Positions 1 to 51,842 of a DNA stretch of 51,842 nucleotides are shown here, piece after piece. Each line of letters opens with the position of its first letter. Position 1 is the stretch's first letter. The translations under genes were made by a program, and so were the position numbers. Source of the DNA: Betaproteobacteria bacterium HGW-Betaproteobacteria-22 (lineage in GTDB: Bacteria > Pseudomonadota > Gammaproteobacteria > Burkholderiales > Methylophilaceae); contig PHCJ01000027.1 in NCBI GenBank assembly GCA_002842285.1, positions 1 to 51,842 of the forward strand, read 5' to 3'. A model generated the notes under the pieces. It had not been told where the DNA came from. It saw only the letters and a program-made list of their open reading frames with translations, and made no database searches.

Positions 1-81
1 CGCCCTCATTCAGCCATTGGTGGGATACCACCGAGAAAACTGATTGAGCGTGATTTAACCTCTACTTCTAGCTGTGGCTAA
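1..81 (+). CDS. IS3-family transposase OrfB, C-terminal fragment
   Basis: An open frame from the first base reads RPHSAIGGIPPRKLIE and ends at a TAA (79-81), 26 residues in all. The RPHSAIGG...P motif is the typical C-terminal end of IS3-family DDE transposases (IS407-like group). The catalytic part lies outside the window. The stop falls 16 bp inside the IS terminus, as expected for such elements. Confidence 0.85.
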   Translation, partial: RPHSAIGGIPPRKLIERDLTSTSSCG

Positions 82-97
82 ATATGGGGGGATTACA
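1..97 (+). mobile_element. Right end of an IS3-family element
   Basis: This is the 3' end of an insertion sequence. It holds the last codons of its transposase OrfB (stop at 79-81) and a terminal inverted repeat; read inward on the minus strand the end is TGTAATCCCCCCATATTTAG. The same 12-base terminus (TGTAATCCCCCC) opens the IS that begins at 51746, so both belong to one IS type, in the same orientation. The element ends at 97; tnsB coding sequence resumes at 98. If the target duplication is 4 bp it would be aaac at 98-101, but the other end lies outside the window. Confidence 0.85.
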
Positions 98-1195
98 AAA
101 CAATGCTACTTTTGCTGTTTCCCACGAAGGTCCGTTTAAACATACATGAAACCCTACAACAGCAGTAGACCAAACATCAACAACAATATAAACAATTGGT
201 CTTCCGATAATCCAAGCTCTATTAATACTACTTCTTAAATAGATATCGCCTATGGTGGAGTCAATCGCGTAACGATGCCCTGGTCCTGCTATACCCTCCC
301 ATGCATGTCCAGAAAGCCCTCGAGAATTTCTCGTAAAGTGTCCTGCTGTAGTTTTTGCGATTAGTCGATCTAGTTCAGAAGTGCAGGATTCAATTATGTA
401 ACGTACTTGTCTTTGATTAGGAAAACTGCCTTGGGGTGGCATGACTGCTACCCTGCCATCTATTTTTTGTATATATTTATTTACATAAACCTTTTCTATA
501 ATTTGATCATACATTTCTTGAAACGATGGCTTTGGATTTGGTATTCGGTCATACGCCGCAATTATCTTGACTCTATCTTCTGCTGTAACACCCGATTGCG
601 GAAAATCTTCTGTACCACCAACTTTGACAATATTAGTTTTTGGACCAACTTTATTCCCACCTTCTGTGAATGGCCGTTTAACTCCTGGAGCCCCAGACAT
701 ATCATATCTATCATGAAGTGATCCAGCTTCAAACCCATGAACGCATAGCAGTTTGAATAATTTATATACATAAACTCTAGAGCACTTATGAAGTTTAATT
801 GCATTAGAGACGAGTTCTCCAAGCCCCCTAGATGAATATAAGGCATCGCATAATTTGTCATGCTTGAAAAAATCAGTCATAACTTTTACACGTTGCTGAT
901 AAATTTTCTTAGATTTTTCATCTAAATCCTCAGGCTGCCTTCTAAGTTGCGGATCAACTTCTAATTCAATGATTTTTAAAATGCCAGTACTGTGTAAATC
1001 TAAGAGAATCTCTCTAGGAACCGGTTTTAAAATAGATTGGGAATGAATACTTTTTTTCGGTTCTGATTCATTCTTTTCAGGAATACCGGCTAAGAAAACT
1101 ACTTCACTTTCTGATGAAGATGCAACTACCCTCCAAAAGCCTTTATGTTCAACGTTATCTATTTTTAAGACAGAGTTAAATATTATTAAAGACAT
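98..1195 (-). pseudogene. tnsB: Tn7-like transposase TnsB, truncated by IS
   Basis: TnsB is the DDE transposase that cuts the 3' ends of Tn7-like elements and joins them to target. About 366 native residues remain; full-length TnsB is about 700. The N-terminal DNA-binding part and the start of the RNase H-like core are present: the first catalytic Asp in YAIDST, then IIGRPIVYIVVDVWS and PSWETAK. The IS at 1-97 interrupts the frame just after VALF and adds nine foreign residues before a stop at 68. The second Asp and the Glu are missing, so the product cannot be catalytic. The start is the ATG at 1195 with AGGGAG just upstream; it overlaps the tnsA stop, showing translational coupling. Confidence 0.85.
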
Positions 1196-2096
1196 GATGA
1201 TCTCCCTGCAACAACAGGATTTTGCAGCCAAAAATCTTCATAACTTAATAAATTTATTTGACTAAGAGGTGTCGGTTTTCGCCTCAGATTAATTGGAATA
1301 ACCCCTTTCCAAACGCCTTGCCAAAAAACTTTTTGAGCTATTCCTTGAGAAACATTGAGGGCGTCTTCTAATAACAATAATATCTTTGACAAAGGCATTT
1401 CATTCATTAAGGGTATAAGATTCATAGCTTTGGTAATTAAATCCTTATCAACCATACTGTCTGAAATTGCATAAGGCGCATAGGTTTTAAGAGTCACTGC
1501 AACCGACTTACAGTAAACTTCGGGCGTTATTAATAGCCAATTTACTCCCTGTATAGTCCAATATTCTCGTTCTAGTTGTAATAAATTTATTTGCCTTTCT
1601 GATAACTGGTCAGATGCTTTGTCTTTGACACTTAGCGCTAACAACTGATATCCCGCAATTGGATCCTTAATTGTCACCAACAAATCGGTAGTCATAACCC
1701 AATCAACTGCCTCACCATTTTTTTTAACCCTAGGATGTGAAATCCCAAGAGAATTTGCAATCTCAAGCGTTCCTTTTGTGTTTTTAGATAACTTACTAAC
1801 AAGGTAAGTAGATATATCACATGGATGCTCTAATAAATTCAATGGATATTGCTCGCGAACATCACAGACATTGGGCAACATTTGTGCAAAGCAAAATACA
1901 GCAAACTCTGTGTCTGATAAAAAATCCATCGATCTTCCGAATAGATTGTTATTCTGAATTCTAGACTTCCCCATACTTCCAGGATCAGCCCGAGTAATTT
2001 GGTGCCATGAGGTATAGTTAGCCCCAAGCCCCTCTCCACGATTCTTTTTTTCCAGCTTTTCAATAAAGTTGGCGTAAATTTCCTACCCTTCCTCAT
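1186..2096 (-). pseudogene. tnsA: Tn7-like endonuclease TnsA, split by a frameshift at a 7-A run
   Basis: TnsA nicks the 5' ends of Tn7-like transposons. The ATG at 2096 has a GAGGAG ribosome site 8 bases upstream and gives MRKGRKFTPTLLKSWKK. The frame is then lost at a run of seven A (plus-strand T at 2045-2051). Slipping one base back restores a frame that reads through ADPGSMGKSRIQ into a 262-residue frame ending at 1186. The joined protein would be about 303 residues, near the family size. Likely active-site residues, numbered from MGKSRIQ, are E41 (REQYPL), D97 (TTDLL) and K117 (SVKDK). The break may be a decay mutation or a site of ribosomal or polymerase slippage; the rest of the frame is intact. 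Confidence 0.75.
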
Positions 2097-2172
2097 AACA
2101 TAACTCCTCGTTTCACAGACACAAATATGCCCATAAAATATTTAAAAATAAATTTAGCGAATAGAGGGGGTG

Positions 2173-2275
2173 TTGACACGAAAACAAAGGCGTGTAGAAT
2201 TGAGATTCGAAATGTCATTATGGGCTCACCCCCATTTTGCAAGAACGCCAAAGTCTGCAAACTTTGGCTTTTTTG
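2173..2275 (+). ncRNA. Candidate small RNA with its own promoter and terminator
   Basis: A consensus -35 TTGACA (2173-2178) is followed after 16 bp by a good -10 TAGAAT (2195-2200). About 70 bases downstream is a strong terminator: GCCAAAGT (2247-2254), a 6-base loop, ACTTTGGC (2261-2268), then six T. No convincing reading frame lies between them, so a transcript of roughly 2207-2275 is predicted. It points away from tnsA and lies between tnsA and the end repeats of the Tn7-like element. I do not recognise the RNA. It could also be a leader left from a lost gene. Confidence 0.45.
2247..2275 (+). terminator. Rho-independent terminator
   Basis: A perfect 8-bp stem (GCCAAAGT / ACTTTGGC) with a 6-base loop is followed by a T-run. 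No plus-strand gene precedes it, so it most likely ends the candidate RNA starting near 2207. Confidence 0.7.
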
Positions 2276-2560
2276 TTTTAAGATTTCATAACTTCTCCTT
2301 TTTCAATTTACTAAATGTAAACAAAAAAAAAGATGATTGTCAATTCTAGTTTTTTATTAACCTATTGTTTATAAACATTTTTTATCCCTTATATGGGATA
2401 TTTCATAGTGATAATTAATTGGTGTCTATAAATTCAAAATTGCCTGTTTGGTTTAGCTAGAAATTCCACTGAGAAGAATCCAATTTATGGAGATTGAAGT
2501 ATTCAATTTGCCACTTCTGTGAGTATTTACAATATATCAATAAAATAATTAAGGGACTTT

Positions 2561-2620
2561 GTTAACAACTTAAATGTACTGTTAACAACTTTAATGCAAT
2601 GTTAACGACTTTAATGTCAA
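2561..2620. repeat. Three tandem 20-bp repeats, probable TnsB-binding sites
   Basis: Three head-to-tail units of exactly 20 bp all begin GTTAAC and share ACTTWAATG: 2561-2580, 2581-2600 (GTTAACAACTTTAATGCAAT) and 2601-2620. Tn7-like elements carry arrays of about 20-22-bp TnsB sites at their ends, and this array lies upstream of tnsA at the expected element end. The exact terminus was not resolved; it must lie between the array and the rpoH control region. The rest of 2097-2560 holds only the RNA candidate and two short palindromes (2366-2377 and 2383-2400). Confidence 0.6.
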
Positions 2621-2656
2621 AGAATAGAATTGTGATCAACTGGAACTTTCCTCATC

Positions 2657-2681
2657 TAGCACTCTCAAATCAAGAGTGCTA
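2657..2681. promoter_or_regulatory. CIRCE element (HrcA operator) of rpoH
   Basis: TAGCACTC, nine bases, GAGTGCTA matches the CIRCE consensus (TTAGCACTC-N9-GAGTGCTAA) in all but the first base. It sits 29 bp before the rpoH start, where bound HrcA would block transcription. A -10-like CATCTA (2653-2658) overlaps its left arm, with a possible -35 TTGTGA at 2630-2635. A sigma-32-like CCTCATCT (2650-2657) is also present. Confidence 0.8.
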
Positions 2682-2710
2682 AAATAAGCCATCAAGGAGG
2701 ACGAACATCA

Positions 2711-3568
2711 ATGACTCATGCTTTAACAGTACCTGCATTAAAAGCAGGAGATAGCCTAGACCATTACGCTAGACTCATTAAAGCGCATCCTATTCTTTCC
2801 GCAGAAGAAGAATATACCCTGGCGACAAAGTTCAAGAAAGAAAACGACTTGGAAGCAGCTCGCCTACTGATTGTGTCACATTTGCGCCTGGTAGCCAGCA
2901 TTGCCAGAGGCTACATGGGCTACGGTTTACCCCAGGCTGACCTGATTCAAGAAGGAAACATTGGCCTAATGAAGGCCGTTAAACGCTTCGACCCTGAACG
3001 CGGAGTTCGTTTAGTTTCATTCGCAATGCATTGGATTAAAGCTGAAATTCATGAATATATTGTGCGCAACTGGCGCTTGGTAAAAATTGCCACAACCAAG
3101 GCGCAGCGCAAACTTTTCTTTAACCTGCGTAGCATGAAATCAGACATCAACACCATGCAGCCGGAAGAAGTTACACGCATCGCGCGTGAACTCAATGTAA
3201 AACCAGAAGAAGTGATGGAAATGGAATCTCGCCTGAACGGTCACGAGATATCGCTCGAGGCTAATGTTGATGATGACGGTGATGATCAATACAGCCCAAT
3301 TGCTTATCTGCAAGATGAAAGCCTGTCACCACCAGAAGCATTGGAAGCAAAACAGTTTGAAATGGCCGAAAGTACTGGTCTTGCCAACGCGCTTGCAAAT
3401 TTAGATGACAGAAGCCGTCGCGTAGTCGAGGCGCGCTGGCTACAGGAAGGCAGCAGCAAAACATTGCACGAACTTGCAGACGAGTTTGGTGTTTCAGCAG
3501 AGCGCATACGACAAATCGAACAAAAAGCGATGCAAAAAATGAAAACGCTAATGCTGACAAACCGCTAA
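2711..3568 (+). CDS. rpoH: Heat-shock sigma factor RpoH (sigma-32)
   Basis: RpoH directs RNA polymerase to heat-shock promoters. The 285-residue length is normal. Region 2 is clear (LIQEGNIGLMKAVKRFDPERG, with SFAMHWIKAEI as region 2.4), followed by the RpoH-box signature QRKLFFNLR, and a C-terminal region-4 HTH (LADEFGVSAERIRQIEQKA). The ATG follows AAGGAGG by about 8 bases. The CIRCE site upstream implies HrcA repression, tying the two heat-shock circuits. The Tn7-like element ends directly upstream, so the original 5' neighbour has been displaced. A terminator at 3643-3668 follows. Confidence 0.95.
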   Translation: MTHALTVPALKAGDSLDHYARLIKAHPILSAEEEYTLATKFKKENDLEAARLLIVSHLRLVASIARGYMGYGLPQADLIQEGNIGLMKAVKRFDPERGVRLVSFAMHWIKAEIHEYIVRNWRLVKIATTKAQRKLFFNLRSMKSDINTMQPEEVTRIARELNVKPEEVMEMESRLNGHEISLEANVDDDGDDQYSPIAYLQDESLSPPEALEAKQFEMAESTGLANALANLDDRSRRVVEARWLQEGSSKTLHELADEFGVSAERIRQIEQKAMQKMKTLMLTNR

Positions 3569-3642
3569 TTTTGCTACGTTAGCTCGGCGCGTAGTCACAA
3601 CAAAAAGACTTTCGCACGGAATATCGGCTAAATATTGCTAAC

Positions 3643-3668
3643 AAAAAGGCTGCTCTCGCAGCCTTTTT
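3643..3668. terminator. Bidirectional terminator between rpoH and the dynamin-like gene
   Basis: AAAAAGGCTGC (3643-3653), loop tctc, GCAGCCTTTTT (3658-3668). The A-run and T-run flank the stem symmetrically, so it can serve both convergent genes. Confidence 0.85.
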
Positions 3669-3704
3669 AAGTTCTGTTAAGCCAACGCTAAATCGTCACA
3701 ACCA

Positions 3705-5663
3705 TTAAGCAGCCACAGCGTCGTCCGGCGCTTCAAAAGCGAGTGCATTTTTCATGTGCATACGCAGGACACTCAAATCGTCCAACTGCACTTGGATACT
3801 TTTCTCAATCGCCTCCAATTCAGAAATACGATCCTCCAATGTGTCAGTGGCTTTATAGATACGCTTGATGCTTTCCAAACGTCTACGCAACTGCAACTGA
3901 TGTTCGCGCACCTGAGATTCCATAGGCGCAATCACTGCCTTTAACCAATTCTCAATATCGCGATTAGCCACTTCAAACACATGAATTACACGACTCGCCA
4001 GTGTTTCAAAAAAGCGGCTGGTTAGCGTCATTTTCTCATGTGCAATCATATTAAAAGCTGTGTTGAACTGCTCTTTATACGCACGCTCCAATTTTGATAC
4101 CTCTTTTTGGTAGCGCAAGGTAGAGAACACTGGCGGCTCAGATTTCCGCAAACCATGTTCTTTAGAAAACTTCTCGTACATAACATCCATCATCTGTTTG
4201 ATTTCATCAATCTGTGCATCAGAAGAAACTAAACGATTTTTGAGCTCGCTAAAAAAATTATCCATTGCCACACGCATGGTTTTGGTGAAGTTTGCATCCA
4301 CCATGGTTTCACGTGTGCCATGCACGTGCGCCTTGAGTGACTCCATCCCCAACAGAGTGAACAAACGGTTTGTATGTTGTGAAAATATACTACGCAAGGC
4401 TTGGAATCGTTGCAGGCCTTTCTCAAAGTTCTCTTTATCAACTTTGACCTTATTCATCATGTGCTCAACGACGTCTTCGTTCTTGCCTCGAAGGCCACGA
4501 AGCTCGCCTAACTGTTCTTTTACGCCTGAGATTCTGGCATCTAAAATCACATGGGAGTTGGCAATTAAATCTTCTATCTCATTCTGCGTGTTATCACGCA
4601 CGATTTCTTTCTTGGAGGGAATTAGTTCATTTGACAGCGCTTTCTCTAATTCAAGCACGCGGCTTCTTTCAAGTAACGCCTCATCGCCACTCACTTTGGC
4701 TAGCAGGCCTTTTTGCGCAGAAACAGGATAAATCTGATTAGTTTCAAGCCCGAGCAAATCCGCACTGGTCCTAACCTGCTTGGTCAGCTCCTGCTGTATG
4801 TCATGTTCATTCTTAAGCTCATCCCAAAGGCCATCAATTTTATTCAGTACAGCCAAACGGCCTTTTTGCTTCCAGCGTGTACCGCTGATATATTGACGCC
4901 ACACATCGATTTCAGATTTAGTCACCCCTGTGTCAGCCGCCAGAATAAACAGCACCGCGTGAGCATTGGGCAACATATTGAGCGTGAGCTCCGGCTCAGT
5001 ACCGATTGCATTTAAGCCTGGCGTATCCAGAATTACCAAACCCTGCTCCAATAATGGATGCGGGAAGTTAATCATGGCATAGCGCCAGCAGGGCACATCA
5101 ATGGTGCCATCTTTGTTTACACTCAGCGCATCATCTGCGCTATTGGGGTCAAACAGACCATATCTTTCAGCCTCCTGCACGGTAACAGGCTTGGTGCTGC
5201 TGACTTCTTTAAAAGCATTCACCATGCTCTCGTTTGAGTCAACGTCAAATGTGACCGTTTTCCACTCATCAGGATAACGCTTGTATTCAGAAGTTGTCGC
5301 ATCTGAAAGGCGCGTTTCAATCGGTAACATCATGATTGAGGTCGGCTTAGATTTGTCATATAGCAATTCGGTCGGGCACATGGTGGTGCGGCCCGCGCTG
5401 GACGGCAAAAGGCGTGTGCCATAGCCCGCGAAGAAAATCGCGTTGATCAACTCGGACTTTCCGCGAGAAAACTCCGCAACAAATGCAACATTTAACTTAT
5501 CTTCACGCAGGCGGTCCAGCAACTGCTGTATGCGCTGATCCACTTGCGCGTCATTAAGCTCCTGCTCATTGAGCCAGCTACGGTAATCGCATATGGTATC
5601 TACCAGCGCTTTTCGCCACTCTGAGTATGCTGCAAATTGATGTGATAATTTATTATCTGCCAT
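3705..5663 (-). CDS. Bacterial dynamin-like GTPase
   Basis: This is a membrane-remodelling-type large GTPase of 652 residues. The G1 loop AEFSRGKS (residues 63-70), a G2 candidate GRTTMCPTE (91-99), G3 DTPG and G4 NKID are all present. They are followed by a long alpha-helical, coiled-coil half (about 340-650) as in the dynamin-like family. No transmembrane segment is obvious. The ATG at 5663 (MADNKLSH) has GAGGACC upstream and is preferred to a start four codons earlier. The gene stands alone, convergent with rpoH. Such proteins are linked to membrane surveillance or stress tolerance; its specific role here is unknown. Confidence 0.8.
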   Translation of the reverse strand: MADNKLSHQFAAYSEWRKALVDTICDYRSWLNEQELNDAQVDQRIQQLLDRLREDKLNVAFVAEFSRGKSELINAIFFAGYGTRLLPSSAGRTTMCPTELLYDKSKPTSIMMLPIETRLSDATTSEYKRYPDEWKTVTFDVDSNESMVNAFKEVSSTKPVTVQEAERYGLFDPNSADDALSVNKDGTIDVPCWRYAMINFPHPLLEQGLVILDTPGLNAIGTEPELTLNMLPNAHAVLFILAADTGVTKSEIDVWRQYISGTRWKQKGRLAVLNKIDGLWDELKNEHDIQQELTKQVRTSADLLGLETNQIYPVSAQKGLLAKVSGDEALLERSRVLELEKALSNELIPSKKEIVRDNTQNEIEDLIANSHVILDARISGVKEQLGELRGLRGKNEDVVEHMMNKVKVDKENFEKGLQRFQALRSIFSQHTNRLFTLLGMESLKAHVHGTRETMVDANFTKTMRVAMDNFFSELKNRLVSSDAQIDEIKQMMDVMYEKFSKEHGLRKSEPPVFSTLRYQKEVSKLERAYKEQFNTAFNMIAHEKMTLTSRFFETLASRVIHVFEVANRDIENWLKAVIAPMESQVREHQLQLRRRLESIKRIYKATDTLEDRISELEAIEKSIQVQLDDLSVLRMHMKNALAFEAPDDAVAA

Positions 5664-5853
5664 GATGGTCCTCAAACCACTTTTAGGTAGTGTAACTTTA
5701 TCACTCTTAGTTGAATATGCAAATAAATCGACTCACTATTAGCCGACTATTATTTAAAATTCTGACAAACGGTTAGTTATTAAATATAAACGGCCTCCTT
5801 CAGCATTACCTGAGATTGACGCCATTCTGTTATTATCTTATTTTTTACAAATC

Positions 5854-6246
5854 ATGCTAATCACCGTGAGTAAAAACAGCCACCACGCCCCCATGCCTGT
5901 CGACATTAAATTACACCAGAACTCGCGTCTGCTGGAAATTAAATTTGATAACAATACAGAATGCATGCTTTCTTGCGAGTTTCTGCGCGTGTACTCCCCT
6001 TCAGCAGAAGTGCGCGGACACGGGCATGGTCAGGAAGTCCTTCAAATTGATAAAGAAGATGTCAATATCATCGCCATTGCACCGGTCGGCAACTATGCCA
6101 TCAAACTTACCTTTAGCGATGGGCATGATACCGGATTATATTCATGGGATTACCTGTATGATCTGGCACAGAACTACGATGCACTTTGGCTGGAATATAT
6201 TGGCAAGCTGGATGCTGCAGGGCACCCTCGCAAACACATTACATAA
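5854..6246 (+). CDS. DUF971 (GBBH-like N-terminal domain) protein
   Basis: A 130-residue protein with the DUF971 pattern: [30 protein letters not shown], the [14 protein letters not shown]-type strand and [15 protein letters not shown]. This small domain is also found at the N terminus of gamma-butyrobetaine hydroxylase, and often stands alone near Fe-S or ubiquinone genes. It precedes ubiE by 13 bp and is probably co-transcribed with ubiE-ubiJ-ubiB. The function of the free-standing form is not established. A start at MPVDIKL (5893) is also possible. The 178-bp gap before it is AT-rich and would hold the operon promoter. Confidence 0.85.
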
Positions 6247-6259
6247 GCATAAAATCATA

Positions 6260-7000
6260 ATGATGACAGAACAAAAAACACACTTTGGCTTTAAAACGGT
6301 TGAAGAAAGTGAAAAGGCTAAAAAAGTGGCTGAGGTTTTTCACTCGGTCGCAAATAAATATGACCTGATGAATGACGTGATGTCTGCCGGACTGCACCGC
6401 AGCTGGAAGCGCTTTGCAGTTAGCGTCAGTGGTGTGCGGCCTGGTGATAAGGTGCTGGATATTGCGGGCGGCAGTGGTGATCTTTCTAAACTGTTTGCTA
6501 AACAAGTAGGTGCGGAAAGCCAGGTCATACTGACGGACATTAATGCTTCCATGCTGGGGGTAGGGCGAGATCGTTTGATTGATGCGGGCTTGAGCGTGCA
6601 GGCTTTGCAATGTGATGCTGAAAAGCTCCCTTTTCCTGACCAGTATTTTGATTGCGCAATTGTTGCCTTTGGCTTGCGCAACATGACGCACAAAGACCGT
6701 GCGCTGGCCGAAATGCAGCGCGTACTCAAAGTAGGCGGCAGGCTACTGGTGCTGGAGTTTTCTAAGGTTTGGCAGCCCTTATCAAAAGTTTATGATGCAT
6801 ACTCATTCAAGTTGCTGCCTTTAATGGGAAAGCTGCTCGCTAAAGATGCAGAAAGCTATCAGTACCTGGCCGAGTCGATACGCATGCACCCTGACCAGGA
6901 AACATTGAAACGGATGATGATAGAGGCTGGATTGAGCAAGGTGGATTATTACAACCTGTCCGCGGGCGTCGTGGCACTGCATAAAGGTTACAAAACCTGA
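6260..7000 (+). CDS. ubiE: Ubiquinone/menaquinone C-methyltransferase UbiE
   Basis: UbiE transfers a methyl group from S-adenosylmethionine to the ring carbon of demethylated quinone precursors. The 246-residue protein aligns in memory with E. coli UbiE along its length: [26 protein letters not shown], the SAM motif [26 protein letters not shown]-type [12 protein letters not shown] and the end [17 protein letters not shown]. The upstream in-frame extension has no family match, so the start is set at MMTEQ (6260) or the next ATG. It overlaps ubiJ by one base. Confidence 0.95.
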
Positions 7001-7617
7001 TGTTTAAAGTGCTTTCCACTCAGGCATTGCAACACATTATTGCACAAAACAGCTGGGCAAGTGGTCTATTGTCGCCATTTGCGGGAAAAACCGTGCAGCT
7101 TCGTGTCCCGCCTGTGCAAACTTCGCTTGTGATACTGGAAAACGGCAGTTTGGCAACCGCTGGCGAAACCCAAACAGCAGACGCCTGCATTGCCATCCCC
7201 GCCAGTCTATTACCTAGACTGATGGCTAAAGATGAAACAGCAAAGCTCGAAATTGCAGTTTCCGGTGACACCGAACTCGCCACTACGCTGGCAAAAGTGT
7301 TATCACACTTACGCTGGGATGTTGAAGACGATCTAAGCAAACTTATTGGTGACGTGCCCGCATACAGGCTAAGCAACATGGGGCGTAGTGCTATGAAAAC
7401 TCTCAAAGCCGGTGTAAGTAACTCTGCACACATGCTGAGTGAGTACTGGCAAGAAGAAAAACCCATGCTCGCAAAAAAACGCCATGTGGAGCAGTTTAAT
7501 CTAGAGGTTGATACCTTACGCAGTGATGTTGCAAGACTGGAAAAAAGACTGAACAAACTCGTAAAACACATCAACACCCAAACCCACTTTAACCAAAATA
7601 CAACAGATAGCGTTTAA
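7000..7617 (+). CDS. ubiJ: Ubiquinone biosynthesis accessory factor UbiJ (SCP2 domain)
   Basis: A 205-residue protein sitting between ubiE and ubiB, the conserved place of UbiJ. The N-terminal half is an SCP2-like lipid-binding fold (IPASLLPRLMAKDETAKLEIAV, then the DTELATTLAKVL segment). The C-terminal part is a coiled coil (NLEVDTLRSDVARLEKRLNKL). In E. coli UbiJ works with UbiK in the soluble Ubi complex for aerobic ubiquinone synthesis. The start ATG overlaps the ubiE stop (TGATG). The assignment relies on position plus fold rather than strong sequence identity. Confidence 0.85.
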   Translation: MFKVLSTQALQHIIAQNSWASGLLSPFAGKTVQLRVPPVQTSLVILENGSLATAGETQTADACIAIPASLLPRLMAKDETAKLEIAVSGDTELATTLAKVLSHLRWDVEDDLSKLIGDVPAYRLSNMGRSAMKTLKAGVSNSAHMLSEYWQEEKPMLAKKRHVEQFNLEVDTLRSDVARLEKRLNKLVKHINTQTHFNQNTTDSV

Positions 7618-7623
7618 TCAGTG

Positions 7624-9174
7624 ATGCGCATTTTTCGTCTCTTTTACATTATTTTTATCAGCTTACGCTTCGAATTGGACGAGTTTTTCCTTAATCACAG
7701 CAAATTAAGGCCATTAAGATTGCTAATTAAGGGCTTATTTTTCTGGCGCAGGCACGATCAATCGCGCGGCGCGCGTATTCGGCTGGCCTTGGAAACGCTC
7801 GGCCCAATTTTTGTTAAATTCGGGCAAATGCTGTCTACACGCAGAGACTTGATCCCACTTGACATTGCCGATGAACTAGCCAAACTTCAAGATCAAGTAC
7901 CACCTTTCAGCTGCAAAGAGGTGTATCAGGTAATTCAGGGTGCATTTGACCAACCAGTCTCTGCACTATTTTCACAGTTTGATGAAACACCTGTCGCCAG
8001 CGCCTCTGTCGCACAGGTGCACTTTGCGCATCTGCCGGATGGCGAGCCCGTCGCCGTCAAAGTGCTGCGCCCCGACATCGACAAAATCATTGCTAAAGAT
8101 CTACAACTGATGGATATCATCGCGAGGCTGCTGCAATACCTATCCACCGAAGTTAAGCGGCTCAAACCTCGCGAAATTGTTGCCGAATTTGCCAGACACA
8201 CGCAAAGCGAGCTCGATCTGACACTGGAAGCCGCAAACTGCAGTCTGCTCAGACGTAATTTTTCAGATCAGACCTTGCTCATTGTGCCAGAAGTGCACTG
8301 GGACTGGTGTCGCAAGGAAGTCATGGTGATGCAGCGCATGCATGGTACGCCTATCAGTCAGCGTGAGACTTTGGCTGAAAAAGGGGTTGATATTTCCAAG
8401 TTGGCGCGTGATGGCGTAGAGATATTCTTTACCCAAGTATTTAGAGATGGTTTCTTTCATGCGGATATGCATCCTGGCAACATTCAGGTTGCAGATGACG
8501 GGAAATACATTGCCCTTGACTTTGGCATCATGGGCACGCTGAACGATACTGACAAGTATTATCTGGCGCGTAATTTTCTGGCATTTTTTAATCGTGATTA
8601 TCGCGATGTGGCGCAAGCCCACATTGATTCCGGCTGGGTGCCGGCAGATACCAAGCGTGAAGAACTCGAAACTGCGGTACGAGCAATCTGTGAGCCTATC
8701 TTCAACAAGCCACTGAAAGATATTTCTTTTGCACGTACATTGCTTAGCCTGTTTCAGATGGCGCGCAGATTTGGTGTGATTATTCAACCACAACTGATTA
8801 TGCTGCAAAAGACCTTACTCAACATCGAAGGTTTGGGGCGTGAGCTAGACCCCAATCTGGATTTATGGAAAAGTGCGCAACCATTTTTAAGCAGGTGGAT
8901 GAGCGAGCAAGTAGGCTGGCGTTCAATAATCAAGAACGTTAAGAGCGAACTGCCGCACATCGCACAAACTTTACCGCAAATGCCCAGACTGCTTCATCAG
9001 TTATTGTCACAAGAAACACAAGCAGAACTGAACACTCCTCTTAGGCAATCCATTGAAAAATTAATTAACTACCAACAGCAGCAAAGCGTTTGGCAAAAAC
9101 GTATGGTGTTGGCTGTCGTACTCATTGCGATCATTCAAATATCATTCGCTTTCAGCATTTTCTTTATTATTTAA
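7624..9174 (+). CDS. ubiB: Ubiquinone biosynthesis protein UbiB (atypical kinase)
   Basis: A member of the ADCK/ABC1 atypical kinase family required for ubiquinone synthesis. The family motifs are all visible: the KxGQ motif (FVKFGQMLSTRRD), the Ala-rich loop ASASVAQVH, VAVKVLRP, FFHADMHPGN and LDFGIMG. The C terminus has one or two membrane helices (MVLAVVLIAIIQISFAFSIFF). The 516-residue length is normal. The start is set at the ATG at 7624, six bases after the ubiJ stop; a GTG at 7621 is directly adjacent. It closes the DUF971-ubiE-ubiJ-ubiB run. Confidence 0.95.
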   Translation: MRIFRLFYIIFISLRFELDEFFLNHSKLRPLRLLIKGLFFWRRHDQSRGARIRLALETLGPIFVKFGQMLSTRRDLIPLDIADELAKLQDQVPPFSCKEVYQVIQGAFDQPVSALFSQFDETPVASASVAQVHFAHLPDGEPVAVKVLRPDIDKIIAKDLQLMDIIARLLQYLSTEVKRLKPREIVAEFARHTQSELDLTLEAANCSLLRRNFSDQTLLIVPEVHWDWCRKEVMVMQRMHGTPISQRETLAEKGVDISKLARDGVEIFFTQVFRDGFFHADMHPGNIQVADDGKYIALDFGIMGTLNDTDKYYLARNFLAFFNRDYRDVAQAHIDSGWVPADTKREELETAVRAICEPIFNKPLKDISFARTLLSLFQMARRFGVIIQPQLIMLQKTLLNIEGLGRELDPNLDLWKSAQPFLSRWMSEQVGWRSIIKNVKSELPHIAQTLPQMPRLLHQLLSQETQAELNTPLRQSIEKLINYQQQQSVWQKRMVLAVVLIAIIQISFAFSIFFII

Positions 9175-9189
9175 CATCAGGAGTTTGTC

Positions 9190-9636
9190 ATGAAAAATAG
9201 TTTGATCAGTGTTTTATACCTCATGCTACTTACCTTCGCGCATAGCACGCTTGCGGCAAGCCATACGCCTGCAGGTCTCTGGAAAAGTATAGATGACAAC
9301 TCTGGCAAACCGAGGTCACTGATCAGAATCACAGAGCAAAATAATACGTACAGTGCGGTCATTGAAAAAGGGCTGCTACCGACAGATACAGGCGATGCAG
9401 TCTGTGACAAATGCACCGATGATCGCAAGGGAAAGCGCATCATTGGCATGACGATAGTAGAAGGGATTCAGTTAAAAGGTGACAGGTACGAAGGCGGTGA
9501 AATTCTGGACCCTGAAAATGGCAAGACCTACCGCTGCCTGATGAAACTGGACGAGTCTGGAAACAAGCTGGAAGTTCGCGGCTATATAGGCATCTCATTA
9601 TTCGGCCGTTCACAGATATGGACGCGTGAAGAGTAA
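9190..9636 (+). CDS. Secreted DUF2147 protein
   Basis: A 148-residue precursor with a signal peptide (about residues 1-22, ending LAA), followed by a small beta-barrel-like domain typical of DUF2147: TPAGLWKSIDDNSGKPRSLIRI, a CxxC (DKCTDDRKGKRIIG, with VCDKC), then DPENGKTYRC and the end GRSQIWTR. The family is periplasmic or exported and its function is unknown. It lies 15 bp after ubiB and 27 bp before the symporter gene, so it may be co-transcribed with both. Confidence 0.85.
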   Translation: MKNSLISVLYLMLLTFAHSTLAASHTPAGLWKSIDDNSGKPRSLIRITEQNNTYSAVIEKGLLPTDTGDAVCDKCTDDRKGKRIIGMTIVEGIQLKGDRYEGGEILDPENGKTYRCLMKLDESGNKLEVRGYIGISLFGRSQIWTREE

Positions 9637-9663
9637 GACTTAAGATTTTTTGAGGATATCTCG

Positions 9664-11133
9664 ATGCTGATTTGGTTTGTCATCATTTATTTAATTATTT
9701 CAATCACCATTGGCTTAATCGCAGCCACCCGCGTAAAAAACACCAAGGATTATGCGGTCGCGGGGCGCCACCTCCCCCTACCCATCGTAATGGCAACCGT
9801 ATTTGCCACGTGGTTTGGTGCGGAAGCCATTTTTGGCGTATCCGCAACCTTTGTCACAGATGGACTAAACGGCGTTGCCGCTGACCCTTTTGGCTCCAGC
9901 ATGTGTTTAATCATCGCAGGATTCTTCTTTTCTACTCAACTTTATAAGCTGAACATCATTACGCTGGGTGACTTTTACCGCATCCGCTATAACCGCACGG
10001 TTGAGATACTTACAACTATTGCCATTGTAGTTTCTTACCTGGGCTGGGTTGCAGCACAAATCAAAGCCCTGGGTCTTATCTTCAACATCATTACCGATGG
10101 CGCCGTAAGTGAAGAGGCTGGCATGATTTTAGGCACCGTGATTGTCCTCACCTACACAACGCTGGGCGGGATGCTATCAGTAGCGGTATTGGATTTTGTG
10201 CAAATGATCGTGGTGATTTGCGGCCTGCTTTATATCGGCAATATCGTCTCAGGCATGACTGGCGGCATTGCCCCTGTGATTAATCATGCCAGTGCAGCAG
10301 GAAAGTTGGATTTTTTCCCTAAAGGTGCTGATATTTGGGTTTGGGTAACTTTTCTGGGCGGCTGGGTGACCATGATGCTGGGGTCCATCCCGCAACAGGA
10401 TGTGTTCCAGCGCATCACCTCGGCCAAGAGTGCCAAAGTTGCGCTGTGGGGCTCAATTCTTGGCGCTTCAGTTTACTTCTGCTTTACCTTTGTCCCTATG
10501 TTTATTGCTTATGCCGCAACACTCATTGATCCAGGCTACTTTGGCCCTTTAGTCACATCAGATTCCCAACGCGTGCTACCGTCTTTAGTTTTACAGCATA
10601 CCCCGCTAATTGCACAGGTGATATTTTTTGGTGCAGTGCTGTCTGCCATCATGAGCTGCTCGTCCGCCACTTTATTGGCACCATCAGTGTCTTTTGCTGA
10701 GAACATCGTTAAAGGCTATATGCCACATTTGAGCGACAAAGGCTTTCTTAAAGTAATGCGCATTTGCCTTGTGGGCTTTGGCATGTGCGTTTTGTTTTAC
10801 GCCCTGAATTCTGAGCGGTCAATCTTCGGAATGGTGGAATCCGCTTATAAAATCACACTCGCTGGCGCTTTTGTGCCACTAGTTTTTGGCGCTTTCTGGA
10901 AGAAATCAAGCTCTCAAGGTGCGCTGGCCGCGATTATTGGTGGCATTGGCACATGGGTACTCGTTGAAGTCCTGATTGGGGAGGATAGTTTGATACCGCC
11001 TCAGCTCATCGGCCTGGGCGTCAGCATCATTGCAATGATTGCAGGCTCACTGTTACCGCAGAAAATTGGTGGCAGCCCAAGCAAGCCGCATGGTTTTTTG
11101 CACGAACATGCGGCCAGGCCACATCAGTTTTAG
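9664..11133 (+). CDS. Sodium:solute symporter family transporter
   Basis: A 489-residue integral membrane protein of the SSS family with about 12-13 predicted helices. Recognisable family segments are RVKNTKDYAVAGRHLPL near the N terminus, ATWFGAEAIFGVSA, QQDVFQRITSAKSAKVA and SAIMSCSSATLLAPS. It should couple Na+ entry to uptake of an organic solute. The substrate cannot be read from sequence. GAGGAT lies 8-13 bases before the ATG. The downstream neighbour mutM is convergent. Confidence 0.85.
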   Translation: MLIWFVIIYLIISITIGLIAATRVKNTKDYAVAGRHLPLPIVMATVFATWFGAEAIFGVSATFVTDGLNGVAADPFGSSMCLIIAGFFFSTQLYKLNIITLGDFYRIRYNRTVEILTTIAIVVSYLGWVAAQIKALGLIFNIITDGAVSEEAGMILGTVIVLTYTTLGGMLSVAVLDFVQMIVVICGLLYIGNIVSGMTGGIAPVINHASAAGKLDFFPKGADIWVWVTFLGGWVTMMLGSIPQQDVFQRITSAKSAKVALWGSILGASVYFCFTFVPMFIAYAATLIDPGYFGPLVTSDSQRVLPSLVLQHTPLIAQVIFFGAVLSAIMSCSSATLLAPSVSFAENIVKGYMPHLSDKGFLKVMRICLVGFGMCVLFYALNSERSIFGMVESAYKITLAGAFVPLVFGAFWKKSSSQGALAAIIGGIGTWVLVEVLIGEDSLIPPQLIGLGVSIIAMIAGSLLPQKIGGSPSKPHGFLHEHAARPHQF

Positions 11134-11173
11134 AAATACTTAGGCAAAGGTCTTACAGGCGTTTAATCCGTGG

Positions 11174-12007
11174 CTAAACATGCTGACACTGCATGCAAAA
11201 AAACGTTGAACGCTGCCCCTGTTTAATCATTGCGATGGGGTTGCCACATACGCGGCATGGCGCACGCGCTCTGCCATAAACAAAATATTGCTGCTGAAAA
11301 TATCCTGGGTTGCCATCTGCGCCAAAAAAATCGCGCAGACTGCTACCGCCCGCAATCAATGCAGCATTTAAGGTCGCTTTTATTTCGGTAACCAACGTCT
11401 CGCACTGTTGCCTGCTTAGGTTTCTAGCAGGAGTTTCAGGATGGATACGCGCACGAAACAATGATTCACTGGCATAAATATTTCCAACCCCAACCACCAA
11501 GTGACTATCCATTATCACGACTTTGATGGCTGCCTTGCGATTGCGCAGTAGCTGATGTAGATATTCCCCGGTAAAACAAGGTTCAAGCGGCTCCAAACCT
11601 AGTGCATTTAGTAAAACATGGGTTTCTGGAGTTTGCCCTGCCCACAGCACTGCACCAAATCGCCTTGGGTCACGCAACCGCAACACCTGCCCACGACTAA
11701 AACAGATATCCAAATGATCATGCTTTCCCGGTGCTGGTACTTGGCCTGTGTCGCTGTCAGTCGCCAGTAGAGACAGACGCCCGGACATCCCCATGTGCAG
11801 TAAAAGCACGTCATGCTCAAAATGTGCCAGTATATACTTGGCACGACGTGTGAGCTTTTTAAGCGTGCGACCTTGAAGCAGAGTGGGGAGATTAGCAGGG
11901 ATAGGCCAGCGCAGTGATGCGTTACGAACCACCACACTGTATACAGTCTGCTCCAGCAAAGGCAGCAGACCGAGTCTAGTCGTTTCTACCTCAGGAAGTT
12001 CCGGCAT
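11174..12007 (-). CDS. mutM: Formamidopyrimidine-DNA glycosylase MutM
   Basis: MutM removes oxidised purines such as 8-oxoguanine and nicks the abasic site. The N-terminal catalytic stretch is intact (MPELPEVETTR, with Pro2 and Glu3), LLHMGMSGRL follows, and the H2TH region (GVGNIYASESLFRARIHP) is clear. The zinc finger has its four cysteines (CRVC and CMQC) near the end. The 277-residue length is typical. It is the last gene of the minus-strand run that starts with the ABC ATPase. Confidence 0.95.
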   Translation of the reverse strand: MPELPEVETTRLGLLPLLEQTVYSVVVRNASLRWPIPANLPTLLQGRTLKKLTRRAKYILAHFEHDVLLLHMGMSGRLSLLATDSDTGQVPAPGKHDHLDICFSRGQVLRLRDPRRFGAVLWAGQTPETHVLLNALGLEPLEPCFTGEYLHQLLRNRKAAIKVVIMDSHLVVGVGNIYASESLFRARIHPETPARNLSRQQCETLVTEIKATLNAALIAGGSSLRDFFGADGNPGYFQQQYFVYGRARAPCRVCGNPIAMIKQGQRSTFFCMQCQHV

Positions 12008-12072
12008 AGTAATTTGCTGAATTCACAAAAAACAGGTACCTTAAGCAACACCACAAACCACATCTAGCTTGC

Positions 12073-12969
12073 TTACTTACTGGGCAAATTAATCGGAGGA
12101 TTCAACATCACAAACCCAGCATCAGACGGGAAAGTATAGATAATACCTTCGTCAGGACGTGCTAATAGCAAATCTGGTGACTCCTGGATTTTATCAAAAC
12201 GTACTTTACTGCCATCAGCCAGTTTCACCTCAAACGAGGGGTAAACTGTTTTTCGGTCCGGCTTATACAGTTCAACCGATTTGGCTCTGTTCTGCAACCA
12301 AGAGAAATCCAGCCATTCATTTAGCTCATTTTGGTCAGGTGCGGCCTCTGCAATAGAAACTTTCCATTTACCGTCAATAATATCCACGTTCAGACTGGAC
12401 GCTTCCCATTGCTCCAGTCGTGCGAAATCAAAGCCCACTACCTTTTCTGTCGGTTTCAGCGGCGACTTGTCGATCATTTCAATGAGTTGCGTAGAAGCAG
12501 ACTCGGCATAAATATTATCAATCAAATAAACCGTATTTCTGTGCAGCACGTACTGCTGGTCTGTTAACGGGCTGTGTGTACCAAACAGGAACTCCTCTAC
12601 ATTTTCTTTATCGCGGTAGAGTTTCAACTTGAGCGAAGGTGCATTTAATCCAAATTTATCAAGATCGTCAGCTACGATTTTTTCTGTGCTTTTAGCCGCT
12701 ACTATCGCCAGAATACGTTGTACAGAGGCCTGATCTGCACGGGTTTTATAGGGCGCTGTAATCTGCCAGTAGCCGTTTATTTTTTCATAACTCACAGCCG
12801 CCTTAGCGGGAAACTCCACACTAATGACATTAAACTCAGAAAGCTTATAGGTAGATATCTCATGTTCCAGGTTTTGTTTCACATCCGTTTTTGGTCGCAC
12901 ATACAAAAACGTCACCAAGCTCGCAACGATTGCCAGCAAAATAAGATTAAGTAACCAACGCTTTTTCAT
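12073..12969 (-). CDS. DUF4340 protein of a Gld-type ABC system
   Basis: A 298-residue protein with an N-terminal membrane anchor (LLNLILLAIVASLVTFLYV) and a beta-rich extracytoplasmic domain of the DUF4340 type (WQITAPYKTRADQASVQRILAIV, EKIVADDLDKFGL, EFLFGTHSPLTDQQYV). It is the fourth gene after the ATPase, permease and GldG-like genes. In other proteobacteria DUF4340 proteins regularly accompany this ABC-2 set, but their biochemical role is unknown. It lies 34 bp after the GldG-like gene. Confidence 0.8.
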   Translation of the reverse strand: MKKRWLLNLILLAIVASLVTFLYVRPKTDVKQNLEHEISTYKLSEFNVISVEFPAKAAVSYEKINGYWQITAPYKTRADQASVQRILAIVAAKSTEKIVADDLDKFGLNAPSLKLKLYRDKENVEEFLFGTHSPLTDQQYVLHRNTVYLIDNIYAESASTQLIEMIDKSPLKPTEKVVGFDFARLEQWEASSLNVDIIDGKWKVSIAEAAPDQNELNEWLDFSWLQNRAKSVELYKPDRKTVYPSFEVKLADGSKVRFDKIQESPDLLLARPDEGIIYTFPSDAGFVMLNPPINLPSK

Positions 12970-13003
12970 AACCTGCCTTTAACTAATAAACACACAACTA
13001 ACA

Positions 13004-14389
13004 TCAAGCTCGCCTGCGTTTCCACCATAAGAGAAAACCCGCGATCAGGAACCCTAGTGGAATAAAATATTGAAACGCGTGGAATACCGTCCAGGCAACA
13101 AGCCTGCCTTGGTCTGTGTCAGGAATCGTCACGTTGATATCTTTCAAGGGCATAGGCTGAATCGTAATCAGGTTATCGTCACCTGCTAGCCAGTTAATGA
13201 CGTTGATGCCAAAATCCAGGTTGCCGCCGTTAGTAATAAATGTGTTGGACAAAAAGTTGGCATTGCCCATCACCACAATACGCTGTCCTTTTTTGCCGTA
13301 TACGCGCTCAAGTGCAAGCCCGACATTGATAGGTCCGCGCTTATCTTTCTTAGCGTTAAATGCAATTTTTGCATCTTTTGCCAACTTTTCGCCAGACAGC
13401 CAGCCATTCGGGGCCACCTCAACCAATCTCGCTACTTTCCAGCCTTTTTCATAAGAGCTCGTAGCGCTGACTTCATGCGCCTCCGGGAATAAGGTGCGCA
13501 ACATGAAGTTGGTTGTAATCGGGTGCTCGCCATAGAGGCTAGCGAATGCAACGCGCGCATCTGCACCATACTGAGCGGAGGCCATATCAAGCACAACTCC
13601 CGGCGAAACTTCCAAGTTCAGATATTCGGCCAAATCATGCAGACCTCGATAGTGATCATCATCCAGCAGCCATAACAGATTACCGCCAGACTCTATGTAA
13701 GTTTGAATTTTTTTCGCTTCAATCTCACTCACATCCACCTGTGGGGCGGCAATAACAAGCATTGCGCCATTGTTAGGCACTGCCTGCGCGATCGTGAGGT
13801 CAGGATTAGCGAATTTAAAGCCTTTGGCCTCCAACTGCTTGCCGAACTCACCCAGGTCGTGATTTTTAAGCCCAAGCAAATTGCGCTCGCCATGGCCATC
13901 CAGATACATGATAGCCTGCTGATTGGTTCGTGACAGTCTGACCAGCAAATTGGTGAACTCCTGCTCAGCGAAAGGCGGCGTGATGTGCTCTACACGCTTT
14001 TGAAACTCGACCACCACTTCGCCATCCACCTTAACACCGGCATCCTGAGCCAACTTTGGCTCTTCGGACGGGTTAATAAAAGTAAGCTTGATATCTCTTT
14101 TTTCACGCTGATAACGCGCAACAAAATCAACAATACCCTTACGGAACACATCACCACTGGCGGCATCATCTTTGGTGGCATACACTGTGATGTTAATCGG
14201 CGCTTTCATCTGTTTGAGCACATTAACACTGCCCTCCGTCAGAATGTTACGATTAGCCTGCGTGATGTCTTTTGCAATCCGATACTCACTTGCCAAAAAG
14301 CCAAGCAAGACAATCAACATTAAAAACAGAACGACAAAAAACCAGTTTTGAACCAATAATTGAAAGCGTAATTTACGATTGATATTCAT
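13004..14389 (-). CDS. GldG-like auxiliary protein of an ABC-2 transporter
   Basis: A 461-residue protein with a membrane helix near each end (FFVVLFLMLIVLLGFLA and FIPLGFLIAGFLLWW followed by a basic tail). Between them is a soluble domain resembling GldG/ABC-type auxiliary proteins: PINITVYATKD, IMYLDGHGER, ESGGNLLWLLDDD and RIVVMGNANFLSN. In gliding Bacteroidetes GldG partners GldA and GldF; in proteobacteria the set is of unknown substrate. It lies 14 bp after the permease gene. Confidence 0.8.
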   Translation of the reverse strand: MNINRKLRFQLLVQNWFFVVLFLMLIVLLGFLASEYRIAKDITQANRNILTEGSVNVLKQMKAPINITVYATKDDAASGDVFRKGIVDFVARYQREKRDIKLTFINPSEEPKLAQDAGVKVDGEVVVEFQKRVEHITPPFAEQEFTNLLVRLSRTNQQAIMYLDGHGERNLLGLKNHDLGEFGKQLEAKGFKFANPDLTIAQAVPNNGAMLVIAAPQVDVSEIEAKKIQTYIESGGNLLWLLDDDHYRGLHDLAEYLNLEVSPGVVLDMASAQYGADARVAFASLYGEHPITTNFMLRTLFPEAHEVSATSSYEKGWKVARLVEVAPNGWLSGEKLAKDAKIAFNAKKDKRGPINVGLALERVYGKKGQRIVVMGNANFLSNTFITNGGNLDFGINVINWLAGDDNLITIQPMPLKDINVTIPDTDQGRLVAWTVFHAFQYFIPLGFLIAGFLLWWKRRRA

Positions 14390-14403
14390 GTCTAAAATTC
14401 CAA

Positions 14404-15150
14404 TTAACCACGTAAGCGGTCAGCATCCAGGCGACGCACGGTTAAGGTTAAAAATGTTGCAGCAAATAAAACAAAATAAACAACGTCGGCGCTATCAATC
14501 AACCCATTGGAAAATGATTGAAAATGGCGTGTCAACGACAAGTTGCCAACGATGTTGGTTGGGTCGCCAGCAAAGAAACGATCCAGCATCATCAAGGCAA
14601 ATAAGGCGATAAACGTTAAAATCGCTGCAATCACGGGCTGCTGCGTTAGACTTGAGAAATAAATGCCCAATGCCGAAAAGCTTGCCACCATGAGCAACAA
14701 ACCTAGAGAGTTGGCCAATAAAAAGCCAAAGTCAATATCAGACCAAATGTTAAGTGTGGCCAGCATCGCCCCGATAAACACCACAAGGATGCTTAAAAAC
14801 GCCACCAAACCCAAAAACTTACCCACGACAATTTCAGTCAGTGAAATAGGCGCACTGAATAAAAATGGCAGGGTTTGACTACGACGCTCCTCAGCAATCA
14901 GGCGCATGGAAAGCAATGGCACTGCAAACAGCATGATGAACGAAGCCAGCCCGTACACGGATTGCCCGACAAACTGCGTAACGCCGGTACGCTCTGCCGG
15001 GCGCATCGCGCCCGACATCACCGCAAAGTAATCATTTACACCATTGAGATATTGCGTACCAAACGCAAACATTAACAATGAGAGAATTACCCAGCCCATA
15101 GGCGAGGCAAACACACTTTTCAGCTCTTTTCTTGCTACATTAATAATCAT
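14404..15150 (-). CDS. ABC-2 type permease (GldF-like)
   Basis: A 248-residue membrane protein with about six helices. It begins INVARKELKSVFASPMGW, a typical ABC-2/GldF start, and carries SMRLIAEERRSQTLPFLFSAPIS, the conserved family loop. It lies between the ATPase and GldG-like genes in one transcription unit. The transported substrate is unknown. Confidence 0.85.
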   Translation of the reverse strand: MIINVARKELKSVFASPMGWVILSLLMFAFGTQYLNGVNDYFAVMSGAMRPAERTGVTQFVGQSVYGLASFIMLFAVPLLSMRLIAEERRSQTLPFLFSAPISLTEIVVGKFLGLVAFLSILVVFIGAMLATLNIWSDIDFGFLLANSLGLLLMVASFSALGIYFSSLTQQPVIAAILTFIALFALMMLDRFFAGDPTNIVGNLSLTRHFQSFSNGLIDSADVVYFVLFAATFLTLTVRRLDADRLRG

Positions 15151-15200
15151 ATCAAACCCTAAAATTCCGATTTATCGTCATGAAGTCAATCGATGCACCT

Positions 15201-16136
15201 TTATACAGCCGCCTGCTCTTGATAAGTTAGCTGCACAAATACGTCTTCCAGGCTCGTTTGGTCAGGTGCAATTTGATACAAGCCCCAACCCTGCTGTACT
15301 GCCGCTTGCACAATATCCTCCGCGGGGGTGGCGCCTTCTGCAAAGCGCACCCTTACCATGCCACTTTCCAAGCTTTCAGCTTCTGAAACTCCGGCAATTT
15401 TCAGCACATCCTCAATCGCAGGCGGGTTACGCAGACCAATCAACAATTTATTACCCACACGCTGACGTTTAAGCACATCGATTGAGCCGTTAAACACCAG
15501 CTTGCCTTTATCGATAATCTGCACCCGATCGCACACCATCTCCACCTCCGGCAGAATGTGCGTTGAGATAATCACACTGTGCTCACCTCCCACCTCTCGA
15601 ATCAAGGCACGGATGTCACGAATCTGAATCGGATCCAGCCCTACAGTCGGCTCGTCCAGGATCACCACCATCGGTTTGTGTATAATTGCTTGCGCAATAC
15701 CAACGCGCTGCTGATAGCCATTGGATAGATTCTCGATCAAACGTTTACTCATGTGACCGAGGCCGCAGCGCTCTTTTGCATTCTCAACTGCGCTTTTAAT
15801 GTGCTTGGTGCTTACGCGATGCAAACGCGCAGCCATCACCAAATACTCATCTACAGTCAGCTCTTTATATAACGGACGCATCTCTGGGAGGTAGCCGATT
15901 AAAGCCTTCGCTTCTTTCGGATTTTCCATCATATCAACACCACAAATTTTCACACTGCCTCGACTAGGCGCCAGATTGCCGGTGAGCATTTTCATCGTTG
16001 TGGATTTACCTGCGCCATTGGGGCCAAGAAACCCTAACACTTCACCCTTGCTCAACGTAAAATTTACATTGCTAACCGCTTCGTTGCCGCCATAAAGCCG
16101 TGTTAGCTCAATCGCCTCTACTGTATAATTATTCAT
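15201..16136 (-). CDS. ABC transporter ATP-binding protein (GldA-like)
   Basis: A 311-residue ATPase subunit. Walker A is GPNGAGKST, the signature is LSNGYQQRVGIAQA, Walker B is VVILDEPTVGLD and the switch His is in STHI. The C-terminal 90 residues form the extra domain common in ABC-2 exporter ATPases. It is the first gene of the ATPase-permease-GldG-DUF4340-mutM run. The divergent intergenic region 16137-16472 (336 bp) should hold its promoter and that of the TPR lipoprotein gene; I see no clear gene or operator there. Confidence 0.9.
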   Translation of the reverse strand: MNNYTVEAIELTRLYGGNEAVSNVNFTLSKGEVLGFLGPNGAGKSTTMKMLTGNLAPSRGSVKICGVDMMENPKEAKALIGYLPEMRPLYKELTVDEYLVMAARLHRVSTKHIKSAVENAKERCGLGHMSKRLIENLSNGYQQRVGIAQAIIHKPMVVILDEPTVGLDPIQIRDIRALIREVGGEHSVIISTHILPEVEMVCDRVQIIDKGKLVFNGSIDVLKRQRVGNKLLIGLRNPPAIEDVLKIAGVSEAESLESGMVRVRFAEGATPAEDIVQAAVQQGWGLYQIAPDQTSLEDVFVQLTYQEQAAV

Positions 16137-16472
16137 AGTCGCTCAATTTTAAAACATTCTTTTAATTACAAACTGTTACCAAATCATTTCCGCTTAACCG
16201 GACTAGCTTAAAGCCCGATTTCAGGCGCAGCACAACCTCACGCCCGCACCTGAGGCGCGAGCCCCACATCAAATAAGTGACTCGAATTATAGTCAATTTA
16301 CTATTATGTAGGAACTTGCCACAACTGTCACGGACTAAGAAACAAGAGCGCATCATACAGGGTTAAGCACACCGTTTTATAAACTCCAGTCACAAAGGTT
16401 GGCTTTTATATCAAAAATACTTTATCTTAATCAACATCAACGCGATTAAACAATTCATCACTCTAAAAATTT

Positions 16473-18239
16473 ATGAGCATCCTGAAAAAAAAGCCTACAT
16501 CAGTGCCCAAACATACGTATTGGCTCCTGATATTATCTACAACAATCTTCTTAAACGCCTGCGCCAGTCAGCAGCGCCTTAAGCAGGATGCAGCCACTGC
16601 AAGCTCAGTGCTTGCGGAACAACACACAACGCCTGCAGAAAAAACGCTCGACCCTGAATTTATATTTAAGTATCTGGTAGGCGAAATCGCCGGCCAGCGC
16701 GGAGAAACGGGCACATCAGGCGCAATCTTTTATGAATTAGCTAAATCCGAGCAAGATGCAAGACTGGCCGAACGCGCCGCAAAAATTGCAGCGTATGCCA
16801 ACATTTCCAACCTCGCCATTCCTGCCATCAGACTATGGGCAGAACTGGCCCCCGACTCCATCGAGGCGCAACAGGCAATGACAGAAATGCTGATTGCTAC
16901 AGGCAGCCTAGAACAGGCAGAGCCCCACCTGGCAAAACTGTTAACAAAAGAAGATACTCGAGCCTCCGGTTTTTTATACCTCAACTCACTGTTTAACAGA
17001 AGCGCCGACAAACTGGCAATCCTGAAGCTTATTGAGTCGCTGGCTAAACCGTACCCGGATCTGGCAGAAGCGCAGTTTGCCATCGCGCAGGCCGCCTACA
17101 ACGCCAATCAAGACGCCACCGCAATCAAAGCGATTGAGAATACAGAGGCCTTACAACCTCACTGGAGCATTGCCGCCTTGTTAAAGGGGCAGATATTGTT
17201 TAAAAAATCACCTCAAGCAGCCATCGCCTTTTACGAAAGCTATCTCAAGGCAAAGCCGGAAAATAACGAAGTACGCATTAACCTGGCTAAAGTATTAGTT
17301 TCACAAAAACAATTTGCCGCGGCCAAAACCCATTACCCCATCATTTTGGATATTGCAGGTAAAAATAGTGCCGATAACCTTGCCGATCTTAATGCGATTA
17401 TCGGCCTGCTGTCCTATCAGGCGGAGGACTATATCGCTGCTGAAAACTATTTCAAGCAAGCACTGGCGCTTGATTTTAAAGATGCTGACCAAATTTATAT
17501 TTACCTCGCACAAGTTGCCGAGAAGCAACAGCACGATGTGGCCGCAATGAATTGGTACAACAAAGTGTCCAATGGCCCCAGATATCTTGAGGCGCAATTT
17601 AGCTTGGCCAATCTGGTGGCGCGCAAACAATCTGCCGACAGCGCGATTGCCTTGTTAGATGCATTGGAGAACCTAACAACAGAACAGCAGATTTTGGTGA
17701 TTCAATCACAAGCCTCCATCCTAGCCAAGGCAAAGCGGCATACCGAATCATTTGATCTGCTGGAAAAAACCGTAAACAACCTACCCAACACACCTGACCT
17801 GGTGTACGACTACGCCCTCGCAGCAGAGCGCGTAGGTAAATTTGACCTCATGGAATCCGAGTTACGTAGAGCGATTGCTGAAAAACCGGACTTTGCCGCC
17901 GCATACAACGCGCTGGGCTACTCATTTGCCGACCGTAACATTAAACTCAATGAAGCAGTCAAACTCATCGAGAAAGCACTTGCACTTTCCCCAAATGATC
18001 ATTACATGCTCGATAGCCTGGGTTGGGCATACTACAGAAAAGGCGACCTGAACAAGGCACTTAAATATCTGCAACAAGCCTATGACATCAACCCCGATCC
18101 TGAAATCGCCGCGCATTTAGGCGAGGTGCTATGGCACAAAGGTGAGCACGATAAAGCAAAAAAAATATGGTCTGATGCCTTGATTAAAAATCCTGACAAT
18201 GATGTGCTGATCATCACAACCAATAAATTCAGGTCATAG
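16473..18239 (+). CDS. TPR-repeat lipoprotein
   Basis: A 588-residue protein with a lipoprotein signal (lipobox LNAC, Cys30), so it is probably anchored in the outer membrane. The rest is a chain of tetratricopeptide repeats (for example PDFAAAYNALGYSFADR, PNDHYMLDSLGWAYYRKGDLNKALKYLQQAYDI). Proteins of this kind stand directly before lolB in many betaproteobacteria. Its partner is not known; the repeats suggest a protein-protein scaffold. lolB follows after 6 bp. Confidence 0.85.
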   Translation: MSILKKKPTSVPKHTYWLLILSTTIFLNACASQQRLKQDAATASSVLAEQHTTPAEKTLDPEFIFKYLVGEIAGQRGETGTSGAIFYELAKSEQDARLAERAAKIAAYANISNLAIPAIRLWAELAPDSIEAQQAMTEMLIATGSLEQAEPHLAKLLTKEDTRASGFLYLNSLFNRSADKLAILKLIESLAKPYPDLAEAQFAIAQAAYNANQDATAIKAIENTEALQPHWSIAALLKGQILFKKSPQAAIAFYESYLKAKPENNEVRINLAKVLVSQKQFAAAKTHYPIILDIAGKNSADNLADLNAIIGLLSYQAEDYIAAENYFKQALALDFKDADQIYIYLAQVAEKQQHDVAAMNWYNKVSNGPRYLEAQFSLANLVARKQSADSAIALLDALENLTTEQQILVIQSQASILAKAKRHTESFDLLEKTVNNLPNTPDLVYDYALAAERVGKFDLMESELRRAIAEKPDFAAAYNALGYSFADRNIKLNEAVKLIEKALALSPNDHYMLDSLGWAYYRKGDLNKALKYLQQAYDINPDPEIAAHLGEVLWHKGEHDKAKKIWSDALIKNPDNDVLIITTNKFRS

Positions 18240-18245
18240 GCCCGC

Positions 18246-18887
18246 ATGGCGTTACATCTGCATATCTGCGGCCTGCACCGGCCATATCTCTTACTGACTC
18301 TTGGGCTGACACTGGGCTTATTAAACGCCTGCTCCACATCGCCCATTCAATCAAGCGAAACTTTATACTCCCAGCGGCTAAATGCTGCGCACCTGAAGCA
18401 CATTGGAGGCATTCAGCAGTTCTCGCTACAAGGCCGCATCGGCGTGCAGTCAAATTACAAAGGGTTCTCTGGCGGCCTGTTTTGGCAGCATACTCCCATC
18501 GCGGATGAAATAAACCTGCACTCCCCCCTTGGCGGGCAGGTGGCAAGCATTGCCAAAAATCCTGAAACCATCACACTGACTGACGCCAGCGGCAAACAAA
18601 TATCAGCCAGCAACGCTGAAACTCTGACATACCAAGTATTAGGCTGGAGTCTGCCACTTGACGGATTGCAGGACTGGGCTTTAGGTCGCCCTACTGAAAA
18701 CTCACCGTCTGCCAGCACCTGGGATGATAACGGTTTACTTACTTCACTCAGCCAGAATGGCTGGCAAATCGAATATCAAAACTATGCTGACAAAGATGGC
18801 TACCAACTACCTCATAAGATTTCACTCAAAAGCGAGCAAGTCAATCTAAAACTCATCATAGAAAAATGGAGTAACATTACCCCCTAA
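18246..18887 (+). CDS. lolB: Outer-membrane lipoprotein receptor LolB
   Basis: LolB accepts lipoproteins from periplasmic LolA and inserts them into the outer membrane. The 213-residue precursor has a lipobox LNAC (Cys29) and LolB segments (FSLQGRIGVQSNYKGFSGGLFWQH, LHSPLGGQVASI, LGWSLPLDGLQDWALGRP). The order TPR lipoprotein-lolB-ispE-tRNA-prs is the usual betaproteobacterial layout. Confidence 0.92.
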   Translation: MALHLHICGLHRPYLLLTLGLTLGLLNACSTSPIQSSETLYSQRLNAAHLKHIGGIQQFSLQGRIGVQSNYKGFSGGLFWQHTPIADEINLHSPLGGQVASIAKNPETITLTDASGKQISASNAETLTYQVLGWSLPLDGLQDWALGRPTENSPSASTWDDNGLLTSLSQNGWQIEYQNYADKDGYQLPHKISLKSEQVNLKLIIEKWSNITP

Positions 18888-19011
18888 TTTTAGAACTGGA
18901 TATTTAATCGCAAGCATTGTCTATGACTTGGCGCAAGTCTAAAACAAGCTTATCTAAGAGGTAAAATATCTTCACTTATCATCAAAACTGCAGACAACTA
19001 GCCTAAATTAC

Positions 19012-19896
19012 ATGAACGACTTTAAACCCTACCCCGCGCCTGCAAAAATCAATCTATTCCTCCACATTACCGGCCAAAGAGCAGACGGTTACCATTTGCT
19101 GCAAACAGTATTCAGGTTGCTGGACTTCTATGACACGGTTTATCTAAAGCCCACAAACAACGCGCAAATAAAACACGCTCAACCCATCGCCGGCATTGAT
19201 GAAAATGAAGATTTATGTGTGCGCGCCGCAAAGCTTTTGCAACAACATGCAGGCTGCCGGCAAGGCGTTGAAATCCACATCGAAAAAAAAATCCCCATGG
19301 GTGGCGGCCTTGGTGGCGGCAGCTCAGATGCAGCCACCACCCTGCTCGCGCTTAATCGACTATGGCAGCTCAATTTAACACGTCAGACGCTCGTTGAGCT
19401 TGGCACCAGGCTTGGTGCAGATGTACCATTTTTCATTTACGGTGACAATGCCTGGGCTGAGGGCATCGGAGAGAAGTTGCAGGCAATCAGTCTGCACGAT
19501 GCCTACTACGTTGTGCTTACACCCAAGGTGCATGTCTCAACCGCGCAAATTTTTGCTAATAAGCAATTGACAAAGGATGCAATTCCTAAGACAATGTCGG
19601 CCTTTTCAGACATCAGACATTCAGATGCTGAAGATTTACTGAATAAAAATGTACGTGCTGATTTTATTAATCAGCTTGAAAAGGTAGTTTGCGATACTTA
19701 TCCTGAAGTTTCATCTTGTTTAGCATGGCTTAAACAGTTTGGTGATGCTAGAATGAGCGGCTCTGGTGCTTCTGTTTTTTTAGAGGTGTTCAGTGAACAG
19801 GTTGCAAAAAAGATAATTGCGCAAAAACCAGAACATTTTGGTGGTTTTGTTGCAAAAGGGCTAGATCAGCACCCTTTAAAATATTACGCTGATTAA
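19012..19896 (+). CDS. ispE: 4-diphosphocytidyl-2-C-methyl-D-erythritol kinase IspE
   Basis: IspE is the GHMP-family kinase of the MEP isoprenoid pathway. The N-terminal [21 protein letters not shown] matches the family, the ATP loop is [16 protein letters not shown], and the C-terminal GHMP motif is [13 protein letters not shown]. The 294-residue length is normal. The tRNA-Gln gene begins 5 bp after the stop and may be on the same transcript. Confidence 0.95.
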
Positions 19897-19900
19897 ATAT

Positions 19901-19977
19901 TGGGGAGTCGCCAAGCTGGTTAAGGCACCGGATTTTGATTCCGGCATGCGAAGGTTCGAATCCTTCCTCCTCAGCCA
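19901..19977 (+). tRNA. tRNA-Gln (TTG)
   Basis: A full cloverleaf is visible. The anticodon stem is CCGGA/TCCGG with loop TTTTGAT (anticodon TTG), the T arm is GAAGG-TTCGAAT-CCTTC, the acceptor stem is TGGGGAG/CTCCTCA, and the CCA end is encoded. It lies between ispE and prs, its usual betaproteobacterial place. Confidence 0.95.
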
Positions 19978-20028
19978 AGCATTTAACATGCAGCGCATTG
20001 TCAAAGGTTCTGTATGGTTAAAAATAAC

Positions 20029-20066
20029 AAGCGTGTAGATTTTATGATTTACGCGCTTTTATTTTT
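20029..20066 (+). terminator. Terminator after ispE / tRNA-Gln
   Basis: AAGCGTGTA (20029-20037) pairs with TACGCGCTT (20050-20058) with one G-U pair, followed by a T-rich stretch. Confidence 0.7.
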
Positions 20067-20136
20067 TATGTTTTGACATTTAATGTTTTTAATAGTATCT
20101 CGCTGGTGAAAATCAACCCCAACGATAGGAAATCAG

Positions 20137-21090
20137 ATGGCGTCTAACGGCAACATGATGGTCTTTACAGGCAATGCTAACCCAGCGCTAGCGCAGGAGG
20201 TAGCAGGTCATCTAGGTATTGAGCTCGGTCGCGCAACAGTTGGTAGATTTTCCGACGGCGAGGTGATGGTTGAGCTGCTTGAGAATGTGCGTGGTCGTGA
20301 CGTTTTTGTGTTGCAGTCCACCAGTCAGCCTACCAATGACAGCCTGATGGAGGTGATGGTCATGGTGGATGCGTTGCGCAGATCCTCTGCGGGCCGCATT
20401 ACCGCCGCCATCCCTTACTTTGGTTATTCTCGTCAAGACCGCCGTCCGCGTTCTGCCCGTGTTGCAATCACGGCTAAAGTTGTGGCCAACATGTTGACAG
20501 GCGTTGGTGTAAACCGCGTACTAACAATGGATTTGCACTCAGACCAAATCCAAGGGTTTTTTGATATCCCGGTAGACAATATCTATGCAACGCCGATTTT
20601 ATTGGCGGACTTGCTCACCCAAAAACATGAGAACTTAGTAGTTGTATCACCGGACGTAGGTGGCGTTGTCCGTGCACGCGCATGTGCAAAACAGCTCAGC
20701 TCAGATTTGGCGATTATTGACAAACGTCGCCCAAAACCAAATGTCGCCAAAGTGATGAATATCATCGGCGACGTGGCTGGCCGCACTTGTGTCATTATGG
20801 ATGACATGGTAGATACTGCAAATACGCTATGCGAGGCTGCCGCAGCACTGAAAAAACATGGCGCAGTAAAAGTATTAGCCTACGCAACGCACCCCGTGCT
20901 CTCCGGTGGAGCCGCAGAAAGAATCATGAACTCCGAACTGGATGAGCTTGTCGTTACCAACACCATTCAACTGAGTGCAGATACTGCCAATTGCAGCAAA
21001 ATCCGTCAATTGAGCGCAGCCACCCTGCTAGCAGAGACCATACGCAGAATTAGCAGTGAAGATTCCGTGTCATCACTATTTATGGATTAA
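20137..21090 (+). CDS. prs: Ribose-phosphate pyrophosphokinase (PRPP synthetase)
   Basis: Prs makes PRPP from ribose 5-phosphate and ATP for nucleotide, His and Trp synthesis. The 317-residue protein has the usual motifs: [17 protein letters not shown] at the N terminus, [10 protein letters not shown] (the flexible loop region), [14 protein letters not shown] and the PRPP-binding loop [11 protein letters not shown] stem-loop at 21101-21129 separates it from rplY. Confidence 0.96.
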
Positions 21091-21100
21091 TTTTTCACCC

Positions 21101-21129
21101 CTGTACACTGGTCGCGGTGTGCAGTTTTT
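21101..21129 (+). terminator. Terminator or attenuator between prs and rplY
   Basis: CTGTACAC (21101-21108), an 8-base loop, GTGTGCAG (21117-21124) and five T. Only 34 bp then separate it from the rplY start, so it may be a partial terminator that lowers rplY readthrough. Confidence 0.65.
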
Positions 21130-21163
21130 AGTGTAGTAAAGTAGTAAATTTAGGAGCAGTAAA

Positions 21164-21772
21164 ATGGCTATTGAAATCAATGCAGTAAAACGTGACGTAA
21201 AAGGTACGGGTGCGAGCCGCCGCCTACGTCGTGCAGGCGCAGTGCCTGGTGTAGTATATGGTGGCGGTAAAGAGGCAGTTACCCTTGAATTGAATGCTAA
21301 AGAACTTTTCATGCAATTCCGCCATGAAGCTTTTCACGCTTCAGTGTTAGGTTTAGTGGTTGACGGTAAAAAAGAAAACGTATTACTGCGTGACTTTCAA
21401 CTGCACCCGGTTCGCAACACGATTCAGCATATCGACTTTCAGCGTGTAAGCGCAACAGATAAAATCCACGTTAAGGTACCTTTGCACTTTGTTAATGCAG
21501 ACGTAGCACCTGGCGTTAAACTAGGTGGCGGTATTGTTGCCCACATTCAAACAGAAGCTGATGTAAGCTGTTTGGCTAAAGACTTGCCAGAGTTTATCGA
21601 AATTGATGTTGCCAATCTGGAAATGGGCCACTCAATCCACTTGTCACAAATCAAACTGCCAAAAGGCGTTGAATTTGTACAGTTGGCCCACGGTGATGAC
21701 GCAGCAGTAGCCTCTATCGCCAAAACTCGCGGCGGTGTTTCTGCAGCAGCTGATGAAACACCAGCAGCTTAA
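21164..21772 (+). CDS. rplY: 50S ribosomal protein L25 (CTC/TL5 form)
   Basis: bL25 binds 5S rRNA. At 202 residues this is the long, two-domain CTC/TL5 form rather than the short E. coli form. The N-terminal L25 domain (KGTGASRRLRRAGAVPGVVYGGG, LLRDFQLHPVRNTIQHIDFQRV) is followed by the C-terminal beta domain (GGGIVAHIQTEADVSCLAKDLPEFIEIDV) and an Ala-rich tail. AGGAG lies just before the ATG. Confidence 0.95.
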   Translation: MAIEINAVKRDVKGTGASRRLRRAGAVPGVVYGGGKEAVTLELNAKELFMQFRHEAFHASVLGLVVDGKKENVLLRDFQLHPVRNTIQHIDFQRVSATDKIHVKVPLHFVNADVAPGVKLGGGIVAHIQTEADVSCLAKDLPEFIEIDVANLEMGHSIHLSQIKLPKGVEFVQLAHGDDAAVASIAKTRGGVSAAADETPAA

Positions 21773-21802
21773 TCACGCGTAGCTTTAAAGCTAGATGAAA
21801 AT

Positions 21803-21837
21803 AACGCGCGCTTTATAACAAAGTGCGCGTTTTTTAT
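21803..21837 (+). terminator. Strong terminator after rplY
   Basis: A 12-bp stem (AACGCGCGCTTT / AAAGTGCGCGTT, one G-U pair) with a 5-base loop is followed by a T-run. Confidence 0.85.
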
Positions 21838-21870
21838 TATCACGATAAAGAATAATTCTTCGATATCCAT

Positions 21871-22446
21871 ATGAGCGGAATCAAACTATTTGTAGGCCTA
21901 GGTAACCCGGGCGATAAATATGAAGCCACGCGTCATAACGCCGGCTTCTGGTGGATAGACCAGCTGGCGGCATCAACCAACAGCAAGCTTGCCGTGGATG
22001 CGAAGTTTTTTGGAGCAGCTGGCAAGTTCAACGCATCAGCGGATACATGGTTATTAAAGCCGACTACGTTCATGAACGCGAGCGGCAAAGCAGTTGCCGC
22101 ACTGGCAAACTACTACAAAATTACCCCGGCGCAAATATTGGTGATACACGATGAGCTAGATTTGCCCCCCAGCACGGCAAAGCTTAAAAAAGGCGGCGGG
22201 CATGGCGGGCACAACGGCCTTAAAGATATTACGTCCGCGCTTGGTACAGCAGACTTCTGGCGACTAAGGCTTGGTATCGGCCATCCGGGTGACCGCAATG
22301 AAGTGGTTAATTTTGTGCTCAAGGCGCCATTGAAAGATGAACAGGCAGCCATTAACCAGTGCATAGATGATAGTCTAATTGTTTTACCTCAACTCCTAAA
22401 TGGTGACTTTGAGGCGGCAATGTTAAAATTGCACACAAAGAAATAG
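21871..22446 (+). CDS. pth: Peptidyl-tRNA hydrolase
   Basis: Pth frees tRNA from peptidyl-tRNA that has dropped off ribosomes. The 191-residue protein has the family start [18 protein letters not shown] with the catalytic His, then [25 protein letters not shown] and [13 protein letters not shown]. The neighbours rplY and ychF are the usual ones. Confidence 0.96.
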
Positions 22447-22506
22447 CAGAGAATCTGCTTCAACAAGCAACGACGCATAGATTGCGTGAATGATGATTGG
22501 AATCAT

Positions 22507-23592
22507 ATGAAATGTGGCATCGTAGGTTTACCAAATGTGGGCAAATCCACATTATTTAATGCAATTACCAAAGCGGGGATTGCCGCGGAAAATTATCCTT
22601 TCTGCACCATTGAACCTAACGTAGGCATCGTAGAAGTGCCAGATCCACGCATGCAGCCACTCATTGACATTGTAAAGCCGCAACGCGTACAACCTGCAAT
22701 CGTAGAGTTTGTTGATATTGCAGGCCTCGTTGCAGGCGCTTCAAAAGGGGAGGGTTTGGGCAATAAATTTCTGGCCAATATCCGTGAAACGGATGCAATT
22801 GCCCACGTAGTACGCTGCTTTGAGGATAATAACGTCATTCACGTCGCCAACAAAATTGATCCGCTCTCTGACATCGAAGTCATCAATACCGAACTCGCTC
22901 TCGCTGACATGGAAACAGTAGAAAAAACCATGCAACGCGAAAGTAAAAAAGCTAAAAGTGGTGACAAAGACGCCATAGCACTCGTTGCCATACTTAACAA
23001 GATCTTGCCAGGCCTAAATGAAGCTAAAGCCGTACGCACGCTTGGGCTAGACTCAGACGAACTGCAACTGCTCAAACCGCTATGCCTCATTACCGTAAAG
23101 CCAGTCATGTATCTAGCCAACGTGGATGAAAAAGGCTTTGAAAATAACCCACATCTGGACAAAGTGGTTGCGCTTGGCAAAGCCGAAAATGCCCCAGTAG
23201 TATGCATTTGCGCAAAAATCGAAGGTGAAATATCTGAGCTGGACGAAGAAGACAAGCTGCTGTTTTTATCAGAACTCGGCCAAGACGAGCCCGGCCTAAA
23301 TCGTGTAATTCGCGCTGCTTATGATTTGCTAGGTCTGCAAACCTACTTTACTGCAGGCGTGCAGGAAGTCCGTGCATGGACAGTGAAAAAAGGTGCTACC
23401 GCACCGCAAGCCGCTGGCGTGATTCATACAGACTTTGAACGTGGTTTCATTCGTGCCGAAGTGATTCAATACGATGAATACGTTAAAAACAAAGGCGAAC
23501 AAGGCGCTAAAGAAGCCGGGAAAATGCGCTTAGAGGGCAAGGAGTACATCGTGCAGGATGGTGATGTGATGCACTTCAGATTCAATGTGTAA
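22507..23592 (+). CDS. ychF: Obg-like ATPase YchF
   Basis: A ribosome-associated TRAFAC P-loop ATPase involved in stress response and translation. The P-loop is GLPNVGKST, followed by [18 protein letters not shown] and the C-terminal TGS domain ([31 protein letters not shown]). The start at 22507 (MKCGIVGLP) agrees with the family; a start seven codons upstream would add an unrelated extension. The length is 361 residues. Confidence 0.95.
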
Positions 23593-23692
23593 CCCCGTAA
23601 AATTTGTGCAGAAATTGCAAAGTCACTTTGACAATTCGAGCGCAAAACACTAGAATGGCGCCCTTGCTAAAGTTTTAGCATCAGGTTTACAA

Positions 23693-23769
23693 GGTGATGT
23701 AGCTCAGCTGGTTAGAGCACAGGATTCATAATCCTGGGGTCGAGGGTTCAAGTCCCTCTTTCACCACCA
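23693..23769 (+). tRNA. tRNA-Met (CAT)
   Basis: The anticodon stem CAGGA/TCCTG encloses loop TTCATAA (anticodon CAT). The T arm is GAGGG-TTCAAGT-CCCTC and the CCA end is encoded. The D arm (AGCTCAGCTGGTTAGAGC) is the elongator type. The acceptor has one T-T mismatch. It is the last core gene before the defence region, so its 3' end is a candidate attachment site. Confidence 0.95.
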
Positions 23770-23773
23770 ATAA

Positions 23774-23804
23774 AGACGCCCCTTTCGAGAGATTGGGGCG
23801 TTTT
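23774..23804 (+). terminator. Terminator after tRNA-Met
   Basis: ACGCCCC (23776-23782) pairs with GGGGCGT (23795-23801), followed by T. It closes the core transcription unit at the border of the defence region. Confidence 0.75.
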
Positions 23805-23894
23805 CACTTTGGGCACAGTGTTTTAAACTATTTTAATAATTAAAATTATGACCCTAGTAGTTATTTTTAAATAAGTTGTCTAAATCCAATGTAG

Positions 23895-26800
23895 TTAGAT
23901 GATCTGAACCATTTCCAACAACTTTTCATAGCTACTTAATTTAGAAAATTTCACTACACCACCACTGATAGTATCAAAGTGTTTCTCTGCACAATGAATC
24001 TTAAGCTTCTCAATCTCCCTTAAATCCATATCTGAATCAGAACCCTTGGTTTCTGCCACAAAGTAGATATGCCTTACTTTGTCTTTATCAAACACGATGG
24101 CCCAGTCAGGACTATAATTTGCAATAGGGGTAGAGATATAAAAGCTCTTGGGTAGTTTGGCATACACTACTACTTCTAGGCTGTTTTCCAACGCTTGAGC
24201 AAACTCTGCCTCAATCGTTGAGTCAGTAGTTAAATAGTCATAGATATGCTTTTTAAGCAGCTCAGAATCCCTTATGGCTGACTTATCATTGGTGAATACT
24301 GTTTTGGCATCATACCGCTCTTCTGTTTTGTGATAAACGATATTGCTGATAATCAAACTTGCCTTCACCTCGTTAATCAGCCTGCTACATTTGGCAATAA
24401 ACTCTTCAGGGTTTTTGCGTACAAGGTCAAATTTAAGGGCGGATATTGCTTTTAATATGGCAACAATAGTGTGTCTAGTCAGGTTGGTTAATGCCTCAAT
24501 CTCGCCAACGATATCATACGTAGCATTGGTGTAAATATCATTCTTCAATTTGAGGTTTTGGCGTTCAGATTCAACGATTAGCGCGCCATCTTGCATTTCC
24601 TCTTTAGTGCCGTCCCTTAATTCACCTGTTCTCACTTCATAGGTGCGGTCACTGATATGCAAATCTCGATCTATTCGGCCTTTGCTATCTGCAATCAGTT
24701 TTTCGGTATCAAACTTCACCTCATAAATGGTTTTGAGGTTTATCTTTTCCCAAAGCTCCTGAAACTCTTTTTTCTTGAAGTTGGGGTTGGTGGTTAGGAT
24801 AATTGTTTTGCGCTCATCTTCAGGCTTAAATGCTTCACCTGTGTAGATAGATTTGAGTAACTTGGTGACTGATTCACGGTAAGGTTCTAAGCTCTCAGGC
24901 AATGGCATCGTGCTTTTTTCAATTAGCTCTCTGCCAGATACAGTAATTTTATAGTTTTCATCAATCACATTGGCTTGAATGAGTTTGAATTGAATTTTCT
25001 GAGCATCCTCAGAGGTGAGCCTATGACTTTCACCTTTTTCATTTTCAATTAGTTTGCCCGTAAAGAAAGCAACATCCGCTTTCTGAGGTCTATCTTTAAG
25101 TGTTGCTGCAATCTCGCTTTGTAGCCCTTTAGCGAAAGCCTCATAGCTTTCAGAGGCAATCACAGTGAGCTTATTCATCTCATGAACCTGATCGCCTATT
25201 AGCTCAAAGTCTTGGCGTATGCCACGCTTATCCACGCATAAACGCATGCCACGGCCAACTTCTTGGCGTCTGCGCGTTTGGCTGCCACTTTCAGCATTTT
25301 TGAGTGCACATATCTGAAATACGTTAGGGTTATCCCAACCTTCTTTAAGCGCTGAGTGCGAGAAAATAAAGCGTGTTGGCTCTTCAAAGCTCAGCAGGCG
25401 CTCTTTATCTTTCATAATTAAATCATAAGCTGAAATATCATCAGAATCTTCACTGCCACGCTTCACCGTTGGGTCAACTGACTTACCTTTTTTATCCACG
25501 GAGAAATAGCCATCATGCACTTTCTCAGCCTCATCACGTTTTAGATAAGCAAAGTAGTTGGTTGGCATGTAGCCTTTATGCACGGTGCTTGGGTCAGTTT
25601 CATGCAAATACTGGTTATATTCATCATGGAAGAGATCGAAAAACTCATTCACTGCATGTTTATATTCTTCTTCAAATATGTGTCCATACTCACCGAGCGC
25701 TTGTTCTCCAGCATCGTCATACACTCGATACTTTTCCACGGAGTCGATAAAGAACAGACTTAATACCTTAATGCCCTTATCAAACAAATGCTTCTCTTTT
25801 TGCAAGTGCGACATAATGGTTTCGCGGATTTGTACGCGGCGGAAGGCATGTTCATCCTTGTCATTTAAAATATCGCCAGGGAAAATATCTTCACCGTTCA
25901 CAACTATCTTGTTGTGGTAGCCGTTAATCTCGGTAATGGTGCAATTTACATAAGCTGGCATATTCCCAGATAGCTCATATAAATTAGCTCCTTCACTTAC
26001 TTTTTGGCGAACTCTTTTCGGGCCTGAGCTTGTACGCTTTTCAAACTCTATCACTGCAAAGGGTGGCTTAGTAGTGCTAAGGCTAATCTGTTCCAAATAC
26101 AAATAGCCTGTGGTGCCTGTAGAGCCTTTGAGGTTAATGCCTTTTACTTGAATCTTTTTCACCAGTCGTTGGTTATAGGCATCCAAAGCATCGAGTCTAA
26201 AGACTTTGTTATATTCCTCATTCTTATCATGCGTTGCTGAATAACGAAGCGTGAACAAGGCATTAAAGTCTTCCATGCTTTTCATAGTTGCTGAGCCTTG
26301 TTTACCAACCGACTGTGGCTCATCGATAATTAGTATAGGATTTGTTTGAGAAATAATATCAATCGGCCTCCTAGTGCCAAACTGATCCAACTCTTTATAG
26401 ATTCTTCTTACCGCTTCGCTTCTATCATTTTCCTTTTGTGAACTAAACGCCTGCGTGTTAATAATCATCACGCTAATGCGGCCATCCGAGGCGAAATTTT
26501 CAATATCTTGTGGGCGGCCAGAGTTATAAATAAACGGGCTGACTTTGTGGCCGTAGATCTCTTGAAAATGCTCTTGCGTCACTTCAAATGACTTAAATAC
26601 CCCTTCACGAATGGCAATGCTAGGCACAATGACAATAAATTTGCTCCAGCCATAGTGCTTGTGCAACTCATACATGGTGCGGATATAGGTATAGGTTTTA
26701 CCAGTACCCGTTTCCATTTCTATGGTCAAGTTATAGCCATTCCTCAAGCCTGTCGGACGTTGAATCTGTTGGCTTTCATTCAAGTCATTTAAACGCTGAG

Positions 26801-27053
26801 CCGCTTGAATATTTTTAAGAACCTGTGCATCGGCAAGCACCAGTGGGCTGTTTCTATAGCCAATATCCTCAAGCACATCGGCTTCTAAACCTAAATCTTG
26901 CGCTCCTTGGGCGACCAGTTTGGCCTTACGGATAATCTCTCGGCTACGCTCTAAGGTAAAGCGGTTGGTTTTTAAAGGTTGCCCTTCAAAGCAATCCACC
27001 ACTGCTTTAACCGCCTGTAACTGAAACCCTTGCTGTTTAAACTGTAGTTTCAT
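23895..27053 (-). CDS. res: Type III restriction enzyme, Res subunit
   Basis: Res is the translocating, cleaving subunit of type III restriction-modification and works only in complex with Mod. The 1052-residue protein has a superfamily-2 ATPase core (Walker A METGTGKT, residues 113-120; the DEAD-like box IIDEPQ; late helicase motif QEVGRGMRL). A C-terminal PD-(D/E)XK nuclease is visible: P982-D983, then E1001-x-K1003 in VAETKG. Its ATG overlaps the mod stop (TAATG), so translation is coupled. It is the last gene of the minus-strand defence operon. No frameshift or missing motif was seen. Confidence 0.92.
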   Translation of the reverse strand: MKLQFKQQGFQLQAVKAVVDCFEGQPLKTNRFTLERSREIIRKAKLVAQGAQDLGLEADVLEDIGYRNSPLVLADAQVLKNIQAAQRLNDLNESQQIQRPTGLRNGYNLTIEMETGTGKTYTYIRTMYELHKHYGWSKFIVIVPSIAIREGVFKSFEVTQEHFQEIYGHKVSPFIYNSGRPQDIENFASDGRISVMIINTQAFSSQKENDRSEAVRRIYKELDQFGTRRPIDIISQTNPILIIDEPQSVGKQGSATMKSMEDFNALFTLRYSATHDKNEEYNKVFRLDALDAYNQRLVKKIQVKGINLKGSTGTTGYLYLEQISLSTTKPPFAVIEFEKRTSSGPKRVRQKVSEGANLYELSGNMPAYVNCTITEINGYHNKIVVNGEDIFPGDILNDKDEHAFRRVQIRETIMSHLQKEKHLFDKGIKVLSLFFIDSVEKYRVYDDAGEQALGEYGHIFEEEYKHAVNEFFDLFHDEYNQYLHETDPSTVHKGYMPTNYFAYLKRDEAEKVHDGYFSVDKKGKSVDPTVKRGSEDSDDISAYDLIMKDKERLLSFEEPTRFIFSHSALKEGWDNPNVFQICALKNAESGSQTRRRQEVGRGMRLCVDKRGIRQDFELIGDQVHEMNKLTVIASESYEAFAKGLQSEIAATLKDRPQKADVAFFTGKLIENEKGESHRLTSEDAQKIQFKLIQANVIDENYKITVSGRELIEKSTMPLPESLEPYRESVTKLLKSIYTGEAFKPEDERKTIILTTNPNFKKKEFQELWEKINLKTIYEVKFDTEKLIADSKGRIDRDLHISDRTYEVRTGELRDGTKEEMQDGALIVESERQNLKLKNDIYTNATYDIVGEIEALTNLTRHTIVAILKAISALKFDLVRKNPEEFIAKCSRLINEVKASLIISNIVYHKTEERYDAKTVFTNDKSAIRDSELLKKHIYDYLTTDSTIEAEFAQALENSLEVVVYAKLPKSFYISTPIANYSPDWAIVFDKDKVRHIYFVAETKGSDSDMDLREIEKLKIHCAEKHFDTISGGVVKFSKLSSYEKLLEMVQII

Positions 27054-28996
27054 TACAGCACCTTCATCTCGGTTTCTGGGCTTAGTTGCTTGAGTAGTTG
27101 TTTTACATTGGTTTTAGCGGTGTCGTCTTTAAAGCCTGCGTCTTTGAACACAATGCGCAATGGTTTTTCTTTGGCAATCTCTTTGGCAAATTCTTCATCT
27201 ATGCCATGGTCAAAGCATGCAAACAGGGAGTTCTCAGAGACTTTAAATACTTTTTTGCCGACTACATTCGCTTGTTCAATTTTCAGGCTCAGTGGTAAGC
27301 CCCAGTCCAACATCACTTGCGCCAGCAAATCATCTTCGGTACGGTCAGGTTTTACATTGTCACCAAACAAATCCATTTTGCCTTGGTCAAGGTCTTGCGG
27401 ATGATAATACACATCCTGCATATTACTTTCATCTAGGCGATAGACTCTAAAGCCATAATCAATATCGGCGCCAGTTTCTTCTTTGATTTTCTTGGCTGCA
27501 CGGCGGATGCGTTCTTTACCTATTTCTGCGATTGTTTTTAAATTTGCTCTAAATGCATCCGAATCAGGTTCGACTTCTTCTGGAATTTGAACTTGAATAA
27601 ATTTTCGTTGCCCCCCGTCTAAAGCGTTTAATTTCATAACTGCATGAGCCGTTGTGGCAGAGCCAGAGAAGAAATCTAAAACAATTTGATTAGTAGATAA
27701 TCCATGGTCAATTAAATCAAACAGAAGCCCAACTGGCTTTGGTGTATCAAATACTTTCTCGGTAAATAAATCCTTAACTTCCTCTGTTGCTACCTCGGTG
27801 GTATACATCGTTTTGTCTAGAACACTTCGTGGCTTCATTCTTCCTGAATCAGCTAAATAATCCTTCACATAAATAGTGCCGCCTTGACTTGCATATAATC
27901 TATGTAATTTATCTTGCGCAAATGGTTTTGACCAAATCCAACGTCCATCACCACCATCAGGTAATTTTGGTAGAACTTCAGTTCTTAGATTACCCGGCTC
28001 TAAATAAACCTTGCCTAGTGTGTCATAGTAAATAGGGTAAAAACATCCCGGACTATCTGTTCTTTTTTGACCAGCCCCTTTTTTTCTAAAAATCCCGTCT
28101 ACTTTAAATTTACCAAACTCATCTGTTTTATCGAATTTACTAATATAGTTTTCATCTTGCATTAGGTTACAAAATGCATCAGTGGAAGCCCCTATTTTTT
28201 TATAAACAAGAATAAAATCGTTATTGGTAGCAAATCCTTCTTTTGAACCCAGACCATTCTTACTTCTTACAACAGTGACAGTTGATACAAAGTTCATTTC
28301 ACCGAATATCTCATCGCATAACTTTTTCAGGTTATCGATTTCATTTTGGTCAATCGAAATGAAAATCACACCGTCTTCACGAAGTAAATTTCTTGCAAGT
28401 TTTAACCTTGGATACATCATGCTAAGCCAATCTGAATGATAACGGCCAGAGCTCTCAGGATTCACCACCAAGCGCTGGTTTAACTCATCTTTTTGTCCAC
28501 TTTCAAATAGATCCTCATCTTTATCTTTGGAAAAGTTGTCTTTATATACAAAATCATTACCCGTGTTGTAAGGCGGATCAATATAAATCATCTTGATTTT
28601 GCCAAGGTAGCTTTCTTGCAAAAGCTTGAGCACTTCAAGGTTATCCCCTTCAATATAGATGTTCTCAGTGTTATCAAAATCAACTGAGTCTTCACGCACT
28701 GGGCGCAGGGTTTTGGTGGTGGGTAAGTTGGCAGTCACAATCGCTTCACGTTTACCAGGCCACTCTAAACGGTAACGCTCTTTATTGCCTTCCACCACCG
28801 CATGGTTGAGTTCTTGTTTGAGCAAGTCAAAATCAATCGCTTTGGCTTTTTCACCATTCACCCCAGCGCTTTCAGTCACGCAGTTTGGGAACAGCTCCGC
28901 CAACTTTTCAAAGTTTTGGCTCACTAAATCGGGTGATTGCATATCGAGTTTATCGTCACCTGATTGATTTGAATGGTCTTGATTTGAATTGCTCAT
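27053..28996 (-). CDS. mod: Type III DNA methyltransferase, Mod subunit
   Basis: Mod recognises the target site and methylates adenine. The 647-residue protein is a beta-class N6-adenine methyltransferase: catalytic DPPY at 140-143 (IDPPYNTGNDF) precedes the SAM motif DFFSGSATT at about 441-449. The variable middle (about 240-390) is the target-recognition region; its specificity cannot be read. No homopolymer or short tandem repeat typical of phase-variable mod genes was seen. DUF4391 lies 23 bp upstream. Confidence 0.92.
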   Translation of the reverse strand: MSNSNQDHSNQSGDDKLDMQSPDLVSQNFEKLAELFPNCVTESAGVNGEKAKAIDFDLLKQELNHAVVEGNKERYRLEWPGKREAIVTANLPTTKTLRPVREDSVDFDNTENIYIEGDNLEVLKLLQESYLGKIKMIYIDPPYNTGNDFVYKDNFSKDKDEDLFESGQKDELNQRLVVNPESSGRYHSDWLSMMYPRLKLARNLLREDGVIFISIDQNEIDNLKKLCDEIFGEMNFVSTVTVVRSKNGLGSKEGFATNNDFILVYKKIGASTDAFCNLMQDENYISKFDKTDEFGKFKVDGIFRKKGAGQKRTDSPGCFYPIYYDTLGKVYLEPGNLRTEVLPKLPDGGDGRWIWSKPFAQDKLHRLYASQGGTIYVKDYLADSGRMKPRSVLDKTMYTTEVATEEVKDLFTEKVFDTPKPVGLLFDLIDHGLSTNQIVLDFFSGSATTAHAVMKLNALDGGQRKFIQVQIPEEVEPDSDAFRANLKTIAEIGKERIRRAAKKIKEETGADIDYGFRVYRLDESNMQDVYYHPQDLDQGKMDLFGDNVKPDRTEDDLLAQVMLDWGLPLSLKIEQANVVGKKVFKVSENSLFACFDHGIDEEFAKEIAKEKPLRIVFKDAGFKDDTAKTNVKQLLKQLSPETEMKVL

Positions 28997-29019
28997 AGGT
29001 TAGTCCTGATTTCTTGTAT

Positions 29020-29688
29020 TTATGCTTGTAGTTGTTCAAGTTGCTGCTGCAAGGTTTTGAGCTGGTTGTTCATTTCCACCTTGCGGTTAAATTGCTTTTC
29101 GTTACGCATTTTACTTTGTAACTGGGCAATCTCTTTTTGTTTTTGCGTTATCTGGCTAAGACGATCAGTTTGCGCTTTAATGCCTTCGCCCACATTGGCG
29201 GCAATGGGCATTAAGGCTTTGAGCATTTGCTCGTATAAGCCGCCTAAATTCAATGAAATTGGCAAAGGTGTTTTTAACTGCTCGACTTCGGCTTGGGTCA
29301 TCCACGTGCTAGATAAATATTGCTCTATCACCCACTTAGTTTCATCGGCCTCATTCAAGCGTTTATAGGCCAAAACCACTCGTATTTTATCTTCAAAAAA
29401 TAGTTGGTAAAAAATGGGGTGCGGAATGGCTTTGTCTATACTTAGCAATACACCGTTATCCAAATCAGGCGTTTTAAGCTGAATGTTAAACACCTGAATT
29501 TCAAACAAGCCTTTAACCGCTGCCAAGTTAGTGGTTTCAGGCGAAAGCTTATACGCCCAAGTGATTTGCTGAATTTGCGAAACAAACGCATCCTTCAATG
29601 ACCGAGAAATTGAAGCATGCTCGTAAAACTTGGTTTTAGGGATATTACGGTTCACGAGGGCTTTGTCGGGGAATTGGTATGTAATCAT
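29020..29688 (-). CDS. DUF4391 protein
   Basis: A 222-residue protein of the DUF4391 family, regularly found beside mod/res genes with a large helicase. Recognised by TKFYEHASISRSLKDAFVSQIQQITWAYKLSPETTNL and IDKAIPHPIFYQL, with a C-terminal coiled coil (about 170-222). Its biochemical role is unknown. The ATG at 29688 overlaps the gajB stop as ATGA, so it is translationally coupled to the Gabija helicase gene rather than to the big helicase. A longer start at 29718 would overlap gajB by 34 bases. Confidence 0.8.
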   Translation of the reverse strand: MITYQFPDKALVNRNIPKTKFYEHASISRSLKDAFVSQIQQITWAYKLSPETTNLAAVKGLFEIQVFNIQLKTPDLDNGVLLSIDKAIPHPIFYQLFFEDKIRVVLAYKRLNEADETKWVIEQYLSSTWMTQAEVEQLKTPLPISLNLGGLYEQMLKALMPIAANVGEGIKAQTDRLSQITQKQKEIAQLQSKMRNEKQFNRKVEMNNQLKTLQQQLEQLQA

Positions 29689-31103
29689 ACTGGAGTTAAC
29701 TCGTGAGAACTTGAGCAAATGATTAATCTTTTGGCTCCACGTGTTAGGGCAACATAAAGATTAGCAGCGTTCATATGCTCAGGGTTTAAGATTACTGCGA
29801 CATCTGCTTCAAGTCCTTTTAGCAATAAGGTGCTTCCTACTGCACGTCTTGAAATTACACGACCATGATGACGTTGAGATTCACGAGCAGCTAACACCTC
29901 ATCAATCAATGGTGTTCCTTTTATAGATGAATTTCCTAATGCAGAACTAAGGCAACGAAAGATTTCTGGGCGATATACACGAGCATTTTCTTGATTTTCA
30001 AACTTGCTTAATAGATCTAACATTCGCTCAAAACTTGGTTCAGAGCTGAAGGCTACTGCGGCAATTTCTGCTGATGATGGCTCAGTTCGCGAGCGACCAT
30101 TTCTTATAGTTTGAATACGACTCAAAAAATTGGCAGGACCAACTTGCGTAATAAAATCAGATGCGAAATTAACAAAGCTCTCTAAAGCATTCTCACTATT
30201 TAAATCAAAACTTCGAGCAAATGATACAAGGTCGCGATAGTCTACTGCCTCAACAGCTGTTGCCCCTGGGGTTTGACTGGTAAGCTGGTTCCTTCCTTGT
30301 GGGTTGCGGGAGTCACCTATAATAAGAACTGTATATTCACCATTTTCGGTACGAATTTGTGCAGCCCTTCGCCTCTCTTGATCTGCATTCTGATTGTTAA
30401 TTTGAATCCATACAACTTCTTGAGGTGCCTGTCTAAGATTAACAGGTGAACCGTCTATTAATCTTTGTCGCACATCTAATAACCATTGTCCCAAAACTTC
30501 TCTGTCAGCATTTCGCCAGCGCCAGGGCGTATTTAAGGTACCAATCGGTGGGAAAGATACTTCAACATGTTGTTGCCAATTTACTAATTGATTACCTCCA
30601 AAATCAAATATTGCCTGTAAAGGATCACCCAGAACCACAGTAGGAAGTATTAAAGATAGGGTATTAACCAATTCATGTTGAATTAGATTGCAATCCTGAT
30701 ATTCATCAGCAATTAGCCGTGAGTATGTAGCCTTTAAAACATCAGTAATATGTTGATTTCGTATTAATTGGGTCGCAGCACTACGAATTGCAGGGTAATC
30801 GTCGCTAGGGTTTCTAATTTCAAGCAACAATGGGGCATGTCCACTTCTTCTTGGAAACATCCCAATTATTTTTATTGCAAAACCATCTAATGTAGCAACT
30901 GTAAATGCTGAATTAGGGACTTGCGCACGCTTAAGTCTTAACCTTAAAGCTGCCGCGCCGGCATTAGTGTGTGTGAGTATTAGAATAGGTTTCTGTCCAT
31001 CGTGAATACTCAATGTATCTGCAATAAGTTGAGTTTTACCACAACCTGCGGGAGCTGTTACTGAACCCCTATCAACTCTGAATAGATCTATTTCAGGAGG
31101 CAT
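29685..31103 (-). CDS. gajB: Gabija helicase-like protein GajB (UvrD family)
   Basis: GajB partners GajA in Gabija anti-phage defence; it is a UvrD-like superfamily-1 protein thought to sense nucleic acid ends and activate GajA. The 472 residues fit the family. Walker A is AGCGKT (19-24), the Q-motif-like and Ia segments follow (ILTHTNAGAAALRLRL), Walker B is DEYQD (133-137), and the late motif YVALTRGAKRL is intact. The ATG lies inside the end of gajA (11-base overlap). Other UvrD-like proteins are possible, but the OLD-nuclease partner supports Gabija. Confidence 0.85.
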   Translation of the reverse strand: MPPEIDLFRVDRGSVTAPAGCGKTQLIADTLSIHDGQKPILILTHTNAGAAALRLRLKRAQVPNSAFTVATLDGFAIKIIGMFPRRSGHAPLLLEIRNPSDDYPAIRSAATQLIRNQHITDVLKATYSRLIADEYQDCNLIQHELVNTLSLILPTVVLGDPLQAIFDFGGNQLVNWQQHVEVSFPPIGTLNTPWRWRNADREVLGQWLLDVRQRLIDGSPVNLRQAPQEVVWIQINNQNADQERRRAAQIRTENGEYTVLIIGDSRNPQGRNQLTSQTPGATAVEAVDYRDLVSFARSFDLNSENALESFVNFASDFITQVGPANFLSRIQTIRNGRSRTEPSSAEIAAVAFSSEPSFERMLDLLSKFENQENARVYRPEIFRCLSSALGNSSIKGTPLIDEVLAARESQRHHGRVISRRAVGSTLLLKGLEADVAVILNPEHMNAANLYVALTRGAKRLIICSSSHELTPV

Positions 31104-32808
31104 ACATCCAGCTTCTCAAACGATTAACAGTTTCTTGAAATTCCTGATCAGCGGTATCCAAGTGTGGGCCAACAATTTCTTTAGCAACCTCTTGAAAAGT
31201 CGTTACAGATTTATACCATCCACTACCTTTTGTTCGAGACGCTTTTCCAAGGATAATTTTTGTTTCTTCCGTGATTGGTGCGAGTAGACTTTCAAGCTCA
31301 ATATCATCCAGACTTTTCTGACCATTAGATTTTGACCTAATGTGTTCACCAACCATTTCTCTATCAAATACCGTTATAGCCTTAGCAACTAGAGTGTCTA
31401 TAGCGGTATCATTTAGACTGAGAAATAACTCATCCTCAAGTGCTCGTGGTGATCTCCAATTTATGAACGGCCCATTAAATTTCATTACCAACTCTGCATT
31501 TAAAGGTTTATCACCATCCACGAGTACCAACACCCTGTACCCCAATTGTTTTAAAGCTATGGCGCGTTCGAAGCATTGATCTGGACTACCCCCTTTAGCA
31601 TCAACATAAGCTCCACCTAAAGCAAAAAAAGACTTTGAACCTTGACTCACCCAGAATTGGTCGAGACCTCTCGCAAAACCAACTTCACTTGCACCCTCGC
31701 AAACGATAATTGACTTTGCAAGAAATGCTTCTGGAACAGTTCTCAGAGTACTTTGAACTTCATCAGAACTGCCAACTTTACTTACATGATGAAATTCATT
31801 TCTTCTAACTATAAACAGTTGGTCACCAGATAGTTCACGAATAGCAACCGGTGAGTGACTGGTCATAAATACCTGCAAGGGTGGAGAAGTTTCCTTTGCA
31901 CCAAGTGAATCTAGAAGCCTGGCTATACGATGCGGTTCTAGTCCATACTCCACCTCATCTATCAAAGCAATTGATGCATCAGTTGTAGCTCTACGTTGAA
32001 GGCCTGCAATAAGAAGTCTAGTCGAGCCAGTGCCTAATAAACGTAATGGAACTCCGTTTTCACTATGGAGTGAAATTGCACCATCCGAGATTGAAACTGA
32101 ATGAGAATCCAACAATGCTTTAGCAATTTCACCAATTGGAATACCAAGTTCATTTGCAGTGGATGTTACTGCTTGAAGTGTGTTGTTTAGTTGCACAGCA
32201 GCTAGATCACCAAAGTTTGCACGCGCACTTCTCGCAGCCTCTGCCAAGGCTGGGCCGAGGTTCGCCCTATCAGTAGTCAATCTGTTTAGTACAGAGCCAC
32301 GTGTCCAGGATAGGTTTGAATTCGAATAATTGCCAATTCGCACAGGGGACAGAATTGTTCTTTCAGCCCATCCCATCCTTCTCTCCAAAGATATTTTTTC
32401 TGCACGCTCAGAGTAGAGCAACCAACTTGGCTCAAGGTCGCTAGAGACCCTCAATCGTAAAGTAAGAACTGTTTCAATTCCTGCACGAGGCTCATCTTCA
32501 ATTTCTTTAGTTTCAGGCACAAACCCACGTAAGAAATTACCATAAGAATCAAGATTTAAAAGTGTTTCGGGAAGATTGCCTAATGTTATTGATATATCAA
32601 TTAGCTCTTGTACATTTAAATCATAAAAGTCAGTATCTTCAAAAGACACATTTCGCCTAGCTCCCAAACAAATGTCAATAGCATCAAGAATTGTCGATTT
32701 TCCGCTGTCCCCTGGACCAATAAGGCAATTAATACCTGGCATTGGTGCCCAATTTAAACTTTGAATTGAGCGGAAATTTTTAATCTCTAGCTTGCGAATA
32801 ATTGCCAC
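31093..32808 (-). CDS. gajA: Gabija nuclease GajA (OLD family, ATPase plus Toprim)
   Basis: GajA is a sequence-specific DNA nicking enzyme held off by nucleotides. The 571-residue protein has an ABC-type ATPase (Walker A GPGDSGKST, 31-39; Walker B IALIDEVEYGLEP with D284-E285; SHSP at 317-320). The Toprim nuclease follows (E371 in IIVCEGASE; D431 and D433 in LVDGDKP). All expected catalytic acids are present. The start is a GTG at 32808, with GGA about 10 bases upstream. The large helicase ends 51 bp upstream; gajB overlaps its end. Confidence 0.87.
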   Translation of the reverse strand: MAIIRKLEIKNFRSIQSLNWAPMPGINCLIGPGDSGKSTILDAIDICLGARRNVSFEDTDFYDLNVQELIDISITLGNLPETLLNLDSYGNFLRGFVPETKEIEDEPRAGIETVLTLRLRVSSDLEPSWLLYSERAEKISLERRMGWAERTILSPVRIGNYSNSNLSWTRGSVLNRLTTDRANLGPALAEAARSARANFGDLAAVQLNNTLQAVTSTANELGIPIGEIAKALLDSHSVSISDGAISLHSENGVPLRLLGTGSTRLLIAGLQRRATTDASIALIDEVEYGLEPHRIARLLDSLGAKETSPPLQVFMTSHSPVAIRELSGDQLFIVRRNEFHHVSKVGSSDEVQSTLRTVPEAFLAKSIIVCEGASEVGFARGLDQFWVSQGSKSFFALGGAYVDAKGGSPDQCFERAIALKQLGYRVLVLVDGDKPLNAELVMKFNGPFINWRSPRALEDELFLSLNDTAIDTLVAKAITVFDREMVGEHIRSKSNGQKSLDDIELESLLAPITEETKIILGKASRTKGSGWYKSVTTFQEVAKEIVGPHLDTADQEFQETVNRLRSWMYAS

Positions 32809-32859
32809 TATACGTCCACCATTGTTTTATACAGTTAATTTATTAGGTTGAATTTTTTA

Positions 32860-35800
32860 TTACTGCACCACAATAAAGCTAATCAACTCAAAATCATCCA
32901 ATCCTTGAATGGTATTGGATAGCGCTGTAGTTTTTCCTAAGCTAAACAAGCTATCTAAGTCTTTATCCTCTTTGACTTCAATCATAGACTTAATGGCTTG
33001 ATCAAGCAGGCCAGACGCATGCCTCATCTCTTTGCCATCGTGTGTTTGCTTATTAAACAGTTTGCAAACTTCGTTAATCGGTTTGGATTCACCTTTGCAG
33101 GCGGTTCTAGCTAGGTCTAATAGGCGTTTTACCTCGGTGTGGTTATGTACCACTTCACCATCGTTGGAGATGTAGATTAAATAAAACGGATGTAATCTGT
33201 TTTGCTGGTTGATGTTCACCTCTGGGTTAATGTTGCGCAGGGTGAAGATAATTCCAGGCTTGAGGCCTTTTTCCAGATTTGCTGGCACTACAGCATGCAT
33301 ACCAGAGGGCAGGTGCACCAAGTCACTATTTTCTTTGATGTAGTTGAGCAAATCCATGCGAAAGTCGTTGAGGCCAAGATCAGTAATGGATACGCCAGCT
33401 TTCACATCCTCTAGCTCAATTACTTCTTCTTGCAGTTTGCGCAATTGCTCACGGCGGTATGACACATCGTTAGCTTTTGCATTGAGTACGTTATCGTCAC
33501 CTGTGGCGGTTACATCGGCAATCATCATGCGATTTTCAACACGCTCTTTCAGGTTGATATATTCATCCAACGAAATATCAGGCCAATAATTCATCAACTG
33601 GATGCAATCGTTGGGTGAGCCAATACGGTCCACGCGTCCAAAGCGCTGAATAATACGAACTGGGTTCCAGTGAATATCATAGTTAATCAGGTAATCGCAA
33701 TCTTGCAGGTTTTGGCCTTCTGAAATGCAATCTGTACCAATGAAAATATCAATCTCTCTTGGTTCATTGGGCAATATTTTGTCTTTTTCTTTTGAGCGTG
33801 GTGAAAAGAGAGTAAGTAACGCTTGAAAGTCGTAGAGGCGTTTTGTATTGTCTGGGCTAATGGTAGAACGCGGTGCATCTGAACCAGTCACCTTGCCTGA
33901 GTGCAAACCATGCGTTTGCAGAATATGTGGCGCGATATTTTCGTAAAGGTAATCTGCGGTATCTGCAAATGCGGTAAAGACTAGTACTTTTTTATTGCCT
34001 GCGTTAATGGGGTTATCAATTTTTTCTTTGATATGGGTAATCAGGTGTTGCAGCTTATAGTCATGCACAGGCGTGATTCTGCTCATTTCTTTATGCAGTT
34101 CGTCGATGAAGACTAAATCAGCCTTGAGGTCTTCTTCCCATGCTACGACATCCATATCGGATAGCTTAATTTTGACCTTGCCACCAATTTCATTGTCATC
34201 TTGGTTTTCTGAAATATCGTCTTCATCAAACTCTAAATTCTCATAACTATTAGAGGCATCTTCAAAGCCTCCATCCACGCCTGTTTTTTTGAAAGTCTCA
34301 ATTTTGTTGAGAGTAGCGATATGGTTGTTTTTGAGTTTTTCTAAAGTGAGTCTAAAGGAGTGCACCGAACTCTCTAGACGTTTGAGTAAGTTGGTGGTCA
34401 TCAGGGCAACCAAGCTGCGCTCTCGGTCTACTTGTTTAAACTTGCCTTTCCCTTCGCGCACATCGGTATCATAAAGCGCTTCATACTTACCAATACGGCT
34501 TGGCAATATGTAACTAACGGGGGAGTAAACGCAGAGTTTTAAAAGTGATAGGTGCTGATAAATTTCATTGAAACTCATCACGCCATCAAGGTCGGTTAAT
34601 GGACTATGGAACGATATAGGCTTTAAGCGTGTGGGGAACTTGCCAATGTCAGCTGTGTTGTAGAAAGTTTCAATATGCTTTCTGGAACGCGCAATGGTGA
34701 CACGGTCTAGTAGTTCAAAGAAGTCAAAGTCGAGTAACTCTAAGATAGCTTCAGCAGTGCGTTGTTCAGTAGGCAAATTTGACCAGGTAGTAAATGCAGC
34801 CTGAGCGCTACTAAAAATGGTCTCAATATCGCGCTCGGTTTTCACCTTATCACGTAAGGTGCTAGAGTCACCTTCATAGGCTAATGCAAGCTGGTTTCTT
34901 AAATCTGCGAAACGATTATTAACTGGAGTGGCTGAAAGCATCAAGACTTTGGTTTTTACGCCTTGCTTAATAACAGTGTTCATCAGTTTTTGATAGCGGG
35001 TCTCTTTGTCTTTAAACGCATCGTTATTTCTGAAGTTGTGCGATTCATCTATTACTACTAGGTCGTAATTGCCCCAGTTGACCTTGCTGAGTGGCATGCC
35101 GAGTGATTCACCCGTGGTGCGTTGTAAATCAGTATGGCAAAGCACATCGTAATTGAGCCTATCTTTTGCAAGTATGTTGGTGGTGAGGTTGCGATTATAA
35201 GTAACCCAGTTATCCGCAAGCTTCTTTGGGCATAATACCAATACAGACTTGTTTCTAAGCTCGTAATATTTAATCACAGCCAACGCGGTGAAGGTTTTAC
35301 CAAGACCTACGCTATCAGCCAGAATACAGCCATTGTAGGTTTCCAGCTTATTAATAATTCCAGTAGCTGCATCCTTCTGGAAGTTAAACAGCTTGTTCCA
35401 AATAATACTGTCTTTGTAGCCAGTTAGATCATTGGGCAGAACATCTTCGTTCACCTCATCCAGGAAGTCTCTGAAGATGTTATACAGCATAAAGAAGTAG
35501 ATGCGCTCTGGAGAGTTTTCTTGATATACAGAAGATATATGCTCACAAATGGCCTCTGTCACATCTTCAAGCTTTTCCTGATCATGCCAGATGGTATCGA
35601 ACAAGTTTAAATAAGCCCCCGTCATGGGCGCTTCAAACTTGTTTACGATATTTGAGAAGGCATTTCCACGCTGGTATCCTAAATCAACTGCAGTGAAACC
35701 AGAGATTGGCATATAAACCGCTTCGCTCTCTTGTTTAGTGCAAGCAGCAAATTGTTGCATAGGGGCTTTGGTTTTATTGGACTTGAAAGTGGCTTTTTTA

Positions 35801-36138
35801 ATGATCCAGTCAGCACACTCTTTCGCGATAGCACGTTGGTTTAATTTATTTCTAAGTTGAATTTCAAACTCAGTACCATAGAAATTTTTCTCAAAATTTG
35901 ACTTTGGGATGTGAAACTCTCGATGCTCTTTTTTGATTTTGTCAGTAGCTTCTGTAGGAACAAACGTGGGGGATGTAAAAATAAATTGCAGTGAGTCGAT
36001 ATGCTCTAATTCTTTTTTAAGAACTGCAAATGCATAAATTGAAAAGCATGAAGCCGCAATTTTCAGTTTGGTATTTGGTGTGAGCTCTTGTTTTAGATCT
36101 TCACCGAGCAGCGAGTTGATATTGTCTATTATTTTCAT
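32860..36138 (-). CDS. SNF2-like helicase associated with type III R-M / DUF4391
   Basis: A 1092-residue superfamily-2 ATPase: Walker A DSVGLGKT (275-282), DESH (364-367), SATPVNNR, and the C-terminal helicase domain ending in IQRFGRVDRIGS. The N-terminal ~160 residues resemble the PLD-like leader seen in this family (LKIAASCFSIYAF, FIFTSPTF, GTEFEIQLRNKLNQRAIAKECADWI), but no HKD catalytic motif is visible. An acidic insertion lies near the middle (EFDEDDISENQDDNEIGG). It starts 73 bp after the xre stop. Its likely job is to remodel or move on foreign DNA for the Mod/Res/DUF4391 set; the pairing with Gabija is unusual. Confidence 0.8.
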   Translation of the reverse strand: MKIIDNINSLLGEDLKQELTPNTKLKIAASCFSIYAFAVLKKELEHIDSLQFIFTSPTFVPTEATDKIKKEHREFHIPKSNFEKNFYGTEFEIQLRNKLNQRAIAKECADWIIKKATFKSNKTKAPMQQFAACTKQESEAVYMPISGFTAVDLGYQRGNAFSNIVNKFEAPMTGAYLNLFDTIWHDQEKLEDVTEAICEHISSVYQENSPERIYFFMLYNIFRDFLDEVNEDVLPNDLTGYKDSIIWNKLFNFQKDAATGIINKLETYNGCILADSVGLGKTFTALAVIKYYELRNKSVLVLCPKKLADNWVTYNRNLTTNILAKDRLNYDVLCHTDLQRTTGESLGMPLSKVNWGNYDLVVIDESHNFRNNDAFKDKETRYQKLMNTVIKQGVKTKVLMLSATPVNNRFADLRNQLALAYEGDSSTLRDKVKTERDIETIFSSAQAAFTTWSNLPTEQRTAEAILELLDFDFFELLDRVTIARSRKHIETFYNTADIGKFPTRLKPISFHSPLTDLDGVMSFNEIYQHLSLLKLCVYSPVSYILPSRIGKYEALYDTDVREGKGKFKQVDRERSLVALMTTNLLKRLESSVHSFRLTLEKLKNNHIATLNKIETFKKTGVDGGFEDASNSYENLEFDEDDISENQDDNEIGGKVKIKLSDMDVVAWEEDLKADLVFIDELHKEMSRITPVHDYKLQHLITHIKEKIDNPINAGNKKVLVFTAFADTADYLYENIAPHILQTHGLHSGKVTGSDAPRSTISPDNTKRLYDFQALLTLFSPRSKEKDKILPNEPREIDIFIGTDCISEGQNLQDCDYLINYDIHWNPVRIIQRFGRVDRIGSPNDCIQLMNYWPDISLDEYINLKERVENRMMIADVTATGDDNVLNAKANDVSYRREQLRKLQEEVIELEDVKAGVSITDLGLNDFRMDLLNYIKENSDLVHLPSGMHAVVPANLEKGLKPGIIFTLRNINPEVNINQQNRLHPFYLIYISNDGEVVHNHTEVKRLLDLARTACKGESKPINEVCKLFNKQTHDGKEMRHASGLLDQAIKSMIEVKEDKDLDSLFSLGKTTALSNTIQGLDDFELISFIVVQ

Positions 36139-36211
36139 TTTTATGTTTATTGGATTTAAAAAATAACCTTTACTAAAACAACTTCCAATCTGTCTTTAGT
36201 AAAGATTTAAG

Positions 36212-36412
36212 CTATTCGATTCTTTCAAATAAAGTACCAACTTCACATTTTAAATAGTCACATAATTGATCCATTACATCGAGATCAATTCTCTCAGCCG
36301 TCTCTTGATATAAACGAGTCAAAGTACCTCGGTTTATACCCGTGTCCCTCGATACATCACTAATTTTTAGTTTTTTCTCGCCCATAATCCGAGATAAATT
36401 GCACTTAATCAT
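36212..36412 (-). CDS. XRE-family regulator, probable repressor of the defence operon
   Basis: A 66-residue single-domain HTH protein (MIKCNLSRIMGEKKLKISDVSRDTGINRGTL... ending CEVGTLFERIE), of the short Cro/YozG type. It is the first gene of the minus-strand defence operon, and a perfect 29-bp palindrome begins 13 bp upstream of its start. This is the classic layout for autoregulation and for control of the divergent xis-int promoter. Which of the two it represses is inference. Confidence 0.85.
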   Translation of the reverse strand: MIKCNLSRIMGEKKLKISDVSRDTGINRGTLTRLYQETAERIDLDVMDQLCDYLKCEVGTLFERIE

Positions 36413-36424
36413 ACCTTCTCCAGA

Positions 36425-36453
36425 TTATTTTTATCTACTGTAGATAAAAATAA
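36425..36453. promoter_or_regulatory. Perfect 29-bp palindromic operator
   Basis: Left arm TTATTTTTATCTAC (36425-36438), one central T, right arm GTAGATAAAAATAA (36440-36453): a perfect 14-bp inverted repeat. It lies between the divergent xre and xis genes, directly before the xis -35 box, and is the most likely XRE-protein site. A half-site-like GATCTAC lies at 36483-36489, beside the xis -10. Confidence 0.75.
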
Positions 36454-36454
36454 C

Positions 36455-36482
36455 TTGCAAATGTTTATTTATGGGTTATTAT
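36455..36482 (+). promoter_or_regulatory. Promoter of xis-int
   Basis: -35 TTGCAA (36455-36460), 16-bp spacer, -10 TATTAT (36477-36482). It touches the palindrome at 36425-36453, so a protein bound there would block polymerase. Confidence 0.55.
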
Positions 36483-36556
36483 GATCTACAAGAGAACATA
36501 ATTATCTCTTGGTGATACTTTTAACCTTGAAGTCCATATCATAAGGAGCATTAACA

Positions 36557-36793
36557 ATGAGTGCAACAACATTTCTAACAACCAATCAGCTAGCTGAACG
36601 TATTCAATATGATGTACGAACAATTCGTGAGCAATTAAAAGATAGCGTCTTAATTGAAGGGATCCATTACGTGCGCCCTTTTGGACGAAGAAAGATTCTC
36701 TACATTTGGGAAACTATCGAGAATGAAATTCTTAAGTCTAAGAATTTTGCATTCGGCATCCCAATGGCAAATGGAGGTGTTTGTCATGGCTAG
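36557..36793 (+). CDS. Excisionase-like / HTH DNA-binding protein
   Basis: A 78-residue protein with a winged-helix excisionase pattern (FLTTNQLAERIQYDVRTIREQLKD, then GIHYVRPFGRRKILYIWE). It precedes int and overlaps its start by 8 bases. AAGGAG lies 8 bases before the ATG. Such proteins direct the integrase toward excision, or select which recombination partner is used. Confidence 0.75.
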   Translation: MSATTFLTTNQLAERIQYDVRTIREQLKDSVLIEGIHYVRPFGRRKILYIWETIENEILKSKNFAFGIPMANGGVCHG

Positions 36794-38036
36794 CATTAGA
36801 GCACGCACAGACTCTGGTTTGCTTTTCTTCGACTTTCGCTATAAAGGTACACGATGCCGAGAGCAGACAGCGCTAGAGGACAACAAAACCAACCGTGCAA
36901 AGATGGAAAAAATCCTTAAAAAAATTGAAGAGGATATTGAAGCGAACAACTTCGATTATCGCCGCTACTTTCCTAATAGTAAGTTAGCAGAAAAGTTTGA
37001 TAGCCTACAAGCAATCAGAAGCAAGATTTCTTTAGCGACTCAGCAAGCATTTGCGGCCTCACCAGTTGTCATGGATGCACCACTGTTTTCAGATTTTGCT
37101 GAGCAATGGTTTATAGAGTTTTCTGTGGGATGGCGTCGCACCTATATTTCTACTGTGCGACAGATTATTGATAGCCGATTAATCCCAGCCTTCGGGAATA
37201 AGGCGGTCAGCAACATCCGTCGTGAGGATATCCTCAGTTTTCGTTCCACTCTCGCCAAAGAACCAGGACGTAAACAGGACTCTAAACTATCACCACGAAG
37301 AATCAATGCAATTGTTCTTGTGCTGACGCAAGTGCTCAACGAAGCCGCTGACCGCTTTAACTTTACCACAGCAGGCGATCGAATTAAACCGCTCAAGCTG
37401 AAGAAGGCGGACGTTATGCCTTTTTCGCTTGAAGAGGTGTATCGGATTATTGAAACAGTCAGACCTGACTTTAAAGACTACTTTACCGTCAGATTTTTTA
37501 CCGGCATGCGCACAGGTGAAATCGATGGCCTGAAATGGAAATACGTCGACTTTGAAAAACGCCTGATTTGTGTTCGTGAAACCTATACAGCTGGCGATGA
37601 GGACTACACCAAGAATGACACCAGTCAGCGTGATATTCGCATGTCCCAACCGGTCTACGATGCTCTAAAGCGTCAATATGAAGCGACAGGTAAATTTTCA
37701 AAGTTCGTGTTCTGCAATCGCGACGGCAACCCAATAGATCTGCACAACTTCTGCAAGCGTGTCTGGTATCCCCTACTCCAGCATCTTGGCCTGGAAAAGC
37801 GCACGCCTTATCAGAGCAGGCATACCGCCGCAACGCTATGGCTAGCTGCAGGTGAAGCGCCCGAGTGGATTGCCAGGCAATTAGGGCATGCCAATACGGA
37901 AATGCTATTTACCGTCTACAGCCGCTTTGTCCCCAACTTAACACGCCAGGATGGCAGTGCCTTTGAACGCTTGTTACTGCAATCCGGTGGTAACAAAAAC
38001 GATACCACGGCTGCAACTAGCGTCGAAACAGCTTAA
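36786..38036 (+). CDS. int: Tyrosine-recombinase integrase (DUF3596 arm domain)
   Basis: A 416-residue site-specific recombinase. The N-terminal arm-binding domain (SGLLFFDFRYKGTRCREQT) and core-binding domain precede the catalytic domain: R242 (TGMRTGE), R345 (QSRHT), H368 (LGHAN) and Tyr378 (YSRF). Box II has Tyr342 where many family members have His, which I recall as normal in this group. The start is the ATG at 36786, with GGAGGT 7 bases upstream; a longer in-frame extension to 36654 only reads the xis gene in another frame. It stands about 13 kb from tRNA-Met. Confidence 0.9.
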   Translation: MASIRARTDSGLLFFDFRYKGTRCREQTALEDNKTNRAKMEKILKKIEEDIEANNFDYRRYFPNSKLAEKFDSLQAIRSKISLATQQAFAASPVVMDAPLFSDFAEQWFIEFSVGWRRTYISTVRQIIDSRLIPAFGNKAVSNIRREDILSFRSTLAKEPGRKQDSKLSPRRINAIVLVLTQVLNEAADRFNFTTAGDRIKPLKLKKADVMPFSLEEVYRIIETVRPDFKDYFTVRFFTGMRTGEIDGLKWKYVDFEKRLICVRETYTAGDEDYTKNDTSQRDIRMSQPVYDALKRQYEATGKFSKFVFCNRDGNPIDLHNFCKRVWYPLLQHLGLEKRTPYQSRHTAATLWLAAGEAPEWIARQLGHANTEMLFTVYSRFVPNLTRQDGSAFERLLLQSGGNKNDTTAATSVETA

Positions 38037-38054
38037 TTGAATAAAGGATACAAA

Positions 38055-39008
38055 ATGCATATTCAACAAATGAACGTTAACCAAGATCATTCTGTGCCGA
38101 TTATCGACCTGCCATGGTTATTTCGTCTTGTGCGTCTAGACCAAGCAAAGTTACCAAACGGCGGCTACCGCTTCCAGGCAAACCTGTTCCATGAAAAAGC
38201 ATCAATTGCTGTCACCTGGATTAATAGCAAAGCGGACGATCGATTAACCGCCGGAAGTTTGGTCACACCACGCTGGACGAGTAAAACGGTCTGCACCCAA
38301 GGCCAGATCATCATCAATCGCCTGTTGCCGGTTAACACTCCAGGCAATGTGAATATATTTGATACCGTACCATATGAATGGGTCAAAAATAGAGAAATCA
38401 TCCGCCAGGCGCAAGAGATGATTGATAGTCTGCCACCCTGCTTCATCAAATTGATCAACGGTATCTTTTGGGACTATCGCCGCTTCTATCGTTTTCTAGT
38501 GGGACCAAGCTCATTAAATGGTCATCACAAAGATAAACATGGCAATCTGCGTCATAGTATTGAGGTGGTCAACAATGCATTGATGCTGGCCAAGGAGCGT
38601 AAAACCATTTGCCCGCACGTGTTAGCTACGGCTGCCTTCTTACACGATGCGGGCAAGGCAGACGAATATCAGTTCAACTATGAGCGCAACTGCTTTGAAA
38701 TATCTACGCGTGGTGTTTTGCTGGGACATAAGCTATCTATTGTGGAATGGATAGCAGCCGCAGTCGCACAATATCAGATCAATATTCCAGAAAACCAACT
38801 GCTCAGTCTTTTACATGCCTTAACCGCCACAAAAGGTGTGCCAGACTGGGTTGGGATTAGAGAGCCGGTCAGTCCTGAGGCCAACCTGCTATCAATCGCA
38901 GACCGCTTATCAGGTCAGGATGATTTGTATGCGCAAACCATGCCATCAACTGAAGGCTTTGGACGTTATCATAGACATCTGCGCGGCCGACCATTCCTAG
39001 TGGCTTGA
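38055..39008 (+). CDS. HD-domain phosphohydrolase, YhaM-like
   Basis: A 317-residue protein. The HD domain has H (NLRHSIEVVNNALMLA), HD (FLHDAGKADEY) and a downstream H (GVLLGHKLSI), so the metal site looks complete. The N-terminal ~150 residues resemble an OB-like leader. YhaM-type nucleases and MobH relaxase N-terminal domains share this HD pattern. A relaxase is not supported because the protein is short. The ATG at 38055 has AAAGGA upstream; the frame opens 18 bases earlier at a TTG. It follows int by 18 bp and is probably co-transcribed. Confidence 0.7.
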   Translation: MHIQQMNVNQDHSVPIIDLPWLFRLVRLDQAKLPNGGYRFQANLFHEKASIAVTWINSKADDRLTAGSLVTPRWTSKTVCTQGQIIINRLLPVNTPGNVNIFDTVPYEWVKNREIIRQAQEMIDSLPPCFIKLINGIFWDYRRFYRFLVGPSSLNGHHKDKHGNLRHSIEVVNNALMLAKERKTICPHVLATAAFLHDAGKADEYQFNYERNCFEISTRGVLLGHKLSIVEWIAAAVAQYQINIPENQLLSLLHALTATKGVPDWVGIREPVSPEANLLSIADRLSGQDDLYAQTMPSTEGFGRYHRHLRGRPFLVA

Positions 39009-39157
39009 CGCGCTACCAGACTGTCTGGATGGTAACTGAAAACTCAGTATGAAAATCACGCAATGCGCAATATCGATCTATCTCTTCTTAAAAAATAGGA
39101 AAACTTGCGCGAAAAAACTTTCATGCTATTTTGAAGTTTTACGATTTGGAGAATTAA

Positions 39158-39514
39158 ATGGATAAAGCACTGGCTGCAACTTTCTTGATCTTGTTTGTAT
39201 TTCTAATCATGACACCTATCATTCTGTGGATTAACAACCGCTTTAATGACAATCCGGAAGCAATCGATGATTTATCAGAGGAGAATTTGATGAAACTGGA
39301 AATTAAAAAGAATTTACTGAAAATGCTGGAGCAATGGATTCAGGAAAATGATCCAAGCCATGAGCAGATTGCAATCAAGCTTGCAGTGAGCTTAAACGTT
39401 GTCGCTGACATTGTGCATCAGCGCTTTGACAAGTTCACGGTGGATCGTCTGATAGACCTAGTTCTAAGGACCGGCAAGCCAGTTAGATTGGTTATCACAG
39501 GTAAAGATAAATAA
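39158..39514 (+). CDS. Membrane-anchored HTH protein
   Basis: A 118-residue protein with one N-terminal helix (LAATFLILFVFLIMTPIILWI) and a cytoplasmic XRE/HigA-like HTH (about residues 45-112: HEQIAIKLAVSLNVVADIVHQRFDKFTVDRLIDLVLRTGKPV). The DKFTVDRLIDLV end is typical of HTH_37-type regulators, which are normally soluble. A possible promoter is TTGCGC with TATTTT 16 bp downstream. The 149-bp gap before it holds only a short hairpin. Function unknown; perhaps a membrane-tethered regulator. Confidence 0.65.
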   Translation: MDKALAATFLILFVFLIMTPIILWINNRFNDNPEAIDDLSEENLMKLEIKKNLLKMLEQWIQENDPSHEQIAIKLAVSLNVVADIVHQRFDKFTVDRLIDLVLRTGKPVRLVITGKDK

Positions 39515-39526
39515 GGATCAAAGCAA

Positions 39527-39772
39527 ATGGACTTCATTTCAAATTTCATCGTGCAGTCACCCTTCCTTTTCTTGACCTTTATGCTAATGCTGGCAGGGGT
39601 TTTCTTTATTTCTAGTATGTATTTTCTTTTACAAAAAGCCAAAAAACAAGATCAGATACAGAATGCTATTAAACAGAAAAAACTGGCTGAACTGAAAGCT
39701 CATGAAGAATACAAAGCGCAATTCAGAAATATTCACCATGTCAGGAAGAAGTTTAAAGAGTTAAAACGTTAG
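39527..39772 (+). CDS. Small membrane protein with basic coiled-coil tail
   Basis: An 81-residue protein with one strong N-terminal membrane helix (about 10-34) followed by a Lys/Gln-rich helical tail to residue 81. AAGGATC lies before the ATG. It is 12 bp from the HTH membrane gene and has the same topology, so the two probably form one unit. No family was recognised. Confidence 0.6.
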   Translation: MDFISNFIVQSPFLFLTFMLMLAGVFFISSMYFLLQKAKKQDQIQNAIKQKKLAELKAHEEYKAQFRNIHHVRKKFKELKR

Positions 39773-39776
39773 ACCA

Positions 39777-39819
39777 GAGTAAAGTTTCTGATGGAATAAC
39801 ACCAAAGGAAACTTTACTC
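39777..39819 (+). terminator. 12-bp inverted repeat, probable terminator-like hairpin
   Basis: GAGTAAAGTTTC (39777-39788), a 19-base spacer, GAAACTTTACTC (39808-39819): a perfect 12-bp repeat just after the small membrane gene. There is no T-run, so it may be an RNA-stabilising hairpin or a protein site instead. Confidence 0.45.
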
Positions 39820-39863
39820 AGCGGGAAATTGAGTCGGGATAGAAAAAATCTAAACCAAATCTA

Positions 39864-39901
39864 ATCTGACGGACACCGTGAAAATTCGGTAACCGTCAGA
39901 T
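39864..39901. repeat. Nested inverted repeat beside the IS481 relic
   Basis: ATCTGACGG (39864-39872) pairs with CCGTCAGAT (39893-39901), with an inner ACCG/CGGT pair. It lies at the broken end of the transposase fragment and may mark an old recombination or excision scar. Confidence 0.45.
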
Positions 39902-40255
39902 CAGGTCTGAGCTAGTACACTTTAAAACCCCATAACAACCTGTACGTGAAACGTTGATATCTAAAAACTTCTTCAAATACCAAGAAATCTTCAGTGGGCC
40001 AAAGTGATAGGTTGTACGCAAATGTATGATTTTTTCTTCAAACTCTTTGGATACCCTTAATGCAGGGTTCTCTGGGCAGGGTCTACTATCGATTAAACCT
40101 AGCTCACCTTTAGCAAGATAAGCCCTTTTCCAGCGATAAAATGTTTCTCGGGCAATACTAAAGTGGCGACAGGTTTTAGCCACATTTCGATGCTCAACAG
40201 CATAATTAAGCACTTTAAGTTTGCGTGTGATATCGCGTTGTGATTTTGTATCCAT
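39896..40255 (-). pseudogene. IS481-family transposase, N-terminal fragment
   Basis: A 119-residue frame with the IS481-family start: TRKLKVLNYAVEHRNVAKTCRHFSIARETFYRWKRAY, then PCPENPALRVSKEFEEKIIHLRTTYHFGPLKISWYL. The family is about 330-380 residues, so the whole DDE catalytic domain is missing. The sequence breaks after GVLK (near 39918) and a stop follows seven residues later. The upstream 40256-40385 carries the likely promoter and IS end, with an AAACTG-rich inverted repeat. It is a dead relic between the integrase module and the nuclease gene. Confidence 0.8.
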
Positions 40256-40385
40256 AAAATAAACCTCCCGACAGTTTCTAATATCATAAACTGTCTTACG
40301 AGGTTTAAGTTTTCACAGTTTATGTAATAAAATTCGGGGGGTATACAAATGCAATCACCTAACAATTTTCATAGTTCTGGCCAAA

Positions 40386-42611
40386 TTAAGTCACCCAAAC
40401 AGACTGATTTTCAATGACATTAATAAAACTTTTACCTGAGAATCCATTCGGATAGAGTGTTGAACTTGAAATTGTCCCGCCTGAATCGATCTTATCAATA
40501 TTAATTTCTTGGTTGCTAGACATGCCAAGTGGATTATTCAGCAAATGTCTGTCATCACGCAATGCGATAAGCACCTCTTCTAGCGACACTTTCAAAAATC
40601 CGTTGAATCTCTCATGATCATGTTCAATACATGTATCTACGATCCAACCCTGGATTGATTGCACTTTATCAGCAGACTTTAAACCGAGTGAGCTTGCAAT
40701 ATTTTCATTATAGATTAGTGCCAACCGCACCGCTTTGAGTTTGCGGCATAACTGCAATCCAGCTTTGCGTAACGTAGTTGTTTTGTGCAACCAAGCTTCC
40801 TTAAACGACCGGCGCATATAGGTTGATTTAATTTCAAGAATCAATATATGACCATCCAGTGCGCAGATGACATCAATTTCACCAGGGTTATCTTCTTCAG
40901 ATGTTGCAGGATGATAATTTAAAAGCACATTAAACCCTCTGTCCTCAAGAGATTTCCCAAGCCGTTGTTCGATGCGATCCGTTTCTTCTCGGGCTTCTCC
41001 TCTACGCGCCCCAATTCTCCGTAGATTATTAATCGCTGCCGTAGAGTTATTCTGCATTGCCACAACCCATGGCAATTGAAAAAAGTATCGCCCCATCTTC
41101 AACATTGGTCGCTCATGAAGTTCTGGAATAAGCGCAGATTGACCATTACGCATTTGCTTGGACAGCCCAGATAAATCATTAGTCCAAAAATCTAGAATGG
41201 CTTCAGCCGCTTTGGCTAGTCCTTGCGGAAAGCTCTTGCTTACCGTCCATGGACGTATACTTTCAATCTTGGTAGCTCTCTCTGAAAATGTTATTGGTAA
41301 ACGATTTTGTGGAATTGATTGCATCATGCCATCCATGGCAAGAGAAGCTAACGCCGGCCTCCACTGGCCAGTTTTACTTAGAAGTTTCTCAAATGGACGA
41401 ACATAATCTTTGATATAGAAAGCTGTCATCAACTCTAGTGATAGCAAAGCCTGAAATACATCCACTTGCAACCCTGTGTCCGCTAAGATTGATTCATTTA
41501 GCCCATAGACCTCGGTTAATTGAAGCTTAGTACGAATAGTCTTGATAAAGGCAATTTGATTCTCATTATGGTTTTCAGAGCTGCCTATTCGCTTCATTGC
41601 CATTCCTGATGTTACAAACTCATCTATTGCACGATAAAACCAGTAATTGTGCAACCGTGCCAATTTCTGACCGTTATTCTGCCATGCGCTACGTTCAGCT
41701 TCGTTAAGCACGGTAATTACGAGTTCAGTTCCTGCATATTCAAATCGTATATTGTCGTCATAGCAAAATGCATCGACTGAACGCTCAAGGAAACTATTCA
41801 ACTCAAGCTGGGCGTCGATTAAATTACCAAAGGCAGAATAAAGATCATCTCTGATTATAGGAAGCTCGGGCGAAGGAAATAAAAATGGAGACAGATGCTC
41901 ACGTAACGATCTGCCAATGATAGCTTCAGTTAGTTGAAAATCACTTTCATCACAGTTGCGAAGTTTCCATATCAAGATGTCATTGATAGCATCCCAAACA
42001 TTCTGAGTATCATTCTCGCTTCCATCTTTTTGACTAGTTAAATTGAAAATTTTAGGTATCAAGTGCTCGAAGCCGTACAGGCTGGCATATATGAGAAGCT
42101 CCAGCGGCGAGATATCTGCTAACAACCGACTATGCAACTCAACATCATCCAGCCTTATTCGATGCGCATGATGAAATGTGTGACATATTTGAACGATTTC
42201 ACCAAACTCGACTGCATCTACAACTGCAATACGCTCAATCTCCTTCCAACGATCAGAGTCTTGGCGCAGCACAATCCCAGAATAACGTACCGCTCGACGG
42301 ACAGCCTCAGGCGCGACGTTCGCGATGTGCTGAATCAACTCAAAATTAGCAATCTGTTGTTGTGACAAGTAACGTGCCAATGCCAACACCAATGGTTGTG
42401 ATTCGAAGCACTCGGTAGACAACCCCCAAAGAAACAAAGATGCCCAAAAATCTGCATTCCGGTAAGCAGTATTGATTGAAGGCTTTCCATTTCGCACTGG
42501 CTTATTGTCAAGATAGTCTTCTGCTACAGCAATAGCAGCATCAGTCATTGACAATCCTAATGTGACATTACGCTCGAACCGCAGCTGATAAATATTTTTA
42601 TTGTTTTCCAA
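40386..42611 (-). CDS. Large protein with C-terminal PD-(D/E)XK nuclease motif
   Basis: No named family was recognised. The 741-residue frame is mostly alpha-helical, with no membrane segment. A restriction-type nuclease motif lies at the C terminus: E556 (KSLEDRGF), D580 (GEIDVICALDG) and E593-x-K595 (LILEIKST). This is the same pattern as Mrr/VSR-like nucleases. The frame opens with a TTG at 42611 without a clear ribosome site. An ATG at 42548 (residue 22, with AGGA upstream) is a good alternative, giving 720 residues. It lies on the same strand as, and 248 bp after, the SMC-type operon. A role in defence is inferred from the nuclease and position. Confidence 0.65.
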   Translation of the reverse strand: MENNKNIYQLRFERNVTLGLSMTDAAIAVAEDYLDNKPVRNGKPSINTAYRNADFWASLFLWGLSTECFESQPLVLALARYLSQQQIANFELIQHIANVAPEAVRRAVRYSGIVLRQDSDRWKEIERIAVVDAVEFGEIVQICHTFHHAHRIRLDDVELHSRLLADISPLELLIYASLYGFEHLIPKIFNLTSQKDGSENDTQNVWDAINDILIWKLRNCDESDFQLTEAIIGRSLREHLSPFLFPSPELPIIRDDLYSAFGNLIDAQLELNSFLERSVDAFCYDDNIRFEYAGTELVITVLNEAERSAWQNNGQKLARLHNYWFYRAIDEFVTSGMAMKRIGSSENHNENQIAFIKTIRTKLQLTEVYGLNESILADTGLQVDVFQALLSLELMTAFYIKDYVRPFEKLLSKTGQWRPALASLAMDGMMQSIPQNRLPITFSERATKIESIRPWTVSKSFPQGLAKAAEAILDFWTNDLSGLSKQMRNGQSALIPELHERPMLKMGRYFFQLPWVVAMQNNSTAAINNLRRIGARRGEAREETDRIEQRLGKSLEDRGFNVLLNYHPATSEEDNPGEIDVICALDGHILILEIKSTYMRRSFKEAWLHKTTTLRKAGLQLCRKLKAVRLALIYNENIASSLGLKSADKVQSIQGWIVDTCIEHDHERFNGFLKVSLEEVLIALRDDRHLLNNPLGMSSNQEINIDKIDSGGTISSSTLYPNGFSGKSFINVIENQSVWVT

Positions 42612-42859
42612 GTTTGGCGTATATGGATGTTAAATTCACAATTTGTGTAAATGCAGTATAAATCAAAATTCCACAAGCATTAAAAACCACCATGAGTAAC
42701 CTGCGCTAGTCTATCGTAAGCGTCGCTTTGGTTCAGCCATTATGGGAAGCGATATAAACCCAACTGGGAGTGCAATTTACATCAAATTCAGGGGACTCGC
42801 GATTATTAAGTTCAATATGAGGATGCACTGTCACGAGCAAAGTAAAATTTGCCATGAAC

Positions 42860-43720
42860 CTATTGCCATAACACTAGAGGCAATTTTAAGGCCAAGAACT
42901 GTTCTTGAACTATTCCAGCTTTATTAGCTTTAATTATCCGCCACAAATTCTTGCAAACATGCTTCTCTGGCAAGTTATCTAGTGAAGAATGGCAACTTAA
43001 ATAATGACGCTCATACAGATCAACGCGGCTGGTTTTAGGTGATAAGAACAGTTTGTTCAATTCCTCATTAGCTGGGGCAAGCACAGCTGATAATCCATTT
43101 ATCCCCATCACATTAACTAGTCCGCAAGGGTCAATGTCAACTGCGGCTAATACAGGTAGTTTAATTAAGTTCAAGAATGACAGTACGGCGTCTAAACGGC
43201 TTTCACTTTTGTCGCCACGGTAAACCACCATAGGATTATCAAAATTTGATGGCAGAAATATTTCTGTTTCTGAGAAGTGATTGAAATTCTCATAGTTCTC
43301 AACCAGTATTACCGCGTTATGTTGAGTATTGCTTACTTGTGAAATATCAATATCCAGATGAGACATTGCAGGTAACTGGATTGCCTTACCATTGAGCAAG
43401 AGCGGCTTATTACCTGAAGCTTTGATAGATATCCTATTCCGTTTTAGGCTTCCCCCACCGGCTTTTTCATTAGGCCCATAATTTAGTTTCTCGACTCTAG
43501 ACATTGAACTATCAACGCTTACGTCAAGGGAGTAACCTTTATTGGTAAGAATCTTCCTAATCTGCTCTTTATCGTCATCACTGAAAAATATAGACTTGCC
43601 TTTAATGCTACCGAGATTAAAATCTTTACAGAACTCCGTCAAAGCTTCCGTCTGACTGAATCTTTCCTCGTTTCTATTTATGATACTTTTCAGTTTTGCC
43701 AGCAGTCTATGGCTATACAT
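42860..43720 (-). CDS. Toprim-fold nuclease subunit of a Wadjet/MksG-like system
   Basis: A 286-residue protein with a Toprim-like signature: E141 in ILVENYENF, then D195 and D197 in AAVDIDPCG. This matches the nuclease core of JetD/MksG, which cuts plasmid DNA for SMC-type Wadjet systems. The N-terminal half would bind DNA or the complex. The ATG at 43720 lies inside the end of the kleisin-like gene (MYSHRLL), with AAGGA upstream; an upstream start at 43744 is also open. It is the last gene of the four-gene operon. Sequence similarity to classical JetD is low, so this is a motif-based call. The 248 bp after it (42612-42859) hold no convincing gene. Confidence 0.7.
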   Translation of the reverse strand: MYSHRLLAKLKSIINRNEERFSQTEALTEFCKDFNLGSIKGKSIFFSDDDKEQIRKILTNKGYSLDVSVDSSMSRVEKLNYGPNEKAGGGSLKRNRISIKASGNKPLLLNGKAIQLPAMSHLDIDISQVSNTQHNAVILVENYENFNHFSETEIFLPSNFDNPMVVYRGDKSESRLDAVLSFLNLIKLPVLAAVDIDPCGLVNVMGINGLSAVLAPANEELNKLFLSPKTSRVDLYERHYLSCHSSLDNLPEKHVCKNLWRIIKANKAGIVQEQFLALKLPLVLWQ

Positions 43721-44939
43721 TCGCGTATCCTTGCGATACAACAATATCGTTAACTTTTACGTTACCGTCAAAATCTTCAGTCTCTGTGAACACCAGATCA
43801 ATCCTGATTTCTGGACCAACCTTGCGGTTAAGCCTTTCAGACAATACTCGGTGCACCCAGTATTCCTCAGAAACCTTATCAAGCATCTCCGGATTATTTT
43901 GCCACCAATGCCTTGCAGATAAGCCGTCTTTTTTAGATATAGCTAGATTCATGTAAGCACTTACAGCTTTCTCTAATAGTGAGAACTCTTTTTGCACTAC
44001 TGGTACATCATCCATATCCAATAAAATACCGGCAGGACGTTTCCTTTTGTATGCATTTATAGTTTTACTTGCAGGCAAGTTTAATGCAATATCCACCAAT
44101 AATTTTTCAGATGATGTGTCATTTACATCAGGATAAAAAGAAAGCGATAGTGGATTGGCAATGCACATCCAATCTAACAACTCTTCATTGTTGGTCCAGT
44201 CGCTTGGAGTCCAATCGGGATAACGGTTCAGGTGGGTGGAGAATTTTCTTAATAATTTAGCTTGTGCCTCGATTTTCCGGAATTCATATTTATATTTATC
44301 AAGTTTAGAAAGTATTAATCTAAATGTATCAATAAATTGCGGCATTCGTGACTTGAGTAGCAACTCATACGTAAGCTCAAGGTCTCGATGCCCCAACAGT
44401 CTTTGTTCAATATCTGAAAAACTAAACGTTTCTAACAGATTAAGAATCGTTGTGGCGCGATTCATATACCATTCGTTTTCTTTCATCTTTTCTGCAATCG
44501 TTGTAACGGTTGCAAATTTGCTATCAACAAGACTGGAAATATGCAGCAGCTCATCAGCTATAGAACCTGCTATTGCATTGATTAAATCGCGAATGCAAAC
44601 CTGATAATTTTGGCGGTCTTCATCGCGTGATTCCAAGAATGCGTCATTATGCCTGTTTACATAATCATCAAGACGATTGAAGCTGATACTGAAGTCAGTA
44701 CCTGAATCCATGAGTTTGTTTGTATTCAAGACGGTATTGAGAAACTGCCGCATTGAATAGCGCAATTGAAACGTGTCATAAATGTCAGAGGTTAGAATGC
44801 GTTGCTGCATCAGCAACATAATTCTTTTTGAATTTTCCTCAGTCGCACTAATCCGGCTGTTATCAAAAGCCTCCGCAATGATATCGCTCGATTGATGTAA
44901 CCGTTCCAATATCAATCTGACGTTGGTTTTGTTGCTCAA
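43713..44939 (-). CDS. Kleisin-like subunit (JetA/MksF-like) of the SMC-type system
   Basis: A 408-residue, largely helical protein with no membrane segment. By position (after the KITE-like gene, before the Toprim gene) and by its helical layout with a C-terminal beta-rich end (GPEIRIDLVFTETEDFDGNVKVNDIVV), it fits a kleisin that bridges the SMC heads. Its own sequence was not recognised with confidence. It overlaps the gene before it by ATGA and the Toprim gene by 8 bases, so the stoichiometry is probably coupled. Confidence 0.6.
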   Translation of the reverse strand: MSNKTNVRLILERLHQSSDIIAEAFDNSRISATEENSKRIMLLMQQRILTSDIYDTFQLRYSMRQFLNTVLNTNKLMDSGTDFSISFNRLDDYVNRHNDAFLESRDEDRQNYQVCIRDLINAIAGSIADELLHISSLVDSKFATVTTIAEKMKENEWYMNRATTILNLLETFSFSDIEQRLLGHRDLELTYELLLKSRMPQFIDTFRLILSKLDKYKYEFRKIEAQAKLLRKFSTHLNRYPDWTPSDWTNNEELLDWMCIANPLSLSFYPDVNDTSSEKLLVDIALNLPASKTINAYKRKRPAGILLDMDDVPVVQKEFSLLEKAVSAYMNLAISKKDGLSARHWWQNNPEMLDKVSEEYWVHRVLSERLNRKVGPEIRIDLVFTETEDFDGNVKVNDIVVSQGYANV

Positions 44940-45571
44940 AGCAAAGTCTCCTGCATTGATGCTTTAGATTCCTCTTCATCACCTAGCGAGCCTGGCATTT
45001 CATTTTCATTTAAGAAAGTTAATATTTCGTAAAAATAATCAAGCTTGCCTGTGAAAATGTAGGTATTCATTTTTTTGCTGTTTTCTACGAGATAGCCCCA
45101 CTTGATCATTTGTTGAATTACCCTATCTAGCATGCCTTTAGGTGAGGCGTCTAAACTAACAAACTCTTTACCCATATTGGTAAACGAGTGCAGCATTTCC
45201 AAAGCATTAGCATTGTCAGAAACAGCCACCAACAGATCTGAGTAATTCACACGTTCTCCAGATGTCGGCGCAGTATCCTCTTTAGTGTATTTCATGCACA
45301 TTTCAAGGAAATTAACGACAGGGGCAATCGTGTGCTTGATATTAGCAAAGATGTTTTTAATTTCCGTGCGCTCGTTCTGGCCAACAGTCAGCCAGGCAGC
45401 ATAGAATGCATTGCCGTTATTAGTAGCGACTAACTTTCTTCCAATTTTCAGCAGAAAATCATCAACGGATTTCTGATTGTTGCCATCGCGTAACCATTGG
45501 TAGGCATTAGCATTGGTTTGATCGCAAATAAATGCGCCTTGGAGTAAAGCTAATACAATAGGCTCAAACAT
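44936..45571 (-). CDS. KITE/MksE-like subunit (JetB-like) of the SMC-type system
   Basis: A 211-residue protein whose size, position and winged-helix-like end (LDRVIQQMIKWGYLVENSKKMNTYIFTGKLDYFYEIL) match MksE/JetB proteins, which bind the kleisin in SMC-type complexes. The ATG at 45571 lies within the end of the SMC gene (AATGTTTGA, 8-base overlap). The stop overlaps the next start. Classified by context plus fold pattern. Confidence 0.65.
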   Translation of the reverse strand: MFEPIVLALLQGAFICDQTNANAYQWLRDGNNQKSVDDFLLKIGRKLVATNNGNAFYAAWLTVGQNERTEIKNIFANIKHTIAPVVNFLEMCMKYTKEDTAPTSGERVNYSDLLVAVSDNANALEMLHSFTNMGKEFVSLDASPKGMLDRVIQQMIKWGYLVENSKKMNTYIFTGKLDYFYEILTFLNENEMPGSLGDEEESKASMQETLL

Positions 45572-48500
45572 TTTCCATTACCTCTTTTGCAGTTGCTTTC
45601 GTGCCATCAATATCAACAATTGCAATCCTCTGGTCTTCCAGTACCGTAAACATATATCTGAATTTTGGCGCTAGATACTCGTCCATTTTAGGGAACGCAC
45701 CAACAATCATGATGTTGTTCTGTGCTAAAAACTCTAACAGCGACACAGTATTCATCGGGTCTAAATCCCCTACCTCATCAATAGCGTAAGGAATGACGAC
45801 ATTATTCTTACCGCGAATCCTGTTTACAAAACCAACCATCACAATTGCCATCACTAGATATGAAAGTCCTGTACTACTCAATTCCTTAAGCTCTTTTTCA
45901 TTTTTTGCCGAAACAGGTTTGTTATTTATCACCGCATCAATTCTGATATTGATGAGATCGGTAGGATTCGCCACTAACCCACGATCATCATAAACAATGT
46001 TGGCTACATCATTAGCCGCATCAACAAAAGACTGCGGAGGCATGGAATGTGATGCTGTAGGTTGCCACATTTCATACTGAAGCTTCAGCTCATTGATCGC
46101 GTACCAATAATCCTGTTTCTTGATGTCGGTAGTAATACTGATGTCCACGTTATTGATGGTCGCAAACATCTTGGCAAGACTTAAGCTATTTCTGATTTCC
46201 CTATTGAATGTAGTAACTTTCGTTTCCATATCCTCAAGGCTGTCACAGAATGTTTTTATGTTAATCCCTTGAGACCTGCAATCATTAATAATGGAGTCTT
46301 GTCTGGACTTGTAGCCTTGATTGAACCAGCTTCTGCAAATTTTCAACCACTCATATTCCTGATTAAGAATAGGTCTGCCACTCTCCCTCTCGTTAGCAAG
46401 GCAATACTGCTCAGTTTCGGTGCCAGGAACACGTAACATTTCTTGACGAATTTCGTCTACACCGTCGGCAATCACCTTCTTATAGTGTTTGTCTTCAATG
46501 TTGATGCTGTTTTTTGTATTAATTAAATCTACCAGTGAAAACGCCTCATCATGCGGCATTGATTCAACGTGAAGGTTTTTAGGCCAATTATTGATGCTAT
46601 CTAATTGTCCAATAGCGTACCGAATAGACTGTTCCTCACCTGAAAGTTGTTTCTCGACAGCAAGGATTTCATTACTTATTAAATTTTCCTTAATGTCATA
46701 TTCTTTTTTCAGTGCAACTTGTGCAGATTTAACCGCATCCAAGTTAATTTTTTGCTGATTTGCATCAAGATGCATTTGGCTCAATCCAGAGTAAGAGTTA
46801 TCCAGCCAGCTACGGTAGGTATCCACTACTTGTGACTTTTTCTTAGCCAATTCTATATCTTTACCGACGGCTAATTTATCAGCCTCTAGTTTTTCTAGCA
46901 CTTTAGGATCTACGCCTTTCCCTGCCAGCACTTCAAGTCTACTTGCATTGAGTTCTGCTACTTTTGTTTCACAATTAGCTTGTAGTTCTTTTTCCCTTTC
47001 ATCAAATTGCTTCAACGCTTCTTTCTCATCGGTGATGATAGCGTTTATAAGCGCTGTTTTTTCTTTATTCTTCTGTGCAATGGTTTCATTGAGCTTGTGC
47101 TTCTCAATATTGATGTTCGCGCGAATATCGGTAAGTTCCGTGACTGCGGCAGCAAGCTCTGTACGAATGTTCTCCATTGCAACACTCTTGCTATGTTCAA
47201 GCTTTGTACTCCACAAATCAATTTTTGACTGAGATTCTTTGCTAGCGTTTTCCAGTTTACTTAAGTTTGCTTCACTTAATTGCTTTTTCTCGACGGCCTT
47301 TTTGCGACTTTCTGAAATCTTTAAAAGCTTGTCATTTTCTTCATCACAGGCATCTTGTGCGTTTTTAATACGCGACTTTGCTCTGGCCAATTCTTGCTGA
47401 ATTTTTTCTTCCGTAGATAATTTAGAGTCCTCTATCTGGTCCAGATTGATGTTGATCCCATATAAACTGTTGCCGTCTGCCAATTCAGGATTAAGGTCTT
47501 TTCTTAACAGGACATCTTCATTGATGATACGACCAATATCATGAACCCACTCTGGCCGTTGCTCTCTCAGAAAACCGATTAAAGTATCTTTGCCCGCTGA
47601 TGATAGTTCATGAAATCGCGCTTCTTTTAACTCTTCAGACTCAAGGTTCATGGATACGTCATTACATAGACGCTCCTGATCATCGTACTGCCTTAGTGTG
47701 AAAGTGTAATTTTTAGTTGTATCGGAAACCTCTTTAAAAGCCAGCTTTAGTGACTCAGTAATTCTGACTAAGTTAGCCTGCTCTTGTTTCAGCGAGTCCT
47801 GTATAGATGCATCACCTGTAACGTGCTCCTGTTTTGTTTTAAGTGCAACAACTTTATCGTTAGCGACACTTTCCCTTGCTTTCAAATCGGTTACAACCAA
47901 TTCAGAAGCCGCTGTGATTTGATTTAATATCGCGTCATAATTTTTAGCAACCGAATCCCTCTCAAGAAGGAAAGTTTCTTTAGTCTTGTTACGGCTCTCT
48001 AGCTCACTATTTTTTTGTAACTGCAGGTTGAGTTTTTCATCCCCAATTAACTTTTGAAATTTATCATCGACGTTTTTAATCTCGCCGCTTAGTTCTTCGA
48101 TGGTTTTTTCTAACCCGTCATAATTCCTTTGAAGGTCAGGTAATGAATCTACCAGTGCGCAACTGTGATCAATTGCATCATTTTTGTATTTTTTGAATCT
48201 TTCTTCTATATTTGCGATGTCTTGTAGTGACTGTTTGTAAATAGCCTCTAGCCGGGCCTTTTCCTGTTCGGCAATATGGTTTGCCTGATTAAATTGCTGT
48301 TCAAGGATAGTACGCTCTGATTTTTTACCCTCTAAGAGCTTTGCGGTTAATTCTTTTTTGCCTTCTAGACTTAACAGCAGTGTCTTTAACCTTGAATGCA
48401 AGGTGCCCATTTCACTTAGCAATCTGATACGATTGGCATCTGCTTCTTCTAGGGTTGCCATAAGCGGTCTTTTTTCTTCAAGCGACTGATGTGCTTGTAG

Positions 48501-49223
48501 CTCACGAATCCACTTCCTCAATTCATTCTTTTTTGTACTGAGCGTGAATTGCTTGTCATCACCATATATCGTTGAGGCTACCATTCTTTTCAGATCGGAG
48601 AACTCGGTCACACGATTCAAAATACCACTTATTACACGGTTTATATGCGTCAATCTACTTCCTGCACCGACAAATGCATATCTTGCTGCTAGGCTTTTGT
48701 GCTCGTGTGTAGTTGCGCTATTAGTAAGTATCTGTTCATAGTGAACTCGTGAAAATGGTTTAGTGAAGGAGATATTCTTACTATCTAAATGCTTGTGCAA
48801 ATCCTGTGACTGCACAAAGCCACGTTCATTTCTAAATAGCTCATTATCATATTCATGGTCTATAAAGCGATACACCACATTATCTGATTGCCCGTCAGCA
48901 TGTATAACAGCGAGAACTTTGGTATTTCGGCGCTTATATTCATAGACCACATATGAGGTCGAGTGAGGGAAATAATATTCCCCGAATGTTTTTGCCCCTG
49001 TAATAACGCGTTGTGGGCGTTCACCAAAGAATATAGGTATCAAGCGCAACATGGTGGTTTTGCCAGCACCATTGGCACCATTAAGAGCTACGTGTCCATC
49101 TAACTGAAGCTCTACTTTTCTACCCTCACAATATGAGTCAATAACGATTATTCTTAATAGCTGAAAGTCTATAGCTGGCAATTCTAAAATGTTATATGCA
49201 TTAGAATTTTGTTGGTTATTCAT
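45564..49223 (-). CDS. SMC-like ATPase (JetC/MksB-like)
   Basis: A 1219-residue SMC-type ATPase. Walker A is GANGAGKTT (49-57). Long coiled coils fill about 270-540 and 590-900, interrupted by a hinge-like segment (around LIGFLREQRPEWVHDIGRI). The signature region LSSTGLSYLVMAIVMVGF is near the C terminus, and Walker B is IPYAIDEVGD (D1149-E1150). It would load on and extrude loops of circular plasmid DNA for the Toprim subunit. It is the first gene of the operon; its promoter is at 49244-49272. The ribosome site is weak. Confidence 0.8.
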   Translation of the reverse strand: MNNQQNSNAYNILELPAIDFQLLRIIVIDSYCEGRKVELQLDGHVALNGANGAGKTTMLRLIPIFFGERPQRVITGAKTFGEYYFPHSTSYVVYEYKRRNTKVLAVIHADGQSDNVVYRFIDHEYDNELFRNERGFVQSQDLHKHLDSKNISFTKPFSRVHYEQILTNSATTHEHKSLAARYAFVGAGSRLTHINRVISGILNRVTEFSDLKRMVASTIYGDDKQFTLSTKKNELRKWIRELQAHQSLEEKRPLMATLEEADANRIRLLSEMGTLHSRLKTLLLSLEGKKELTAKLLEGKKSERTILEQQFNQANHIAEQEKARLEAIYKQSLQDIANIEERFKKYKNDAIDHSCALVDSLPDLQRNYDGLEKTIEELSGEIKNVDDKFQKLIGDEKLNLQLQKNSELESRNKTKETFLLERDSVAKNYDAILNQITAASELVVTDLKARESVANDKVVALKTKQEHVTGDASIQDSLKQEQANLVRITESLKLAFKEVSDTTKNYTFTLRQYDDQERLCNDVSMNLESEELKEARFHELSSAGKDTLIGFLREQRPEWVHDIGRIINEDVLLRKDLNPELADGNSLYGININLDQIEDSKLSTEEKIQQELARAKSRIKNAQDACDEENDKLLKISESRKKAVEKKQLSEANLSKLENASKESQSKIDLWSTKLEHSKSVAMENIRTELAAAVTELTDIRANINIEKHKLNETIAQKNKEKTALINAIITDEKEALKQFDEREKELQANCETKVAELNASRLEVLAGKGVDPKVLEKLEADKLAVGKDIELAKKKSQVVDTYRSWLDNSYSGLSQMHLDANQQKINLDAVKSAQVALKKEYDIKENLISNEILAVEKQLSGEEQSIRYAIGQLDSINNWPKNLHVESMPHDEAFSLVDLINTKNSINIEDKHYKKVIADGVDEIRQEMLRVPGTETEQYCLANERESGRPILNQEYEWLKICRSWFNQGYKSRQDSIINDCRSQGINIKTFCDSLEDMETKVTTFNREIRNSLSLAKMFATINNVDISITTDIKKQDYWYAINELKLQYEMWQPTASHSMPPQSFVDAANDVANIVYDDRGLVANPTDLINIRIDAVINNKPVSAKNEKELKELSSTGLSYLVMAIVMVGFVNRIRGKNNVVIPYAIDEVGDLDPMNTVSLLEFLAQNNIMIVGAFPKMDEYLAPKFRYMFTVLEDQRIAIVDIDGTKATAKEVMENV

Positions 49224-49243
49224 TCTTAATTATTATCCAATTA

Positions 49244-49272
49244 TGTATAAAGTTATTCAGTTATTAAATCAA
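49244..49272 (-). promoter_or_regulatory. Promoter of the SMC-type operon
   Basis: On the minus strand: -35 TTGATT (49272-49267), 17-bp spacer, -10 TATACA (49249-49244). The leader to the ATG at 49223 would be only about 14 bases, with a weak GGA site. The gap 49224-49328 holds nothing else. Confidence 0.55.
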
Positions 49273-49385
49273 CCAGGTAAATCTAATTCTTAACTTTTTA
49301 TAGGCAGGTAGCTGACACTCAAGATCATTCATCTTCCCCAATCGCCTCAAGTGTTTTGTAATGGTCTAACGAATCAGGACATTAG

Positions 49386-50222
49386 TTAAGAGGGGTTTTG
49401 ATGTTTTTCCTCATAGGCTGCCGGCGATAAATTGCCCAAAGTTGAATGGCGCCTGATGCGATTGTAAAACGGCTCAATATAATCAGCAATGTCTTCCATC
49501 GCCTCTTGTCTGGTTTTATATTGTCTTGTGTTGACCCTTTCTGTTTTTAAACTGCGAAAGAAACGCTCTGTAACTGCGTTATCCAGGCAGTTACCCCTGC
49601 GGCTCATGCTGGCTGTCATGCCATGCGTGCGTAATGAACGCTGAAACTGTTCGCTTGAGTACTGAACTCCCTGATCGGTGTGAAACAGCAGCGGTTGCTC
49701 AGGCCTGCGATGCTGCACAGCAAGTTGCAACGCCCGTGTGCTTAGTTCGCTGTTAGGCTGGCCTGAAAACGCCCAGCCCACCACACGCCTGGAATATAGA
49801 TCCAACACGATAGCCAAATACAGCCAGCCCTGACTGGTACGGATGTAGGTGATGTCACCGGTCCAATGGCTATTGGATTGCGCAGGCTTGAATTGACGAT
49901 TCAGGGTGTTGGGTGCGATCGAACTCACCTGGCCAATAGTGGGATAACGATGTTGCTTGGGTCGTTTCGCTTTCAGTGACAAATTCTTCATCACTCGACG
50001 CACCTTATAGCGTCCAAGCAAATAACCCTGAGCATTCAGCTCTGCACACATCCTGCGACTGCCATAGGTGGCATGCATCTCGTGATGGATCTGCTGTACC
50101 TTAGCCTTCAGCATGACTTCTTCTGCATCAATGGGCTTTTGCACACTGCGTCGGTAATAACCACTGCGCTGCAGTTTGAGATTGCGGCAGATATCGGTGA
50201 CTTTGAAACCGGCCTTCTTCAA
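49386..50222 (-). CDS. IS3-family transposase OrfB
   Basis: A 278-residue catalytic frame with an HTH-21-like start (ATYGSRRMCAELNAQGYLLGRYKVRRVM) and the DDE integrase core: SNSHWTGDITYIRT, LDLYSRRVVGWAFS, FHTDQGVQYSS and SRRGNCLDNAVTERFFRSLKTE. It is normally made as a fusion with OrfA by -1 frameshifting; the -1 frame reads on as ASDKEIVIAVKLKKAGFKV. Confidence 0.95.
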   Translation of the reverse strand: MKKAGFKVTDICRNLKLQRSGYYRRSVQKPIDAEEVMLKAKVQQIHHEMHATYGSRRMCAELNAQGYLLGRYKVRRVMKNLSLKAKRPKQHRYPTIGQVSSIAPNTLNRQFKPAQSNSHWTGDITYIRTSQGWLYLAIVLDLYSRRVVGWAFSGQPNSELSTRALQLAVQHRRPEQPLLFHTDQGVQYSSEQFQRSLRTHGMTASMSRRGNCLDNAVTERFFRSLKTERVNTRQYKTRQEAMEDIADYIEPFYNRIRRHSTLGNLSPAAYEEKHQNPS

Positions 50223-50236
50223 CTTGACTGCGATGA

Positions 50237-50557
50237 CTATTTCTTTGTCGCTTGCATTTCGATGGCGAAGAAGGCCGACGCTTTTTTTAATAAATCGTTA
50301 TCGCGCTTGAGCTGCCGATTCTCGGCTTCCAGCATCTGGATGCGCTGCTGTTCAGGGGTAATGGCCCGGGATTGCGGTGTGACGCCTTGAATTTCGTTTC
50401 TGTACTGCCTGAGCCAGCGCTGCAACGTTGATAAGCCAACATTCATGGCTTTGGATGCTTCCCCAACGCCGTAACCTTGGTCAACAATTAAACGAACGCA
50501 TTCCTGCTTAAATTCCGTGGTAAATACATTTCTAGTTTGCTTCATTTGACACTCCAT
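50237..50557 (-). CDS. IS3-family transposase OrfA
   Basis: A 106-residue HTH protein (FTTEFKQECVRLIVDQGYGVGEASKAMNVGLSTLQRWLRQ) followed by a leucine-zipper-like helix (QQRIQMLEAENRQLKRDNDLLKKASAFFA). It ends at a TAG after ATKK, near the A-rich frameshift site that feeds OrfB. Confidence 0.95.
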   Translation of the reverse strand: MECQMKQTRNVFTTEFKQECVRLIVDQGYGVGEASKAMNVGLSTLQRWLRQYRNEIQGVTPQSRAITPEQQRIQMLEAENRQLKRDNDLLKKASAFFAIEMQATKK

Positions 50558-51745
50558 TAAGTGATGATTATCTCTTAATTGGTGTCCTATTTCATTAGAC
50601 CATTACAGTTTCAACACTATCTAGCTGAGGCAGTTCAACATGAGCAATACCTTGCAATTCCCCAACCACACTTGTCATACTCATAGTGACTCGCTCAATC
50701 TGAGTTTGGCGTTTAGCCCAGATTTTCTGCATAGCTCTTTTTTCCGCTTCAAGATCGCTTCGCATTGACACAAAAGCATCAAGCATTGTGCGTACTTTCT
50801 GTGAAAACTGAGCGCTAGATAAATAGTTATAAAGCAATTCCATTTTCTCGTTGCGGCCAGTATTCACCACTTTAAGTTTATTGGCCTCGACCAATGCGTT
50901 CCTTAACATTTCAGCTACAGGCTTTATAGCATGCGGGGAGATTACCCAGACATCGCCAATGCGAACAATAATCTCATCCACACCTTTAGGCATTACTGTC
51001 GTTACTAGTACTGCAATATCCGCTTTTGCCTCCTGCTGGTCATCCTTGAGTTTTTGTAACCACTTTTCAGACCAGTTATCAGCACGCTTAGCTTCCCAGA
51101 TGATTTTTCCGCACTCGACACCATGAACAGTTCGTACGGTATGGAGGACGTCAGCACCACGCTGTCCTTTTTTAACTTCATCAATTTGATCATGTAAGAA
51201 TGATGTTGTTAATACATGCTCTAGTTCAAGTTCAAGCACTTCACCTTGAAGTTGCTGCGATCCTTGGTCTAATTTCCTCCTGAGATCCTCATTAGCTTTT
51301 TGTGCGTCTTCGATTTTCTTTTTATACTCTGCCTCTATAAATGAAAACCGGTTAGCTTCTGCAGCAGAAATCTGTTCTGTCATTTTCACGCGCTCTTCTT
51401 CCAGCTTACGTTGCAGCTCAACTTCAATATTCCTTTGCTGCTCTTCTAGGGCTGTTTTTTGACGGCGGAGCTCTAATTCCTGCACTCTAAATTCATTGAG
51501 TTTGGTATCTTTCTCTTTAAGCTCTTCAGCTAGAATACTTTTTTCACGTTCGAACTCTTCTTGCGCTTTGGCTTTTGCGTCGGACTGTGCTTTAGTGATT
51601 AGCTTTTTGGTTTCTTCCTCAGCAGCTCTGGAATCCTTTAGCTGTTCCTGAAGCAGTGCTATTTACTCAGCAAACTGTTTAGTCGCTTTACGTTCGGCTT
51701 CTTTTTCAATGACTGCTTCCAGCTCTTTTTTCTGAGCAGCAAATG

Positions 51746-51842
51746 TGTAATCCCCCCTAAAAATAGTCACATTTAAAAGTAGAAATTTCTCGTAAACTAT
51801 TAACAGGAGAATTTCTATGAAGACCTCGAAATATACAGATAC
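51746..51842 (+). mobile_element. Left end of an IS3-family element (same type as 1-97)
   Basis: The terminal repeat starts TGTAATCCCCCC, the same 12 bases as the IS end at 86-97. OrfA begins at 51817 and the window ends inside it. The element cuts the DUF2130 gene at 51745. The flanking target bases are aatg if the duplication is 4 bp. Confidence 0.85.
51817..51842 (+). CDS. IS3-family transposase OrfA, N-terminal fragment
   Basis: AGGAGA lies 6 bases before the ATG, and the frame reads MKTSKYTD to the window end. This is the usual start of IS407-group OrfA proteins (an HTH transposase subunit). It continues outside the window. Confidence 0.8.

What the first reader, a model, noticed from the sequence alone, without database searches (positions are those of the whole stretch)
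23895..36412. Gabija pair nested inside a helicase-DUF4391-Mod-Res operon
One minus-strand run reads xre, SNF2-like helicase, gajA, gajB, DUF4391, mod, res. The gajA/gajB overlap, the gajB/DUF4391 ATGA overlap and the mod/res TAATG overlap tie the two defences into one translated unit. By family knowledge the helicase, DUF4391, Mod and Res go together without Gabija. The nesting suggests either a hybrid system (methylation status steering a Gabija nuclease) or a hot spot inside the R-M operon. All catalytic motifs look intact.
Basis: partly seen in the sequence, partly recalled or inferred. Interest (0 to 1): 0.78.

Follow-up and report, generated by a model that had tools for sequence, protein, structure and literature searches.

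The report
Gabija embedded in restriction-modification operon
A complete two-gene bacterial anti-phage system (Gabija) sits cleanly between two genes of another anti-phage operon; relatives of that operon often carry other defence genes at the same joints, so this looks like a good example of a known habit, defence genes nesting inside other defence operons, rather than a new machine.

Summary
On the minus strand, 36412-23895, the order is xre, SNF2 helicase, gajA, gajB, DUF4391, mod, res, with every stated overlap present. gajAB are an intact, diverged Gabija pair; mod and res an intact type III pair.

The core helicase-DUF4391-Mod-Res is widespread. Of 120 complete copies, 55 carry >600 bp of extra sequence in at least one of three joints; the longest ORF there is co-directional in 69 of 74 filled joints. 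Cargo includes Schlafen-type, RhuM, GmrSD, SIR2-HerA and IetAS genes. None of 153 helicase loci (139 with the helicase/DUF4391 joint in view) shows this GajAB. All 17 Gabija contexts compared lack the core within the stretch fetched. The closest core (helicase 82%, same bacterial family) is empty at the joint. gajAB have foreign codon usage (GC3 0.24 against 0.40).

The "methylation-steered hybrid" half found no support. Embedding is published (DarTG2 in type I R-M; guilt-by-embedding preprint, cited but not seen). A new member of a known kind; the platform survey is the more useful part.

The parts
36212..36412 (-). small Cro/C1-type HTH regulator (xre), 66 aa; not a conserved part of the operon
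   Evidence: Pfam HTH_26 78 bits; a relative found upstream of the helicase in 1 of 122 loci, at 24% identity, E 0.004
32860..36138 (-). SNF2-type helicase, 1092 aa, first gene of the four-gene core
   Evidence: Pfam SNF2-rel_dom and Helicase_C; PADLOC C3a139 'HKD+Snf2' 400 bits; 71-73% identical to 7 order-level relatives
32809..32859 (-). 51-nt AT-rich gap, upstream junction of the insertion
   Evidence: promoter-like and terminator-like sites in the region are not above chance; no fold better than shuffles
31093..32808 (-). gajA: ABC-type ATPase plus TOPRIM nuclease (OLD family), 571 aa
   Evidence: PADLOC GajA PDLC04168 761 bits; profile of 10 relatives reaches solved GajA 8sm3 at 2.2e-9 over parts of ATPase and TOPRIM; residues E371, E375, D431, D433, E458, K533 invariant in 10 rows
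29685..31103 (-). gajB: UvrD-like SF1 helicase, 472 aa, overlapping gajA by 11 nt
   Evidence: PADLOC GajB PDLC04173 618 bits; GCGKT, DEYQD, ALTR motifs
29020..29688 (-). DUF4391 protein, 222 aa from the ATG that overlaps the gajB stop
   Evidence: PF14335 203 bits; follows the helicase and precedes mod in the 120 complete operons; AlphaFold2 pLDDT 95.6, no solved structure at E<=0.001 by Foldseek
27053..28996 (-). mod: type III DNA methyltransferase, 647 aa
   Evidence: N6_N4_Mtase 116 bits; PADLOC MTase_III 732 bits; DPPY and FSGS motifs
23895..27053 (-). res: type III restriction subunit, 1052 aa
   Evidence: ResIII and RE_endonuc; PADLOC REase_III 925 bits; GTGKT, DEPQ and PD..ETK motifs
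23693..23769 (+). tRNA-Met, probable left boundary of the island
   Evidence: extra copies of the tRNA 3' half kilobases away in several genus genomes; no second copy inside the window
36786..38036 (+). tyrosine integrase beside the operon
   Evidence: Arm-DNA-bind_2 and Phage_integrase

Best explanation
A complete Gabija pair was acquired as cargo in the helicase/DUF4391 joint of a mobile type III-like R-M operon (helicase-DUF4391-Mod-Res) beside tRNA-Met and an integrase. Shown: intact pair, intact core, clean junctions, empty closest relative, foreign codon usage, and a core whose joints repeatedly hold other genes, many of defence families. Inferred: gajAB are read through from the operon's promoter and DUF4391 is translationally coupled to gajB, so the R-M system and Gabija are expressed together. 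Mod protects the host and Mod-Res cuts unmodified entering DNA. Gabija acts separately as a second line, its TOPRIM nuclease held off by normal nucleotide levels and released when phage replication depletes them or phage anti-restriction triggers it. No step of GajAB action is predicted to need Mod methylation.
For: Genes and motifs. No gajAB in 153 helicase loci, of which 139 show the helicase/DUF4391 joint; helicase-to-DUF4391 distance -19 to 69 bp in 38 of 38 plasmid records listed for both genes (computed in 116). Closest core L229 (helicase 82%, Res 81%) has a 35-bp joint; the window's insertion lies exactly between helicase stop and DUF4391 start. 55 of 120 complete operons have >600 bp in a joint: helicase/DUF 6, DUF/Mod 24, Mod/Res 44; longest ORF co-directional in 69 of 74 (less two joints withdrawn). 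Much cargo is of defence families, including two-gene systems SIR2-HerA (L120) and IetAS (L202). Synonymous GC3 0.243 for gajAB against 0.402 for the core, Fisher p 2.5e-20; no core stretch of the same length is below 0.362. 17 Gabija contexts without the core. Nucleotide-gated Gabija: PMC8136825 and PMC10822852, passages.
Against: No transcript data; co-transcription is inferred from spacing, and the 51-nt gap before gajA could hold its own promoter, which the simple scan cannot exclude. One example of this insertion only, so its selective value cannot be read from conservation. Mod also has somewhat low GC3 (0.334), though not as low as gajAB. The right end of the island was not found. Some joint proteins match no family in PADLOC or Pfam (for example L142, L172, both of L191, L203), so not all cargo is shown to be defence. 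GajA relatives over the full length are few (4 besides the window among 369 genomes), so the donor is unknown.
Confidence: 0.82

Rival explanations
1. A functional hybrid: the core senses unmethylated DNA, or loss of its own activity, and GajAB is its linked effector, so that Gabija here depends on Mod, DUF4391 or the helicase.
For: Tight spacing, with an overlap at gajB/DUF4391. A passage in PMC12255303 says Gabija is activated on sensing the anti-restriction protein Ocr, so a guard role beside an R-M system is conceivable. Other joints also hold nuclease or ATPase families.
Against: Not seen in any of 153 helicase loci, 139 with the joint in view; GajAB relatives at 42-63% identity stand alone in the contexts fetched; separate codon usage. 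[quoted passage not shown]
Confidence: 0.1
2. Hitch-hiking: gajAB landed in a tolerated site and persists with the mobile operon without any benefit from shared expression.
For: Single occurrence; recent acquisition by codon usage; the joints also hold genes of no clear defence role, such as the 23S-IVP-like four-helix protein, and unnamed ones.
Against: Cargo is mostly co-directional (69 of 74) and much of it is of defence families, which random tolerated landing does not predict; the start/stop overlap at gajB/DUF4391 suggests fitted expression.
Confidence: 0.06
3. Assembly artefact joining two loci.
For: Only one draft assembly (40 contigs) carries the order; reads were not available.
Against: Both junctions are inside one contig, with intact frames and overlapping start/stop codons.
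Confidence: 0.02

Closest known systems
Embedded defence systems ('guilt-by-embedding'; Hma-embedded candidates HEC and PDC candidates; Payne et al. 2024 preprint as cited in passages of PMC12255303 and PMC12988326; the preprint itself was not seen)
   Same: A complete defence unit lies between core genes of another defence operon, co-directional; several cargo proteins in sibling operons match PADLOC HEC and PDC models
   Different: Host operon is the helicase-DUF4391-Mod-Res type III unit and the cargo is a named system, Gabija; whether the preprint covers this host is not known to me
DarTG2 inside a type I R-M operon with repressor RptR (PMC12255303, abstract and passages)
   Same: Second system between two R-M genes, small regulator as first gene
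   Different: Type I not type III; toxin-antitoxin not Gabija; our xre is not conserved with the operon and its role is untested
Auxiliary and backup effectors in BREX and BREX-related loci (PMC12839542, passages)
   Same: TOPRIM/OLD nucleases and Schlafen RNases fused to a minimal histidine kinase and wHTH nested in a modification-based operon; the commonest Mod/Res cargo here is a Schlafen AlbA_2 plus HATPase protein
   Different: Core is type III Mod-Res, not PglZ/PglX
Gabija of Bacillus cereus VD045 (PMC8136825, PMC10822852, passages)
   Same: OLD-type ATPase-TOPRIM GajA followed by UvrD-like GajB; most catalytic positions identifiable
   Different: Diverged subfamily: pairwise sequence search reaches the solved GajA only over the Walker A region

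Membership tests
Gabija | GajA with ABC ATPase and TOPRIM nuclease domain | tested here: met
   PADLOC GajA 761 bits; profile to solved GajA E 2.2e-9 with one stretch in the ATPase and one running into the TOPRIM, though OLD 6p74 and PtuA score slightly higher on ATPase parts; Foldseek hits 8x5i and 8sm3 at probability 1.00, but OLD 6p74 ranks first, TM-scores are low (0.15-0.20) and the model is poor outside the TOPRIM half (mean pLDDT 57.7)
Gabija | TOPRIM catalytic set E379, E383, D432, D434, D511, D513, K541 (BcGajA numbering) | tested here: inconclusive
   E371, E375, D431, D433 and K533 invariant in 10 relatives; the first four fall in the stretch aligned by the profile. The D511/D513 pair may be A456-x-E458, like T506-x-E508 of OLD_Bp quoted; the pairing of E458 and K533 is my reading of spacing and no structure alignment confirms it
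Gabija | GajB UvrD-like helicase encoded directly after GajA | tested here: met
   PADLOC GajB 618 bits; 11-nt overlap
Gabija | 4:4 complex, nucleotide-gated nuclease, phage defence | not testable with these tools
   needs protein and phage assays
Type III restriction-modification | Mod methyltransferase plus Res with helicase and PD-(D/E)XK domain, adjacent | tested here: met
   mod/res overlap by one base
Type III restriction-modification | one-strand methylation and cutting at two inverted sites | not testable with these tools
   needs methylome and restriction assays
Embedded defence system | complete second system between core genes, with the core also found without it | tested here: met
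Hma | HmaA helicase, HmaB m5C methylase, HmaC ATPase (PMC8565338, passages) | tested here: not met
   methylase is of the N6/N4 type III kind; helicase scores 82 bits to HmaA but 400 to C3a139
DISARM | DrmD with DrmA, DrmB and further Drm genes (recalled) | tested here: not met
   only partial DrmD-like matches of the helicase: PADLOC 113 bits, NCBIfam 140 and 101 bits against cut-offs 610 and 950; no other of the seven proteins has a Drm family among the matches listed

The most novel reading that the evidence does not exclude
Gabija here serves as a guard of the type III operon: when phage anti-restriction or DNA mimicry disables Mod-Res or the helicase, the linked GajAB is released, and the helicase/DUF4391 joint is a dedicated effector slot (GmrSD in some relatives, Gabija here), so the operon is a sensor platform with exchangeable effectors.
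Probability: 0.12. Interest if true: 0.72.

Novelty: new member of a known kind. Interest (0 to 1): 0.37.

Why it matters
It gives a countable platform: one well conserved four-gene type III operon, found in many bacterial phyla by record title, whose three joints take up different genes while gene order stays fixed. That makes two open questions testable: whether nesting gives co-regulation or dependence, and which unnamed joint genes are new defences. The Gabija case is a clean test pair, because the effector also exists alone and its mechanism has been studied.

Tried and rejected
Hybrid reading: looked for a second helicase-gajAB-DUF4391-mod-res in order, phylum, genus and family samples of genomes, GTDB contigs, viral contigs and plasmids; none found. 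In 14 of the 153 loci no DUF4391 is in view. Plasmid tables were capped at 40 rows of 48 (DUF4391), 458 (helicase) and 315 (GajA). A very different Gabija type would be missed by tblastn with these two proteins; of 30 joint proteins scanned against both PADLOC and Pfam, one (L100, a UvrD protein) has GajB as its best PADLOC match, but a weak one of 33 bits over part of the model, and L055 is OLD/AriA-like with a DUF2130 neighbour; the others have no Gabija model as best match. Short GajA matches limited to the ATPase start occur in L055, L059, L147 and L162.

Xre as a conserved operon member: rejected. Island right end: no second tRNA copy in the window. Internal promoter or structure in the 51-nt gap: nothing above chance. 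Single-protein GajA scan of genome contigs found nothing. E. coli genomes: no near DNA match. DUF4391 fold: confident model, no solved relative at E<=0.001. The GajA model is too poor outside the TOPRIM half to be an independent membership proof. Paper searches. DUF4391 occurs in one held paper, PMC7784981, seen only as a search listing. The Payne 2024 preprint was not seen; the library holds no bioRxiv preprints.

Mended on checking: two joints counted as filled were withdrawn, L146 (the helicase continues in another frame) and L069 (mod largely unmatched), so 57, 7 and 25 became 55, 6 and 24, and 70 of 76 became 69 of 74.
Full report
What is there. On the minus strand the window reads xre, SNF2-type helicase, gajA, gajB, DUF4391, mod, res. 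The spacing claims hold: 51 nt between helicase and gajA, 11-nt gajA/gajB overlap, ATGA shared by gajB and DUF4391, 23 nt to mod, one base shared by mod and res. Pfam or PADLOC scans agree with every name. Walker, DEAD-type, PD-(D/E)XK, DPPY and TOPRIM residues are present; an HxKx4D pattern, implied by the PADLOC name of the helicase family, is not found.

Is it Gabija? GajA scores 761 bits and GajB 618 bits to PADLOC models. Pairwise search reaches solved GajA only over residues 6-76, but a profile of ten relatives matches GajA 8sm3 at 2.2e-9, with one stretch in the ATPase and one running into the TOPRIM. Against this: the OLD nuclease 6p74 and PtuA score slightly higher, on ATPase parts. 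The catalytic residues listed for BcGajA in PMC10822852 have likely counterparts E371, E375, D431, D433, E458 and K533, all invariant in the ten-row alignment; the last two pairings are by spacing only. With the adjoining UvrD-like GajB this is a diverged Gabija. An AlphaFold2 model is good only in the TOPRIM half; its best Foldseek hits are OLD 6p74 and then GajA, so it adds little.

Does the core exist without Gabija? Helicase loci came from an order sample of genomes (fetched), GTDB contigs (best 80 of 580), a phylum sample, viral contigs and the window's own genus and family: 153 loci in all. None shows this GajAB; in 139 of them DUF4391 is in view after the helicase, in 14 it is not. Of the 153, 120 hold helicase, DUF4391, Mod and Res complete and non-duplicate on one strand, in that order in each. 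In 38 of 38 plasmid records listed for both genes, helicase and DUF4391 lie -19 to 69 bp apart (computed in 116; many are near-identical E. coli and Acinetobacter plasmids). The closest core, L229 in the same family of bacteria (helicase 82% in two pieces, broken near residue 170; Res 81%, DUF4391 65%, Mod 58%), has an empty joint.

Does Gabija exist without the core? Seven plasmid contexts, three further genome contexts (a fourth, L063, is the same DNA as L048 over the 2 kb compared) and seven viral contigs, one of them holding only 76 residues of GajA, carry gajA relatives with no core gene detected by tblastn in the 6-26 kb fetched: 17 of 17.

Is the joint special? In the 120 operons, >600 bp of extra sequence occurs in the helicase/DUF joint of 6, the DUF/Mod joint of 24 and the Mod/Res joint of 44; 55 have at least one (which mends). 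The longest ORF is co-directional in 69 of 74 filled joints. Cargo by representative (clusters; scans): Schlafen AlbA_2 plus HATPase (15 full-length loci and one fragment among the first 91, all in Mod/Res; Pfam run on two), RhuM, YhcG, SoFic, Bro-N, HEC-01A, HEC-07, an AAA_13 protein of PDC-S06 (RloC-like is my label), UvrD, DUF2130, SIR2-HerA, IetAS, PDC-S46, GmrSD (four of the six helicase/DUF fillings: L100 and L117 by Pfam, L062 and L234 by BLAST kinship) and a 23S-IVP-like protein of 119-132 aa in that joint in six loci. Some joint proteins match nothing. On the helicase tree (109 rows, FastTree) states change at least 5, 15 and 29 times for 5, 20 and 40 filled rows, so filling is recurrent. 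The sample is not random: the 80 GTDB loci are the best-scoring ones.

Is gajAB foreign? Synonymous GC3 is 0.260 (gajA) and 0.222 (gajB) against 0.402 for the core, 0.419 being expected for the same amino acids at core usage; Fisher p 2.5e-20; core stretches of equal length run 0.362-0.444. Mod is the lowest core gene at 0.334. This fits separate, fairly recent arrival.

Setting. A tRNA-Met ends 125 bp from the res stop, and an integrase lies beside xre. 51 of 52 genus genomes match at least part of the 1.3 kb next to and including this tRNA, and several carry extra copies of the tRNA 3' half kilobases away, as integrated islands leave. No such copy lies in the window.

How it most likely works. 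Mod-Res, perhaps aided by the helicase and DUF4391, act on unmodified DNA (family knowledge; the helicase and DUF4391 roles are unknown). Gabija is a separate nucleotide-gated nuclease (PMC8136825 and PMC10822852, passages), expressed with the operon as a second line (inferred). A passage in PMC12255303 states that Gabija responds to Ocr, which leaves a guard role open; a passage in PMC12707154 states that T7 and T3 anti-restriction does not inhibit type III enzymes, which speaks against it for this core.

What is known. Nesting of defence systems is in print: DarTG2 in type I R-M (PMC12255303), a second system inside type I R-M on Pseudomonas islands (PMC12629846, passages), backup effectors in BREX (PMC12839542), and guilt-by-embedding (a preprint cited in PMC12255303 and PMC12988326, not seen). 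In the held library DUF4391 appears in one paper, seen only as a listing, and no paper holds DUF4391, type III restriction and helicase together. So the kind is known; this host-cargo pair and the slot survey were not found in the searches named here.

Noticed in passing
window 42860-49223 (-): Four-gene Mks/Wadjet-like set: DUF3584 1219 aa, MksE-like 211 aa, 408-aa protein without a match, DUF7281 294 aa. The Wadjet-like label is my reading; PADLOC gave no match to these four at E 1e-8.
   Followed up: partly
window 40386-42611 (-): 741-aa protein whose C-terminal part matches PADLOC 'Viperin-associated NERD' (80 bits); no Pfam match.
   Followed up: no
window 50595-51485 (-): DUF2130 protein (217 bits), the same family as cargo in the DUF/Mod joint of L098 (Pfam) and its BLAST kin in L055 and L057.
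   Followed up: no
window 36557-36793 (+): 78-aa ORF overlapping the integrase start, no Pfam match; by position and size possibly an excisionase.
   Followed up: no
window 29020-29688 (-): DUF4391 gives a very confident model (pLDDT 95.6) with no solved relative at E<=0.001 by Foldseek: possibly an undescribed fold.
   Followed up: partly
L131, L132, L184, L203: Two mod genes in tandem inside one operon, suggesting two specificities for one Res.
   Followed up: no
L053 about 13254-14914 (helicase-oriented coordinates): About 1.7 kb between two parts of mod near residues 443-455, besides extra sequence in all three joints.
   Followed up: no
window 23724-23769 and genus genomes: The tRNA-Met 3' half recurs kilobases away in several genus genomes, e.g. 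G1057, G1021, G1026: an integration hot spot.
   Followed up: partly
L083, L098, L104, L106, L110, L069, helicase/DUF joint: A 119-132 aa 23S-rRNA-IVP-like four-helix protein recurs in this joint in six loci (clusters; Pfam run on one of the six).
   Followed up: no
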